This document shows positions 1-64,000 of a DNA stretch of 64,000 bases, in pieces. Below the pieces are notes generated by a model. The model was given only the letters and a program-made list of their open reading frames with translations, was not told where the DNA came from and made no database searches. Source of the stretch: Chloranthus sessilifolius (lineage: Eukaryota; Streptophyta; Magnoliopsida; Chloranthales; Chloranthaceae). The position numbers and the translations under genes were made by a program. How positions within the stretch are numbered: position 1 is the stretch's first letter; the number at the start of each line of letters is the position of its first letter. The stretch spans positions 121,356,331-121,420,330 of the forward strand of contig CM037585.1 in assembly GCA_021018995.1 (NCBI GenBank), in the 5' to 3' direction.

Positions 1-391
1 AAGCATAATTGAGCGTAATTAAAGGTTATAAGGGAACATTGGACCAAAGGGTCAACGGAAGCACCGAAACTCGTGAAGAAATTAGATTGATCCAGCCATG
101 TCTATGAGAATGAAGATATCACATGCTATCATCAATTGATTGAATCTCAAGAATCAATCGATTGATTTGGATGAGAGCTCTTCCCCCTTAAATTTGAATG
201 TAAACAAATTCAATCGATTGAGATGTGTAAATCAATCAATTGAATTTAAATTCAAATTAATCCGCCAAAAATTCAAATTTGAAGTCAATCGATTGAAATT
301 GGAAATTCAATTGATTGACCTGTTTATGTAAGGTTTTTTGTCCGAGCCCTATATAAACAAAACAATGTTTAGCGTTTTGGAGAGCTTCTTG
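1..391 (+). mobile_element. Left part of an unclassified LTR (target of the Tekay insertion)
   Basis: Non-coding. From about 140 to 330 it has repeated CAATCGATTG-like palindromes, followed by a TATA box at 350 and a downstream stretch typical of an LTR promoter. The sequence is cut at 391 by a Tekay element and resumes at 15395, where TCTTG is repeated as the target duplication. The short ORFs here are formed by the repeats. The family is not recognised, and the left end lies outside the window. Confidence 0.55.
350..358 (+). promoter_or_regulatory. TATA box of the outer LTR
   Basis: CTATATAAAC lies directly after the CAATCGATTG repeat block, so the layout is palindrome array, then TATA, then transcribed LTR part. 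Confidence 0.5.
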
Positions 392-986
392 TGTAACATC
401 CCTGAAATTTTGGACTCCGAATAATATCCTCGGGATGCATGCCCGATTGGTCGTAAGTTTGACCAAGTGAAAGTCAACTTGATAACTTAGGTTTGACTAG
501 GTTTGGGGTGAAAGTGCATATGTATGTGGTGTTGGATCTTTTAATAAGGTCATATACACCTGTTATAGGTGTGTGATTTGCACCAAAGAAATGGATTGGG
601 TTAAATGAGTTAAAAGATAAGAGAAGCTATTTCTCTTGGGTTTTAGTAGGTAGTTAGGGATTTATGAAGAGAGAGAGAGAGTGAGGAAGGGAGAGGGAGT
701 AAAGGCTAAGAATTTTGTGTGGATTGCGGATTGAAGGCGTACGTGGGCTTTAATTTCGAAGGCAAAGTGTGTGAGCTTGTGAAATCAAAGCTTGGAGCCC
801 TAAACCTTGATCCAAGCCAATGGATCATCTATACTTTGGATTTAAGGTAAGATTTCATTGAATTATGATGTGTGAAATGTTTGTGCATGAAATTATTGAA
901 TTAATGGTGAATTAAAGAAATAGAAAAAGAAAAAATTAAAAGAAAAGAAAGCTTAATGAACAACCCAAAGAGGGTTGTATTATGTC

Positions 987-1290
987 AAAATAGATTAATC
1001 GAATTGAGAATCGATCAATCGATTTTTGACAGAAAGCAAATATGAAGACTGAAGCACGAAATCGATTAATCAAAATTAATTCGATTAATCAATTTTTGGT
1101 TTTCAATTAATCGATTAGGAATCGATTAATCGACTGGATACTTTCAGTGGCTGGAAAAATCTGAAGTTTGGAAAACCGATTAATCAATTTTGGGATTGAT
1201 TAACCGATTTTGGAATTTCGATTAATCGATTTGGGATCGATTAATCAAATTTGGAAATTTGATTAATCGATATTAGGATCGATTAATCAA
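987..1290 (+). repeat. Array of TCGATTAATCGA palindromes in the 5' LTR
   Basis: About a dozen full or degenerate copies of a self-complementary TCGATTAATCGA core, spaced by short T-rich linkers. The same array is at about 13575-13890 in the 3' LTR, and a short related stretch is at 11027-11080 before the extra ORF. Confidence 0.85.
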
Positions 1291-2327
1291 TTTTGACAAT
1301 TTTTGTGTGGGTTCTGTTTTAGACCATGGAGTTCTAGGAAGGCCTTGTACCCTTCTTTTATGCATCGTTCTTGATGCTTTGTGTATGACATGATGTACTT
1401 TAGGTTGAGTACTTGGATATGGACATGGAGAGCTACCTTGGACCTTGATTCTTGGAGTTGAAGCACGTGAGGTAGGGAATACTTTGAACATATACTTTGA
1501 TTACGATAGCATGTATGTAGTGATGTGAAAATGTGTATACATGTGTGAGGGCATAGATATATGCTTGTGTTTTCAAAAATTAGTTAAAACATGTGAATTT
1601 AAGGTGTGTGTACACTAAGGAAGAAACCAGTAAGTATATAAATGTGTGACATCCCAGGGATGTATTTCTTTTGATGTAAGCATCTAAGTGATGCATATGA
1701 CTATGTGACATCCCAGGGATGTATAGTCAAATGAGAAACTATGTGAATGAGACTTGAACAAACTTTGAATATTATAATTAGCATAATTACACGGTGATAA
1801 ACTATATGTATTTTGCACAATTAATTTGAGGTTCGGAGAATACCCCACCAACACGGCGGTATACCCGTGACTAACTCGGCAGGATACCCGTGACCGGTAC
1901 GGTGACCAATTCGTATAAACATGTGATGAAATTACCAAGAGGGTAATGAGTATGCCAAGTCTCCTCTGTGAATGGGACTTGAGCTTGTATTTAGTTGAAA
2001 TATAGTTCAACTAGACGATGATAGTGGGTATTCCATTGGGGCTCGATGCTATATTGCTCGAGGATTATTTAAGTTATTTGATTTAAGTTTCAAGACCGAT
2101 CTCCTGGCCTATGTGAACAAAATTGAAAACAAGTTAACACATGTAGAGTAACAGATGCATTCAGTTCATGCTTTCAGTAACTTAAACTGTTTTCCAGCTA
2201 TCTTTCATTGACAAGTCATGTTTCTATATGCCATGGAATATATGTGAGTAAGAAAGATTTATATGTTCATCCAGTTATTTTCCCTATGGAGTTATGATGT
2301 AGCTCACTCATTCGACTATACGTCACA

Positions 2328-2432
2328 AGTCCAATGTTAGCTGTTGCTGCTGCTTCGGGAGACATTGACCCAGAGGACACTGAGTACGTACCTGAGGAGG
2401 AGTCAGAGCCCCCTCCTGAGGAGTTCTTCTAG
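2328..2432 (+). other. Candidate short acidic coding segment in the 5' LTR
   Basis: After an AG at 2328-2329 the frame runs to a stop at 2430-2432. An ATG at 2334 would give a 32-residue acidic peptide whose last part reads DTEYVPEEESEPPPEEFF. The same frame, motif and stop recur at the equivalent place in divergent LTRs at 4225-4326, 7115-7228, 18395-18490, 21577-21675, 41508-41624 and 63881-63979. In the 3' LTR copy (from 14911) a small deletion removes the stop. Expression is unknown. Confidence 0.45.
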
Positions 2433-2539
2433 AGGACCCTCTGCGTACTTTGATTTTTTTGTGAGAGAGATTGTATGACTTGGTATATCCAACCTTCTGT
2501 ATCAGATGTATGTAAATTTTTGTGAGACATTCTTTTGAC

Positions 2540-2579
2540 GAGCCATCTGGGGTGACAACTATTTCGTCACCGTTGGTTC
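2540..2579 (+). repeat. Conserved LTR hairpin
   Basis: An imperfect stem-loop in which GAACCA-like and GTGAC arms pair with GTCAC and TGGTTC. Equivalent hairpins follow the acidic segment in other LTRs: 15123-15162, 4414-4471, 41737-41776, 6939-6979, 21436-21476 and 63736-63774. Confidence 0.55.
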
Positions 2580-2812
2580 GGGTTGGTTCTTTTCTCAAGA
2601 AGTGGCATGAGATCAGAACTATCTTTTGGACTACATGTTTTTGACTTTATCTTATAAAACTGGAGATTTAGTTCAGTATTTGTTCGTTAGTAAATGTTTT
2701 GTTTTCTAGTTGTGTGGATATACCAAGTATTTCATGCATGTATATGGCGCACGGTCTCGAGGGTCATGCCGATGGCATGGGTTCGGGGTGCCAAAATTTG
2801 GGTTGTCACAGT

Positions 2813-2824
2813 TGGTATCAGAGC
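2813..2824 (+). promoter_or_regulatory. Primer binding site (tRNA-Met type)
   Basis: TGGTATCAGAGC begins two bases after the 5' LTR. This is the standard initiator tRNA-Met complement used by plant Ty3/gypsy chromoviruses to prime minus-strand DNA synthesis. Confidence 0.92.
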
Positions 2825-2912
2825 CATTTCTTTTAGAATTTATGACAAGTCTTGATTTTTTCAGAGCATAGGACCTTCTGTTAATGACACTGTAGTTTCA
2901 TGTGCAGAGGTT

Positions 2913-4138
2913 ATGTCTTCTAGAGGAAGGGGTCAGCCCAAAGGTGGCCATGATAGAAACTTGTAAAGCAGAGACGGTTTCATCTCGACTTCAAATAGAG
3001 TGTCATTGGGGAATAGTGATGCCCCAGGAGACAGTAGTCAGGAGAACTGAAACCAAGAGGAGAATCAAGATAGAGATTAGAGAGAACAAGAAAGGGTTAG
3101 AGAAAGAAATGAAGAAAGAGAAGAGCGTCAGAGGATGATGCACACCATAAAAACCATGGCAAATGCCATGGCTCAACAAGAGGCATCCTTGGTGACTCAT
3201 AATGCCAATGACCAGCATCAGCCATCACCTACGCCTCAAGTGGGTACTACACAACCATTGCTCTTAGTGTTCATAGAGTTTCAGAGGATGCGTCCTCCGA
3301 GTTTTTTAGGGCAAGAAGAGTCAATGGACGCAAAGAATTGGCTAAGTGAGATGAAGAAGGTGTTCAATGTGCTTACATGCATTAAGGATGAAAGTGTCCG
3401 CTGGACAACATATATGTTAGATGGGGAGGCAGGCCCATGGTGGAAGTCCGTATCGAGGACTAGAGCTCAGGAACCCAGGATTGCCATGGACCTGGGATGA
3501 ATTTATGATCGAATTCAATAAATAATATTTTCCTAAAGTTGTGCGTAACCAAATGGAAGTAAAATTTTTTCAACTTGAACAGGGAAAGATGTCAGTAAGG
3601 GAATACGGAGTAGAGTTTATGAGGCTCGCTCACTTTGCTCCTGATTACGTGGTTACCGACTTGATGAAGGGTAAGAGGCTTCAACGCGGCTTGAGGCATG
3701 ATATTAGGGGAAGAGTGGCGGTCTTTGAGCTGAAAACCTATGGAGAGGTTATGAGTAAAGCTCTTGTGATTGAAGAAGATAATGAAGATCGGTATCGGAG
3801 GGGATACCAACAAGGAAGGGGAAGGATGGAGCAGAGTAAAGTGGAAAACTATGAGCCGGTGAACAAAAAGTCGTGATTCGTAGCACCCATATAGAGGCAA
3901 CAGTTTCAAACCAATTTTGTTAGACCGACGCAGAAAAACTATTCTAGACTACCTATGCTTGCGTCATGGAGGCCAATCAGATATGAGAGCTTTGTTACCA
4001 CTACCGGAGTATCAGTTTCCCAGGGTTTCTCACGGGCAGCATCTTCTACACCAAATGAGACTTGTGCCAAGTGTGGCAAGTCTCACAAAACGATGGATTG
4101 TAGACAGGGTACTCAAGGTTGCTACAATTTTTGTCTTT
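2913..4138 (+). pseudogene. Broken gag of the Tekay element
   Basis: Gag forms the particle and binds the RNA. The likely start is the ATG at 2913. The N-terminal part already has stops (near 2965 and later). A recognisable Gag core runs in two blocks: 3135-3500, with FQRMRPPSFLG and DGEAGPWWKS, and 3541-3876, with VKFFQLEQGKMSVREYGVEF. A frameshift and a stop lie between them. A zinc-knuckle segment near 4057-4095 reads CAKCGKSHKTMDC, followed by the start of a second knuckle (GCYNFC). The reading then ends at an insertion or deletion junction at about 4138. Protease and RT never follow. It is non-functional. Confidence 0.85.
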
Positions 4139-4726
4139 GAAAAACCTTTGCTTATGATAAAATGTAAATGGATAAGTTTCCTCTATTGAGCTTCGATGTT
4201 AACTCACCCTGACTATATGTCACAGGTGCTGAGACTGCCTTAGGATCGGACGATCTTGATCTGGAAGACTCTGACTACATTCCTGAGGAGGAATTAGAGA
4301 CCCCAGCAGAGGAGTTCTTTCCCTGATTAGACTGTCTTTTTTATACTTTTGTTTAGAATTATTTTGAATTATGGGCCCAAGGCCATTGTTTTGTCATTTT
4401 TGATATCACTTGAGGAACCATCATTAGGAACCACTATTTTAGGTGTTTAGATTAGCCTTCACCAGTGGTTCTTCCTAGTTCCTCTTAGTGATATATTTTG
4501 TTTAGCTTTTGTCCTTACTTTTATTGGATATGCTTCTGTTTGGAACTTTGCTTATGTTGTCGGCTTTTGTTTGAATTTAAGGCTTATTGAGAAATCAATA
4601 AGTTGATGAACCGGCCTTTCCTATACCTTAAGGATTGGAAAAGTTGGGTCGTCACAGTTGGTATCAGAGCGCGGCTCTAAGTTCAGAATTAAGCATGCTT
4701 CTTATCCTGGTGATCTTGTAAGTATG
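4139..4726 (+). mobile_element. LTR 3' half plus primer site of another Tekay-type element
   Basis: The segment has the same order of landmarks as the complete LTRs: a TATTGAGCT...AACTCAC block near 4185-4208, an acidic frame (4225-4326), a hairpin (4414-4471), the LTR end GTCACA at 4656 and a primer site TGGTATCAGAGC at 4659-4670. Some 55 bases of leader follow before minus-strand pol sequence takes over at about 4727. Both ends are truncated and no target duplication is visible, so it may be a fragment of a third element or a recombination product. The left junction is approximate. Confidence 0.7.
4225..4326 (+). other. Candidate acidic coding segment in an LTR fragment
   Basis: The frame is open from the GGT after CACAG to TGA at 4324-4326 and ends DYIPEEELETPAEEFFP. 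It has the same phase relative to the upstream TGACTATATGTCACAG as the other LTR copies. Confidence 0.45.
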
Positions 4727-6603
4727 CAGGATATCCACTGCATCCATTCTTCATCATCTTCTCAGCCCGAATAGCTTATACAAATGGTGTTACCATAGAC
4801 TTCACTCCAAAAAGTCTAAACGACTTCCTCTTGGGAGGGTGGAAGACTACGATTTTCCGTAGGCAATCTACGATAGCATGGTAAGCAGATAGCTAGTCCA
4901 TACCCAAGATCACATCGAAGCCTACCATATTCAACAATATCAAGTCCGCTCGAGTGTCCTCCTTCTCAACTCTAATAACCACAGACTTGTTCACTGTGTC
5001 TGTTTTCACTGAATTACCTGTAGGAATCGTTACTTCCAAAATGGAATCTAATTTCTCCGACGTAATTCCTATACATGCTGAGAACATCGGAGTAATAAAG
5101 GAATGCGTAGACCCGGGGTCAATCAGTACTATTGCTTCAGTCTCACATATATCTTGCTCTTGACGTATAGGAAGAATACCTTAGTTTATATGTCAAATAT
5201 ACCCGGTCAAGCACATAATCTAATATACAGTAGTCACTAATATTTTTATGTATTAAAATTTACTAACACATTCAAAATATATTAAATCAATGACATAAAT
5301 TTACTCTCAAAGAACAATGATACCTTGAATGAAATCATTCGATGTCAGAGCATCTATTGCAGTGACGACATATGCTCGGCCTTGAACAACAAGTCAAGAG
5401 GATCTCTAAGTGGATATCGATCCAACCTGCTCGTTGCTCTCCTTGCTCTCCCCAGGACAGTTCCTAACCATGTGGCCCATCTTGCCACATTTGAAGCATG
5501 CCCCTGTATCTCTCCTACAGTCCTCAGTCTTGTGTGGCTTCCCACACTTTGCATATAATAGAGTCGGAGCGAAAGATGAAACCCTAGAAGATCCCTGCGC
5601 TACAGAAGCTCCACTAACAGAAGAACCAGACGATCTGAATGGTCTAGATGATGCAGGTATTGCTGGCCTCTAATATGAACTCGGCCCTAATGATATCACT
5701 GGTCGGGAGTGAGTAGGGTATTTGGGAGGTCTGGAGAATCTAGCCCTCTTGTTCTATTTAGGGTCCTGAGATTGTCCGTGAAACGACCTCTCTATGTTTT
5801 GCTTGTCTCTCCAAGCAAACTATTTTTGGTTTTCCTCCTCATAAATGAGATCCTTGGATATAACTGCTGCATATGTATCCAACTCCCATATGGCCACATC
5901 CTTCTGTATATTCGGCCCCAAGCCAAGTTGGAACTTTCGAGCTTGCATTAACTTGGTGGCTACATGTTGCAGAGCAAACCTTGACAATCTCCGCGCTATA
6001 CTCACGCACTGTCATAGTCCCTTGTTCCAACTTGATGAATTTCACTTCCCACTGATGCCTCACGATCTTGGGAAAATACTTCTAGTAGAAGGTTTCTACG
6101 AATTCAACCCATGTCCAAGGGACATTGGGAAGCTCTTGCTCACGGTGCCTCGATAGCGATTTCCACCAAGGCCCCTCTTCCCCATCAAGTTTGAAGGTTG
6201 CCCAGTGCACCTTCTCCACATCAGTGCATTGTAGCACTTCGAACACCTTTTTCATCTCTTCTATCCAACCTTCGGTCTCAATGGGATCTATTTGAATCGA
6301 GAAATTAGGAGGTCTCATTCTCTTAAACTCGGCAAAATCGCCAGATTGGTGAGGTGGTCTAGCTGCTATTTGATTCAAAGCAGCAGTCTACTGAGCTACA
6401 TTGGCAGCTAAAGCTTCCAATACTTACTCCATCCTATTGTCACCACTTCTTCTACCTTCTCTAGGTCCTATCGGAACGACATTCTCATTCGATAGGAACC
6501 CCAATCCCCTAGATGTACCAGCAACATCGAGAATCTCTCGTAGTGGAACCTCTTTCTGTCCTTCTCTCCCTCTGCTATGTCCACCTCTGAACTTTGGGCC
6601 CAT
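4727..6603 (-). pseudogene. Broken gag-protease of the nested minus-strand element
   Basis: The Gag start is the ATG at 6603-6601 (MGPKFRGGHSRGREG). The core follows at 6378-6082 (FAEFKRMRPPNF, DGEEGPWWKS) and 6063-5820 (WEVKFIKLEQGTMTVREYSAE, split by a frameshift). Two zinc knuckles lie at about 5550-5453: CGKPHKTEDC and CFKCGKMGHMVRNC. Protease follows at about 5160-4890 with LIDPGSTHSFI and ends GFDVILGMDWL. The linker towards RT (HAIVDCLRKIVVFHPP) continues to about 4727, with a stop. Several frameshifts and stops make it inactive. Confidence 0.82.
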
Positions 6604-6694
6604 ACTGGTCTGTCATTGTAAAAACAATAACACCGATTAGTACATAGATTATAAAAACAATCAAACTTAACCCATGGTTCAACCTAAAGCCTAA

Positions 6695-6706
6695 GCTTTG
6701 ATACCA
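6695..6706 (-). promoter_or_regulatory. Primer binding site of the nested minus-strand element
   Basis: On the minus strand it reads TGGTATCAAAGC, one base off the tRNA-Met complement, two bases after the LTR end. Confidence 0.85.
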
Positions 6707-7114
6707 ACTGTGATAGCCCAGATTTTCACACCCGGAAAGTTATGCCATCAGGATCATGCTCTGGATGATCCTCAAAATAAATCAAAGAGTGTCTGCTCGT
6801 CTAGCAGAAATCAGAGCAGACACTGTCCAATAGTTGCAGATCGAGTCATCATATAAGGCTCAAAAAGAAAGGAAAGAGAATAAACAATACATATATATAA
6901 ATCAAAAGAATATACATCCTCAAAAAAGAACCAAGAAGAACCACTGGTGATGGACATCCATCACCCAAAACAATGGTTCCCAATAGTGATTCCTATAGAA
7001 TGTATACATCTATAAATAAACAACTACAGTAAATAAATACAGAAAAGTGGCCACCAGGCACACGGATAATCCAAAAAATATATACAAGACCCAGATACAA
7101 AACTAATACCCAAG

Positions 7115-7228
7115 CTACGGGTAGAACTCGTCAACAGGGGTGTCAGTGTCCTCCTCCTCTGCCTCAACCTCAGACTCTGGTTGATACTCAGGATCACTCT
7201 CCGTGCCGGGAACTCTAGCCTCAGAACC
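7115..7228 (-). other. Candidate acidic coding segment (minus-strand LTR)
   Basis: After an AG at 7229-7228 the frame reads SDPEYQPESEVEAEEE and continues to DEFYP and TAG at 7117-7115. It has the same phase and placement as the other LTR copies. Confidence 0.45.
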
Positions 7229-8019
7229 TATTATATATAAATAGGGTGAGCTACCATCTAAGCTCAATAGAAGAAACTCAAACAATTTGCATCTAAAATG
7301 TAAAGCATGGCTTACAGAATATAACTCACACAGATAATTAAAGCAGAGTGCAGATAGAACAAAATAGATACAGTCAGATGATCAGATAAGCAAAATAATC
7401 AGGATATAAAACTTTTAGAGAACAGAGCAGATGCAAGGTATAGGGACAGACTTTAATCTCAAAGTGATCAGATGCATACATACAGTAGTTATTGACTTAA
7501 ATTATATATACTTAAATAACTCTCGTGAATATAGCACGTGGTAGCCAGATGTGTGCCAATGGGTAACCCCGACCATCGTCGTTCAATAAATAATTTCAGA
7601 TGATTTGCATCAAGTCTCTACAAAGGGGAGCAACTTGTGCTAAGGGTTTACAAATAAGATATACGAATATCCCGCTGTGCCAGTCGTGGGTATCCTGCCA
7701 TGTCAGAAGGATTCGTCACATAAACTTTAAATCAATATACATAAAGACCTCATAATCAGATGACAGAACATATAACAAAGCTTGTATAATAGAAGAAACA
7801 GATACAGATGCTTTGAAAACCATGCAGTCAAAATTGGATACAAGTTAAGTTGAATTTCCCCTACCTCAGAACAGATCTTTTTAAGAAAATCCAAAGCTTT
7901 CTAAGATGTCCTGATCTTGACCTAGACCATACGTATAGTACACTAAGTGTCAGAAGTGTCATAACCGTAACTGGCATAAAGTCCAGTCTTAAATTCTCCA
8001 AAAACTAAAACAGGCAAAA

Positions 8020-8880
8020 CATGGGAACTCGATTGATCAATCCCTCTATTTGATCGATCGGGTTCACATCTGATAGATCAATCTCAACATTGATCGATCG
8101 TATGCCTCACATTTACTCATTCAGAATAGAGGACATCTGATCGATCGACTCCATGGTTGATCGTTCGGATTCCTTAGTTGATCGATCAATTCTCATAATT
8201 GATTGATCAAAACTAGCATTTCCATACCTTCATAATAGAGGAACATTGATCAATCAATCTCTTCATTGACCGATCGGATCTTCAATTCGATCGATCAATC
8301 CCCATGTTTGATCGGTTGGGTCAAAATTTCATAAAAACACACCTCCTGTTTCATAGTGTGTTTTATAAAATTCGATCGATCAAATCCCTGATTTGATCGA
8401 TCAATTTCACGGTTCGATCAATCAATTCTCAATTGATCGATCAATCCTTCATTTCAGAACAGAGGCAGATTTGATCGATCAATCCTTTAATTGATCGATC
8501 GATTCCTTAATTTGATTGATCAATACCCATAATTGATTGATTGGATTTTTAAAGTCATAAATTTTAGAAAAATAGGCCTCCTATTTTATAGTCTCCTCAT
8601 AAAATTCAATCGATCAAATCCCTGATTTGATCGATCAATTCCCAATTGATCGATCAGTTCACACCTGATCGATCACTTCTAAATTTGATCGATTAGCTCC
8701 AAATTCGATCGATCAAACCACCAGTTTGATCGATCGAGCACATCGGGCTCCAACTTCCCAAGAAAAACACCCATCTATTTCAAAGGGGCATTTACAAAAT
8801 TTGATCAATCAACTCCCAAGTTTGATCGATTGGATTATAGATTGATCAATCAATTCTCACTTAACCGATCAGATATGATG
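8020..8880 (-). repeat. Array of TTGATCGATCAA palindromes
   Basis: Dozens of exact and degenerate copies of TTGATCGATCAA separated by 8-20 bases. The array lies in the 5' third of the LTR, as in the related LTRs, and has no coding capacity. Confidence 0.88.
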
Positions 8881-9611
8881 GTGAAGCTGTCATTAATGGG
8901 GTTTGTTGAATTCAAATCCAAATCAACCCTAGATTTTATGATCCATCATGAATCATTCAAACCCTAATTAAACTCATATTTATTACATATAAATCTCCTA
9001 TAAAACCCATAATAACTCACCTCTTCCGATGATTGTTTCTTGGTTCACGGCATCCTAGGTCCACAAGTGTTTCGGATCCAAATCGGGGAGTTCGTCAAGG
9101 TGGCTTCTCCAATGAACCAGAGGGTGTGCCACGCGTCAACACACAACAACATCTTGCCTTTCCCAAGCAAATTTGACAGACACTTATCGATTTCTTCGTG
9201 TTCTAACTCGGGTATTAAGAACCTAGGTTTCTTCTTTCACACCTTAGCACTTTAGAACAGCAAACCTAGCCACAGATTATCAGGAAACAAGAAGAAGAAG
9301 AGTAGGGTAATAAATTCTAACTCTCTTCCTTCCCTTATAAGCTAACCCAATGAAATATCTTCGATATTTCAATATTCTTCTTAGTTTAAACTCCGGTGTG
9401 GAGCACATATACAAATTCTCCAGCGTACCACGCCTCATCAAATGTCTTACACAACTTGGATTTACGTAAGAAGTCACACATGACTTCGCCTAACAGTGAA
9501 TTAATATTATTGCCAATAATATTACTATAAAATTTTAATTTATCTCGATTTTCATGCTAGGCATGCATATCAAAGCAGTCGAGTTCTGTTCATAATTTTA
9601 TGGTCATTACA

Positions 9612-10683
9612 GATGGAGTTTCTCAAGGACTATGATTGTTCCATACAATACCACTTAGGCAAGGCTAATGTCGTAGCAGAGGCCTTGAGTCATAAGAGTT
9701 TTGCTCAATTAGCTAATCTTATCATGGGGATACATAGATGGAAGTTGTTTCATGATCTTTCATTATATGATGCAAATATCGAGGTACAACCCTTAGGGGC
9801 TTTCTTGGCTAACATTACAGTGAGACCGACAATCTTTGAGCATATTCATGAGCTACAGATGAAAGACCCAAAGTTAACTAAAATTCGACAAGATGTCATT
9901 GAGGGCACCAAACCAGAATTCTCGGTGAAAGACGGTGGTTCCTTACTATTCAGGGGATGCCTTTGTATTATAATTGATGCCTCTCTACGGTATACTATTT
10001 TAGATGCGGCTCACAAATCGAGATATGTGATCCACCCGTTAGCACCAAAATGTATCAGGACTTGAGGAAGAGTTACTGGAGGAGAGGTCTGAAGCAAGAT
10101 GTAGCCAAGTACGTGTCAAGGTGTTTGACATGTCAGTAGGTGAAAGTGGATCATAAACACCCTGCTGGATTGTTGCAACCTCTACCTATACCGGAGTGGA
10201 AGTGGGAATCAATCTCCATGAATTTTATTATAGGTTTACTGCGTACAGCAAAGAGATACAACACTATTTGGGTAGTCGTTGATCAACTGACCAAGTCAGC
10301 TCACTTCTTACCCTACAACACAATGTACACGGCATGAAGACTTGCAGAGTTGTATATGAAGGAGATTGTATGCTTGCGCGGGATTCCCAACAGCATCGTC
10401 TCTGATCGTGACTCGTTATATACTTCAAAATTTTGGAAGAAGTTTCAAGAAGGTATAGGTTTGCGATTGGACATGTCTTGGGACATCAGCCGATCGAGAA
10501 GCATGAAGACATGACCATGATAGAGGAAGCGGCTCAAATATTGGATAGAAAAGTATAAATTTTGCACACGAAGGTCATTCCTTTAGTGCTTGTCAGGTGG
10601 AGGAATCATCCGGGCGAAGAAGCTACTTCGGAATGCGAGGCGGATGTGAGGGAACAGTATCCGAACTTGTTTGAGGAGAATTG
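9612..10683 (+). pseudogene. RNase H end, integrase and chromodomain remnant of the Tekay element
   Basis: The reading begins in the RNase H C-terminus (MEFLKDYDCSIQYHLGKANV). The integrase zinc-binding region follows, with CLTCQ at about 10120 and an internal stop. Part of the catalytic core is at 10140-10450 with [14 protein letters not shown] and VSDRDSLYTSKFW. The usual first catalytic Asp (MDF) reads MNF. The segment carrying the catalytic Glu is missing. A chromodomain-like tail (VRWRNHPGEEATSECEADVR) ends at 10683. Frameshifts near 10060 and 10330 and the deletion make it inactive. The chromodomain is the basis for calling the element a chromovirus. Confidence 0.85.
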
Positions 10684-10888
10684 AGAGCACGCTTGTAATG
10701 TTGCGTTTATTTTTGTAAAATTTAATATGTGTATGTAAGCGAAGGTTCGCATGTATATGTCAACTTTATTAAGGGAGTGGAAAGAAAATTTTGTTTATGA
10801 ACTTGGTCTTGTGTGAAGTCTAACGTAATTTGCATGAAGGTATATGCATCAAGAAATGAGTGGATGCCAAGTCTGGAATATAGACTTA

Positions 10889-10898
10889 AGGGGGGAGG
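10889..10898 (+). promoter_or_regulatory. Internal polypurine-tract-like run
   Basis: AGGGGGGAGG about 200 bases after the chromodomain stop is where a Tekay element normally has the tract next to its 3' LTR. Here the LTR begins only 2 kb later, after the extra ORF. Confidence 0.45.
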
Positions 10899-11220
10899 TA
10901 ACAATATGTAGTGAGAAGCATAAGACAAGTCCGTAAGTGGATAACTTAAAAGCCATAGGGAACCTGACAAAAAGAAAGAAGCTAATGAAGAAAAATCGAG
11001 GATCAAAATTTTTGAAGTTTTGTCAAAACCGATTAATCGATTTTGATTTTTGATTAATCGAAAATTGTTCGATTGAACGACTGGCTCACATCAGTGAGCT
11101 GAAAGGACCCTAGCCATTGGATCGTTTATGCACGGTAAGTCCTAAATCTCACCAAATTTCCTTGCATTTGGAGCATTTTTAAAGCCCTAGGTTGAATTTT
11201 TTTTACTTTAAAACCCTAGA

Positions 11221-12580
11221 ATGCCACCTAAAACTTGGCAAGCTTCGAAGCAAGCGGCTTCTAAAATACCTATACAGCGTAAGACGCAGCGCCACCAGCA
11301 CTATCACCTTCACCTTCACTTTCCTCTTCGTCATCATATTCGGCGGAGGCGTCATCACACGAATCGTCACCACCACCATCTCAACCGGGCCATTTGGCGC
11401 AACCAAATGAATGGTGGGCCGCGAAGGATTTTGAGGACGAATACACCATTGGCGAGGCTCTGTTTGAGGATCCCGAGGTTGAGGGCAGGACAAAATGGGC
11501 TCGAAAATACCTCATGGATGCGGGCCTCGGTAACCTCTTGAAGCCTTTACATGGCTATTATTACCCTAGGCTGGTTAGACTATTTTACCAACATCTAAAA
11601 GCGGGTAGCGTGACCGGCACCATTACGACCAAAATCGATGGTCGTAAATATATTTTTAGCCTGCGCCACATTCATGAATCCTTGGAATGTTTTCCTATAT
11701 ACGTACCCGAGACCAACCTTTTACCCCCATTTGATCAGCCCATAAATTTTGAAGAAATTAGAACCGAAATGACCAAGGAAAATAAAGGGTCCGAAAAGTT
11801 CATTCGAAGGGTTGACTTACCCCCTCATATGAGGATGCTCGACACTATCATTAAGTGCAACCTCTACCCTATGTATCATGACATTGAAAGGGTAGAGGGG
11901 GTGCAACAGGCGTTGTATGCGGTATACCGAGGCCGTTGGTTCGACGCTACTAAACTGGTGTTAGAGGGCATGGTTTATATCAAGGTAAGATGATGAAGGG
12001 ACCTTTAAGACCAAAGGAGCATATGCCATATTCTCATCTTATTTCTAGCATGATTGAGTGCTACTCTGCTGTCGAAGAGTATGTTATTCCTTCGACCGAG
12101 CCGAGAGCCACTAACCATGTCAAAATTACTCCATCGCTTCCTGGAGCCGAAGCTACAACCTTTTGAAAAAGTTGCTACCACCGGAGGGACCAGCACCTGC
12201 CCCCGCTGATGATGCTCCACCACAATAGGATCACCTAGCAGCAGGGGAGCAGCCTCCTAACCCTGTACAGCCTACAGAGCAGCCTCTGGTGCCACCTACT
12301 GCTCCTACGCAGTTAGCTCTGACTACTCATGTGCCCCCTCACCGCCAGCGTGCGCCTCCAACCATAGCAACCATAGATGATGTTTTTGGCAAGGATGGAG
12401 GACAACAATCAACAAATGAACTGCCAATTTGATTTCCCCCTATACCAAACTATGCAGTATATATATCCCAATGATTACCACCAGCGCATAGCAGCGGAGC
12501 GGACGTGGACTCCTGACGCGTTTGGTTCGAGTACGCAGGGACAAGACGCGGAGGATCGACCAGGGGATGGGACTGCCTGA
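11221..12580 (+). pseudogene. Extra ORF between pol and the 3' LTR (plant transposon-protein-like domain)
   Basis: The start MPPKTWQASKQAASK is at 11221. A frameshift near 11280 leads into a Ser/Pro-rich linker and then a 200-residue domain (11394-11993) with NEWWAAKDFEDEYTIGEALF, RLFYQHLKAGSVTGTI and GRKYIFSLRHIHESL. Its layout recalls the 'putative plant transposon protein' domain often carried by plant retrotransposons. That is recognition by pattern, not a search. After a frameshift near 11990 the reading goes on (KGPLRPKEHMPYSHLISSMI), then a Pro-rich part, and a final block ends at 12580 (TWTPDAFGSSTQGQDAEDRP). Sense orientation, broken by at least two frameshifts and a stop near 12164. 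Confidence 0.65.
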
Positions 12581-12962
12581 TTCTTAGCTTTAATGCTTGT
12601 TTTTGGGTTTTGATTATTTAGTGCATTTTGGGAACATGGTGGGGAATGTATATTGTACTTTCTTTTTGAAACTGTGGATGTTTCTTTTTGGGGGAACGCA
12701 TAATGTAGTTTTAAAACAATATTTAGAATTCCGATGTACTGAACAATGTGGCATGGTTGCCATTATTTCTTTTTGAGCTAATACAATTCAAATCTTTATT
12801 TTCTTCAACTTTCTGTTTTTTGTTAATTATGTGAAAATGCAGTTGAGCGTTATGCAGGATGTGTTGTGATTGCGGTTGTATCCATCGTCATGTGTTAATG
12901 TGTGTGGGTCTTCCATGGAAAGGGCGGCCTTTGGGTGCATTTTCGAGGATGAAAATTTCCTA
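12581..12962 (+). other. Non-coding stretch before the 3' LTR
   Basis: T-rich, 380 bases. I see no gene. It leads into the polypurine tract. Confidence 0.6.
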
Positions 12963-12973
12963 GGTGGGGAGAA
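12963..12973 (+). promoter_or_regulatory. Polypurine tract of the Tekay element
   Basis: GGTGGGGAGAA lies immediately before the 3' LTR and would prime plus-strand DNA synthesis. Confidence 0.75.
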
Positions 12974-15394
12974 TGTAACATCCCTGAAAGTTTGGACTCC
13001 GAAGAGTATTCTCGAGATGCGTGCCCGACTGGTCATAAGTTTGACCAAGTGAAAGTCAACTTGATAACTTAGGTTAGACTAGGTTTGGGGTGAAAGTGTA
13101 CATGTGTGTGGTGTTGGATCTTTTAATAAGGTCATATACACTTGTTATAGGTGCGTGTGCTTTGCACCAAAGAAATGGATTGGGTTAAATGAGCTAAAAG
13201 CTAAGAGAAGTTATTTCTCTTGGGTTTTAGTAGGTGGTTAGGGATTTATGAAGAGAGAGAGAGAGAGAGAGTGAGGAAGGGAGAGGGAGTAAATGCCAAG
13301 AATTTTGTGTGGATTGTGGATTGAAGACGTACGTGGGCTTTAATGTCGAAGGCAAAGTGTGTGAGCTCGTGAAATCAAAGCTCGGAGCCCTAAACCATGA
13401 TCAAAGCCATTGGATCATCTATACTTTGGATTTAAGGTAAGATTTCATTGAATTATGATGTGTGAAATGTTTATGCATGAATTTATTAAATTAATGGTGA
13501 ATTAAAGAAATAGAAAAAGAAAAAATTGAAAGAAAAGAAAGCTTAATAAACAGCCCGAAGAGGGTTGTTTTCTATCAAAATCGTTTAATAGAATTGAGAA
13601 TCGATTAATCGATTTTTTATAGAAAGCAAATCTGGAGACTAAAGCACGAAACTGATTAATCAAAATTAATTCGATTAATCAATTTTTGGTTTTCGATTAA
13701 TCGATTTGGAGTCGATTAATCGACTAGAAACTTTTAGTGGCTGGAAAAATCTGAGGTTTGGAAAACAGATTAATCAATTTTGGGATCGATTAATCAATTT
13801 TGGAATTTCGATTAATCGATTTGGGTTCGATTAATCTAATTTGGAAATTCGATTAATCGATATTGGGATCGATTAATCGATTTTGACAATTTTTGTGTGG
13901 GTTCTGTTTTGGACCATGGAGTTCTAGGAAGGCCTTGTACCCCTCTTTTATGCATCATTCTTGATGCTTTGTGTATGACATGATGTACTTTAGATTGAGC
14001 ACTTGGATATGAACATGGGGAGCTACCTTGGACCTTGATGCTTGGGGTTGAAGCACGTGAGGTAGGGAATACTTTGAACATCTACTTTGATTACGATAAC
14101 ATATATGTAGTAATGTGAAAATATGTATACATGTGTGAGGGCATAGAGATATGCTTGTGTTTTCAAAAATTAGTTAAAACATGTGAATTTAAGGTGTGTG
14201 TACACTAAGGAAGAAACCAGTAAGCATATAAATGTGTGACATTCCAGGGATGTATTTCTTTTGATGTGAGCATCTGAGTGATGCATATGAGTATGTGACA
14301 TCCCAGGGATGTATAGTCAAATGAGAAATTATATGAATGAGACTTGAACAAACATTGAATATTATAATTATCACAATTACACGATTATAAACTATATATA
14401 TTTTACATAATTGATTTGAGGTTCGAAAAATACCCCACCGACACGGTGGTATACCCATGACTGACTCGACAGGATATCCGTGACCAGTACGGCGGCCAAT
14501 CCATATAAACATGTGATGAAATTACCAAGAGGGTAACGAGTATGTCAAGTTGCCTCTGTGAATGAGACTTGAGCTTGTATTTAGTTAAAATATAGTTCAA
14601 TTGGACGACGATGGTGGGTATTCCATGAGGATGCTATATTGCTCGACGATTATTTAAGTTATTTGATTTAAGTTTTAAGACCGATCTCCTGGCCTATGTG
14701 AAAAAAATTGAAAACAACTTAACACATGTAGAGTAGCAGATGCATTCAGTTCATGCTTTCAGTAACTTAACTATTTTTCAGCTATCTTTCATTGATAAGT
14801 CATATTTCTATATGTCATGAAATATATGTGAATAAGAAAGATTTATATATTCATCCAGTTATTTTTCCTATTGAGCTATGATGTAGCTCACTCCTTTGAC
14901 TATACGTCACAGGTCCAGTGTTAGTTATTGCCGCTGCTTCGGGAGACGTTGGCCCAGAGGACACTGAGTACGTGCCTGAGGAGGAGTCAGAGCCCATCCT
15001 AAGGAGTACTTCTATAGGACCCTCTGCGTACTTTGATTGTTTTGTGAGAGAGATTGTACGGCTTGGTATGTCTAGCCTTTTGTATCAGATGTATGTAAAT
15101 TTTTGTGAGACATTCTTTTGGCGAACCACCTGGGGTGACGGTTGTTTCGTCACCGATGGTTCAGGTTGGTTCTTTTCTCATGCAGTGGCATGAGATTAGA
15201 ACTATCTTTTGGACTACATGTTTTTGGCCTTATCTTATAGAACTGGAGATTTAGTTAAATGTTTATTCATTAGTGCATGTTTTGTTTTCTAGTTGTGTGG
15301 ATATACTAAATGTTCCGTGCATGTATATGGGGCACGGCCTCGACAGTCGTATTGATGGCACGGGTTTTGGGGTGCCGAAATCCAAACTATCACA
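12974..15394 (+). repeat. 3' LTR of the Tekay element
   Basis: 2421 bp, the partner of 392-2810, followed by the TCTTG target duplication. The palindrome array is at about 13575-13890, the conserved GTAGCTCAC block near 14883, the acidic frame from 14911 (EDTEYVPEEESEP, stop lost by a small deletion) and the hairpin at 15123-15162. Confidence 0.92.
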
Positions 15395-16622
15395 TCTTGA
15401 AAGCCTCTTTTGAGTGCTCTTTTGGTCCTCTTTTGGGGCTTCTTTTTGGCTGATTTTCTTAGTGTTTTCATTAGTTTTTTTGCAGTGTTTAGTTTTTAGC
15501 TTTTAATAATTAGTTTGTAATTAGGAACCAAAGCTTTATAAGGTTTCAGATCTTTTCCTAAAAGATCTAAACACTTGATAAATCAAAGAGCGTTTTTATG
15601 ATAGTTTCGGATTTGTGTTTTGCGTGTGGATCGGAGATGAACGGCTAAAACCGTTCATTCAAGGAGGAAGCGAGCCCTAAATAAGTAGTTAATTTATTTT
15701 AATTCAATCATGTCTTTTTACAAATATTGAATCGTATGGCTTTAAGTGTGTTCCTATTGTTTATCATCGAATGCTCATTTATGGCCGTCGATCTTGGTTA
15801 TCGGCGATAATAAAAGGGTTATTTCACCTAGATTTGATCTTGTAGACTGATTTAGGATGTCATACGATTGATTATTAATATTGTGGTTTCAAATTTGAGA
15901 TACGTTATACCTTTCTCATGATTCATGTCATTGTTGGATGAGTCATAGTGTTTGGTTAAGGTATGTCGAGTCAATAATCACATTCTTTACGAATCATTTT
16001 TCTTGTAGTTAAATGAGGGTTAATATTTATATTCCTTGTCATAATTATTGAATCGCATGGCTTTCAGTTTGAGCATATTATTTTATCATCGAATACTCAT
16101 TTATAATTGTTGACGATGTGATTGGCGACAATAGATCTGATCTTGTAGAATAATTTAGGATGTCGTGCGATTGGATCTTACTGCTGTGATTTTGAATGTA
16201 AGATACGTTATGCCTTTCACATGATTCATGTCATGGTTGGATGAGTCATAGTGTTTGGATAGGGTATGCCAGATTAATAATCACACTCTTTATGATTCAT
16301 TTTTCTTATAGTTAAATGAGGGCAAATAATTTGGCATTGAAATGTGTGATTAATTATTGATAGAAAAATTATAAATCTAGGGTTAGCGAACTCCTTGATC
16401 ATCTTTTCATTGTTGTTTGATTAATCATTATTTTCCTTTCATAAGCCTTGTTTAGATCTTTTTATTTTTATGATTGTGTAGTTGTTAATTTTTATCGTGA
16501 CAAAGATTTTACCTTTGGTACTTCCTTAGGTTCACTTTACACTCTTTCGAATTAATGAAATTTTGTGCTTTCCTGTGGGTGATTTCACCGTGCTACGATA
16601 GATATTGTGCACTTTCAAGGGT
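15395..16622 (+). mobile_element. Right part of the outer unclassified LTR
   Basis: Resumes with TCTTG after the Tekay element. It contains a tandem duplication (15723-16330) and ends with a TTCCTGTGGGTGATTTCACC segment near 16570 that resembles the conserved 3' end of many plant LTRs. The exact end, about 16622, is an estimate. No primer site is recognised after it. Confidence 0.45.
15723..16330 (+). repeat. Two-copy tandem duplication of about 300-320 bp
   Basis: Copy 1 begins near 15723 (TTGAATCGTATGGCTTTAAG) and copy 2 near 16044 (TTGAATCGCATGGCTTTCAG). Both contain TGAGTCATAGTGTTTGG and end at TTAAATGAGGG. The copies have diverged by many substitutions, so the duplication is old. Confidence 0.8.
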
Positions 16623-17823
16623 ACAATTTAAAATCGATCACTCACCTTATCTTATTATCCCTTACCACCTGCAATACAAAACTCATCTTACCAAGAATGA
16701 TACTGTAGAATCACTCCTAAGCATAACGCAAGAATCTTTTCTGAAGAGAATAGCCGAATACTCCTCAAAAAATAATCCTTTTTTCAATTTGCATCATGAT
16801 GCCGCTCGTTGTTGATATCACTTAATATCTTTCAACACTCTTTTTACCCTAATGTTATCTCTTCATCACTCGGGTTGCACCACCTGTGCTTCAACTGCGG
16901 CATGGTCCTCCGTGCGGTCGCGACATACACCTACGGTAGCAGTAAAAGCCCCTCGATCACTACAACCAATCTCCAGATGAATCAGCCTTTTGTGGTTCAT
17001 GATAAAGAAGACAAGAGTTGATATCAACCCCTCATTGAAGAATATTCATCATTCTATCTAGTGTAAAAATTTGCCTCCTTGTGCTAGTCTCTGCACTCAT
17101 TCAGGTAAGTATTATCCCTTCATTTGATATTTCCATAAAACTATGATTAACTTAATATTAAGTACCAAAACCTTTTCAAAACTCAACTTTCCTGATTCAT
17201 GAAACTATTGTACTCCCATAAGAGACAATCATCAATGTGTGTGAGAAGGTTAGAAGGAGTATTTTGGCATATCGAGCGTCTTGACAATTCGAACAAAGGT
17301 CGGGTCCCCAAATCCCGTTTCGATGGATCTACTCAGCGATATCTCGAGAGTCATATTTTTTGAATGTCTTTATTGAATTGATTTAAGTTAAAACCAAATT
17401 TTCAAAACCCTATCAATCTCTCTCATCCATCTATCTATCCTTCTCTCTCTATCCTAGCCCGTTCTTTTCCCCGAGAAATTGAACATCAAGTATATTCAAC
17501 TTTAAGGAATCACAAATGTTTACCAAAAGAGACCCCTGGGGCATGAGCAATAACGCGCCCGCTCTGATATGACCTATACTTTGTTTGCGTATAATCCCCC
17601 TGCCTGGTTGTGGTATGCACCCTTGACAGTGGAAACACATCTTGATTGCTACAACCGGCCTCTGAATCGTCCTTTTACTTAGCTTTTGCTGAAAGATAAG
17701 AAAGTCAAGCAAGTCATGTCAGCTCATTTCGGTTCATACCTATGATTTCCCTAAGAAATGGGAGGATGTTTTTGTCAGGGTGTCTACTTTCTTCAACGCA
17801 TCCTGCTCCGCAAGAATGCACTG
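16623..17823 (+). other. Unassigned stretch before a Tat-type LTR
   Basis: No gene recognised. The position just before a polypurine tract and Tat LTR start suggests it is the decayed 3' internal part of a plus-strand Tat element. The small ORFs show no family features. Confidence 0.4.
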
Positions 17824-17835
17824 AAGAGGGGCATC
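17824..17835 (+). promoter_or_regulatory. Polypurine tract of a plus-strand Tat-type element
   Basis: AAGAGGGGCATC directly precedes TGTAGACACCCC. The same tract-LTR junction is seen on the minus strand at 29359-29369 next to the well-defined Tat element. Confidence 0.7.
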
Positions 17836-18394
17836 TGTAGACACCCCATTTTTGACCTCTTGGAGTATACAAACTGTTTGATCAACCAATAACCTAGCCT
17901 TGAGCTCTAGAAAAGCCAACCTTATTCAAAAGCCTTAGTAACGACCCAAAATCCCCTTTAGAGCATAACTGGGGATCTCAAGTCGTCAGTTACATATAAT
18001 GATCGTGATGCAGCATTTATTATAATGATAAATGAAAAAGGTGGCCAATTTTTTTTTTTAAATGTATTAAAAGAATAAATGCTAAATGACTCTAGTAGCT
18101 CAACAGTATGAATTGACAACTAAGTCGCCCATGACAACCATATGTCATGATAATAAGTGATCCAATATTAATATTAAGTACAATTAAAAATCGTGGCAGA
18201 ATAAAGTAAAGTCATAATTTACTAAGTCTCCCCAGATACTCATTAGAAGTAAAACTAAATAACGTCCTGGCTCTCAAATCCAATAAGAGTAATCTCCTAC
18301 AACGAAAAGGCCATAAAAATCAAACTTATGAACATATAAAGCATAATAGTTATAATAACTTCAATTAAAACATTCAATCATACTTACAAAGAAA

Positions 18395-18490
18395 TTAGAC
18401 AGTTGGAAAATGATTTTCGGGGTTCTCGTCAATGGCACCCTCTTCTACGAAATCTTCCTCGCCGCCCTCCTGATCTTGATTGGTAGAATC
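18395..18490 (-). other. Candidate acidic coding segment (divergent LTR)
   Basis: After an AG the frame reads DSTNQDQEGGEEDFVEEG, continues through DENPENHFPTV and stops at 18397-18395. It is the most divergent member, but keeps the phase, the acidic composition and the F-P ending. Confidence 0.35.
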
Positions 18491-20437
18491 TGTCGATATA
18501 AAGTCGGAGGGTGAGCAAATTTTCCACGGTGCTTAGTAGAGGTATTTAGTGTACTCCATAGATCAAGTTTAGACTTAACATGGTTTTCAACCATCATATC
18601 TCAATGCATGTATTTAACCTTAAGCTTTTCGTGATTCAAATATAAGTTGTATTATTTTACTTGGATATAAAGAACTTATAGTGTCTATCACATCTGACAA
18701 TAATTTTCAGAAAATATTACTAATAAAATGATTCAATACTCATGTAATATATAAAGTCTATCCATAAAACATATGTTGAATTCATAGACATGTGACTGTG
18801 CCATTTTGGCTGCCTACGTACCCAAATCGGGATCAAGCCAACCATAGTTCAAAATACATACCATTTTTATAATACATCTGATGCATAAAAGAGAGAGACC
18901 CATAATATAGTAATAGTCACAAGCATCACTTAACCCGATAACCGCATCTTTTCACGTAGAAGCAACTCTGTACGTTCCACTCTATATAAGGAAAACTTTT
19001 AGATTGGATGACTCAATCAGGTCTTGTGAAATCCCGTGAAAGTAACTACACCATGAGTAGAACGTAACATAGCTTAATCTTATTGTTGAATTCATAATTT
19101 ACTTATAACGTGTTAGAATTTTTTTATTTCCACAATTTACTTCTCGCATCATATCTTCATTAACGGCTTAAGTCCCATGGCTTATCTTAACTTATCTTAG
19201 CTTATCTCGCCTATGGCTTAGGTCCCGCTGCTTATCTTGACTTATCTTATTTTATCTTATCTGCGACTTAAGTCCCGCGATTATACTTTATAAATGAGCT
19301 TAGCTTATCATCCTTATTCTTTACACCATAACATAACCATCGTCCTCAGTTTAAATCATAAATTTAAAATAACTTAGGCACATAAATAATAGCCTAAGTC
19401 TATATATAGTAAGACGGGAATACCTACCGTCGATAGTTGGCCAACTCATATCACCGGATGCGAACATCCTACTATGTCACTGAAGGCGCAGACCCTCTAC
19501 TAGTCACCGGAGGCGAACCTTCTACTAATCACCGGAGGCGAACCCCCTACTAATCACTGGAGGCTGCGGTCCTCCTAATACATCACCAAATGCAAACATC
19601 ATACTAAATGGACTCGGTATTCGACATAAATCATTAAATAACTTAATTGCGTACTAACTGAGAATAATTTTCGTACGTCATCTTTATTTTACTTAATTTT
19701 GGTCTGTACCATAGTTTCATATAAACTTAATTCATCTTTAATCTTATTCTTACATGTCATCACATCGTAACTTAGCTTATCGGCCATATGTCATAGTATA
19801 AAAGAACATGATATTTTAATAATGAAAGTTTGAAGGGTTACACGAATCTACAAATACCATCATTGTATCTGAACGACTCAAGAATCCTAAGGTAGCGTCC
19901 TGATTAACTGAAATCAGGCATCAAAATGAAAATATATATTAAATATGTAATAATTAGATTATTATAGCAAAAATTTATCTGATTGCTGCTAATTTGTAGG
20001 TTATTAGGTCAAAAGGATAGCATCATTGCGTTCAGAATGCTGAAAAACCTTAAGATACATCCCATTTTCTTAAAATAAGGTTTGTGCGATTTTTAAAGTT
20101 GAAAATACGTGTTTTCTATAGTTTTAAACTTTATGTTATAATATCAATTAACTGAAATAATGAATTAGGAATTTAATTCATCCAATCCGATCCATCGGAT
20201 TGAAAATAAATATAAAATAAGTATGGGTAGGTCACTGGACCCAACCTCTAATTTTACCTCTAGGGTACTCTTATTTGTAAGTCAAAGTTTTTTTTCTAAA
20301 TTCATGGTTGATGGATACTACTAACTAAAGTTATTTCCATAGTCTATCATAAAATCTGAACCGTTAGATTTAAAGATCACGTTGTTTTAAGTGGTTCCAC
20401 AATTTCCAGATATTGGCCCCTAGTTTAAAATCATTAT

Positions 20438-20450
<13 letters not shown>

Positions 20451-20500
<50 letters not shown>
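20451..20500. repeat. AT dinucleotide microsatellite
   Basis: About 25 uninterrupted AT units inside the minus-strand LTR. A second tract is at 20949-20989, with AT-rich flanks to about 21060. Confidence 0.95.
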
Positions 20501-20504
<4 letters not shown>

Positions 20505-20947
20505 CTCAATCTAATGGTATAGAGAGGGGTTTCATGAACCTCAATGCAAACCAAAAATATGGAATCTAAGCCAAAGGTGGTTGCACTTGCAACCACGATC
20601 CATAGAATAGGTGCTCCTTAGAGGGAGCTACAGTGATCTCTTCCGATCGATCACGCCGTATCTGATGGTGGATGATGCCTGTCAGTTGGTCGGGTCTCCG
20701 ATGTTCGGCCGGTAATATTTTGGTTGCCAGAAGATCATCTCCGACGGCGAACCGTCGACCCAAAGTGGCAGGTAACGATTTCTTATATTTTTTTTTTCTT
20801 TCAAATCAGTTGCAGAGAGCCAGTGAGGAAGAAGACTTCTTCCTTCTTTTTTTTTGGTGTTGAGAATAAAGAGAGAGGAAGGAGTCCTCTTTCTTTTTCT
20901 TTTTTTTGTTAAAACAAAGAACCAGGAGACATCTTCTTCTCCAATGG

Positions 20948-20991
<44 letters not shown>

Positions 20992-21576
20992 AATATAATA
21001 TAAATATATTATATTATATAGATATAATACATATATCTATATTTAGATATCTCTATTTATAATGCAATTAAAATTTGTATATATTCTAAATATATATATA
21101 TATACTTTTTACTACTGCAGGAAATGAACGAGGAAGGAGTCTCCTTCTTTACTATTTTTTTGTTTTGTTTCTTTTTGAAGCCTCAATTCAAAGAAGAAAT
21201 GTGACAGCCCGGATTTCTGTACCCAGAAATCCGTGCCATCAGGATCATACTCTGGATGATCCCCGGGACAATCACGAGTGTCTGCTCATATAGCGGAAAC
21301 CAAGCAGACACTATCCAGCAGTGGTAGATCGAGTCAGTCATCTATAAACGCATTTCCCATAAAGAACAATAATGATAGATCAGTTAATTCTATATAAAAC
21401 CAAAAGAATACACATTCTCAAAAAGGAACCAAGAAGAACCATTGGTGATAGAAATCCATCACCCAAACAATGGTTCCCGATAGTGGTTTCGAATAGAATG
21501 CATAAATAATACAATAAGTAATCCTACTAAAATATATATAAAAGTGGCCACCAGGCACACAATAATCCAAAAGGAC

Positions 21577-21675
21577 TCAAGCTTTGAATGTCAATGTCTC
21601 GTCCTCGGCCTCAGCCTCTGGGTCAGGCTGGTAGTCTGGGTCACTCTCTGTGCCGAGAGCTACAGCCTCAGAACC
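21577..21675 (-). other. Candidate acidic coding segment (solo LTR)
   Basis: After AG the frame reads SDPDYQPDPEAEAEDE and stops at TGA (21579-21577). It matches the 7115-7228 copy residue by residue in its first half. Confidence 0.45.
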
Positions 21676-22463
21676 TAAAATTGATTTAGAAAGCAAGGTG
21701 AGCTACATCATAGCTCAATAGAAAAATTCCAACTAAACGAATTGAATATACAGATCATGCTATCTCATAACAGAAATCAAATCAGGAACGTATAATCATG
21801 ACGAATCAAACTAAAAGCTGAGATTTTATGCAAGAAATCAGATGTTATGCAAGTATATTATCAGAGTACTTAAATTGTGTGTATTTAACTTAAGAAACTC
21901 CCGTGACTGTATAGCACGGAGTAAACAGGAATGTCCGATAGGAAACCCCAACCAATCGTCGTTCACATGAACAATTTTGAAAGTGCAACAATGCCTCATC
22001 TATGGAGTGCAATTGTGCCGAGGATTGAAAGCAGGTGCACAAGTGTGCCAGGCATCGGATATACCGCCGGGTCGGTGGGGATCATCTGGTTTAAATCATC
22101 AAATTACATACATATATACCTCACAGATCAGATGGCAGAAATCAGAAGCAAGTTTCAGAATACGAATCAGGAAACAGAAATCAAAATAGCATAAATCATT
22201 ATATGCATACATGCTTGGTAAAAATAGAAATCAGGGCATAGATATGAAATAAACATGGAATCATACTCAAAAATAGTTTAAGTTGATTTTCTCCTACCTC
22301 AGGTCACTTTATCTTCTAAGCAAATCCAAAGCCTTTTCAAGGTATCAGGGTTTGATCCTAGATCATAAACATAGTACTTTAAGTGTTAGGGATGTCAGAA
22401 AGTTAACCGGCACAATGTCCGGTGGTGTTTAACCCATAAAACCAAAACAGAACAAAACAGGGG

Positions 22464-23042
22464 TGATTGATCGATCACCACTCTTATTGATCGATCAATA
22501 CCTCTTGTTGATCGATCAATACCTCTCATTGATCGATCACCACCCTCTTAGCTCTCCTTCTGCAACAAGCCATTTGATCGATCAATACACTTTACTGATC
22601 GATCACCTATCATCATTGATCGATCAATACACTCATTGATCGATCAATAACCTCTCTTCTATTCACTTTTAACACAGCTTAAATTGATCGATCACTAACC
22701 CTTTTTCAAAAATTCCCACCTTCTGTTCTCATTAACTATTTATACAGATTGATTGATCAATGCCTTCATTGATCGATCAACACCCTACAGTGATCGATCA
22801 ATACCTATGTTGATCGATCACCAACTGTCATTGATCGATCACTCTCTTGTTGATCGATCAATACCCAGGATTGATCGATCAATGCCCAAATTGATCGATC
22901 AATGCCCTTCGGGCATTGAACTTCCAGGATTTAGGGGCTTCTGTTCCCCTTTTTGTGTTATACAGATTGATCGATCAATGATCTTCATTGATCAATCACC
23001 ACTTGTCATTGATCGATCAATGCCTTCATTGATCGATCAATA
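22464..23042 (-). repeat. Array of TTGATCGATCAAT palindromes
   Basis: About 20 copies of TTGATCGATCAAT at nearly regular spacing of 20-30 bases. Read as protein it gives repeated I-D-R-S units, an artefact of the array. Confidence 0.9.
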
Positions 23043-24539
23043 ATGATGTAAACTCACATTAATGGAGTTCATCTCCAACCCTATTTTTCCTATTTTTCAT
23101 TAATGGTTCTCAACAACCATTATCACAACATCAATGCACATACCTGGGCTTCTCATTTGCCCCTATTTAAACACACAGACTCACCTTTGTTTGGGCCCTC
23201 TCGGGGTTTCGGCAAATCGATACGGATGAGGGTTTCGGATCTAGCTCTCGGAGTTCATCACCAATCCGAGTCCGACGAGCAACCCTTTAGCTCCGGTTCA
23301 GCATGCAGAGACTTCACACACATACCTTAGACCATACCTAAGCTCATTTCATTGAACTCTACCTACCCTAGCTTAGGAAACTCATCATCTCACTCTTGCT
23401 AACCCTGTTTTTCTCCAAGAATCCTCTTGAAAACCCACCTAGCTACAGATCCTTTAGCTACTGGAGCAACTAGGGCAAGGGAAGGAAGAAGAAGAAGAAG
23501 GGGATCTCTCCCTAAGTCTCCCTTTCTTCTCTTATAAGTTACTAAACAGATATTTTTGCTTTGCCCCTAGTTCACGTTCCGTTGTGGAGCACGAACACGG
23601 TTGCTACGGCGCAACGTGTCACATTGCCCTTCTACACAACTCGAACTTAAACGAAAACGCACATGTGAACTCATTTGATCACCGTGCAACTTTTTCTTAA
23701 CTAATATTAATTCTAAAGTTTTAAGTCAGCCTCGATTTCCATGCCAAGCACGTAGATCGAAACAGTCAGGTTCGTGTTCTAAATTTTAGGGTCGTTACAA
23801 GAAAAGTCCTTCTTTCTTCTTTTTTTTTGTTTTCTTTAATTTTTTTTTATTACTTTTGTTGTAGCAGCAATTCAATGAATCAAAAGGTGGGTTTCAAATA
23901 AACTGTAGCATAATGCTTTCTTTATTTATTATTTGTTCTTTTTTATACATTTGTATGCAAAAATATATATTGTCCCTTTTTCTTTTTATTGCAGAAACGG
24001 CTAGGGAAAGAGTCTTTCTCTTCGTCAGTAGCAGCAATTCAAAGAACAAATCTTCTTCTTCACCATTATTTTTTATTTTTTTAATTATTATTATTTTTTT
24101 AGTATAAACTAAATCTATGAAATATTCTAAAATTTTCCCTACCTCGGATCCTAACGTCACGAGTGAAGGTTTGCTTCGGGTCTTGAGCTTTTACCCGTCG
24201 CGCGCCATCCTTTGTCTTCTTCTTCTTCTTCTTGAGTTCAAGAGAGAGGAAGGGTTCTGGGGAGAGATAGTTTTCTAGAGAGAGAGAGAGAGCGTGGCTA
24301 AGACTTTTTGAGCGGAAGGTTTTTTTTTCTAAATAACAATGGCAATCTCGTATCCCATAGGATCCGGTTGCCTTTGAGGCGTGGACTCTATTGACTCTCG
24401 CAAGTTCAAAATTTGAAACAAAAAATTTCCTTTTATTTTATTAAACGGGTGGGTTTTGGTATTAGGCACTAATACCCATCTTTTGTGTTTGTGAATCTAA
24501 GACCGCAAAATAAAAGTGGGGCGTTACAATCTCAAAACC

Positions 24540-24990
24540 CATATCTCATGGAATTATACACTGGAACCCCAGCATATAATTGATTATACGCTGAAAGGTT
24601 AGCGTATAATTGAGCCCGACCAGGTACGGGATTGCTCCCCAATTATACACTGGAATTCCAGCATATAATTAATTGTACGTTGGACTTCCAACGTATAATT
24701 AGTCTACCTTAGACTAAGATTTGAACCGTTCACAAACCAATCTCTTTGCTCGATTATACGCAAGACTTCCTACGTGTAATTGATTATACGCAAAACCCTC
24801 TGCGTATAATTAGTCTTCTTTAGACTAGGACTGTTCTCCTCCAGACCGATCCGATCATCCAGTCACTTGACCAAACCAACATGTGGCCACCCCGAATTAT
24901 ACGCTGGACTCCCAACATATAGTTTGGATTATATGCAAGGCTTCCAACGTATAATTTCAGATTATACACTGGACTCCCAACGTATAATTG
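24540..24990 (+). repeat. ATTATACGCTGG inverted-motif array upstream of a TATA box
   Basis: Alternating ATTATACGCTGG-like and CCAACGTATAATT-like half-sites, some ten in all, occupy the U3 part of the Tat-type LTR and end about 10 bases before its TATA box. Confidence 0.8.
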
Positions 24991-24998
24991 GTCGAGTA

Positions 24999-25008
24999 CT
25001 ATAAATAG
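24999..25008 (+). promoter_or_regulatory. TATA box of the Tat-type LTR
   Basis: CTATAAATAG followed by GGCCCTTGCACTCC. The arrangement is the same as in the Tat element LTR at 44915-46534. Confidence 0.7.
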
Positions 25009-25034
25009 GGCCCTTGCACTCCCATTCTAAACAC

Positions 25035-25564
25035 TAGGGTTGTGCAAAAAATCAACCGAAATTTCGGTTCGGTTTCGGTTTTAAGACATATCAGTTCGGT
25101 TTCGATTTCAAAAAATAGAAACCGATAGTTATCGGTTCGGTTTCAATTTTAATGTTAAAAAATCGAACCGATAGGAAACTGGTAGTGGTGTATATATGGA
25201 TTATAGTATGTCTATGTTTGAGTTTGATGGTGTGTGAGGCTTGTTGTAGAAAGCCAACTGTTGCGGCTTTAGTTTGTTAATCACCAAAGTCTTAAAATCA
25301 GTTGATTCATAGGAGTTTGCAAAAACAGTTTGTATAAATCGATTCGGTTTGTATAAATTTGAAAAACTCTAAGCTGAAATTGAAAAAATCGATTCGATTC
25401 GGTTAAATACTACAAATAAAAAAAAAGTTTAAAAAATGAGATTTAGAAACGGAAAACCGACCGAACCGATAACTATCGGTTCAGTTTCGATTTCATAAAA
25501 TAGAAATCGGTAGTTATCGGTTCGGTTTCGGTTTTGCATGAAAACCGACTCGATAACGCCCCTA
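25035..25564. mobile_element. hAT-type non-autonomous element (MITE)
   Basis: 530 bp with imperfect terminal repeats (TAGGGTTGTGC on the left, GCGTTA...CCCTA on the right) and an exact 8-bp duplication CTAAACAC at 25027-25034 and 25565-25572. The ends are rich in TTCGGTTCGGTTTCGG and its complement. No transposase. A decayed relative is at 59806-59935. Confidence 0.85.
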
Positions 25565-25572
25565 CTAAACAC

Positions 25573-26894
25573 GAATTTTTACTGATTTTCTCTTAAAAAC
25601 TCGAGTTTGGCTCTGAGATTACGAAATAGAGAAGAGTTGCACTCTAAGTATTTAGCTCTTGGAACTGTGACTCTCCTCTAGAAGTCTCAAAGAGTAGTCA
25701 AGCACAATGGGATTGGCCCACTTGCTTCAATTCTTGAGTTACGAAGGAAAGAAAAAGCTAGCCTTAGATCACACCCCTAGGAAACCTCTGTCGAAATTTC
25801 CAGTCTAGCGCCAATTAGGCCTATACCGCCCCTCATTTTCAAAACCAACCATAGCCTTAAACCTTATTTGCCCAAGGGAGCCGATAGAGGGTACCCAGGA
25901 ACAGGGTCAATCCTCCTAAGCATACCAGGCTAACACCCCTTTTTAGATTAGACCCATTAGGATAGGAAAACTAAAATTAGTTAGAACCTTAGGCAACCTT
26001 AGCTGCCAAAGTCGGCAGGCCGAAGTTTTGTATAGGAGTCCAAACCTAAATCTCGCACCCTATCCTCGCGATCAATGACATTCTACAGTATTGATAAATC
26101 TGTAGATGGCGATCACGACAAGTATATTTTAATTCGGTTGCAACTAACGATTTCTTTTCCGCATGTGCATTTAAAAATATCTCTCTTTATTACTTTAATA
26201 CCCTTCGCATTGCCCTTCGCAAACATAGTCCACTTGTGACCGATTTGGAACCATTTTTGGGGATTCGAAAGGGTCCTTGAAAAGGTGTACCAACATATAT
26301 GAGTTATTAGATCCGCAAGGGTGCTCTACACTTAATGCTCGAACCAACTGGTGTGGGGAGTCATTGATCTAAAGCTCGTTACAAGGATTAACTAGAAAGT
26401 TTAAGGGAGTTGACTGTTACACTAATCACAAGAGATAAAAAAAATGGCTTGAATAAATGAAAATTGAGAGAAATGCTCAAATAGAACAGATGTGGAATGA
26501 TTATCTATTGATTTCAAGGAATTTTTGGGCAGAAGAATAATTTTCGTTGAGGTCAATTCAAAAATCAAATACTCATGTGAGACTACTATACACGGCACAT
26601 AACTTAAATGTAAATATAGTTTTAGGATGGATGTGATGAATTTGAATGAAAATCAAAGAGTGGTGATAGTGGTATGTGGCTGTATGATTAAGTACACATT
26701 GTAGTTTGATATACAAGAGTAATGAGGTCAAGAAATTCTCAAGGATGTTTATAGGTAACACCACTGTAAACTCTCACAAGACTATAACTCATCCACTAGG
26801 GATCACCTAGGGTTTAAAGGCCTGTTATATGGAGTAAATGCCATCTTGCTCCCTAAGAAAGTGGCATTTTAATTACATAGAATAGAGTAGTTGT
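25573..26894. other. Long stretch without recognisable genes
   Basis: Probably the rest of the Tat-type LTR followed by decayed sequence. I see no coding segment with family features. Confidence 0.5.
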
Positions 26895-27158
26895 ATTTTG
26901 AGTTTTGTTCCATTTGCTTAAGGATTAGCAAAGTTTAGGTTTGGGGGATGATCGGTCTAATTTATTACATATATTAGACCCACAATCTATACTTACTAGG
27001 ACCCTAGACGCCTATTCTACATTTTATTTCGAGTTTTGTATCCTTTGCTCGAAGACTAGCAAAGTGTTGGTTTGGGGCATGATCGGTCTAATTTACTAAA
27101 TACAATAGACCTCCGATCTTTAGTTACTAGGACCCTAGAGGCCTATTCTACTTTGAAT
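26895..27158 (+). repeat. Tandem duplication of a polypurine tract plus LTR start
   Basis: Two copies of about 131 bp each hold GACTAGCAAAG-like sequence, GGTTTGGGG and TGATCGGTCTAATTTA. The first LTR start would be 26949 and the second 27080. GGTTTGGGG before a TG is a common tract-LTR junction in plant retrotransposons. Confidence 0.7.
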
Positions 27159-27758
27159 TAGTGATAATTTCAATTTAATGCAAGTAGAAGGGCTTAAAAA
27201 GGAGGAATTTGAGAAATAGTGGAGAAAAAGTTGGAAAAATCAAGTAGTAGCTCGAATTCACTAGAGCGATATCCCACCTTGCTCGCGCGAACTGCATAGG
27301 AAACTAGATTTGTCTGCGAAATGAATTCGGTCAAGCAAAATCGAAGCCCGCTCGCACGAACTGCATAGGAAACCAGATTTGTTATGCGATTTTGACCTAA
27401 TCATTTTGAGGAAACTTATAAATACTTCTTTTAGGGTTTTTGTTTAGTCTTCTTCTTCTTAGACTTAGTTATTCTTAGCCTTAGAGAGAAAAGAATCAAA
27501 GATTTTGGAGATACAAAGATTGAATCAAGAGCGACCATGAAGATTCCTATCAACGCAATCGTTCTTCCCTCAACCATGAGCGGCTAACTTCCTAGGTCTG
27601 GGGACTCGATGAAACTCTAATTTAGTAATATTATTTGTGTACTTTTAATCCTTTTTATCGTAATTATTGGATGGTAATTGCATGATGTGAGAACCTTGAT
27701 GCTTCTAATGGAATTGTTTGATTATATATATGCTTGAATTAGTATTGTAGATAACTTG
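26949..27758 (+). mobile_element. Left part of an LTR split by the Tat element
   Basis: Starts TGATCGGTC and has two copies of a CGAACTGCATAGGAAAC motif (27287, 27356) just before a TATA box at 27416-27424. The transcribed part runs to 27758, where the Tat element is inserted (ACTTG duplicated). It resumes at 46535. The family is not recognised. Confidence 0.5.
27416..27424 (+). promoter_or_regulatory. TATA box of the split LTR
   Basis: CTTATAAATA followed by an ACTTCTTTTAGGG start region. Confidence 0.55.
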
Positions 27759-29358
27759 TGTGCAATTGTGGGAATCAAGATGATCCCGTCGCGACGATGC
27801 GCTCTCTAACGATAAAAAATATAGAGTCGCCACCCGGAGCTTTCGGTATCCCGGGATACTAGTTCATTTTTATGAGCACCAAAGTGCTAAAAATATGACT
27901 CTGAATCTGGTCCACACCAAAGGCACTTGGGTAGGGGCTTCGGTTATCGATCGGGAAGGTGTTAGGCACCCGATCAACCTGCTTAACGCGGTCTCTACTA
28001 ACAGCCAAAAATAAAATAAAGTGAAAGAAAAAAAAATAGTTTCCTCTTACCTAAAAGGGCTTAGAATCCTATTTGTGCCCCTCCGTTCCTACCGAAAAAT
28101 CGGCGGTGTAACGGCACAAATGGGAGGATGGAGGGAGCTAGAAAGAGATAGGAGAAGAAAGGGGAGAGCCGGAGCCCTCGGGCCCTTGTAGCACCATAGA
28201 AGATCCTTGCGTGGCTTGCTTTGATGAGCTCTTGAAGGCCTTGAATGGTGGAAAACGGGGTTCTAACTCCTAGGACTTGAAGCTAAGAGGTAGGAAAGGA
28301 AGGCTAGAGGATCACACACACCTAGGCTATGGATTTTGGATGTAAGAACAAGCTTGGGAAGAGGTTTTGGAATTCTGAAATTTGAGTGAAAATAGTGCAC
28401 AAAAGGGAGGAAGAACTTCTCACTTTGAGCTCTTTCTCTCTTAAGCAAATTTCTCAACCCTTAAACCAAGGGGAGGGGGGCTCTATTTTTAGGAAAAGGG
28501 TAGGTTAGGAGGATACTTAGAGGCTAAACAAGTTTAAAAATTAGGTAATGGGTCATCTAAGGTTTCCTAGGATTTTAAGGGTTTGGAAAGGTATGAAGGT
28601 AGTTTTAATGGTGGATGATAGGTTAGTGTTTCAAATCACTTAAGGGTTGCAAATAGGCATTAAAAGGGTGCAACAAAGTTATCAAAATACACCCCAAGGA
28701 CTGAGGTGGTCAACAAGTCAAACCCCAATCATGAATTTCAGGGCAAAAACCCATTGTTACTGTTCATATGCCTGGCGCAACAAATAGTTGCGCCAGGCAA
28801 AAGCACAGTAAAATAGTGAGGAACAGTAGCCTGGAGGTTGGCTTCGCGAGGGTGGGGCTCACCCATTTATACCTGGCGCAACTATTAGTTGCACCAAGCC
28901 ATTTTTGGGGGAAAAAAGCCTGGCACAACTAACAGTTGCGCCAGGAAAATTCTGGGGGAAAATGGCTTGGCGCAACTATTAGTTGCGCCAGGCAAAAATC
29001 TCGTCAAAAAAGCCTAATTTTCAAATGGCTATAACTTTTGATATACAACACCGATTGAGGAGATTCTTGGCTCGTTGGAAAGCTGGAGAAGTCCTCTTTC
29101 CAATGATATATGATTTGATATCATTAAAAGACCTCAGCTAGTCCTGGTATACCACTATTCATCCATTGCCTGGGAAGGTTAGGTTTAGGGTTCAAAATGG
29201 GTTCTAAGGGTCGAGATTGGTTTCTAAAGGTTTGGGGTAGGTTTCTAAGGGATATAGGGTGATTTCTAAGGGTTCCATACGTGCCATCAAAAGCTCAGAA
29301 TTGCACCTCTCTCGAAAGGTGTTTCGATCGGGCCTTGGGACAAATTTGGGTGTCTACA
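27759..29358 (-). repeat. 3' LTR of the Tat element
   Basis: 1600 bp. Contains four GCGCAACTATTAGTTGCGC-type hairpins (about 28768-29000) upstream of a mutated TATA region near 28480. Very similar to the 5' LTR. Confidence 0.92.
28768..29000 (-). repeat. Hairpin array GCGCAACTATTAGTTGCGC in the 3' LTR
   Basis: Four palindromes of about 25-27 bases with a constant core and small arm changes, spaced by 30-60 bases. Confidence 0.88.
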
Positions 29359-29369
29359 GATGCCCCTCT
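29359..29369 (-). promoter_or_regulatory. Polypurine tract of the Tat element
   Basis: On the minus strand AGAGGGGCATC directly precedes the TGTAGACACC of the 3' LTR. Confidence 0.75.
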
Positions 29370-29437
29370 GACGGGTCCGCTGTATTCAGAACGAACTTCA
29401 AACATCAAGTGAGTAACACGGTGAGAAAATGAAAGCC

Positions 29438-29967
29438 CTAGAGTGCAAGGCTAATCATTCGTTTCTCGAGGTCATCGGTTTCCAAGCGCTTAGCAACATT
29501 ACTGGGCATAACCGAGGTGGCATGAGTTGCGAACTCCCTATAGTCGGGAAAGATGCTCACTTCTCGGGATGATTTTGAAGGTATTTGATGTTTAGGATTT
29601 ATTCTGAATTCAACAACATCGTAAGTAGGAGGGGTGATTGACCCACATTCAAAGATAGGTGTGAAGTAAACATACGCAAGGCTCCACAACTTGCGTCCAA
29701 TCCTACAAGGCATTTGATGGCCTCATCGGATTATTCGTGGGTGCCCCTACTGAAAGCAGGGTTCAAGATCTCTGGGCGAACCCATCGATCCCGAAGTTTA
29801 TTTAGCATGACCACCCGAGCGAAGTGAATAGATGTCACAACACTTTTTGGGAGTACGTGCCATTTTTCAAAATGTGCCCCAGATCCACATGACCCAGAGT
29901 ATCCAGTTTCGACTTCCTTGAACAGATCCAGCAAAACATTGGGCACCTCCCAAAAGGGGGAATCCAA
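29438..29967 (-). pseudogene. Extra ORF between pol and the 3' LTR of the Tat element
   Basis: Two overlapping-frame blocks on the minus strand: 29967-29731 (SPFWEVPNVLLDLFKEVETG, HFARVVMLNKLRDRWVRPEI) and 29713-29438 (GRKLWSLAYVYFTPIFECGS, FPDYREFATHATSVMPSNVA). One frameshift separates them. The composition and continuity look like a real protein whose stop is about 70 bases before the polypurine tract. Additional ORFs at this position are known from some Tat-lineage elements. I do not recognise the domain. Confidence 0.5.
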
Positions 29968-30545
29968 TCCTGGCCTCTGTTGACAATGATCATAATCATC
30001 AATTAACTATACATAATCATGAACTCATTAGGGGCAATAAGCAACAATAAAGGTGATGGAAGCCCCGACCCGGACCCGTCTGGGTACAATTTACAGGGAC
30101 AAACGACCATCATACTGATACCCAGACGCATGGCATACACTTTATAGGGATACCGCTGCCCATACAGGTTTTAAGCCTGCAGAAAATAAAAGGGAAATGA
30201 ACCCTTCTGAATGTATGGTTGCACATAGTTTGATTGACACATAATCTCATTCTCAACAGGTTGGTCCCAACCAACGATTTACCTTTTTCAACAGAGAATC
30301 TGAAGCTTAAGAGAACTCAAGTTCACATGAATCCAAAATAGAGCGCTCATCGCTCAAAAGATTTAGCAGTGGAGTTGACCCAATCGAAACATTGACAGTT
30401 TGACCGGGACTAACACCGTTGCTCCTACTTTGAAGTAGGATTCATGGATCCAAGGCGAACCTTTGACCTAGGACATTAATTTTGCACATTTGTATTGTCA
30501 AAAAAATATTGACATTTTATCGCATCGAAACACGCATGTGCGTCG

Positions 30546-31076
30546 CTATGCGTAGCATGAAAACATAGATTTCTTTTTCTTTTCAAAATGATTTTCATTT
30601 TTTGTTAGACCTGACGTCAGTGGTGAGATGATATATCTAATTTGTCCATCGCTGAGAAGTTGCCTGCTTCGAAGCTTTGGACCGTGTGATGTTCCTGCAC
30701 ATTCTCGAGGAAAATATAGATTTCTATCTATATTTTTCATTTTCAAGATATTTGTTGGATTTTTGTTTTTTGGATATTTTTTGTTATTTTTCTTCATTTT
30801 TGAGATTGAAATATGATGCTGAAATATGTATATGAAAATGAGTAGAAATATATACACAGTTTTTTTGTGTTTGGATTTTTCTTGATTTTTTTGTTTTTGG
30901 ATTTTTTCCTCTCTTTTTTTTTTATGCCTTGATGGTGAGACAGAGTAACAGGTCCCATTTTGAGCATAGTCGAACTCTTTCATGCAGTCGGACCTGAGTG
31001 AGTTTCCAGATTTAACCAAGGCCAGAACATTGATCCCTTTGGATTGAGTTAAACCTTTCTCCTTGCCTCGGGTCAT
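30546..31076 (-). CDS. Unrecognised ORF in the Tat element, possibly spurious
   Basis: 176 codons on the minus strand. The first 50 residues (KGINVLALVKSGNSLRSDCM, EFDYAQNGTCYSVSPSRHKK) look coding. The rest is Lys-rich low complexity made by T-rich DNA. It may be the N-terminal remnant of the extra ORF at 29438-29967. Confidence 0.25.
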   Translation of the reverse strand: MTRGKEKGLTQSKGINVLALVKSGNSLRSDCMKEFDYAQNGTCYSVSPSRHKKKREEKIQKQKNQEKSKHKKTVYIFLLIFIYIFQHHISISKMKKNNKKYPKNKNPTNILKMKNIDRNLYFPRECAGTSHGPKLRSRQLLSDGQIRYIISPLTSGLTKNENHFEKKKKSMFSCYA

Positions 31077-31261
31077 ACATTTGACGGTATGGGTTTCACA
31101 AAGACAATTATGGTCGGGACCCGATTCGAACTAGCATGAGCGGCCCAGTCGGACAAGAGGGTACAGGAAGAGTAACAAAAGGGTTCCTCAAACATTAATC
31201 TTCTCAATCAACCCAAACCTTCTTTTCTTTTTCTCTCTTCCTTTTTTTTTATCTCCCTTTT

Positions 31262-31405
31262 TTACCCATGGCGCCCTTTCGGGTTTTCACCACGTCCATG
31301 GGTTTAGCTTTCTTACCCCAAGCCCCCTTTCGGGTTTTCACCTGGTCCGCACAAGCTCACTGTTTTTACCCGTAGCGCCCTTTCGGGTTTTCACCACGTC
31401 CATCT
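31262..31405 (-). repeat. Three tandem units with GCCCTTTCGGGTTTTCACC
   Basis: Units of about 50 bases (near 31271, 31325 and 31378) share CCCTTTCGGGTTTTCACC and a variable CACGTCCATGG part. Non-coding internal region of the Tat element. Confidence 0.75.
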
Positions 31406-32042
31406 TGCTTTGAGCTTGTATTTTTATTTTTTTATTATTATTATTATTTATTTTTTTCAACAGTCACGACATAGATGTTGATTCCATCATAGCCAACTAG
31501 GTGGGGTTCAGGTGTCATCTCACAACTCGGCTCATGTTTGACTTAACAGATATTATGACTGCTTGTGTACCTAAAAAAAGGGCTTTCTTCAGGGTGTAGC
31601 TTGGCCATGGGTTAGGTTAGGATTTGAGGGTATGCTGGGCTCAAAAGTGTTTCTTTGATACGGCTTCAGTTTTCTCAACATACTTTCTTCCTAGGGGGTT
31701 TTTTCTGTACATGCCCCGTGATTCTTCTATACACATTTATTCTTTTTCCTCCATTTCAGGCAATCTCTTTTTGAGGTTTTGCTTTTTCAATTTTTTTGGA
31801 TTTTGATAGAAACTCTACTTCATCTTTTCTCTCTTTTTTTTTATATATGTACACGTATATATATTTTTTTTTTGGGAAAGGGGTTTATTGAAAGAAAGGC
31901 TCAGGCTCAAATGGGGTAGCAAAGGATATCATCATTTTTAGGGATGCTTTTTGGGCTACTGTGCTTGGAATGATGGCCTCTTTTGGGTGGTTCTTAAGCA
32001 GTCATGTATCTGTTTCACCAGTACTTACCTTGTCGCGATAGA

Positions 32043-35000
32043 CTAAGAGTAGAACCGTCGGACGTATCCAGCGTTGATGGGCTCAGGAAGATGATCTCCG
32101 TCCATGGTGGCGAGGCGGATGGCGTATCCTGACAGCACTTCTCGAATGACGTATGGTCCTTCCCAGTTCGGCTTGAATTTTCCCCTTGGATCGGCGTGGA
32201 GGGATGGGAAGATCTTCTTTAGCACAGTGTCTCCTACCTTTAGATCTCGACCGCGGACACATTTATTGTAAGCGCGTGCGATTCACCCCTGGTAAACTTG
32301 AGTGTGGCATAAGGCTAGGAGTCTCTTTTCATCCAGTAAGTTCAGCTGATCAAAGTGTGATCACTCTCTTTTCGCTTTGGGTAAGCCTGATTCCATGAAG
32401 ATTCAGAGCGAGGGTACTTCAACCTCTACCGGGAGGACGGCCTCGGTTCCATACACAAGGGAGAATGGTGTTGCCCCTGTAGCAGTACAGATCGACGCTC
32501 GATAGGCCCACAAAGCAAATGACAGCATTTCGCTCCAATCTCGGTAAGTGACGACCATTTTCTCGAGGATGTGGACGACTGTCTTGTTCGCGGCTTCCAC
32601 GGCTCCATTAGTTTGAGGCCGATAAGGGGACGAGCGATGGTGCTTGATCTTGTATTGCTCGCAGAAGTCTCAGATGTGCTTATTCGCAAAGTTTGTGCCA
32701 TTGTCCGTGATAATATCTTTGGGTACTCCGAATCGGCACACAATATTATTCTTGAGAAACTTCTCGACGTGACTAGCAGTGACGTTGGCATATGACACCG
32801 CTTCTACCCACTTGGTGAAGTATTCGATGGCGATGAGGATGAACCGATGTCCGTTTGATGCTTTTGGATTAATCATTCCGACAATGCCAAGGCCCCAGGT
32901 AGCAAATGGCCAAGGAGTGGTCATTCAGTGAAGATCAATGGCAGGAGCGTGTATCAGACTGGAGTGTTCTTGACACTTATAATATTTTTGAACATGTTTA
33001 CAGCAATCTGATTCCATGGTGGTCCAAAAGTATCCTTGCCGCAGAATTTTCTTAGTGAGCATGTGACCGCTAACGTGGGCTCCGCACACTCCCTCATGGA
33101 TCTCTTTCATGATATTGACCGCTTCACTTTCAGTAAGGCACCTGAGTAAGATGTTATTGTATGATCGCTTGTAGAGGCATTCCCCGCAAATGACATAACC
33201 TACCGCTAAACGTTGAATGGTCCGTCGGTCTGTCTTGGATGTACCCTCTGGGAAGGTTAGGGTCTCAAGGAAATTCTTGATATCTGAGAACCAAGGTGGC
33301 TCATCATTAGGCTTTGTAGGTTCCTCAATCTGGAGGCAGAAGGCTGGCTCATTCCTCTGTTTGATCACGATCAGCTTCATCTCGACACCATAGGAGATTT
33401 CAATCAATGACGCCAAAGTTGCTAATGCATCGGCAAAGCGATTCCTTATCCAGGGGACGTATGAGCAAGTCACATCTTGGAAGCAAGCTATCAGATCCTC
33501 GAGGTGTTCATGATAGGGGATCAGCTTCTCATCTTTCGTCTTCCAATCGCCATTCGTCTGGCATATAATTAACTGTGAATCTCCAAATACTCGAAGGTGA
33601 GTTATATTCAGATCGAGAGCCGCTTGCAGACCAGCGGCGCAAGCTTCGTACTCAGCCATGTTGTTAGTGCAAGGGAAGTTGAGCTTGATAGAGACGGGTA
33701 CGTGGGATCCTTTCGGTGAAATCAGAATGGCATCAACTCCTTGACCCTCGGCATTGGCAGCCCCGTCAAAGTGCATTACCCATGATTCCTCTACCTCCTC
33801 CGTATCGTCTTCCATCATGAACAAGATAGCTTCATCTGGGAATTCGGTTCTTAACGGCTCATAGTCAGGTAAAGGATTATCAGCAAGATGATCAGCAAGC
33901 GCCTGCCCCTTGATTGATTTCTTAGTGACGTACGTGATGTCGAATTCAGATAATAAAAGTTGCCATCGTGCAGTTCGTTCAGTGAGAGCCGGTTTTTCGA
34001 ACAAGTATTTTAACGGATCCATTCGGGCTAAAAGCAAAACGGCTTGGGATAACAAATAGTGGCGGAGCCTCTGAGTAGTCCATATAAGAGCTAAGAATGC
34101 TTTCTCTAGATGAGAATAGCGCGTCTCGTAATCAGTGAATTTCTTGCTCAGATAGTAAATGGCCTGCTCTCTTCTTCCTGTTTCATCGTGCTGCCTTAGG
34201 ACACATCCCATCGAAACATCAGTCGTGGAGAGATACATCAAGAGTGGTCTCCCTAGCTCAGGTGGTACCAAAATAGGTGGATTAAGGAGGTAGCTTTTGA
34301 TTTTTTTGAACACTGCCTGACAATCCTCGTTCCATTCGACGAGCGAATTCTTCCTTAGTAACTTGAAGATTGGCGTGTAGATTGGAGTTAGCTGTGTAAT
34401 GAACCGACTGATATACTGTATTCTACCCAGAAACCCTCTAACCTCTTTCTCAGTAGACGGCGATGGCATTTCAGTGATGGCTTTAACTTTGATTGGATCG
34501 ACCTCGATCCCCCTCTTACTGACGATGAACCCTAGCAGTTTCCCTGACATAGCCCCGAACGTGCACTTTTGTGGATTCAGATGTAGTCTATATTTCCTCA
34601 GTCTTTCGAACAACTTCTGAAGGTTTACCAGATGGTCGCTTCGCTCTGGTGACTTGGCTATCATGTCGTCGACATACACTTCAATCTCTCGGTGCATCAT
34701 GTCATGGTACGCTTAATCGGCATTCTTCAGCCCGAATGGCATCACTCGATAGCAGAAGGTTCCCCAGGGGGTAATGAACGATGTCTTCTCGCGATCAACC
34801 TTTGCCATTTTTATTTGATTGTATCCTGAGAATCCATCCATAAAATAAAGCATCCCGTGCTTAGCTGTGTTATCAACCAAGATGTCGATGTGTGGTAGTC
34901 GGAAATCGTCCTTTGGGCTCGCTCTGTTCAAATTACGGAAATCGATACACATGCGGACCTTTCCATCCTTCTTCGGCACAGGTACAGTATTGGCTAGCCA

Positions 35001-37062
35001 TTGCGGGTACTTGGATACCATGAGAAACCCTGCATCGTATTGCTTGATGACCTCATCTTTGACTTTCAGCATCCATTCGGGTCGGAGACGTCTCAGCTTC
35101 TACTTGACTGGCTTCATATCAAGGTAGAGGGGCAACTCATGCTCGACCAAATCGATATCCAGACCAGGCATGTCCTCGTACGACCAGGCAAAAACGTCTT
35201 GGTATGACCGAAGGAAGTCGATCATGCCTTTTCTTTCCTCAGGAGACAGTGGCATTCCGATCTTGGTTATTCTAGGAACCTCCTCAGTTCCTAGATTGAC
35301 GTCTTCGGTCTCTTCGACAATGGGGGTAGGGTCATACTCAAAGTCAGCAAATCGATCAAGGAGCTCATTGGGGAGCTCCTCGAAGGGGACATCCTCGTCT
35401 AGACTCGTGATCCCTACCTCTTATTGTATTTCTACAGGGAAGGGGTCGATTTCACGTGGGACGGGTATTTTTATTAAGACATCCTTTTGTGGGACATTTT
35501 CTGGAATTTTAAATGACAATATTTTTGGACTTTGGATTTTTTCAATATTTTTGAGATTTTGTATTTTTTCCATGTTTTTGAGATTTTTGTTCTCTTCTAT
35601 GTTTTTGAGATTTTTGTTTTCTTCGGAGACGGGCCCTTGGCAAGGCGGGTTTGCATATATACAAGGTATTGCTTGCCAAGGGCTTATCTCACTTTTTATA
35701 GGTTATTTTTTTTTTAGAAACGGGTGCCAAACTTTAGGCCACTTCCTGCTTCCAGAGTTTGGGGCAAAGATGCCCAGTTGCGTACCTGAGGGGCCGCTTC
35801 TTTACCTGTTGGGATGGAGGATGCTGACTGATATGGCTCATTGGAGTCAGCCTCCATCATGTTGATCTCCATTTCGTCTGAGATCATGTCTTCAAACGAT
35901 AACTCGGTTTTGTGGTGATTTACCACAGGGGTGGCTTGTTCAGGTACCGACCGTCATTCCTCAAAAAGGGATAACGCGGCCAAATCTATCTCCAAGCTGG
36001 GAAGGGAGATATGGGGATTGGTGGGATGGACTGGGGCTAGGGTTTTGTGTGGGGTCAAATGAGTTACCCCATTTTGATCGATCTTTACGACCCCTGCACT
36101 GACAAAGGAATCCCTGATGTGCGGCCTAGGGCGAGGCTTCTCCTCTATGTTGATTCCTCGAGCTTTTGTTGTTGCGGTAACCCTAGCTTTCTCTTTGGCC
36201 TCTCGGACCTCCTCCTCTGTGGGCTTGTATCCTAACCCTAATCGAACCTTCTGTCCCTTAGCCACAACTGGCTCTCTTCGGCCTTGTAATTTGGGTCCCA
36301 AATCCCTTCCTTTCTAATAGCCCCACTTTTGGAGCATCGCCACTGCTGCTACCATTTCGCCGTTGGTTGCTGAAGTGATGTTTCTAGGGGTTCTTGGCCT
36401 ACAGCCGACACCTCATATTCAAAACTGTGCAGATCGGTGTCTTCCTCAGTATGTGGCACATCCACTACCTTAGGATTTTCAATGTTGTGGGTGGCCTTGT
36501 CTTTCTCATCGTGCCCTTCACCAATGATGATGATCACCTTCTGTCATGATATGAATTTCAATTTTTGATGGAGGGTAGAAGGTATCGCCCCAACCTCATG
36601 CAACCATGGGCGTCCTATCAGTAGGTTAAAAGAGGATTTGATATCCATCACTTGGAATGGTATGGAAAAGGTCATGGGCCCAATTACGAGATCAAGGCCA
36701 ACTTCTCCCATGATCTCCCGCCTTGTGTTATCAAAACCTCGAGCACTCGTCCTTGTTGGCCTCAACATGCAGGGGTCCACCCCAATTTTGGTGGCAGTTC
36801 TCAATGGGCATACATTCAATGCAGATCCGTTGTCAATTAAAACCAAGGGAATTATCATGTTCCCGGATTCTACAGTGATGTTGAGAGGTTTAGAATGACT
36901 ATTTCCCTCCTCTGGCAGGTCCGCATCCGAAAAAGATATGGCATTGGGAGCCATCACTTGACCAATTATCTGCCCAACTTCATCCTGGCTGACTTGAAGT
37001 GATACATGAGAATTTTTCAACGCCCCCATTAATGCTTGGAAATGGAGTGGGGATGTCATCAA
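32043..37062 (-). pseudogene. Tat pol: protease, RT, RNase H, second RNase H, integrase
   Basis: Protease 37062-36544 has LIDNGSALNVCP and FNLLIGRPWLHEVGA. RT from about 35440 has PVPKKDGKVRMCIDFRNLN and, after a stop and short deletion near 34705, YVDDMIAKS. The long block 34700-32925 then gives the RT thumb, RNase H (LSKKFTDYETRYSHLEKAF) and a second RNase H whose four acidic residues are visible (HFDGAA, MAEYEAC, FGDSQLI, RFADALA). Integrase follows with TDNGTNFANK and NGAVEAANK. Its first catalytic Asp is replaced (WGLGIVG where WGIDVIG is usual). It ends at 32043 (GDHLPEPINAGYVRRFYS). From RT onwards it is nearly one frame broken by a few stops. Confidence 0.9.
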
Positions 37063-39176
37063 TAAATCCTATACAGTAATATGGGTCGGCATTCTTTTCA
37101 GCTGAGTCTCCAGTATATGTTCTCGAGATCTTCCCCGACCTGGTAACAAAGTCCACGGCTCCCTCTCTGCTGCTGCTGCTACCAGCGTTAGCATTGGTTT
37201 GCTCGTAGCTCAGCGGGACCTGATGTGGATCATAGGTTGGTCTTGAGAGCTGGAATGGTATGGCTATCGGTGTCTGGAGTACATGTACTGATGGCTCTGG
37301 GAGGGTAGGTAAGACATGGCTTTCCTCCGTGATGGATGGGGGGGTAGCAAAATTTGGCCAGGTAGGGGTGGTGAGGTTTAATGGTGGTTGCATCGGGGGT
37401 AATGGTGTGGGTGTATGCCATTGATAATTGATGGGTGCAGGCAAAGGGTTGGGGGTTTGATGGGCCATGAGGGAATTGACAGAGGTGGTAGAGTTTGCAT
37501 GTGATTGATCTGACGATAATGGGGTGGGAGCAGGCCATTGGTAATTTATTGGCGGTGGGGGATTGGGGGTTTATTGGTTTATTGGGTAATGGATGGGGGT
37601 GGTGGAATATGGTTGATACACATTCATTTGTACGTAGTTAATGAGAGTGGATGGTGGGAAATAGGCCCTAAGATCTAGGGGTTCAACTGTTGGTGTAGGG
37701 GTAGGAAAATAATCATGATTCGGGGTTCAATCACCCCAACAGTTCCTTCTCCTAGATTTCTCTGCCTTGGTGCCACCAACATTTCTGGATTACAAATGAA
37801 GTCTGACGGATCAAACTCCAATTCTTCTTCAAATTCTTCTACCATCCCTATGGTGGGTCTGGGACCTGCTATTTCGGTAGGGTGTGGTGGTAAAGGCACC
37901 TGATGGATATTCGCATGCTGACTTGCATGGGTGGGTGCAGGGGGAATGATCTTTCCAGCATCGATTAAGTCCTAGACTGCGTGCTTCAATGGGAAGCAGC
38001 GATCAGTCGGGTGACCCGTGATGAAAATTGCAATGAGTATTAGGGTCAAAATTATATGGAATCGGATTGGGAGGAGGTCGTGGTTGGAGAACAGTTATTA
38101 AACCCTTTTCAATTAATAATGGCAAAAGTACACTAAGGGATTGCCCTAAAGGCGTAAAGACTTAATCATAACGGGCTCTCCTCTCCGGGGTCATTTGCAT
38201 TCCCTGCCCATTCCCTGCCTTTATACTGGCCCGATCCTGACGGGAGCTAGTTGTGCTGCTTGGAATTGGAACGGGGCTACATTGTTATTATTGGGCCGAG
38301 TGTTCACAACATTTTGCACCTCTGCCCCTGTCCTCCTATCGTTCTTCTACTCAGTAAACCTCCTAATCCCGCTAGGGCCCCTTGAAGCATTCTTACTCAA
38401 CCGCCCTTCCCTGATGGCATCCTCACAGCGGTTGGCATTCCTCACCAAATCAGCAAAACTGGATTGCTGTTGATATACAAGAAAATCAGAAATCACTGGT
38501 AGAGTGTTCTTTGAAATCATCTCTATCTGCTCATCGTCCGGTATTCTATTTCTGACTTGAGCTGCCAGTGCTCTCTATCGCCCCAAGTAGTCGCTGAAGG
38601 TCTCATTCTGGTTCTTCTTTAAACGGGCCAAGTCAGACTTGCGCGGTTCAATATCAGTATTATAGACATACTGTTCTTTGAACAAATGTGTCAAATCCTT
38701 CCATGTCTTCATCATGGATGGTTCAAGAGATGTGAACCACCTTAGGGCTGGTCCGGTCAAACTTTTCTGAAAGACTTTTATTAGCACATGTCCCCGCAGT
38801 AGGATTGCAAGTGCGCAATAGGATTGGCTGTGCTATTATACTTGTCGAATACTGGTATTTTAAATTTGGGGGGCAGGGGGGCCTCAGAAAACAGACACAA
38901 ATCCGTGAAATTTGTGGCGTGGATTTCAGCGCCACCCATCTTTAGCAACTATTTCTGGATCTTGTCTAGCTGCTCCCTTAACTGTTCTGATTCTTTGGAC
39001 ATGGGGGCCAACTTTTCAACAGCCGGCAGAGACTCACTTTGCGCTATCAAGGGTGAGGTAACTATAAGTGGAGGATTAACAGTGGTCATTGTCCCGGCGT
39101 AGGCATCACTGTTTCTGATCTCGTCCTCTTCATACTGCTGATCTACGTAGGGGGCAGTGAGGACGGGATTCTCAAC

Positions 39177-39598
39177 CTATTGCTGTATGAACTGGATGGG
39201 ATTGGATTGGATGTGGGTTGGGTGTTCCCCTTGAATGTAAGGGAAGCGTTGTGGGGTGATGGGATGGGTGGTAGTTTGGTTTAGGAGTGGGGCCTGATAA
39301 GGCCATTGAGTATGGGGGAAGGTTTGGAGATGGCCTTGGGGTGTGGGGCCATGGGGGAATTGGGTTTGGGAGATGACATGGGTTTGACCTAGCTGTGAAG
39401 ATTGGGTTAGGTGTTGGGGGTGTTGTGGAAGGTATGAGTGTGGGGTTTGGGTTTGGGCCATGAACCCTTGATCATTTTGAGCCATAGGCCACTGATGGGT
39501 TTGGGCCATGGGCCCCTGGTAGATTTGCGCCATGGGCCTTGGATAGGTTTGGGCCAATGGGCCTGGGTAGGTTTGGGCCATGGGCCCTTGATGAGTCT
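39177..39598 (-). repeat. Gag repeat array, part 1 (GGGCCCATGGCCCAAACC)
   Basis: Tandem 21-27-bp units encode P-M-A-Q-T-x-Q on the minus strand. The array continues at 42007-42640 beyond the inserted LTR, so it was one array before the insertion. Confidence 0.8.
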
Positions 39599-40179
39599 TG
39601 TAACGTCCCAGAAATTTCGTATTTTAAATGGTTCACCTCGGGATGTGGACCAAATGGTCACGTGTTTGACCGGGTCAATTTTAACTTGAGTTAACTTAAG
39701 ATTGGTAATCTTGAGTGAAAAATTCATGTTAATGGAGGGTAGTGAAAATAAGTGTTGTATTGCACACACGTACGCTAGATGGTTATAGACGCTTAACACC
39801 CAATCTAAGGATAAGACTATAAGAATGAAAGAAAGGGGAAATAAAGGGTTTGAATAGAGTAGTTGAGAAGGGAGTTAAGAGAAAGAGAGAGAGAGAGTGT
39901 AAGGTAAATGTGAGAAATCACACGAAGGCATTGAATACTGTTCTTTGATCTTAGCTCGCAAAGTCTAACGGATCGAGCTCGGGATCGAAGAGAGATTTTT
40001 GTTGTGGGTTTGAGAAACCCTAGCAAACTAGGGTCTTGGATCAAGAAATCCAACCGATTGAAGGTTTATTTTCTTATATTAATGTAAATTAGAAAGCTAC
40101 GATATGAAATCAATGATGAATCTGCATAAGGGAGTGATGATAATTGCTAGGGATAACAAATTCGATCCATAGCTGAGGA

Positions 40180-40470
40180 GAGACAAATTCGTTCAATCGA
40201 AATGAGAATCCGATCGAACGAATTTGGCCTAAGAAGAAGATATGAATTGAGAAAAAGGTTTCTGAGTAAATCAATCGAACGATTTGAAAATCGTTCGTTC
40301 GATTTAGAAACCGTTCAATCGAAATAAAAATCAATTGAACGGTTTGCTCAGAAGATAAAGAAGTCAAAGGAGAATTCGTTCGAACGAAATAAAATTCGTT
40401 CGAAGATATGAAATTCGTTCGAACGATATGAAATTCGTTCAAACGATTTAAAAACCGTTCGATCGATTTG
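40180..40470 (+). repeat. Array of TTCGTTCGAACGAA palindromes
   Basis: About ten full or partial copies of the CGTTCGAACG core with A/T flanks. Same place in the LTR as the ATCGATTAATCGAT and TTGATCGATCAA arrays of the related LTRs. Confidence 0.85.
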
Positions 40471-41507
40471 GTTAAAATTAGGCTTTGATGCCTAATTTAG
40501 CTTGTTAATGAATTGTAAGAGAATTTAAACTTTTTAAACCACTGTTTAGACTTAGTAGTGATATTTGTCATGCATTGATCATGCCTAGGTTAAGCCGAAC
40601 CGTTGAATACTCATAGAAAGATTGGGTTTGAGGATTCAAAGGTTCGAGACGTGTGTAAGGTAGGGGAATATCTAACTAATATACCATATTGCGAGCACGT
40701 ATGTAATGATAGTGTACGATGCATGTTTCTTTAAATTTTGTTTTCGAATTATCATAGAAATAATGTAAAAAGTAAAGTAGATGGCAATAGTGCATATGTT
40801 TACATAAGTAAAAGAGAAATTGGTTAAGTAAAGAAGATCATCCCAGGGATGTAGGAATACACAGGCATCGCAGAAATGCAATAGACAAGTTACATCCCAG
40901 GGATGTGAGGTGGATAAAAGATCCATGTTAAAGAAATGAACAGTAAGCATGAATGTACGGGCTGAGTGTTATTAACTATTAGCACAAATTCACGGTGAAT
41001 AACTATATTTATTGCACAATTCGATTTAAGGTTTAGAGAATACCCAACCGACGCCAAGGATAACCGTATGTGGCGGGATATCCGTAATGCACGTGGCTAA
41101 TCCAGATAATGAGACATCCCAGGGATGTATAGTAGTATTAAGCTCGTCGCCTAAGAAAAAGGGACGAGGAAAATTCTATGAAAAATAGTCTGATTAGACA
41201 ACGATGGAGGGTATTCCATCGGGGCTCGATACTATATTGCTCGGGGATTATTTAAGTTAAGATTTAAGTCATGATCTCAGCCTGGTTGCAACTAAGGAAA
41301 CTAGTAGTTATTGAAAGAAATGCATGATTAGAATGACATAAGTAGTCATATCGTTTTGTCACATCTTAAAGTTATTTTCAAGAAATAATTTAATTATGAA
41401 TGCATGTCTATTCTTTTCATGAAATATATGATTGTAAAATGGATATATTTGCTGTGATATTGCCCTATTGAGCTAGGATGTAGCTCACCCTTTGACTATA
41501 TGCCACA

Positions 41508-41624
41508 GGTGATGGTTTAGAATTTGATGAGAGTGTAGGAATTGCCACGGACGAGGGTGATCCTGGTGATTCGGAGTACTTTCCGAGGGAGGAGACTGAG
41601 CCACCTCTGGAGAGATTCTTCTAG
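41508..41624 (+). other. Candidate acidic coding segment (solo LTR in gag)
   Basis: After CACAG the frame is open for 38 codons and ends GDSEYFPREETEPPLERFF then TAG. The upstream TGACTATATGCCACAG is in the same phase as in the other copies. Confidence 0.45.
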
Positions 41625-42006
41625 AAGATCTTCGCTGCGTATTTTGGTTTGTTTTGATAGTTTAAGGAAGAGAATTACGGCTTGGTACGTCCAGCCTTAT
41701 TTTTGAGAGTAAATGAATATGTAATATTCTTTTGTCGAACCATTGAGAGTGACCATAGTTACGGCACTAATGGTTCGGGTTGGTTCTTTTGTTCATGAGG
41801 AGTCATGAAATTAGAACTATCTTTTGGGCATGTGCTTTTTTTAGATTAACATACTGTAAAAATAGGAGAATTATTTTGCTTTATTTTCTTTTATTTACTA
41901 TTATGATTGGGATGTATCAAGTGTTCCGCACTTACATTATGGGGCTTGGCCTTATGGGATGTGCAGATGGCACAGGTTTCGGAGTGCCAAAATTCGGGCT
42001 GTCACA

Positions 42007-42640
42007 AGTCTGGCCCAATGGGCCTTGATGGGTTTGGGCCATGGGCCCTTGGTGGGTTTGACCCCATGGGCCTTGTTGGGTTTGGGCCCTGGGCCATGGG
42101 TGGGTCTAACCCAATGGGCCTTTTGGGTTTGGGTCCTGGGTGGGTCTGGCCCAATGGGCCTTGTTGGGTCTAGGCCATGGCCCCTTGGTGGGTCTAGCCC
42201 AATGGGCCTTATTGGGTCTGGGCCATGGGCCCTTGATGGGTTTGGCCAAATGGGCCTTGTTAGGGCTGGGTTGGGCCCTTGGTGGGCCTAGCCCAATCGA
42301 CCTTGTTGGGTATGGGTCATGGGCCCTTGATGGGTCTAGCCCGATGGACCTTGTTGGGTTTGGGCCATGGGCCATTGGTGGATTTGAGCCATGGACCCCT
42401 GATGGGTTTGGATTTGATGGGTTTGGCCCAATGGGCCCTGGGGGATATGGGTAATGGGGTTTTGGGCCAATGGGCCTTGGGGATGATGGGTAGTGGGGTA
42501 TTGGGCCATGGGGCCCTGGAGATCATGGATGGTGGGGTATTGGGCCAGGGGGCCCTGAGACAAGTGGGAAAAAGGGTTTTGGGCCAATGGGCCTTGAGGT
42601 GTGTGGGTGGTGAGAGGTTGGGCCATGGGGCATGTGGGTG
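42007..42640 (-). repeat. Gag repeat array, part 2
   Basis: Continuation of the GGGCCCATGGCCCAAACC-type units, here more degenerate, with several frame changes. Confidence 0.8.
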
Positions 42641-43904
42641 ATGGGGGTTTGGATGGTGTGAACTATGGGAGATTGATGGGGGTCATGGGAGAGTGAGGCA
42701 TGGAGATTAGCTAAGGTGTGGGATGGATTCATGGATGTGGGGTGTGGAGGAGAGATATTTTGGGAAGCCCTCCATGAGGAGTATGTTTGGAACATCTCCT
42801 CCATCATGGCCATGGAAGGGGGGTGGGATGTGGATGGTGGATTTAAGGGGTGATGGGGTATAAATAGGATGGAGGTGGTGGAAAAATTGGGCATGGCTAT
42901 GGTAGGTGGAGGTGTATGAGGTGGATGAGGGGATGTATTGGGCATGTTTTGGGATAATGGGGGGTATGATGAGGAGGGATGAGGAAAGTTGGGCATGACC
43001 CCGGTAAAAAGGGGCATGACCCCGGTAAAAAGGGGCATGACCCGGATGGATGAGGGATTTTATGGGGGGTCGGATTGGGTGGAAGTGGTGTATGTGAATG
43101 TGGGTGGATCGGGTCTATATGGAGATGATGGGAATTGGGGCATGGATGTGGATTGGGAAAATGGATTTGGGTTTTGTATGGATGTGGATGGGAAATGAGT
43201 TGGACTTGTCATGGCTTGGGCAAAAGATGGAGAATGGGGGGTTGGATTTTGGATATTTTGGGGGGTAGTGGTTGGAAAAATGGGGGCACCAAATGGGCCA
43301 GTGACGGTAAAAGAGGGTTGGGTGAGGGGGATGGTGGAAAAGACTTCTCCCGAATGGGAGTGGGTTGGAGAGTGTGGTGGGGATGAGTCGGGATCGGCGT
43401 AAGCCGGGTCCACTACCCACGACATTCTACGGGAGCGGGTTGGGTAAGGATGCCTTGGATAAGGCCCAAAAACCTTCCTCCTTCTCCTACGGGACGGCGG
43501 AGGGCAAGATAATGTCGTTGTGTCGGCACCACAAACTATATCTTTTTGGGTTTTGATTATATATTTTTTTTGAATTTTATGAAAACTTTTTTGAAAAAAC
43601 AAAGGTTTCGAGGCCTTGGAATTCTCTTTTCAGGTGGGTCTCGTATCTCAATTCAAAACCCGCGGCGACAGTCCCGATGCACTTTGGAAGATTCGAAGGA
43701 GAACCTTCGATCTATTGAAGGCACAAAAATCGAGGCAAACTACCCGATCCCCCGAAATGAACCAAAAGAAGTTGCCTTCTCTTGACCGGCGGGAGCGTAT
43801 TGGGTGTCGGAGATGGCGGGGCCTAAACAAGACACTATGCACACTGATCGGGGAGCTCGAGAGGTGAAGAAGGCCAAGGATTCGGGCTGGAGCTATGTAG
43901 ACAG

Positions 43905-44070
43905 ACCTGGCGCAACTAATACATGCGCCCAGATTGCAGGGGACCCTTTTTACATTGGTGCAACTATTAGTTGCGCCAAGGTAAAAGTTTGGAGTTTAAA
44001 GCTGGCGCAACTATTAGTTGCGCCAATTATAAATGCCAGCTTTTTGTGCTAGCGCAACTAATACATGCGC
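43905..44070 (-). repeat. Hairpin array in the Tat leader
   Basis: Four GCGCAACTA...TAGTTGCGC-type units, some as GCGCAACTAATACATGCGC, lie upstream of gag, outside the LTRs. Confidence 0.8.
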
Positions 44071-44890
44071 CAACCAAAAATAGAGCTTTCAGATTGTTTG
44101 ACAGCAGCCACCAACACTCGAAATGAGTCACTTTTTTTGGTTTTTGTGGAAGCTAGGCTTCCGGGAACTGAGCTATTTTTTAGTGTTCGATTCCCTCCTT
44201 ACCGCACCTAACTAGCTTGAGTCCGGTATAACTCGCTAGCATGCTCCCCAAGGGTTTTAAGCTTCGAAATGAGAATTCACCCGATATACCTCTGACGTAA
44301 GCACCTTCTCAGATACTAGGTGGGCTGGGACTTTTCTGGATCATCACCACTAGGGGCTGCCGCCATACTAAGACTCGGGTGTTTATATGTTTGCCTAATC
44401 CAACCCCTTTTAAAATCTACCCCGTAAAATAAATTAATTAAGCTCCCTAACTTGGTTCAATTTTAAATTTTTTTTCAAAGCTTTTTTTTTTTTTTTTGGA
44501 AGTTTTCTTTAGTTCAAAGACCGGGGGTGATTATCCCGTGCCGCCACTACGGGCCAGCGTCCACTGATGGAATATGAGTGCACAAGTAGGCCCACCAATC
44601 GGCTAAGGCACTTTAAATGATGGAAAAGTAAGAAAATTAAAAGACAATGCTCAAGTAGGCCCGCCAATCGGCTAAGACACTAAAATGATGGAAAAGTAAG
44701 GAATTTTAAAAGACAATGCGCATGTAGGCCTGCCAATCGGCTAAGGCTCGTAAATGACGAAAAAGTAGGGGTAAGTAAAATGACTTAATCGGAGGGGTGA
44801 GTAAGAAGCAAAAATACACTTAAAAAACAGTAATAACATGTTAGTAAAAATAAAAAAAACAAAGCCAAGTTCAAGGGGAAGCTCTACAAG

Positions 44891-44912
44891 CTAGTCCCCA
44901 GCAGAGTCGCCA
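44891..44912 (-). promoter_or_regulatory. Primer binding site of the Tat element
   Basis: On the minus strand TGGCGACTCTGCTGGGGAC starts two bases after the 5' LTR. This type, ascribed to tRNA-Arg, is described for Tat/Ogre elements. Confidence 0.75.
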
Positions 44913-44914
44913 TC

Positions 44915-46534
44915 TGTGCAACCGTGGGAATCGAGACGATCCCGTCGCGAAGATGCGCTCTCTAACGATAAAAAATATAGAGTTGCCACTCGGAGCTTTT
45001 GGTGTCCCGGGATACCTAGTTCATTTTTATGAGCATCGAAGTGCTAAAAATATGATGCTGAATCCGGTCCACACCAAAGGCTCTTGGATAGGGGCTTCGG
45101 TTATCGATCGGGAAGGTGTTAGGCACCCAATCAACCCGCTTAACGCGGTCTCTACTAACGGCCAAATATAAAATGAAGTGAAAGAAGAGAAAATAGTTTC
45201 CTCTTGCCTAAAAGGGCTTAAAATCCTATTTGTGCCCCTCCGTTCCTACCAAAAAATCGGTAGCGTAACGGCACAAATGAGAGGAAGGAGGGAGCTAGAA
45301 AGAGATAGGAGAAGAAAAGGGAGAGCCGGAGCCCTCGGGCCCTTATAACACCGTTGAAGAGCCTTGCGTAGCTTGCTTTGATGAGCTCTTGAAGGCCTTG
45401 TATGGTGGAAAACGGGGTTCTAACTCCTAGGACTTGAAGCTAAGAGGTAGGGAAGGAAGGCTAGGGGATCACACACACCTAGGCTATGGGTTTGGATGTA
45501 AGAACAAGCTTGGGAAGAGGTTTTGGAATTATGGAATTTGGGTGAAAATAGTGCACAAAAGGGAGGAAAAACTTCTCACTTTGAGCTCTTTCTCTCTTAA
45601 GCAAATTTCTCAACCCTTAAACCAAGGGGAGGGAGGCTCTATTTATAGGAAAATGGTAGGTTAGGAGGCTACTTAGAGGCTAAACAAGTTTAAGAATTAG
45701 GTAATGGGCCATCTAAGGTTTCCTAGGATTTTAAGGGTTTGGAAAGGCGTCAAGGTGGTTTTAATGGTGGATGATAGGTTAGTGTTTTAAATCACTTAAG
45801 GGTTGCAAATAGGCATTAAAAGGGTGCAACAAAGTTATCAAAACACACCCCAAGGACTGAGGTGGTCAACAAGTCAAACTCCAATCACGAATTTCAAGGT
45901 AAAAACCCATTGTTACTGTTCATATGTCTGGCGCAACTAATAGTTGCACCAGGCAAAAGCACAGTAAAATAGTGAGGAATAGTAGCCTGGAAGTTGGCTT
46001 CGCGAGGGTGGGGCTCACCCATTTATACCTGGTGCAACTATTAGTTGCGCCAGGCCATTTCTGGGGGAAAAAAGCCTGGCGCAACTAATAGTTGAGCCAG
46101 GGAAATTCTGGGGGAAAATGGCTTGGCGCAACTATTAGTTGCGCCAGGCAAAAATCTCGCCAAAAAAGTCTGATTTTCAAATGGCCATAACTTTTGATAT
46201 ACAACTCCGATTGAGGTGATTCTTGGCTCGTTGGAAAGCTGGAGAAGTATTCTTTCCAATGATATATGATTTGATATCAGTAGAAGACCTCAACTAGTCC
46301 TGGTATACCACTCTTCATTTATTGCCAGGGAAGGTTAGGTTTAGGGTTCGGAATGGATTCTAAGGGTCAGGATTGGTTTATAAAGGTTTGGGGTAGGTTT
46401 CTAAGGGATCTATAGTAATTCCTAAGGGTTTGGGGTGATTCCTAAGGGTTCCATACATGCCATCAAAAGCTCAGAATTGAACCTCTCTCGAAAGGTGTTT
46501 CGATCGGGCCTTGGGCTAATTTTGGGTGTCTACA
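44915..46534 (-). repeat. 5' LTR of the Tat element
   Basis: 1620 bp. The hairpin array is at about 46150-45927 and the TATA box CTATAAATAGAGCC near 45645-45632, both on the minus strand, so the hairpins sit about 300 bases upstream of the promoter. Closely matches 27759-29358. Confidence 0.92.
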
Positions 46535-46732
46535 ACTTGATTGTGTGAGTGATTAATACCCTCATCGTGACTAATACCTGTACGTTAGACTCGATGTTTA
46601 TGCAATGGTGAAAATTGTTTGTGCTATTTTGAAATTAGATAAGCCATTCTAAGATAGATCGAACCAACCCGTAGTTAGTTTAGCATAGATGGTTTGCTCT
46701 TTGTCGAAGATTATTGATCCTATGATAGGGTA
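46535..46732 (+). mobile_element. Right part of the LTR split by the Tat element
   Basis: Resumes with ACTTG. Ends somewhere before the SINE-like repeat at 46733; the exact end is not visible. Confidence 0.4.
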
Positions 46733-46925
46733 TCCCAAGCTTACGCTTGGAGTAATTCCAAAGGGATGCCCGCCCTCGTCCCCACCATGCCATTAGTATT
46801 TCACGGATTGTGCACCTTATGGCGAATCTTGTTGTTGCAGAATAGGAATCGCTACTCCTATCACGACCTTAGAGAGCAAACCTTAGTCTTAAACCATTGC
46901 GACAACCCCTTGGTGGGTTAACGTT
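46733..46925 (-). mobile_element. SINE-like repeat, copy 1
   Basis: Matches 53717-53906 over its whole length (AAGCTTACGC..., GTGCC..., CCATTGCGACAACCCCTTGG). Read on the minus strand, the start GGGGTTGTCGCAATGG resembles an A box and a degenerate B box follows, as in tRNA-derived SINEs. Confidence 0.55.
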
Positions 46926-46927
46926 TA

Positions 46928-47197
46928 GGGCACTTCAGAAAAACAACCTTGAAAAACAAACGTTTTAGCAAAACAACCCCGAACTTAAACGTTTTAAAAA
47001 AACAGTGCTTTCATGGTTTTCAGAACTTCAAAAACCTGTGAAAGCACGTTTTTTTTTTTTAATAAATATAAAAAATTGTGTTTTCACAGGTTTTTGAAGT
47101 TCTGAAAACTGTGAAAGCACTGTTTTTTTTAAACGTTTAAGTTTGGGGTTGTTTTGCTAAAACGTTTGTTTTTCATGATTGTTTTTCTAAAGTGCCC
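46928..47197. mobile_element. Mutator-like fold-back MITE
   Basis: 270 bp, almost entirely a perfect inverted repeat (arms about 120 bp starting GGGCACTT and ending AAGTGCCC), flanked by the 9-bp duplication TAACGTTTA at 46919-46927 and 47198-47206. No coding sequence. A decayed relative is at about 55965-56102. Confidence 0.88.
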
Positions 47198-47318
47198 TAA
47201 CGTTTACTTCATTCATGGTCGTAGAGAAATCAATAGAAGTGTTCCAACATTTACTTCTTTGCCTTTTACCTCTCTTTTAGTAGATGATGTATCTTCTAGC
47301 ATTGTACCTATGTAATTT

Positions 47319-47452
47319 TTTATTTGCTGCTTAATACTAGGGAGATGACCCCTCAACCTATGCTTGTTTCATTTATGCTTGTTCATTTGCTGCTTAATAC
47401 TAGGGAGAGGACCCCTCAAAAAGAGTTTGTTGTTTCATTTATGCTTGTTCAA
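47319..47452 (+). repeat. Tandem duplication of about 65 bp
   Basis: TGCTGCTTAATACTAGGGAG and CATTTATGCTTGTTCA occur twice in succession. Confidence 0.75.
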
Positions 47453-47552
47453 TCTTTCTTAACAAACAGGTGGGGTTTATATGGTACACTTTATTAATCC
47501 AATCCGAAAACATACAGTCTTGCTTTTCTAAAGCTGTTCATTTTGAAATACC

Positions 47553-47558
47553 TTTATT
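47553..47558 (-). terminator. Polyadenylation signal of the GDSL gene
   Basis: AATAAA on the minus strand, 30 bases after the stop codon. Confidence 0.55.
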
Positions 47559-47587
47559 TATTCTACTAAGAAGTTATATCAGATCTC

Positions 47588-50500
47588 TTAAATGCGCACG
47601 AGTTGTTTGATATTGATCGGAGAGCACAAGGAGGTTGATCCGTTGAAGCAACGTTTTGCTGTGATAGAATATACAGGTTCAGTTGGGTGAATAGTATCGT
47701 AGTAGAGATGTTGGTTCCTGTTGGTGCATGGTGGTAAATTAGGAACGCAAAGCCCAATATTGCCCACGATACAACATGGGCTAGTTGCATCAGTGAAACC
47801 TGTTGCAACACAGTAAATTTGAGAGAGAGAAAGAGAATGAGAATTTACTATATTGATTGTTTTTAAATAGATAGTAACATAACCATCCACAATGCTTTCG
47901 AGGCGGAAGCAATGTGCATAGCAACTGAATTTTAACATTGAAAAAGTCATGCAGATCGAAATGATGAGGGTTGAACATTAAATGAGGTTTAAGCGATTTT
48001 AAAACTAATGAATGCAAAGGATCCAAACGTGGATGTCAATTTATGAAAGTTAGAGTCAAGATTCCCTTGCATCAAACAATTTTAAAATCAGTTGAACCCC
48101 ATTTAGGGCTCATTTGGGTGATTATGAACTTTTCCTTTAAAAGCTCAGAATTATGTAGCTTCTGAACTTATTCAGATTCCTAGCTTTTCTGAGATGGGTT
48201 TTTAAGTTTAGTCAAATTCCTAATTTTTTTTAATTTTTCCTAGAATGACTCATGTTCTTGTGTTATTGACACTTTACTGGATTACACTTTTTGAGCTCAT
48301 AATCTAAACATTTCCGAGTGTTTTGTTAGGAAATTAGTACGCCATTTTCACTTGAAAAAGCTCAGAAGACTCTACAAAAAATGAGACTATTAGCGGCAGT
48401 CAAAAACTGTCGCTATTAACAAAAAAACTTTTAAAGGCTATTAAGACTATTAGCGACGAGGGTTTTAGTGGCCATTTTTTAGTTAATAGCGGTAGTTTTG
48501 GTTGTCACTAATAGTCTTATTTTTTGTAGTGAGATGTTTCGAGAAAAAATCTCAAACATAGGAAAGGCTCTAAAAAACTCAGAAAATACCACTTTCTGAG
48601 CCAAGCACTCGGATTTCGATCCTTTCTAGACTCAATCAAGCCCTTAGCGTTCATCTGGTTGGATCTGACCAAAACCTAATATAATGATGACAAGGAAACA
48701 TGCTGCAACATAAATATATGGGTTTCTATCAGAGAAAGAAGAAATTCAATTACTGATTAGTCACAAAATTTATCATTTTATCACCATTAACTTAGTAATT
48801 TTGGACCTTAGTTTGTTACTAATGATATGATGATGTGCAGATATTTATAACAGTAAGAAGAAAATAACCAAAGTATTAATTTTTGTAAAAACGAATTCAA
48901 AAAGCAGCAAGAAAGATGATCGCTCGAAAATGTGATCCAATCGTATTTAAGAACTAGTCGAAAGTGAAATTGTAATCTCGAAAGAGCGTAACTGAAGAAG
49001 AAAAGAATGAATCGTAATTACTATCCTACAGAAGACACTTAAGAGATGGAGAAATCATACTGAATGAATACGATCGTTCAAGTGCTAAAGAATCGTACTA
49101 GATGAGGAGATGCAATCATACCTACGATTGTGTATATTAAAGCTCAAGCCACTGCTAAAGATCACGTAAAGACTGCATCACCATACAAAGAATAGAACGA
49201 ACTCTTGAAATTAGAAGTCTTACACTCTACGAATATGAGAAGATTGACAAAAGAATTCTGAATATCTTTGCTGCTAAAAATAATAAGAAAAGTTCTGCGT
49301 GCATCTACTAATTAAAGCAAGGAAGATAAGATTGGAAGTTTAATTATATTAGGAAACTTTTTTTTTAGGAGTTTACTTTTATTAGGAATCGAATAATGTA
49401 AACTGACCCCTTATGATTTATAAATAAGAGGACTCGGCATAAAGGAAAAACTTATCTAAGGAATTCTCAGCATCAATTGACGACTGAGGTTGAGTTTCCT
49501 GACGAACACCTTAGAGTAGTTTAGTTTAGATATCCAAAGTTTCTTGAGAGCAATTGACGACTGTGATCGGAGACTGGAAGATTAGAGTAGAGTATTCATA
49601 GTTTCTCAAGAGTAATTGACGCATGTGATTGAGAGATGAAAATCTTTTGATTGCTTTCTAGTTTAAATTTATTGCTTTCATTTATTTCTTTGTAAACATC
49701 TGATAGTTCTTGATTTTAATTGACGCCTAAAGTTTTAAATTTGAAAGATTAGTGTAATGAAATTTTATTTTCCATCTTCAATTTTCTAGTGTTTGATTGA
49801 CACCCAAATTCTAGAGGGTTGTTGATTAGTATAGATTTATATTGAAAGAATATCATATTTGATTGACACCCAAATTCTGAGAGACTTAGATATAGTATAA
49901 CAGTATTTTAATTTTTGTAAATATATGAGAACCGAAGGAAATTGATTGACGACTAGGATCCAGAAGTTTGAAGATTTAGATTTATTTTTTTACACCTTAA
50001 TTTAATTCAACTATTCTTTATTCTTTAAAGGCAAATAATAGTTTTTAAGATTTTTGACCTTCCTCGTAGTATTAGATAAATCGTACGAGCACTAAGTGAC
50101 TTAATACTCATGCCTCCTTTTGGGATGTGTCATGTTTAATTAAAATGTTTATTGTCTGATAGGTGTACCATGATTTAAAGACTTTTTCTTTAGTAGATTG
50201 AGACAAAAAACAATTACATCTTTAATGTAAAAGATTGAGACAAAAAACAATCTCCGTTATTCGATTCAAAGTCGTGAAGTGGCATCAAAAATCAATGGCT
50301 ACTCTGTAAATCCAACTTACGATTAATTTTAGATGGCATATGAATGCATTGGATCAGACGACGAAGATTGTTTCATTTCGATCTTTTACAAAATAAATCT
50401 TGAGATCGTAAGAGTGAGATTACACAGAACACATGATAGTTCTCCATGGCACACATCCAAAGAAATGACTTGAGTACTAAGTAGGTGGTCAATCGGCGAA

Positions 50501-53500
50501 AAATATGGATAATTTGTTTGCAATTTACTAGATATAATGGCCGATATATGGCAAATGTTCTAGCATTTACTAAGATTAGCGAGATATTCCGGAGTTTAGA
50601 AAAAAATATGAAACAATTTAGCAAGATTGCATCTAAAAGATTGATCATATCTTTTAAAGAATGTTTGGTGTTAACCTAAAAAAAATTGATGATCGCTATC
50701 ATCTATATTGAATCATCATGTGCATCGTCCAATAGGTGAGCGATCATCTAAAGACCTTTCGTGTAAAAGCTTGCAATGAAATATGATCTCCATTATCTAC
50801 TTCAAACAGTCAAATACCATCTAGAACTAACGGCTATCACGTAACCCTGGCCAACATGCCATTAATTTGAGATGGGTTTTAACCACTTTGAATAACACAG
50901 ATTTTCTTTCTAAGCAATGTCTTGCACCGTAGACCTTGAGCTCATAGGCATCAAATCACATAAAACGCATAGTGGTTTCACATGATCGGTATCCCAAAAA
51001 GTGACCCAAGTACCAAGAGCATTAGTGGATCAGGTCGGGTACACCAAATACCTAGAGAGGGTTTTTGGCAACCTAAGATTTGGTCTTTTCAACTTATGGT
51101 TCCACCGGAAACATCATTGACTTCTTTAAATCAGATGGCGGAGATTTTTTTGTCCCAATCTTTCACAAAATAGATCTTGAAATCATCACTCACATAACAG
51201 ACGGTTAGCTGTTGATTCCACAAAGCACACATCTCCAAAGTGACTATGGTCATGGAACACCGTGAGAAGAGTTATGGGGTTACTTTTGATATGTGTGCCA
51301 CTAGCTGGTTTGCCTACTTTTGGGGATGTGTGCCTCACTTTTGTGGATGCGTGTCATGTGGAATCAACATTTGACTATCTGATAGGTGTGCCATGATCTT
51401 AAGATACATTACATGGAAGATTGGGATGAAAAACAATCTTCATCACCTGATTAAAAAAGTCAATGTTGTTAGCAGTGGAACCATCAATTGGAATCGATAT
51501 TTTGACTGTCCCATAGGTGGGCCATGTTCTCAAAAGATCTATTGCGTGAAAGATTGGGGTGAAAAATAATCTCCATCATCTGAGTTCAAAGAAGTCAACG
51601 TTGTTAACGGTGGAACCATCAACTTCATAGACCAAAATTTTCGGTTGCAAAAACCTATGCCCTTAACAAGTTCACTCTTAACTTCATACTTAAAAGGCTT
51701 TTAAGTGATTGATAATGAATCTCACCATAGGTAGAGGGGTTTAGGTTCATGTCATAGCTAATGTCAAAAGCTCCTCCATGAACAAAAATGGATCCAGGGA
51801 GTTGGGATTGAAGCTGTTTTAGTAGGGTAGGGAGTAGAATATTGAATTGCGATACTAGTTGATTTACTTGGTCCACGCATAATCCGCTATGATTAACCCT
51901 GGTTACCACTGCTGGGATACACCCTATTGCACCAATCTCAGACACCACCATTTTCCGGGCTCCAAGTTTGTAAATTCCCTATAAAGTAACAAAAGTACAC
52001 ATAATTTCAATTAGTTTTTAACCAAACAATTAAGTAAATAAATGTTGATTCTATTCGCCCAAGTGATGGTTCAATCGTTAATGTTGTTGACTGCCTTGAA
52101 TTTGATGATGGAGATTGTTTTTTGTCCCAATATTACCATACAATAGATCTTGAGATCACGATCCACCTATCAGACGGTCAAATGTTGATTCTATGTAGCG
52201 TACACATCCGTGATCACGGTATACCATGAGAAGGGTTATTGTGTAACTTCATGGATTTGTTTTATGTAGAATCAATATTTGACCATCTTATAGGTAGGTT
52301 GTGATCTAATGATATATTTGGTAAACAATTGGGACAAAAAAACCATCTTTATCCTCTCATTCAAGGCTGTCAACATTGCAAACCCATATCCTTTCCAGAA
52401 TTGGCACTACAAAAAATGAGATTATTAACGGCAGTTTTTTTACTGTAAACAACTGTCGTTATTAAACAAAAAAACTATTAAAGGTTATTAAGATCATTAA
52501 TGATAATTTTTTTATTAATAACTTCAATTTTTGGCTGCCTCCTAATAATCTTAATTTTTGTAGTGTGGGGTTTTTAAAGAATAATACCCAATAGCTTGAG
52601 CTTCTAGAGCAGACTGCCTCACTTAAAAAAAAAGGGTACCAATATATTACCTGTGAAAAGGTAGGCCAACTAGCTATAGTGGTGTTGTACTTTTACCTCA
52701 TTACTAGCACAATATGTTTTTATCCTTTTATTCTTTAATGTATCATCCACCGATGGGTGTTTAAAGTGTCGGTGGACATCTACTTGACTGTCAAGCGAGG
52801 GGTGCAATAGCAAGCAGGTACCCTATTAGCTGGTTCTCCAACCTTTTTTTCTCTCCTTGTTATTTTTTTAAAATTCGTACTTAATTAATAATTGCGCCAC
52901 TGTATAACAGTGGCTTTTATACAGTGCACAAATTTTTAAAAACAATTTTGACTACACACATCAAGCACTGCACATAAATTTTTATAAACAATTTATGTGT
53001 CGTGACCTTATTGACTACACACATCAAGGCAGCCCATCACGTAGTGCCATATAAGCTGTCTACAAAATTATTTATAAAAAGTTGTCCATCATTTATACTT
53101 TTTCTAAATAAAAAATCCCCAATCCTTTGAGACATATGCCAACTTGGTCGGTCTATCTTTTCATAGGGTGCAAATAGCATATACAAAAAAATAAATGAGA
53201 CCATAGTAACTATCACTCGCACCTGTTGCCAAAGAAGGAAAAATGCCCCTTTTGCCCTTGAACTCGCACTAAATACCTTTGTCATCTAAATGATCGATCA
53301 ACCCACTATGGGACCCATTGGACATAAAGGACTGCTCAATCACCCAAGATTCAAGGGCAACAAGGACTTTATACCTTCTTCTAAAGCATGTGCGAGCGAA
53401 TTGCATTCTACTCTGTGTTTTCATTTTTTATAACATAAGGCATCCCAAACCTCTATGCACTTGAATTAATTATCCCTATGGGATACACCCCCACTACAAA

Positions 53501-56500
53501 AAAAAGGGTTTCAACGGCACTTACTGTTAAGGTAGATTTTGATAGTGACAGGATTAATAGTCTTATTTTTTGTAGGGCCCCCACACTTCCTCATGACACT
53601 TTGCAGAGGGGTCGTTTCGAACCTGTGACAGTGGAGCAAACCCCACTTGCCAAACTGTTGCGACAAAGTGAAGCATTATTCTCTAAATGCCCGCTCTGGT
53701 TTTTTTCCTTATAATATAAGGTGTCTCAAGCTTACGCATGGACTAACCCAAAGGGGTGCCACTGCCCCATTATGTCATGAGTACTTCACGATTTACACAT
53801 CTTAAATGACTCCCATTTATCATCGAAGAGGAGACGTTTCAAACTCATGACCCTGGGGAGCATACCCAAGTCGTGAACCGTTGCGACCACCCCTTGGTGG
53901 ATTAAAAAACCCATCCTGTTGGGAATTAAATTCATATTTAATAATCGACAAGTTCTTTAAAGGATCAACATCCTTTCATGAAAACCATATATTCTTAAAA
54001 AAGGGATTGCTACTAAAATATATAACATAAGTAACTAATGTCCTTTTAACCAAGGTATCTTGATTTAGACACTACAGAAAATAAGACTATTAGCGGCTGC
54101 CAAAAACTGTCGCTATTAACAACATAACTGCCGCTAATAGTCTTAATAACCTTTAATAGTTTTTTTGTTAATAGCGACAGTTTTTGGCTGCAAAAAATTA
54201 CAACTAATAGTCTTATTTTTTTGTAGTGAGAGAAAATTTTATTAAATGGTTATACTAACATTCATACGGGCTATAAAAATATAATAAACAAATAAATAAA
54301 GTGCACCTATAAAGAGAAATGTTGAGAAGAGTGTAATGATCATATACCTGGAGGCCTTTGGACAATTTAAGTATGAGGAGTTTGGCAAAAGATTGAGGGG
54401 AGTATAGTTTGCTGCTATTGTAAAATTGGGGCTGTAAATAGTTGTTAATATAGTCATTGCCCCCAATAGAAACAAGGAAAATGGCTTTTGACAAGTACTC
54501 CTGAAGCGCTTCTGAGCTCTGAAAGTGTCTAGGCAGGTCCCTCTCCACTGTTCTGTGGAAGTAAGTCAGCTGTTTTTTAAAGTACAAGACTTTTCCCTAC
54601 ACATAAATACCCACAAAATGTTAACTTCAAATTTAAGAAGGATGAAAAAATAATAATAACAAAAAAAAAAAAAGAGCCCCCGGTCACTTCCATCAATAGA
54701 TAACACCCTTCATCCTCGTACTTTTACGCATACGTACTAAACTTTTTTTGTTTTTTACCCCTTTGCATCAGCCCATATGCGTGCTAGTACTACAGTCTGC
54801 TCATTACTTTTAAGGTGCCATAAACAGTTCAAAAACTCATTTCTTTGTTGATTGGAGCTCATTACTTTTACTTAAATGAGTTTCTTCAATAAATTAAAAC
54901 TTTTTATCATCCTTACGAATGTTAGTGAAATCGTATAAAATCCTTCATCTAGGACCTTATACCCGATCCAATCCAACCAAAATTAATTGGTGATGGAAGA
55001 GGTACAAGTCAATGTTTTAAGGTGTTGCGAGAGTGTTTTGAGCACGCCCCCCCTTGGGCCCATGTTGGTTGTACAAGGACCCAACACTTCAACAACTATA
55101 ATTATCTTATAAAACTAATGATTGATGATTGCTTTTGATAATCGATCATATCTATAATATGAATGGACAAATTTAATCATGTTTTCTTATCCATTGATAG
55201 ATGTATGTTTAATTAATTATGTGTTTCTCACCTTTACATTATCAATGTTGCACCTTAAAGTTGGATAGTATAAAAATGTATCATACATATAAACAAATAT
55301 AATATCTCGTTGTATATTAACCTCGTACTTATTTTGTACCTATATCATTATTATTATAATGCGAGAAGGCAATGGCGGATCCAGGATTTTTTTGATTGGG
55401 TCCATGATAGTCGTTAAATATTATCAGTTTTGGCATGCTCACTTTTATAGGCCAAATTAATAAATGGGAACCAAGATGAGGCCCATTAAAAAAAAAAAAA
55501 ATTCTTAGGCAATAGAGCTTGCACTTTATTTTATAACCACCTCACTTATGCGAAGAAAATTTTGTTTATTATTTTGAATCCAATTAAGGTGATTGTTTTT
55601 CGCCCTAATCTTCCCTACAATAGATCTTGGGTTTACTATCAAACTATTAGATGTCTATTTCTCGTGCGATGAACCATCAAACATGTTTCACGTACGTTCA
55701 CTTTTTAGGATGTGTGCCACGTATACTCAATATCTTACTGATTGATAAATGGCCATAATCTCAAGAACTATAATATGAAAGCTTAGGACGAAAAACAATC
55801 TTTATCATTAGATTCAAAGGAGTCAATTGTTTTTTCTTTTGTCTTGAAAGAGGGGTGACTATATCCTAAAGTGTTGTGGTAGTTAATAATAGGTAACTTT
55901 ATTTGCAAATAAGCTAGAAGTTAGGGGAGCCGATAAAGAGAAAAAAAATGGGATAATTAGAGAAACATGCCTCAAAAACAAACTTTTTGGCAAAAAATAC
56001 CTAACTTCAAATGTTTTAGAAAAACAATGCTTTCACGGATTTTGAAAGTTCAAAATACCGTGAAAGCACTGTTTTTTCTGAAAAGTTTCTAAAGTGCCCA
56101 AAAAAAATAGTATTCTTTGTTGTCTTTGGCAAAAAAAAAAAAAAACTCAAAGAATTCCAGTCACTTAATATACATATAAGGCTTGGGCGATCTTCTTGAA
56201 GACTGATTGCCCCTAAAAACTCTCCTTAAAGGTGACCACTAAACCAAGTCACCTTGTGCTGGGGGCGCTTGCCAAATGCACCCTTAATCTGCTTTTGCCT
56301 AATGCACCCTTAATCTTGGGAGAGAAGATATAAAGAGGGGTTCGGATTCCTTACAAGTGCACTTCCAGTTTTACTCAGAATGCCGGCTGCGCCGGAAGCA
56401 TAATTCACGCCGGTTAGGATTTGAGACCTCTGAGAGGAAGAAATACCCAAGTATGGAGGGACATAGGGTAGCCCAAGTGCTTCAGCTGCAATCAAACTCA

Positions 56501-56871
56501 TAAATTAATTAGAAATATAAATTTTAATTAGAAAATTAATTAAAAAAAATTAATAAATTTTAATTCAGTTATAAGGAAATTGATGTGCTTCCTAGTCTTA
56601 TGTATATATATGTATTGTTTCTGTTACCTATGAAATCCACACCAGTTTTGCCATTAGTGAATCTGCCAGTGGCACCTTGAGCAAAATCTATGCCATAAGG
56701 CTGGTAATTGGCTTTGACGACTGTTGGTAAGAAATTGTTGTTGCCACTATCTGATAGAGAGTCGCCGAATACGTATAAAGCCGGTGCGGGCGGTTGATCA
56801 GAGTTGGCCAAGAGAAATTGTAGGAGTAGAACAAGGAGAGAGATAATAGACAAGGAGATGGAGCCTTGCAT
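47588..56871 (-). CDS. GDSL esterase/lipase, five exons, apparently intact
   Basis: A secreted serine hydrolase of the plant GDSL family, which acts on ester bonds of lipids or cell-wall esters; the substrate is unknown. Exons (minus strand): 56871-56628, 56485-56355, 54596-54348, 51978-51726, 47799-47588. All introns are GT-AG and phases match, giving 362 residues. Residues 1-24 form a signal peptide ([17 protein letters not shown]). Catalytic landmarks: Ser38 in [12 protein letters not shown], Gly113 in [10 protein letters not shown], Asn172 in GGNDYINN, and Asp327/His330 in [10 protein letters not shown]. Length and exon pattern are normal for the family. Introns 2-4 are long (1.8, 2.4 and 3.9 kb) because of MITEs, SINEs and other repeats. 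The ATG in MQGSISL was chosen because the upstream in-frame codon is TTG. Confidence 0.92.
48370..48531. mobile_element. CACTA-type MITE, copy 1 (GDSL intron 4)
   Basis: 162 bp. Ends CTCTACAAAAAA and TTTTTTGTAGTG, 3-bp duplication AGA on both sides. The interior is an imperfect palindrome with TATTAGCGGCAG-type arms. Confidence 0.82.
48900..50000 (+). mobile_element. Possible LTR fragment in GDSL intron 4
   Basis: A TATA box (ATTTATAAATAAG, 49416-49427) is followed by repeated CAATTGACGACTG-like motifs (about 49477, 49551, 49615). The layout suggests an LTR, but no ends or duplications were found. The limits are rough. Confidence 0.3.
50090..52380. repeat. Recurrent dispersed repeat in GDSL introns
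   Basis: Phrases such as GGTGTGCCATGATCT, AGATTGGGATGAAAAACAAT and ATCAACATTTGACTATCTGA recur near 50150, 50740, 51370, 51500, 52190-52370 and again at 55600-55820. They look like decayed members of one repeat family. Ends could not be set. Confidence 0.55.
52405..52565. mobile_element. CACTA-type MITE, copy 2 (GDSL intron 3)
   Basis: 161 bp, CACTACAAAAAA to TTTTTGTAGTG, duplication TGG on both sides. Confidence 0.85.
53432..53665 (-). mobile_element. SINE-like repeat, copy 3, with a nested MITE
   Basis: The minus-strand B box is nearly perfect (GGTTCGAAACG at about 53623-53613). It is split by the CACTA MITE at 53492-53577, with CCC duplicated. Confidence 0.55.
53492..53577. mobile_element. 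CACTA-type MITE, copy 3 (short)
   Basis: 86 bp with CACTACAAAAAAA and TTATTTTTTGTAGGG ends, CCC on both sides. It is an internally deleted form inserted in a SINE-like repeat. Confidence 0.7.
53717..53906 (-). mobile_element. SINE-like repeat, copy 2 (GDSL intron 3)
   Basis: Read on the minus strand: GGGGTGGTCGCAACGG (A-box-like) and GAGTTTGAAAC (B-box-like), about 40 bases apart. Matches copies 1 and 3. Confidence 0.6.
54070..54228. mobile_element. CACTA-type MITE, copy 4 (GDSL intron 3)
   Basis: 159 bp, CACTACAGAAAA to TTTTTTTGTAGTG, duplication AGA on both sides. The interior has GCCGCTAATAGTCTTA-type palindromic arms. Confidence 0.85.
55965..56102. mobile_element. Decayed relative of the Mutator-like MITE (GDSL intron 2)
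   Basis: Shares TGCTTTCACGG...CCGTGAAAGCACTG and CTAAAGTGCCC with the element at 46928-47197. No clear duplication. Confidence 0.6.
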
Positions 56872-56935
56872 ATTTTCTGTTGAATCCAAACAAAGGAATT
56901 TTGTTTTGGAAGGGAATGAAAAGAAGTTGGGTGGA

Positions 56936-56941
56936 TTTATA
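56936..56941 (-). promoter_or_regulatory. TATA box of the GDSL gene
   Basis: CTATAAATCC on the minus strand, 65 bases upstream of the ATG, which leaves room for a short leader. Confidence 0.55.
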
Positions 56942-57297
56942 GATAGATTTTGCTGTATAAATAATTAAGCACATACAATATTAATACAGGTTTTATTTGT
57001 TTGAATCCTATTTAAATGGTGTTGACAATATTGCAACCTGTCCAACTTATATCTCGAAAATTAAATAATTAAATAAATAAATAAATCGTATATAAATGTT
57101 GGAACAACTTAACGATGACGCTGATGATGATGAAGAAGAAGTTGAGGCAAAGGTGCAAGTATATACAATAATATTTAGAGTGATTAAGAAGTTAGAGCAA
57201 CCATTTATAAGAATAGTTTGTTTTGGAGGCATTGTTTTCTAAAGTGCCTTTTATAAGATTCTCTCTAAATCACTTGGGCTTTATAAATCCTAGAGGT

Positions 57298-57390
57298 CGA
57301 TCGCACGCAAGCGTCGGGTCGAGGGATCAATTCGATTATTAGCTTCGATTACACGCAAGCGTCAGGTCAAGGAAACAATTCGATTATAGT
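57298..57390 (+). repeat. Two-copy direct repeat of about 50 bp
   Basis: CACGCAAGCGTC followed by CAATTCGATTAT occurs twice. Confidence 0.75.
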
Positions 57391-57558
57391 ACTTAATAAT
57401 GGGCTGCCACTAAACCCCACGAAATACTAATATCCCAAACTAATAATAGCTAAAAGTAGTTGACTTGCACATGGAAGACTTATGCGATTGTTGCTGGAGA
57501 AGAGATGAGGTTTTCACTTATGCCTTGTTTGGCAAAACCCGTGGGAAGTTTTATTTTA

Positions 57559-59126
57559 GGGAAATTTCCCTAATCGATCCTATCATATTCACCTTTTCCA
57601 TCAGAGACCCTATAATTTCACCTTTATTCAAACTGATCAGCTTTTAGTCGAGTCAGTTCCAATTAGCACAAAAAGTCTCAAATACCCCTTCTTACATTTT
57701 TTATCGTTCTATACAGTTTAAAATTTTAAATATTTGTACTTTTTTATTCTTTATGCGATGTGAAGCAGCATCTATGCCATCTGATTTGAAGGCTATAATA
57801 TAAAGATCGATGGTGTCAAAGATTGACGCAAAAAAAAGACGATATCGCCTCTTTAAAAAAAAAAAAAAAAAAAAAAATTTGCTTGTTTAAAGAGTTGATA
57901 TCGACTCATTAAACAGTTGATATCAGCTCTTTAAAGAGGTGATCATATCGACTCTTTAATGGGTCGATATCGACTGTTTAATGAGTCAATATCGACTGTT
58001 TTAGAATTGAAAAGTTTCCACTACCAAGGCAACGTTGCTGCATTGACATGTGGTCGGACCAAAATGCAATGGTTGTGAAGGGTATAAGATTAGAGAGGAT
58101 ATCGCCTCTTTAAAAAAATAAAAGAATAAAAACAGTCGATATCGGCTCATTAAACAGGCGATATCGACCCAAATGCAATGGTTAGAATTCTAAAATAGTC
58201 GATATCAACCCAAATGCAATGGTTAGAGTTCTAAAACAGTCGATATCGACTCATTAAACAGTCGATGTCGACCCATTGAAGAGGCGATATCACCTATTTA
58301 AAAAGTCGATATCGACTGTTTAATGAGTCGATATCGACTCGTTAAACAGGCGATTTTTTTGTTTTTTTTCGTGTCAATCTTTGACACCATCGATCTTTAT
58401 ATTATGGCCTTCAAATCAGACGGCATCGATGCTGCTTCACATCTCGTAAACAGGCAATTTTTTTTTTTTTTAAAGAGGCGATATCCTCTCTGATATTATA
58501 CCCTTCACAACCATTGCATTTTGGTCCGGCCACATGTCAATGGAGTAGCGTTGCCTTGGTAGTGGAAACTTTTCAATTCTAAAACAATCGATATCGATCC
58601 ATTAAAGAGTCGATATCACCTATTTAAAGAGTCGATATCAACTCTTTAATGGGTTGATGTCGACTGTTTAATGAGTCGATATCGACTCTTTAAATAGGCA
58701 ATTTTTTTTTTAAAAGGCGATATCGCCTTTTTTCGTGTCAATCGTTGACACCATCGATCTTTATATTATGGCCTTCAAATCAGACGGCATAGATGCTGCT
58801 TCACATCTCGTAAACAGGCGCTTTTTTTTTTAAAAGAGGCGATATCGCATTTTTTTCGTGTCAATCTTTGGCACCATCGATCTTTATATTATGGCCTTTA
58901 AATTAGACGGCATAGATGCTACTTCACATCGCATAAATATAAAAAAGTGTAAATTTTTAAAATTTTAAACCATATAGAGCGATAAAAATGTAAGAAGGGA
59001 TATTTGAGACTTTTTCTGCTAACTGGAACTGGCTCTGCTTGGAGTTGGTCAGTTTGGTGAAAGGTGAAAATATAGGGTCTCTAACGGAAAAGGTGTATCT
59101 GACAGGGGCGATTTGGAAAATTTCCC
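57559..59126. mobile_element. Non-autonomous Mutator-type element with internal GATATC arrays
   Basis: 1568 bp, with terminal inverted repeats of roughly 280-290 bp starting GGGAAATTT and a 9-bp duplication TTTATTTTA at 57550-57558 and 59127-59135. Between the arms are many near-palindromic TCGATATCGACT units joined by TTAAACAG or TTAAAGAG. An inner-arm segment (GACACCATCGATCTTTATAT) is present in three copies on the right side (about 58380, 58748 and 58870). No transposase and no captured gene recognised. Confidence 0.88.
57890..58710. repeat. Array of TCGATATCGA palindromes
   Basis: Over 20 copies in three blocks (57890-58010, 58105-58350, 58585-58690) within the Mutator-type element. Confidence 0.88.
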
Positions 59127-59299
59127 TTTATTTTATTTTACTTCCCATGGGTTGGTTAAAAAAAACCTCTTGGGAAGTTTTTTTTTTTTTTTTAATTCAA
59201 AGGTTGTAAATTTTTTTTGTCAACCGTTTGGCTACTAACATCCGTAAAATTTGATTATCTTTAAAATCCATAATAGATTCACCCACTATATAATTCTTA

Positions 59300-59722
59300 T
59301 TATCCGATCAAAGGCCACATACAAGATCTACTACAAATTGCATCGTTTTCCGACAACAATAAGCCGCCGTTAAAATTATCAAAAACCGCTGGTAAAACCT
59401 TTGCCGGCGGTGGTGGGACTGCCAAGGAAAGAGGCGTCGCTAGGGGCGATACGTACACCTCCGGTTTTGTCCGCCGCACCAAAACTCAAATCGCAGTTGG
59501 TAAATTCTATACCGACAGTCAATGTCCGCCAGTGATATGCCAGCCGTCGGCATAGAGTACACTAGCCATTGGATAATCTCGTTGGTGAAGAGCTACACCG
59601 ACAGCTGTAAGGAACCTACGCTGACAACTATACCTGTCGGTGTAGGATATTTTTATTTTTTTTAATTTATTTCCCGAGCTACGCCGGTGGTTGCATCTGA
59701 CAGCCGTCGGCATAGGTGTTTT
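59300..59722. repeat. Repeat with GCCGTCGGCATAG-type motifs
   Basis: Repeated half-sites such as AGCCGTCGGCATAG, CCTGTCGGTGTAGG and AGCTACACCGACAGCTG point to a decayed palindromic MITE. Ends not found. Confidence 0.5.
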
Positions 59723-59746
59723 TTAATATAAAAAAATTAATAAAAT

Positions 59747-59772
59747 TATATATATATATATATATATATATT
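59747..59772. repeat. AT microsatellite
   Basis: Pure TA run. Shorter TA runs are at about 60422-60443 and 61063-61082. Confidence 0.9.
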
Positions 59773-59805
59773 ATTATTAATATGTATTTTTGTAAATAAG
59801 CATAT

Positions 59806-59935
59806 ATGGAAAAAACCGAACCGACAAAAATCGGATCGATTCAGTTTCGATTCCAGTGGGTGGGACGTTCAGTTGACCGAAACCTAAACTTTTTGGTTCA
59901 GGTTCGGTTCGGTTACCTGAATTTGCACCCCACCC
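59806..59935. mobile_element. Fragment of a hAT-type MITE
   Basis: AAACCGAACCGAC, GGTTCGGTTCGGTT and a terminal GCACCCCACCCT resemble the element at 25035-25564. Only one end is clear. Confidence 0.5.
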
Positions 59936-60089
59936 TTACCAATCACCTCCAACCATACGATGGGAGAATATGGCAAAAGAAATATCGAAGCTCAAGTGAT
60001 CACTCTCGCCAGGTACAGAATGAACAACGGTTATAATAGAACGACGAAAACAAGAATGATTCAGGCATTCACCCTCATCATTATATGCC

Positions 60090-60350
60090 TCAAGATGGCT
60101 GACATCGTCTTCATTGTGTGCACAGACTATGACTGCATCTATTAGTTTTATGGCCATATCTTCAATTTCTTCATCGTCATCATCCTGCTACGAACAAGAC
60201 AACCATTTCAGGTAATAGAAGCTAATATTTTATAAAAAAACATATGACAATATAAACAAAAGACTCACATCATTATTCTTCATATATGGATCCATGTCAT
60301 TACTCGGATAGTACGTGTGGCCAAGTCCAGAGTACTAAATAGCTCAATGC
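60090..60350 (-). pseudogene. PWP1-like (periodic tryptophan protein 1) gene fragment
   Basis: Two exon-like pieces on the minus strand. 60350-60269 reads GIELFST, then after a 1-2 base frame change GLGHTYYPSNDMDPYMKNND, with a GT donor. 60184 to about 60090, after a CAG acceptor, reads DDDDEEIEDMAIKLIDAVIV and NEDDVSHLEAY. The order and wording match the region before the WD repeats of PWP1, a ribosome-biogenesis WD protein, as I recall it. The frame change and the absence of WD repeats downstream indicate a truncated copy. The intron is retained, so it was not made by retroposition. Confidence 0.6.
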
Positions 60351-60526
60351 CTGGGGGGAGTCCAGACATTCCTCTTTAAGAATCAACCATGTATATTTTT
60401 ACCAGACACCTACTCAACCATATATATATATATATATATATATTTGATATCTTAATACCCCAAAGTTGTATGGTATCTACCTACAAAATCATTGGGTATG
60501 GAATAGAAAGTAAAAGATCCACTTAC

Positions 60527-60625
60527 CCTTGTATTGCTTGATGGAGGAATGCTGGATTTCCTGGATCTAGAGGAAGCCTTCTCAAAGCACTAAGGGCAGC
60601 GTATTGCAAATTATTCCGAATAACA
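60527..60625 (-). CDS. Exon of an unrecognised conserved-looking gene
   Basis: On the minus strand, AG at 60627-60626 and GTAAGT after 60527 bound 99 bases reading NNLQYAALSALRRLPLDPGN and PAFLHQAIQG. The clean splice sites, single open frame and composition look genuine. Protein family unknown to me. It begins with one base of a split codon and so does not join directly to the exon at 62319-62506. An intermediate exon would be needed, or it belongs to another gene. Confidence 0.5.
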
Positions 60626-61689
60626 CTGTAAAATATTATAAACCAAGCATCATTAATAGTTTACTACTATGATACGATAAACCAGCAATAATGGCTGACT
60701 ACAATGTTAATTTCTCACTCAAACAAGATCTAATCATACAATTAAAATGATGAACATAACATTGCAACACGCTGATCTATCAATAAAGCATCATATGAGA
60801 AAGCTCCTTTAAATCTACATCAACATAATTTCAAATAATATAAGACATAAAGAAAGCACACACAAGAGTCAGTCACTATAGCCACTGAAAGTGCACTATA
60901 GTAAACCCACACTTACGCTAATTGGAAGAAACCAAAAGAAAGTAAACTATATCTCGTGAATTCCTATTAAATTTAGAGACAAAATCAATTGACAGTGCCC
61001 AAGGCTTTCACCATATAAAGAGTTAAGATTATAGGAAATTACAAAGCTAAAACAGACGTTGCTATATATATATATATATATAAACCTGCTACCTCTTTCT
61101 TAATTATTTGTATGATATTAAATCCATGGTCCTTTAAAATATTGACAAAAGCACACTAAAAGTCTTGTAACACTCGTACAACGATATCTATATATATCAC
61201 ACTAAATTTTGTATTTCAGTCCTAAATTGATAAAAACATCTCAATGAAGTCAAGAGATAAGATTTAACATGCAAACAAAGGTGAAATCTGTTTGGATGGT
61301 TGTCAAACCTGATCAGGAAGAGAATGTTATAAGGATGAATTAAAAAAATAATTGCACACACAAACAGAGAAACACCTGCACAATAATCTGAAGATTTCCC
61401 CTGAGATTAACAATAAAAAAGTTTTTCATTCACTCAAGTGCCCATTCTTTGGAAAGTGTCCCAAAGAACTCAATAAGGGACTGGCAAAATTGGTAAATAT
61501 ATAGTATCAAATATTAACATTTACTCTTCCTCGGCCAATAAATACGTCTATGAAGTACAAACCTGTGGCACAATGAGGGGTAAATATGAAGTACAAACCT
61601 GTGGCTCAATGGCATGTGTGTTCCCTCATTTTGACATAGTGCTAAACAACCCTCATTGTATCCATCGTATACAGGGGCAGGATGCCCTA

Positions 61690-62215
61690 ATGACAGGAAC
61701 GACTAGATACCGTCTTTTTGGGCTCAGATTGAATGGTTAATTGAAGGCTTTGTAGATCCCCTACCTTCAATTTGCAGATGATATTTGGCTGTTTTCTGAC
61801 ACCTTAATGGGGTAATGATTGATTTGAAGATGAATCTGACATGCTTCAAGGCAAATTCTGGTCTCAAGGTCAATGTAAGGAAATCAAGAGGTATTAGGGA
61901 TTGAAGGCGAATATTTGAGCCTTCAAGTGATTGCTTAGACTCTTAGCTGTTCTATCGGAAAATTTTCAAAATGATTAGACCTTGTGATGTGCATTGGTTG
62001 TCCACCTAAAGTGCTACAGGATCTGGTAAAGTCGAGTGAATGCTCGTCTTGTGAATGGGTGAGTAGCTGTATTTTATCAGCTGATTAATTTTTGTAAAAT
62101 CAATTTTCACTCACAGCCTACTACATGTCTTTATTTCGCTTCCCGTCTTGGTTCTATAAGCATATCAAAAGCTAGGAAAGATATTTTTATGAAGTGTGTT
62201 GAAGATCAAAATAAG
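61690..62215 (+). mobile_element. LINE (L1-type) reverse transcriptase fragment
   Basis: The plus strand reads LQFADDIWLFSDTLMG, then after frame changes LKMNLTCFKANSGLKVNV, and near 62122 YMSLFRFPSWFYKHIKS. These are the FADD active-site region and later conserved blocks of plant L1 RT. Stops and frameshifts throughout. It lies between two minus-strand exons, probably in an intron. The limits are rough. Confidence 0.72.
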
Positions 62216-62318
62216 TAACACCTCGAGGACTGTGATTGACCTTTAGGGCCAATCCCACTCTATCTTTTCAATTATCTAGAGGCAGACTAAGGGAATTCAA
62301 GTTTCAATATGGCCTTAC

Positions 62319-62506
62319 CTTGTTGGTGGTGATAAGCTCTGCTTCCAGATCATCAACACCCCTTAAGGCAGAATTCAACATTTCCTTTTGTATACTTTGT
62401 GTTAATTGAAGCACGGCAACAATGACCACAAAAAAGGCCATGACTCTAGCAAAGATCTGGGCGCTAATACCTTCTGGAATATTTCTACCTTGTACAGAAA
62501 ATTCAC
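62319..62506 (-). CDS. Exon with a membrane segment, unrecognised gene
   Basis: On the minus strand, GTTGTTGCAG then 188 bases then GTAAG. The open frame reads EFSVQGRNIPEGISAQIF, ARVMAFFVVIVAVLQLTQSI and QKEMLNSALRGVDDLEAELI. The middle part is a likely transmembrane helix followed by a charged, coiled-coil-like stretch. It ends in phase 0. I could not name the family. Neighbouring exons were not found with confidence. Confidence 0.55.
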
Positions 62507-63582
62507 CTGCAACAACAAGAGTAAATAGATTAAAATTTACTTATTTTTATCTTTTGGGCACAAAACTTCTTGTGGTAATTTGTGACATTTGAAGGCCAAG
62601 TTATTGCCCTTCAAAGGAAACAAAGAGGGGCAGATAGGAAGGTTTACTTGACTGTAAATGCATTTGATGACTTTAATTGATAGTAACTTACCTTGGGTTA
62701 GATCACAAATAAAACTAAGCCTTTCAAAAAATAGTTAATTCATATATCTTGTCCTTTCCAAGATGATAAGAAAAAATTTCCTAAATTTCTACATCAAGGA
62801 TAATCAGACAGTTTTAACATGTTCAGATAATCTAAGAGCTTCCTTTCAAAAATATGCACAAGTGACCATACACTGAAGAAAGATCTTATTGGGATTCCAA
62901 GAATTATGCAAGAGAAAATATTTAGCATATTAGATCTTATGCATAAGTGATCATGCACTGAAGAATGATAGATCTTATCGGGATTTCAATAATTTATGCA
63001 AGAGAAGCTATTTAACATTGCAATGCCCAATAGATGCCCAATAAATCTTCTTAAAAAAAATTCTAGAAACAAGGGGTAACTACTGATGAAGATTATCATA
63101 TTTATAATAATGCTTAACCATTTTTACGCAGGAATTAGGCTATCTAAACTATTAAAAAAGAAGAATATGCACATACTAGAATTTTTGCACTTGCAAAATC
63201 ACAAAGCTTGACCTGATGCGTAAGAGGATCAGCCTACATAACATCCACTAGAGGTAAGAGAAACAACCAAAAACTTTAGAAAAGAACAAATGAATCTCAC
63301 AATGATTAAACTACTGAAGATCAATTGTAGAAAGCATCCATCTAAGTTGGATAGGTGAAATCATAATAGCCATGGATCTGGAGGGTTACAATACCATAGA
63401 TTTTCTGTAGCCCAAATCCAAGGAGGCTTTGTTCCTCATGCTGAAAACATATTGCACAAGTTTATTGGAAAGTGCCATTTGGCTCCCACTTTGGGAAGAA
63501 TGTGGCTTTGTCAAGTTTAAGGTTTTGTACCCTGCAAAAGAAGTTACCGTCAACTTCTGCTTATCAGTCATCAGAAATTTAT

Positions 63583-64000
63583 TGTGACGACCCGACTTTT
63601 CCAATCCCTCAAGTATAGGAAAAGCCGATTTGCCAACCTATCGGTTAAACGATAAGCCGGACAAACAAAGCACATATCAGAGTAGAGCGCAATAAATAAT
63701 CAAGCTAAGAAAATGCGGAAGCAATTAAAGTAAAGAATCATCGATGATGGCCGACCATCATCGAAACATGGTTCACAACAGCAATAAATCAATAAGTACT
63801 AAACCAAAATGTCCAACCAAAGGTGAGCCCACAAGTTCAACTCTAACACTCTCACTAAAGAATTTTAAATAAACTAGATCCTAAGCCGGAAAATACTCAA
63901 GAGGAATCTCAGGCTCTTCCTCGGGTATGTAATCAGGATCAGTCTCGCAACCCTGAACTGCCACATCAGTACCTAGACCTGTGACGTATAGTCGGAGTGA
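63583..64000 (-). mobile_element. 3' end of a minus-strand Tekay-type LTR, cut by the window end
   Basis: Ends (minus strand) GGGTCGTCACA at 63583. The hairpin is at 63774-63736 and the acidic frame at 63979-63881, preceded by TATACGTCACAG, in the same order as in the other LTRs. TTTAT at 63578-63582 would be the target duplication. Confidence 0.82.
63881..63979 (-). other. Candidate acidic coding segment (right-end LTR)
   Basis: The frame after CACAG reads GLGTDVAVQGCETDPDYIPE, then EEPEIPLEYFPA and TAG at 63883-63881. Confidence 0.45.

What the first reader, a model, noticed from the sequence alone, without database searches (positions are those of the whole stretch)
2328..2432. A short acidic reading frame conserved in eight divergent Tekay-type LTRs
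Seen: LTRs at 2328-2432, 14911 on, 4225-4326, 41508-41624 (plus) and 7228-7115, 18490-18395, 21675-21577, 63979-63881 (minus) all carry, after an AG in the same codon phase, a frame ending in a stop with the pattern acidic-D/E-Y-x-P-E-acidic...F-F/Y-P (DTEYVPEEESEP, DSDYIPEEELET, DSEYFPREETEP, SDPEYQPESEVE, TDPDYIPEEEPE). The LTRs are otherwise alignable only in patches. Differences are mostly at third codon positions (GAT/GAC, GAG/GAA, CCT/CCA/CCC/CCG, TAC/TAT, TTC/TTT), as expected for protein-level constraint. Most copies have no ATG, so translation would need splicing or fusion. Inference: an uncharacterised small protein or exon encoded inside the LTR.
Basis: partly seen in the sequence, partly recalled or inferred. 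Interest (0 to 1): 0.85.

Follow-up and report, generated by a model that had tools for sequence, protein, structure and literature searches.

The report
Hidden protein exon inside retrotransposon LTRs
The long terminal repeats of an abundant plant jumping gene appear to hide a short exon that natural selection preserves as protein and that must be spliced to another part of the element, most likely giving its coat protein an acidic tail.

Summary
Eight LTR copies carry the frame; seven have the motif, one a variant. In a sample chosen only by its polypurine-tract/LTR junction, 17 of 18 stretches hold at least part of the segment. Its 14 usable cores give pN/pS 0.25, against 1.02 and 1.47 in wrong frames and none of 200 neutral simulations as low. 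The frame begins at a conserved AG, lacks an ATG in nearly all copies, and has an in-frame stop just upstream in 30 of 30 E and 20 of 30 C copies. So it looks like a coding exon behind a 3' splice site. The elements are chromoviruses. Three families (E, B, C) have a 127-187-nt phase-1 intron at the gag/protease boundary, in phase with the LTR acceptor. I favour alternative splicing: gag to protease gives Gag-Pol, gag to LTR exon gives Gag with an acidic tail. One clade has a second donor at the end of its extra ORF. No transcript data were available, and four genome searches for spliced retrocopies found none, so the partner exon is inferred.

The parts
2329..2432 (+). LTR exon (element A, 5' LTR); frame to stop; acceptor reads CACAAG here, one base off the other copies
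14913..15019 (+). LTR exon (element A, 3' LTR); frameshifted near its end
4226..4326 (+). LTR exon (family B, LTR fragment followed by a primer-binding site)
41509..41624 (+). LTR exon (family E, solo LTR)
7115..7227 (-). LTR exon (family C, LTR followed by primer-binding site and gag on the minus strand)
21577..21674 (-). LTR exon (family D, solo LTR); end altered
63881..63978 (-). LTR exon (family F, LTR cut by the window edge)
18395..18489 (-). LTR exon, divergent copy G (EEDFVEE instead of the Y-x-P motif)
392..2810 (+). 5' LTR of element A (TGTAACATCCC ... GTTGTCACA); primer-binding site at 2812-2824
12974..15394 (+). 3' LTR of element A, preceded by a polypurine tract
39599..42006 (+). 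family E solo LTR with 5-bp target duplication AGTCT
21200..23799 (-). family D solo LTR with 5-bp target duplication TTTCT
5180..5323 (-). predicted gag/protease-boundary intron of the family C element in the window (144 nt, donor CAAG|GTATCA, phase 1); proposed donor of the LTR exon
4896..5179 (-). protease part of pol after that intron
5409..5669 (-). gag CCHC zinc-knuckle piece of the family C element
11283..11990 (+). extra ORF of element A between pol and 3' LTR, weakly Transposase_32-like (below the curated cut-off)

Best explanation
The segment is a terminal coding exon (31-38 codons in six copies counted, net charge -9 to -13) inside the LTR of a chromovirus group. SHOWN: selection at protein level; the frame begins at a conserved AG, in phase 1; no ATG in nearly all copies; in-frame stop upstream in many. 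INFERRED: the AG is a 3' splice site and the exon is read from the 3' LTR as an alternative last exon. The best candidate donor is at the end of gag (..SND-I/V/F-IQ-G|GT, phase 1), whose normal partner is the protease exon 127-187 nt downstream. Splicing gag to protease gives Gag-Pol; splicing gag to the LTR exon would remove pol, the extra ORF and most of U3 and give a short mRNA for Gag with an acidic tail. Unspliced RNA would be the replicating form. In the C clade the extra ORF has its own donor 236-346 nt before the 3' LTR and may use the same exon. The tail probably works by charge and spaced aromatics (D/E-Y-x-P .. E-F-F/Y), either balancing the basic zinc-knuckle region during assembly or binding histones; this last step is conjecture.
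For: Protein-level constraint in a sample chosen without reference to the segment: pN/pS 0.25 in 14 of 18 stretches used; shifted frames 1.02 and 1.47; 0 of 200 neutral star-tree simulations as low; seven clade representatives 0.30, 0 of 300. In 30 C and 30 E copies (selected by peptide similarity, hence biased) diversity by codon position over the first 60 bases is 0.08/0.07/0.33 and 0.019/0.009/0.110, with no comparable pattern elsewhere in the stretch examined. The dinucleotide at the acceptor is AG in 13 of 13 PPT-selected copies with data (4 without), 29 of 30 C and 29 of 30 E; an in-frame stop lies within 60 nt upstream in 30 of 30 E and 20 of 30 C. Gag/protease interruption with GT..AG and phase 1 in families E (183 and 187 nt), B (127) and C (132, and 144 in the window), with differing in-intron readings. 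Ten genomic places match the boundary without the intron at up to 2 mismatches, control 0; in the one that was read, homology to B and C runs on both sides exactly to the junction. Families A, B and E lack a conserved donor at the end of the extra ORF yet keep the LTR exon, so a donor more widely shared is needed.
Against: No RNA evidence. Searches for genomic copies of the joined forms found none at up to 2 mismatches: gag-to-LTR exon in B/C and E, extra ORF-to-LTR exon in C, LTR-internal exon-to-LTR exon in E; such RNAs lack the polypurine tract and most of U3, so absence is weak evidence. No intronless gag/protease copy was found in E either. The gag-end donor needs no LTR partner to be explained, since it serves gag-protease splicing. 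The B and C donors (GTATCA, GTATCT) are poorer matches than E's GTGAGT. Phase agreement alone has a one-in-three chance. Only E, B and C were examined at the gag end; at least one relative (L120) lacks that intron, and whether such relatives keep the LTR exon was not tested. The LTRs hold donor-like sites of their own.
Confidence: 0.45

Rival explanations
1. The exon is the last exon of the extra ORF that lies between pol and the 3' LTR, giving that protein an acidic tail; gag is not involved.
For: In the C clade 6 of 6 copies (L039, L043, L045, L090, L092, L097) keep a GTAAT- or GTGAT-type donor 236-346 nt before the LTR; in 4 of the 6 (L043, L090, L092, L097) the extra ORF is open up to it and the phase is 1, in the other two the frame is broken upstream.
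Against: A, B, E and X clade copies examined end the extra ORF with their own, variable tail and stop and show no conserved strong donor, while A, B and E keep the LTR exon. Junction search 0 hits.
Confidence: 0.25
2. The exon is joined to an upstream exon within the same LTR (a leader intron), encoding a small peptide ahead of gag.
For: Donor-like sites, scored with an approximate recalled plant matrix, about 455-615 nt into LTR copies of A, E (L078, L080, L081, not the window copy), C and D, and after a telo-box in B.
Against: Read into the exon's phase they give no ATG (E, C, D), a stop right at the junction (A), or an open ATG frame in only 2 of 6 distinct copies (B). No other coding-like stretch in the LTR parts examined; the first part of the LTRs was not covered by that test. 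Junction search in E 0 hits. A leader intron without coding role remains possible alongside.
Confidence: 0.15
3. Conserved DNA (promoter or regulatory block) that happens to lack stops; no protein.
For: The block just upstream, with an inverted repeat TGAGCT..AGCTCA and TATA-like words, is also conserved.
Against: Variation is concentrated at third codon positions of one frame, and indels are multiples of three in 13 of 14 full-length PPT-selected copies.
Confidence: 0.03
4. A contiguous C-terminal extension of pol reaching into the 3' LTR, as in CRM elements.
For: CRM integrases do extend into the 3' LTR (PMC3059260, passages seen).
Against: In two family E copies pol ends with a stop about 2.8 kb before the 3' LTR, after a chromodomain (Pfam run on one), and a stop precedes the exon in frame in 30 of 30 E copies.
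Confidence: 0.02

Closest known systems
Spliced short Gag mRNA (shGAG) of Arabidopsis EVD, a Ty1/copia element (PMC8892269, abstract and passages)
   Same: One element makes Gag-Pol from long RNA and Gag from a shorter spliced RNA
   Different: EVD is Ty1/copia and its short RNA ends by premature cleavage and polyadenylation; here the proposed last exon lies in the 3' LTR, codes a conserved acidic tail, and the group is Ty3/gypsy
Ogre (Ty3/gypsy, Tat) intron (PMC6317226, passages)
   Same: An intron between coding domains, spliced from a subset of transcripts to make the polyprotein
   Different: Ogre's intron lies between protease and RT; here it lies between gag and protease, and families B and C show a further one in integrase
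CRM chromovirus integrase tail in the 3' LTR (PMC3059260, passages)
   Same: Chromovirus coding sequence inside the 3' LTR
   Different: CRM integrase reaches the LTR as part of integrase; here the exon lies deep in the LTR behind an apparent 3' splice site
Retroviral accessory genes reaching into the 3' LTR (MMTV sag, HIV nef; recalled, no call)
   Same: LTR-encoded coding sequence reached by splicing
   Different: No sequence relation tested; different proteins
Sense additional ORFs between pol and 3' LTR in plant LTR elements (PMC7264820, passages) and Tekay 5' aORF in sunflower (PMC11728184, passages and section 2.5)
   Same: Extra non-gag-pol coding in plant elements, some spliced
   Different: None of the text seen describes an exon within the LTR
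Acidic histone-binding domain of APLF (PMC9328677, passages)
   Same: Acidic stretch with spaced aromatic anchors
   Different: Resemblance of composition only; no PDB match found for one exon peptide

Membership tests
Chromovirus (Ty3/gypsy) | Chromodomain at integrase C-terminus | tested here: met
   Pfam Chromo 2.5e-6, 27.8 bits, above its cut-off, in family E locus L080; similar pol ends are read in B and C but were not scanned
Chromovirus (Ty3/gypsy) | LTR ends TG..CA, 5-bp target duplication, tRNA-Met type primer site | tested here: met
   the tRNA assignment is recalled
Tekay clade | Placement by RT phylogeny | not tested
   No reference Tekay sequence was at hand
shGAG-type spliced Gag mRNA | Spliced subgenomic RNA with Gag only | not testable with these tools
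   No RNA data; donor and acceptor anatomy fit
Spliceosomal intron at gag/protease | GT..AG, frame continues across it, precise intronless homologue | tested here: met
   (one intronless relative read); splicing itself was not observed
CRM-type LTR-encoded integrase tail | Uninterrupted pol frame into the 3' LTR | tested here: not met
   two family E copies
Transposase_32 | Match above the curated cut-off | tested here: not met
   Window element A 26.9 bits and a family B piece 16.8 bits against a cut-off of 45; two family E pieces no match
Histone-binding acidic-aromatic motif | Binding to histones or homology to a known binder | tested here: inconclusive
   No PDB match up to E 10 for one family C peptide; no Pfam match for two exon peptides

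The most novel reading that the evidence does not exclude
A Ty3/gypsy chromovirus uses a single gag-end donor as a splice switch: joined to the protease exon it makes Gag-Pol, joined to an exon hidden in the 3' LTR it makes Gag with a dedicated acidic, aromatic-anchored tail. The LTR thus carries, twice per element and in solo LTRs too, a conserved protein exon with its own 3' splice site that could also be captured by host genes.
Probability: 0.38. Interest if true: 0.85.

Novelty: new variant of a known kind. Interest (0 to 1): 0.74.

Why it matters
LTRs are usually treated as non-coding control regions. Here LTRs of several families carry a selected exon, in what may be thousands of copies (27,451, 14,961 and 5,608 first-look candidates for three family queries, of which 150 each were scored and matched). 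It could explain how elements with gag and pol joined make surplus Gag, would help to tell replicating lineages from dead ones, and means that a solo LTR can be a ready-made exon trap for host genes.

Tried and rejected
Blind three-periodicity scan of LTR pairs: for C-D the frame gives the five best of 131 windows (p 0.007-0.013). For A-E it is only level with an unrelated window (0.067 against 0.066), so that pair alone is weak.

Biased samples: the 30 C and 30 E copies were the best peptide matches, which by itself lowers amino-acid differences. I therefore repeated the test on stretches located only by the polypurine-tract/LTR junction. Of 18, L113 lacks the segment and three were left out of the pN/pS count (L102 frameshift, L114 and L115 not giving the full core); the 14 kept had to have a stop-free core, which is itself a mild filter. 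Synonymous differences are near saturation.

An open frame of 176 codons at C1:79123008 looked like a spliced copy but reads as a deletion joining the RNase H region to the LTR exon. An exact pattern for family B exon copies without the usual upstream bases found none.

Viral and bacterial collections gave nothing. The PDB search with one exon peptide gave nothing. In one search the printed frames for E79, L077, B42 and C40 are off by one base; one search has the right ones for E79, B42, C40 and the window (L077 not repeated).

Literature: that I saw no exon of this kind in print rests on searches in one open-access library (most subscription papers are missing) and on passages of the papers cited.

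Full report
What is there. The eight segments exist at the stated places and align at one codon phase; the AG before them is at the same place in 7 of 8, one base later in the 2328 copy. Seven carry the D/E-x-D/E-Y-x-P-like motif, the only seven such matches in six frames of the 64-kb window against 0.88 expected; the eighth (18490, minus) is a divergent relative with the same upstream block. Two belong to one element (LTRs 392-2810 and 12974-15394, 91% identical), two are solo LTRs with target duplications AGTCT and TTTCT, and the others are an LTR fragment with primer site, an LTR followed by primer site and gag, an LTR cut by the window edge and the divergent copy. In six copies counted the peptides are 31-38 residues, net charge -9 to -13.

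Is it protein-level constraint? In three pairs within the window the core differs at codon positions 1, 2 and 3 in 8, 5 and 22 places. The own genome is held: 2.17 Gb, 32 contigs. In 30 family C copies, diversity by codon position over the first 60 bases is 0.08, 0.07, 0.33 with no gaps, and other 60-base blocks over 1,500 bases upstream show no comparable pattern. Family E gives 0.019, 0.009, 0.110. Because those copies were chosen by similarity of the peptide, I drew a second sample by the polypurine-tract/LTR-start pattern alone: 913 exact places in the genome, none for the control pattern. I fetched 18 stretches at the expected offset. Seventeen hold at least part of the segment; of 14 that cover it whole, 13 keep an intact frame to the final stop and one is shifted. 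For 14 usable cores pN/pS is 0.25 (bootstrap 0.12-0.47); frames shifted by one or two bases give 1.02 and 1.47; none of 200 simple neutral simulations is as low. For seven clade representatives, three of them window copies, the ratio is 0.30, none of 300.

Where does it start? The dinucleotide before the frame is AG in 13 of 13 PPT-selected copies with data, 29 of 30 C and 29 of 30 E copies; an in-frame stop lies within 60 bases upstream in 30 of 30 E and 20 of 30 C copies. The tract before the AG is T/A-rich and varies in length in C (by eye). So translation most likely arrives by splicing, entering in phase 1.

What is the element? Pol of a family E copy ends with an integrase SH3-like domain and a chromodomain (Pfam), so this is a chromovirus. 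An extra ORF lies between pol and the 3' LTR in families A, B, C and E. It is weakly Transposase_32-like in A (26.9 bits, cut-off 45) and B (16.8), with no match for two E pieces; that the E and A/B ORFs are related is my reading by eye. Literature seen describes sense additional ORFs in this position in plant elements (PMC7264820, passages) and a 5' one in sunflower Tekay (PMC11728184, section read).

Which exon comes before it? Three donor classes were found. First, at the end of gag: in E, B, C and the window's own C element, gag-pol is interrupted after ..SND(I/V/F)IQ by GT..AG stretches of 183, 127, 132 and 144 bases (187 in a second E-like copy), phase 1, and the protease frame continues across them. 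Ten genomic places match this boundary without the intron at up to 2 mismatches (control 0); in the one I read (L120), homology to B and C on both sides ends exactly at the junction. None was found in E, as if E copies come from unspliced RNA. Second, in the C clade, 6 of 6 copies keep a GTAAT/GTGAT-type donor 236-346 bases before the LTR, reached in phase 1 by an open extra ORF in 4 of them; the A, B, E and X clade copies end the extra ORF with their own stop. Third, donor-like sites lie inside the LTRs, but they offer no start codon in the right frame in A, E, C and D and one in only 2 of 6 B copies.

Mechanism. Families A, B and E keep the LTR exon without the second donor class, so the gag-end donor, seen in E, B and C, is the most economical partner. 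One donor with two acceptors would set the ratio of Gag-Pol to a Gag that ends in an acidic tail. Shown: constraint, conserved AG, phase, gag/protease intron boundaries. Inferred: that the AG is used as a splice site, that gag is the partner, that the 3' LTR copy is used, and what the tail does. Searches for genomic copies with the joined forms found none; spliced RNAs lacking the polypurine tract would rarely be copied back, so this neither proves nor refutes.

Comparison. EVD's shGAG RNA (PMC8892269, abstract and passages) works alike in outcome but is Ty1/copia and ends by premature polyadenylation. Ogre has an intron between protease and RT (PMC6317226, passages). CRM integrase lies partly within the 3' LTR (PMC3059260, passages); family E pol stops about 2.8 kb before the LTR. 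The acidic domain of APLF uses spaced aromatics to hold histones (PMC9328677, passages); the resemblance is of composition only. A 2005 paper stated that no intron upstream of gag had been reported in LTR elements (PMC1142308, passages). In the searches listed under Tried and rejected I saw no report of a conserved exon within a plant LTR reached by splicing.

Verdict. A real, selected exon in an LTR; splicing partner probable but not proven; a new variant of known retroelement splicing strategies.

Noticed in passing
L041 (B), L046 (B), L039 and L045 (C), integrase region: A further short predicted intron (81, 82, 74, 74 nt) inside integrase, after ..VDFQ/VEFQ and before VGD/VRD, in families B and C; two E copies read through without it.
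   Followed up: partly
G000 places listed, e.g. C7:87137482: Ten places match a gag/protease boundary without the intron; one read (L120) is a relative about 73% identical to B and C on both sides, so intron loss or an ancestral intronless state.
   Followed up: partly
window just upstream of the LTR exons, e.g. 7246-7270 (-): Inverted repeat TGAGCT..AGCTCA about 20 bases before the acceptor in several families; could be a hairpin near the branch site or a protein-binding site.
   Followed up: no
LTR copies of A, E, C, D (about 455-615 nt in) and B (about 385 nt before the exon): Donor-like sites, in B and E close to a telo-box AAACCCTAG; may mark a leader intron in the LTR.
   Followed up: partly
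LTRs of C and D (8139-8737, 21200-23799): GATCGATC-rich tandem repeats that read as DRS repeats, also seen between pol and the extra ORF in C copies.
   Followed up: no
window about 4090-4180 (+): Gag zinc-knuckle sequence runs directly into a family B LTR fragment, an apparent recombinant junction.
   Followed up: no
L077 (C1:79121800-79124800): An apparent deletion fuses the RNase H region in frame to the LTR exon, giving an open frame of 176 codons.
   Followed up: yes
27759-46534 (-): Separate element with a second RNase H-like domain (RVT_3; the Tat label is recalled) and LTRs 92% identical; the family E solo LTR sits inside it.
   Followed up: no
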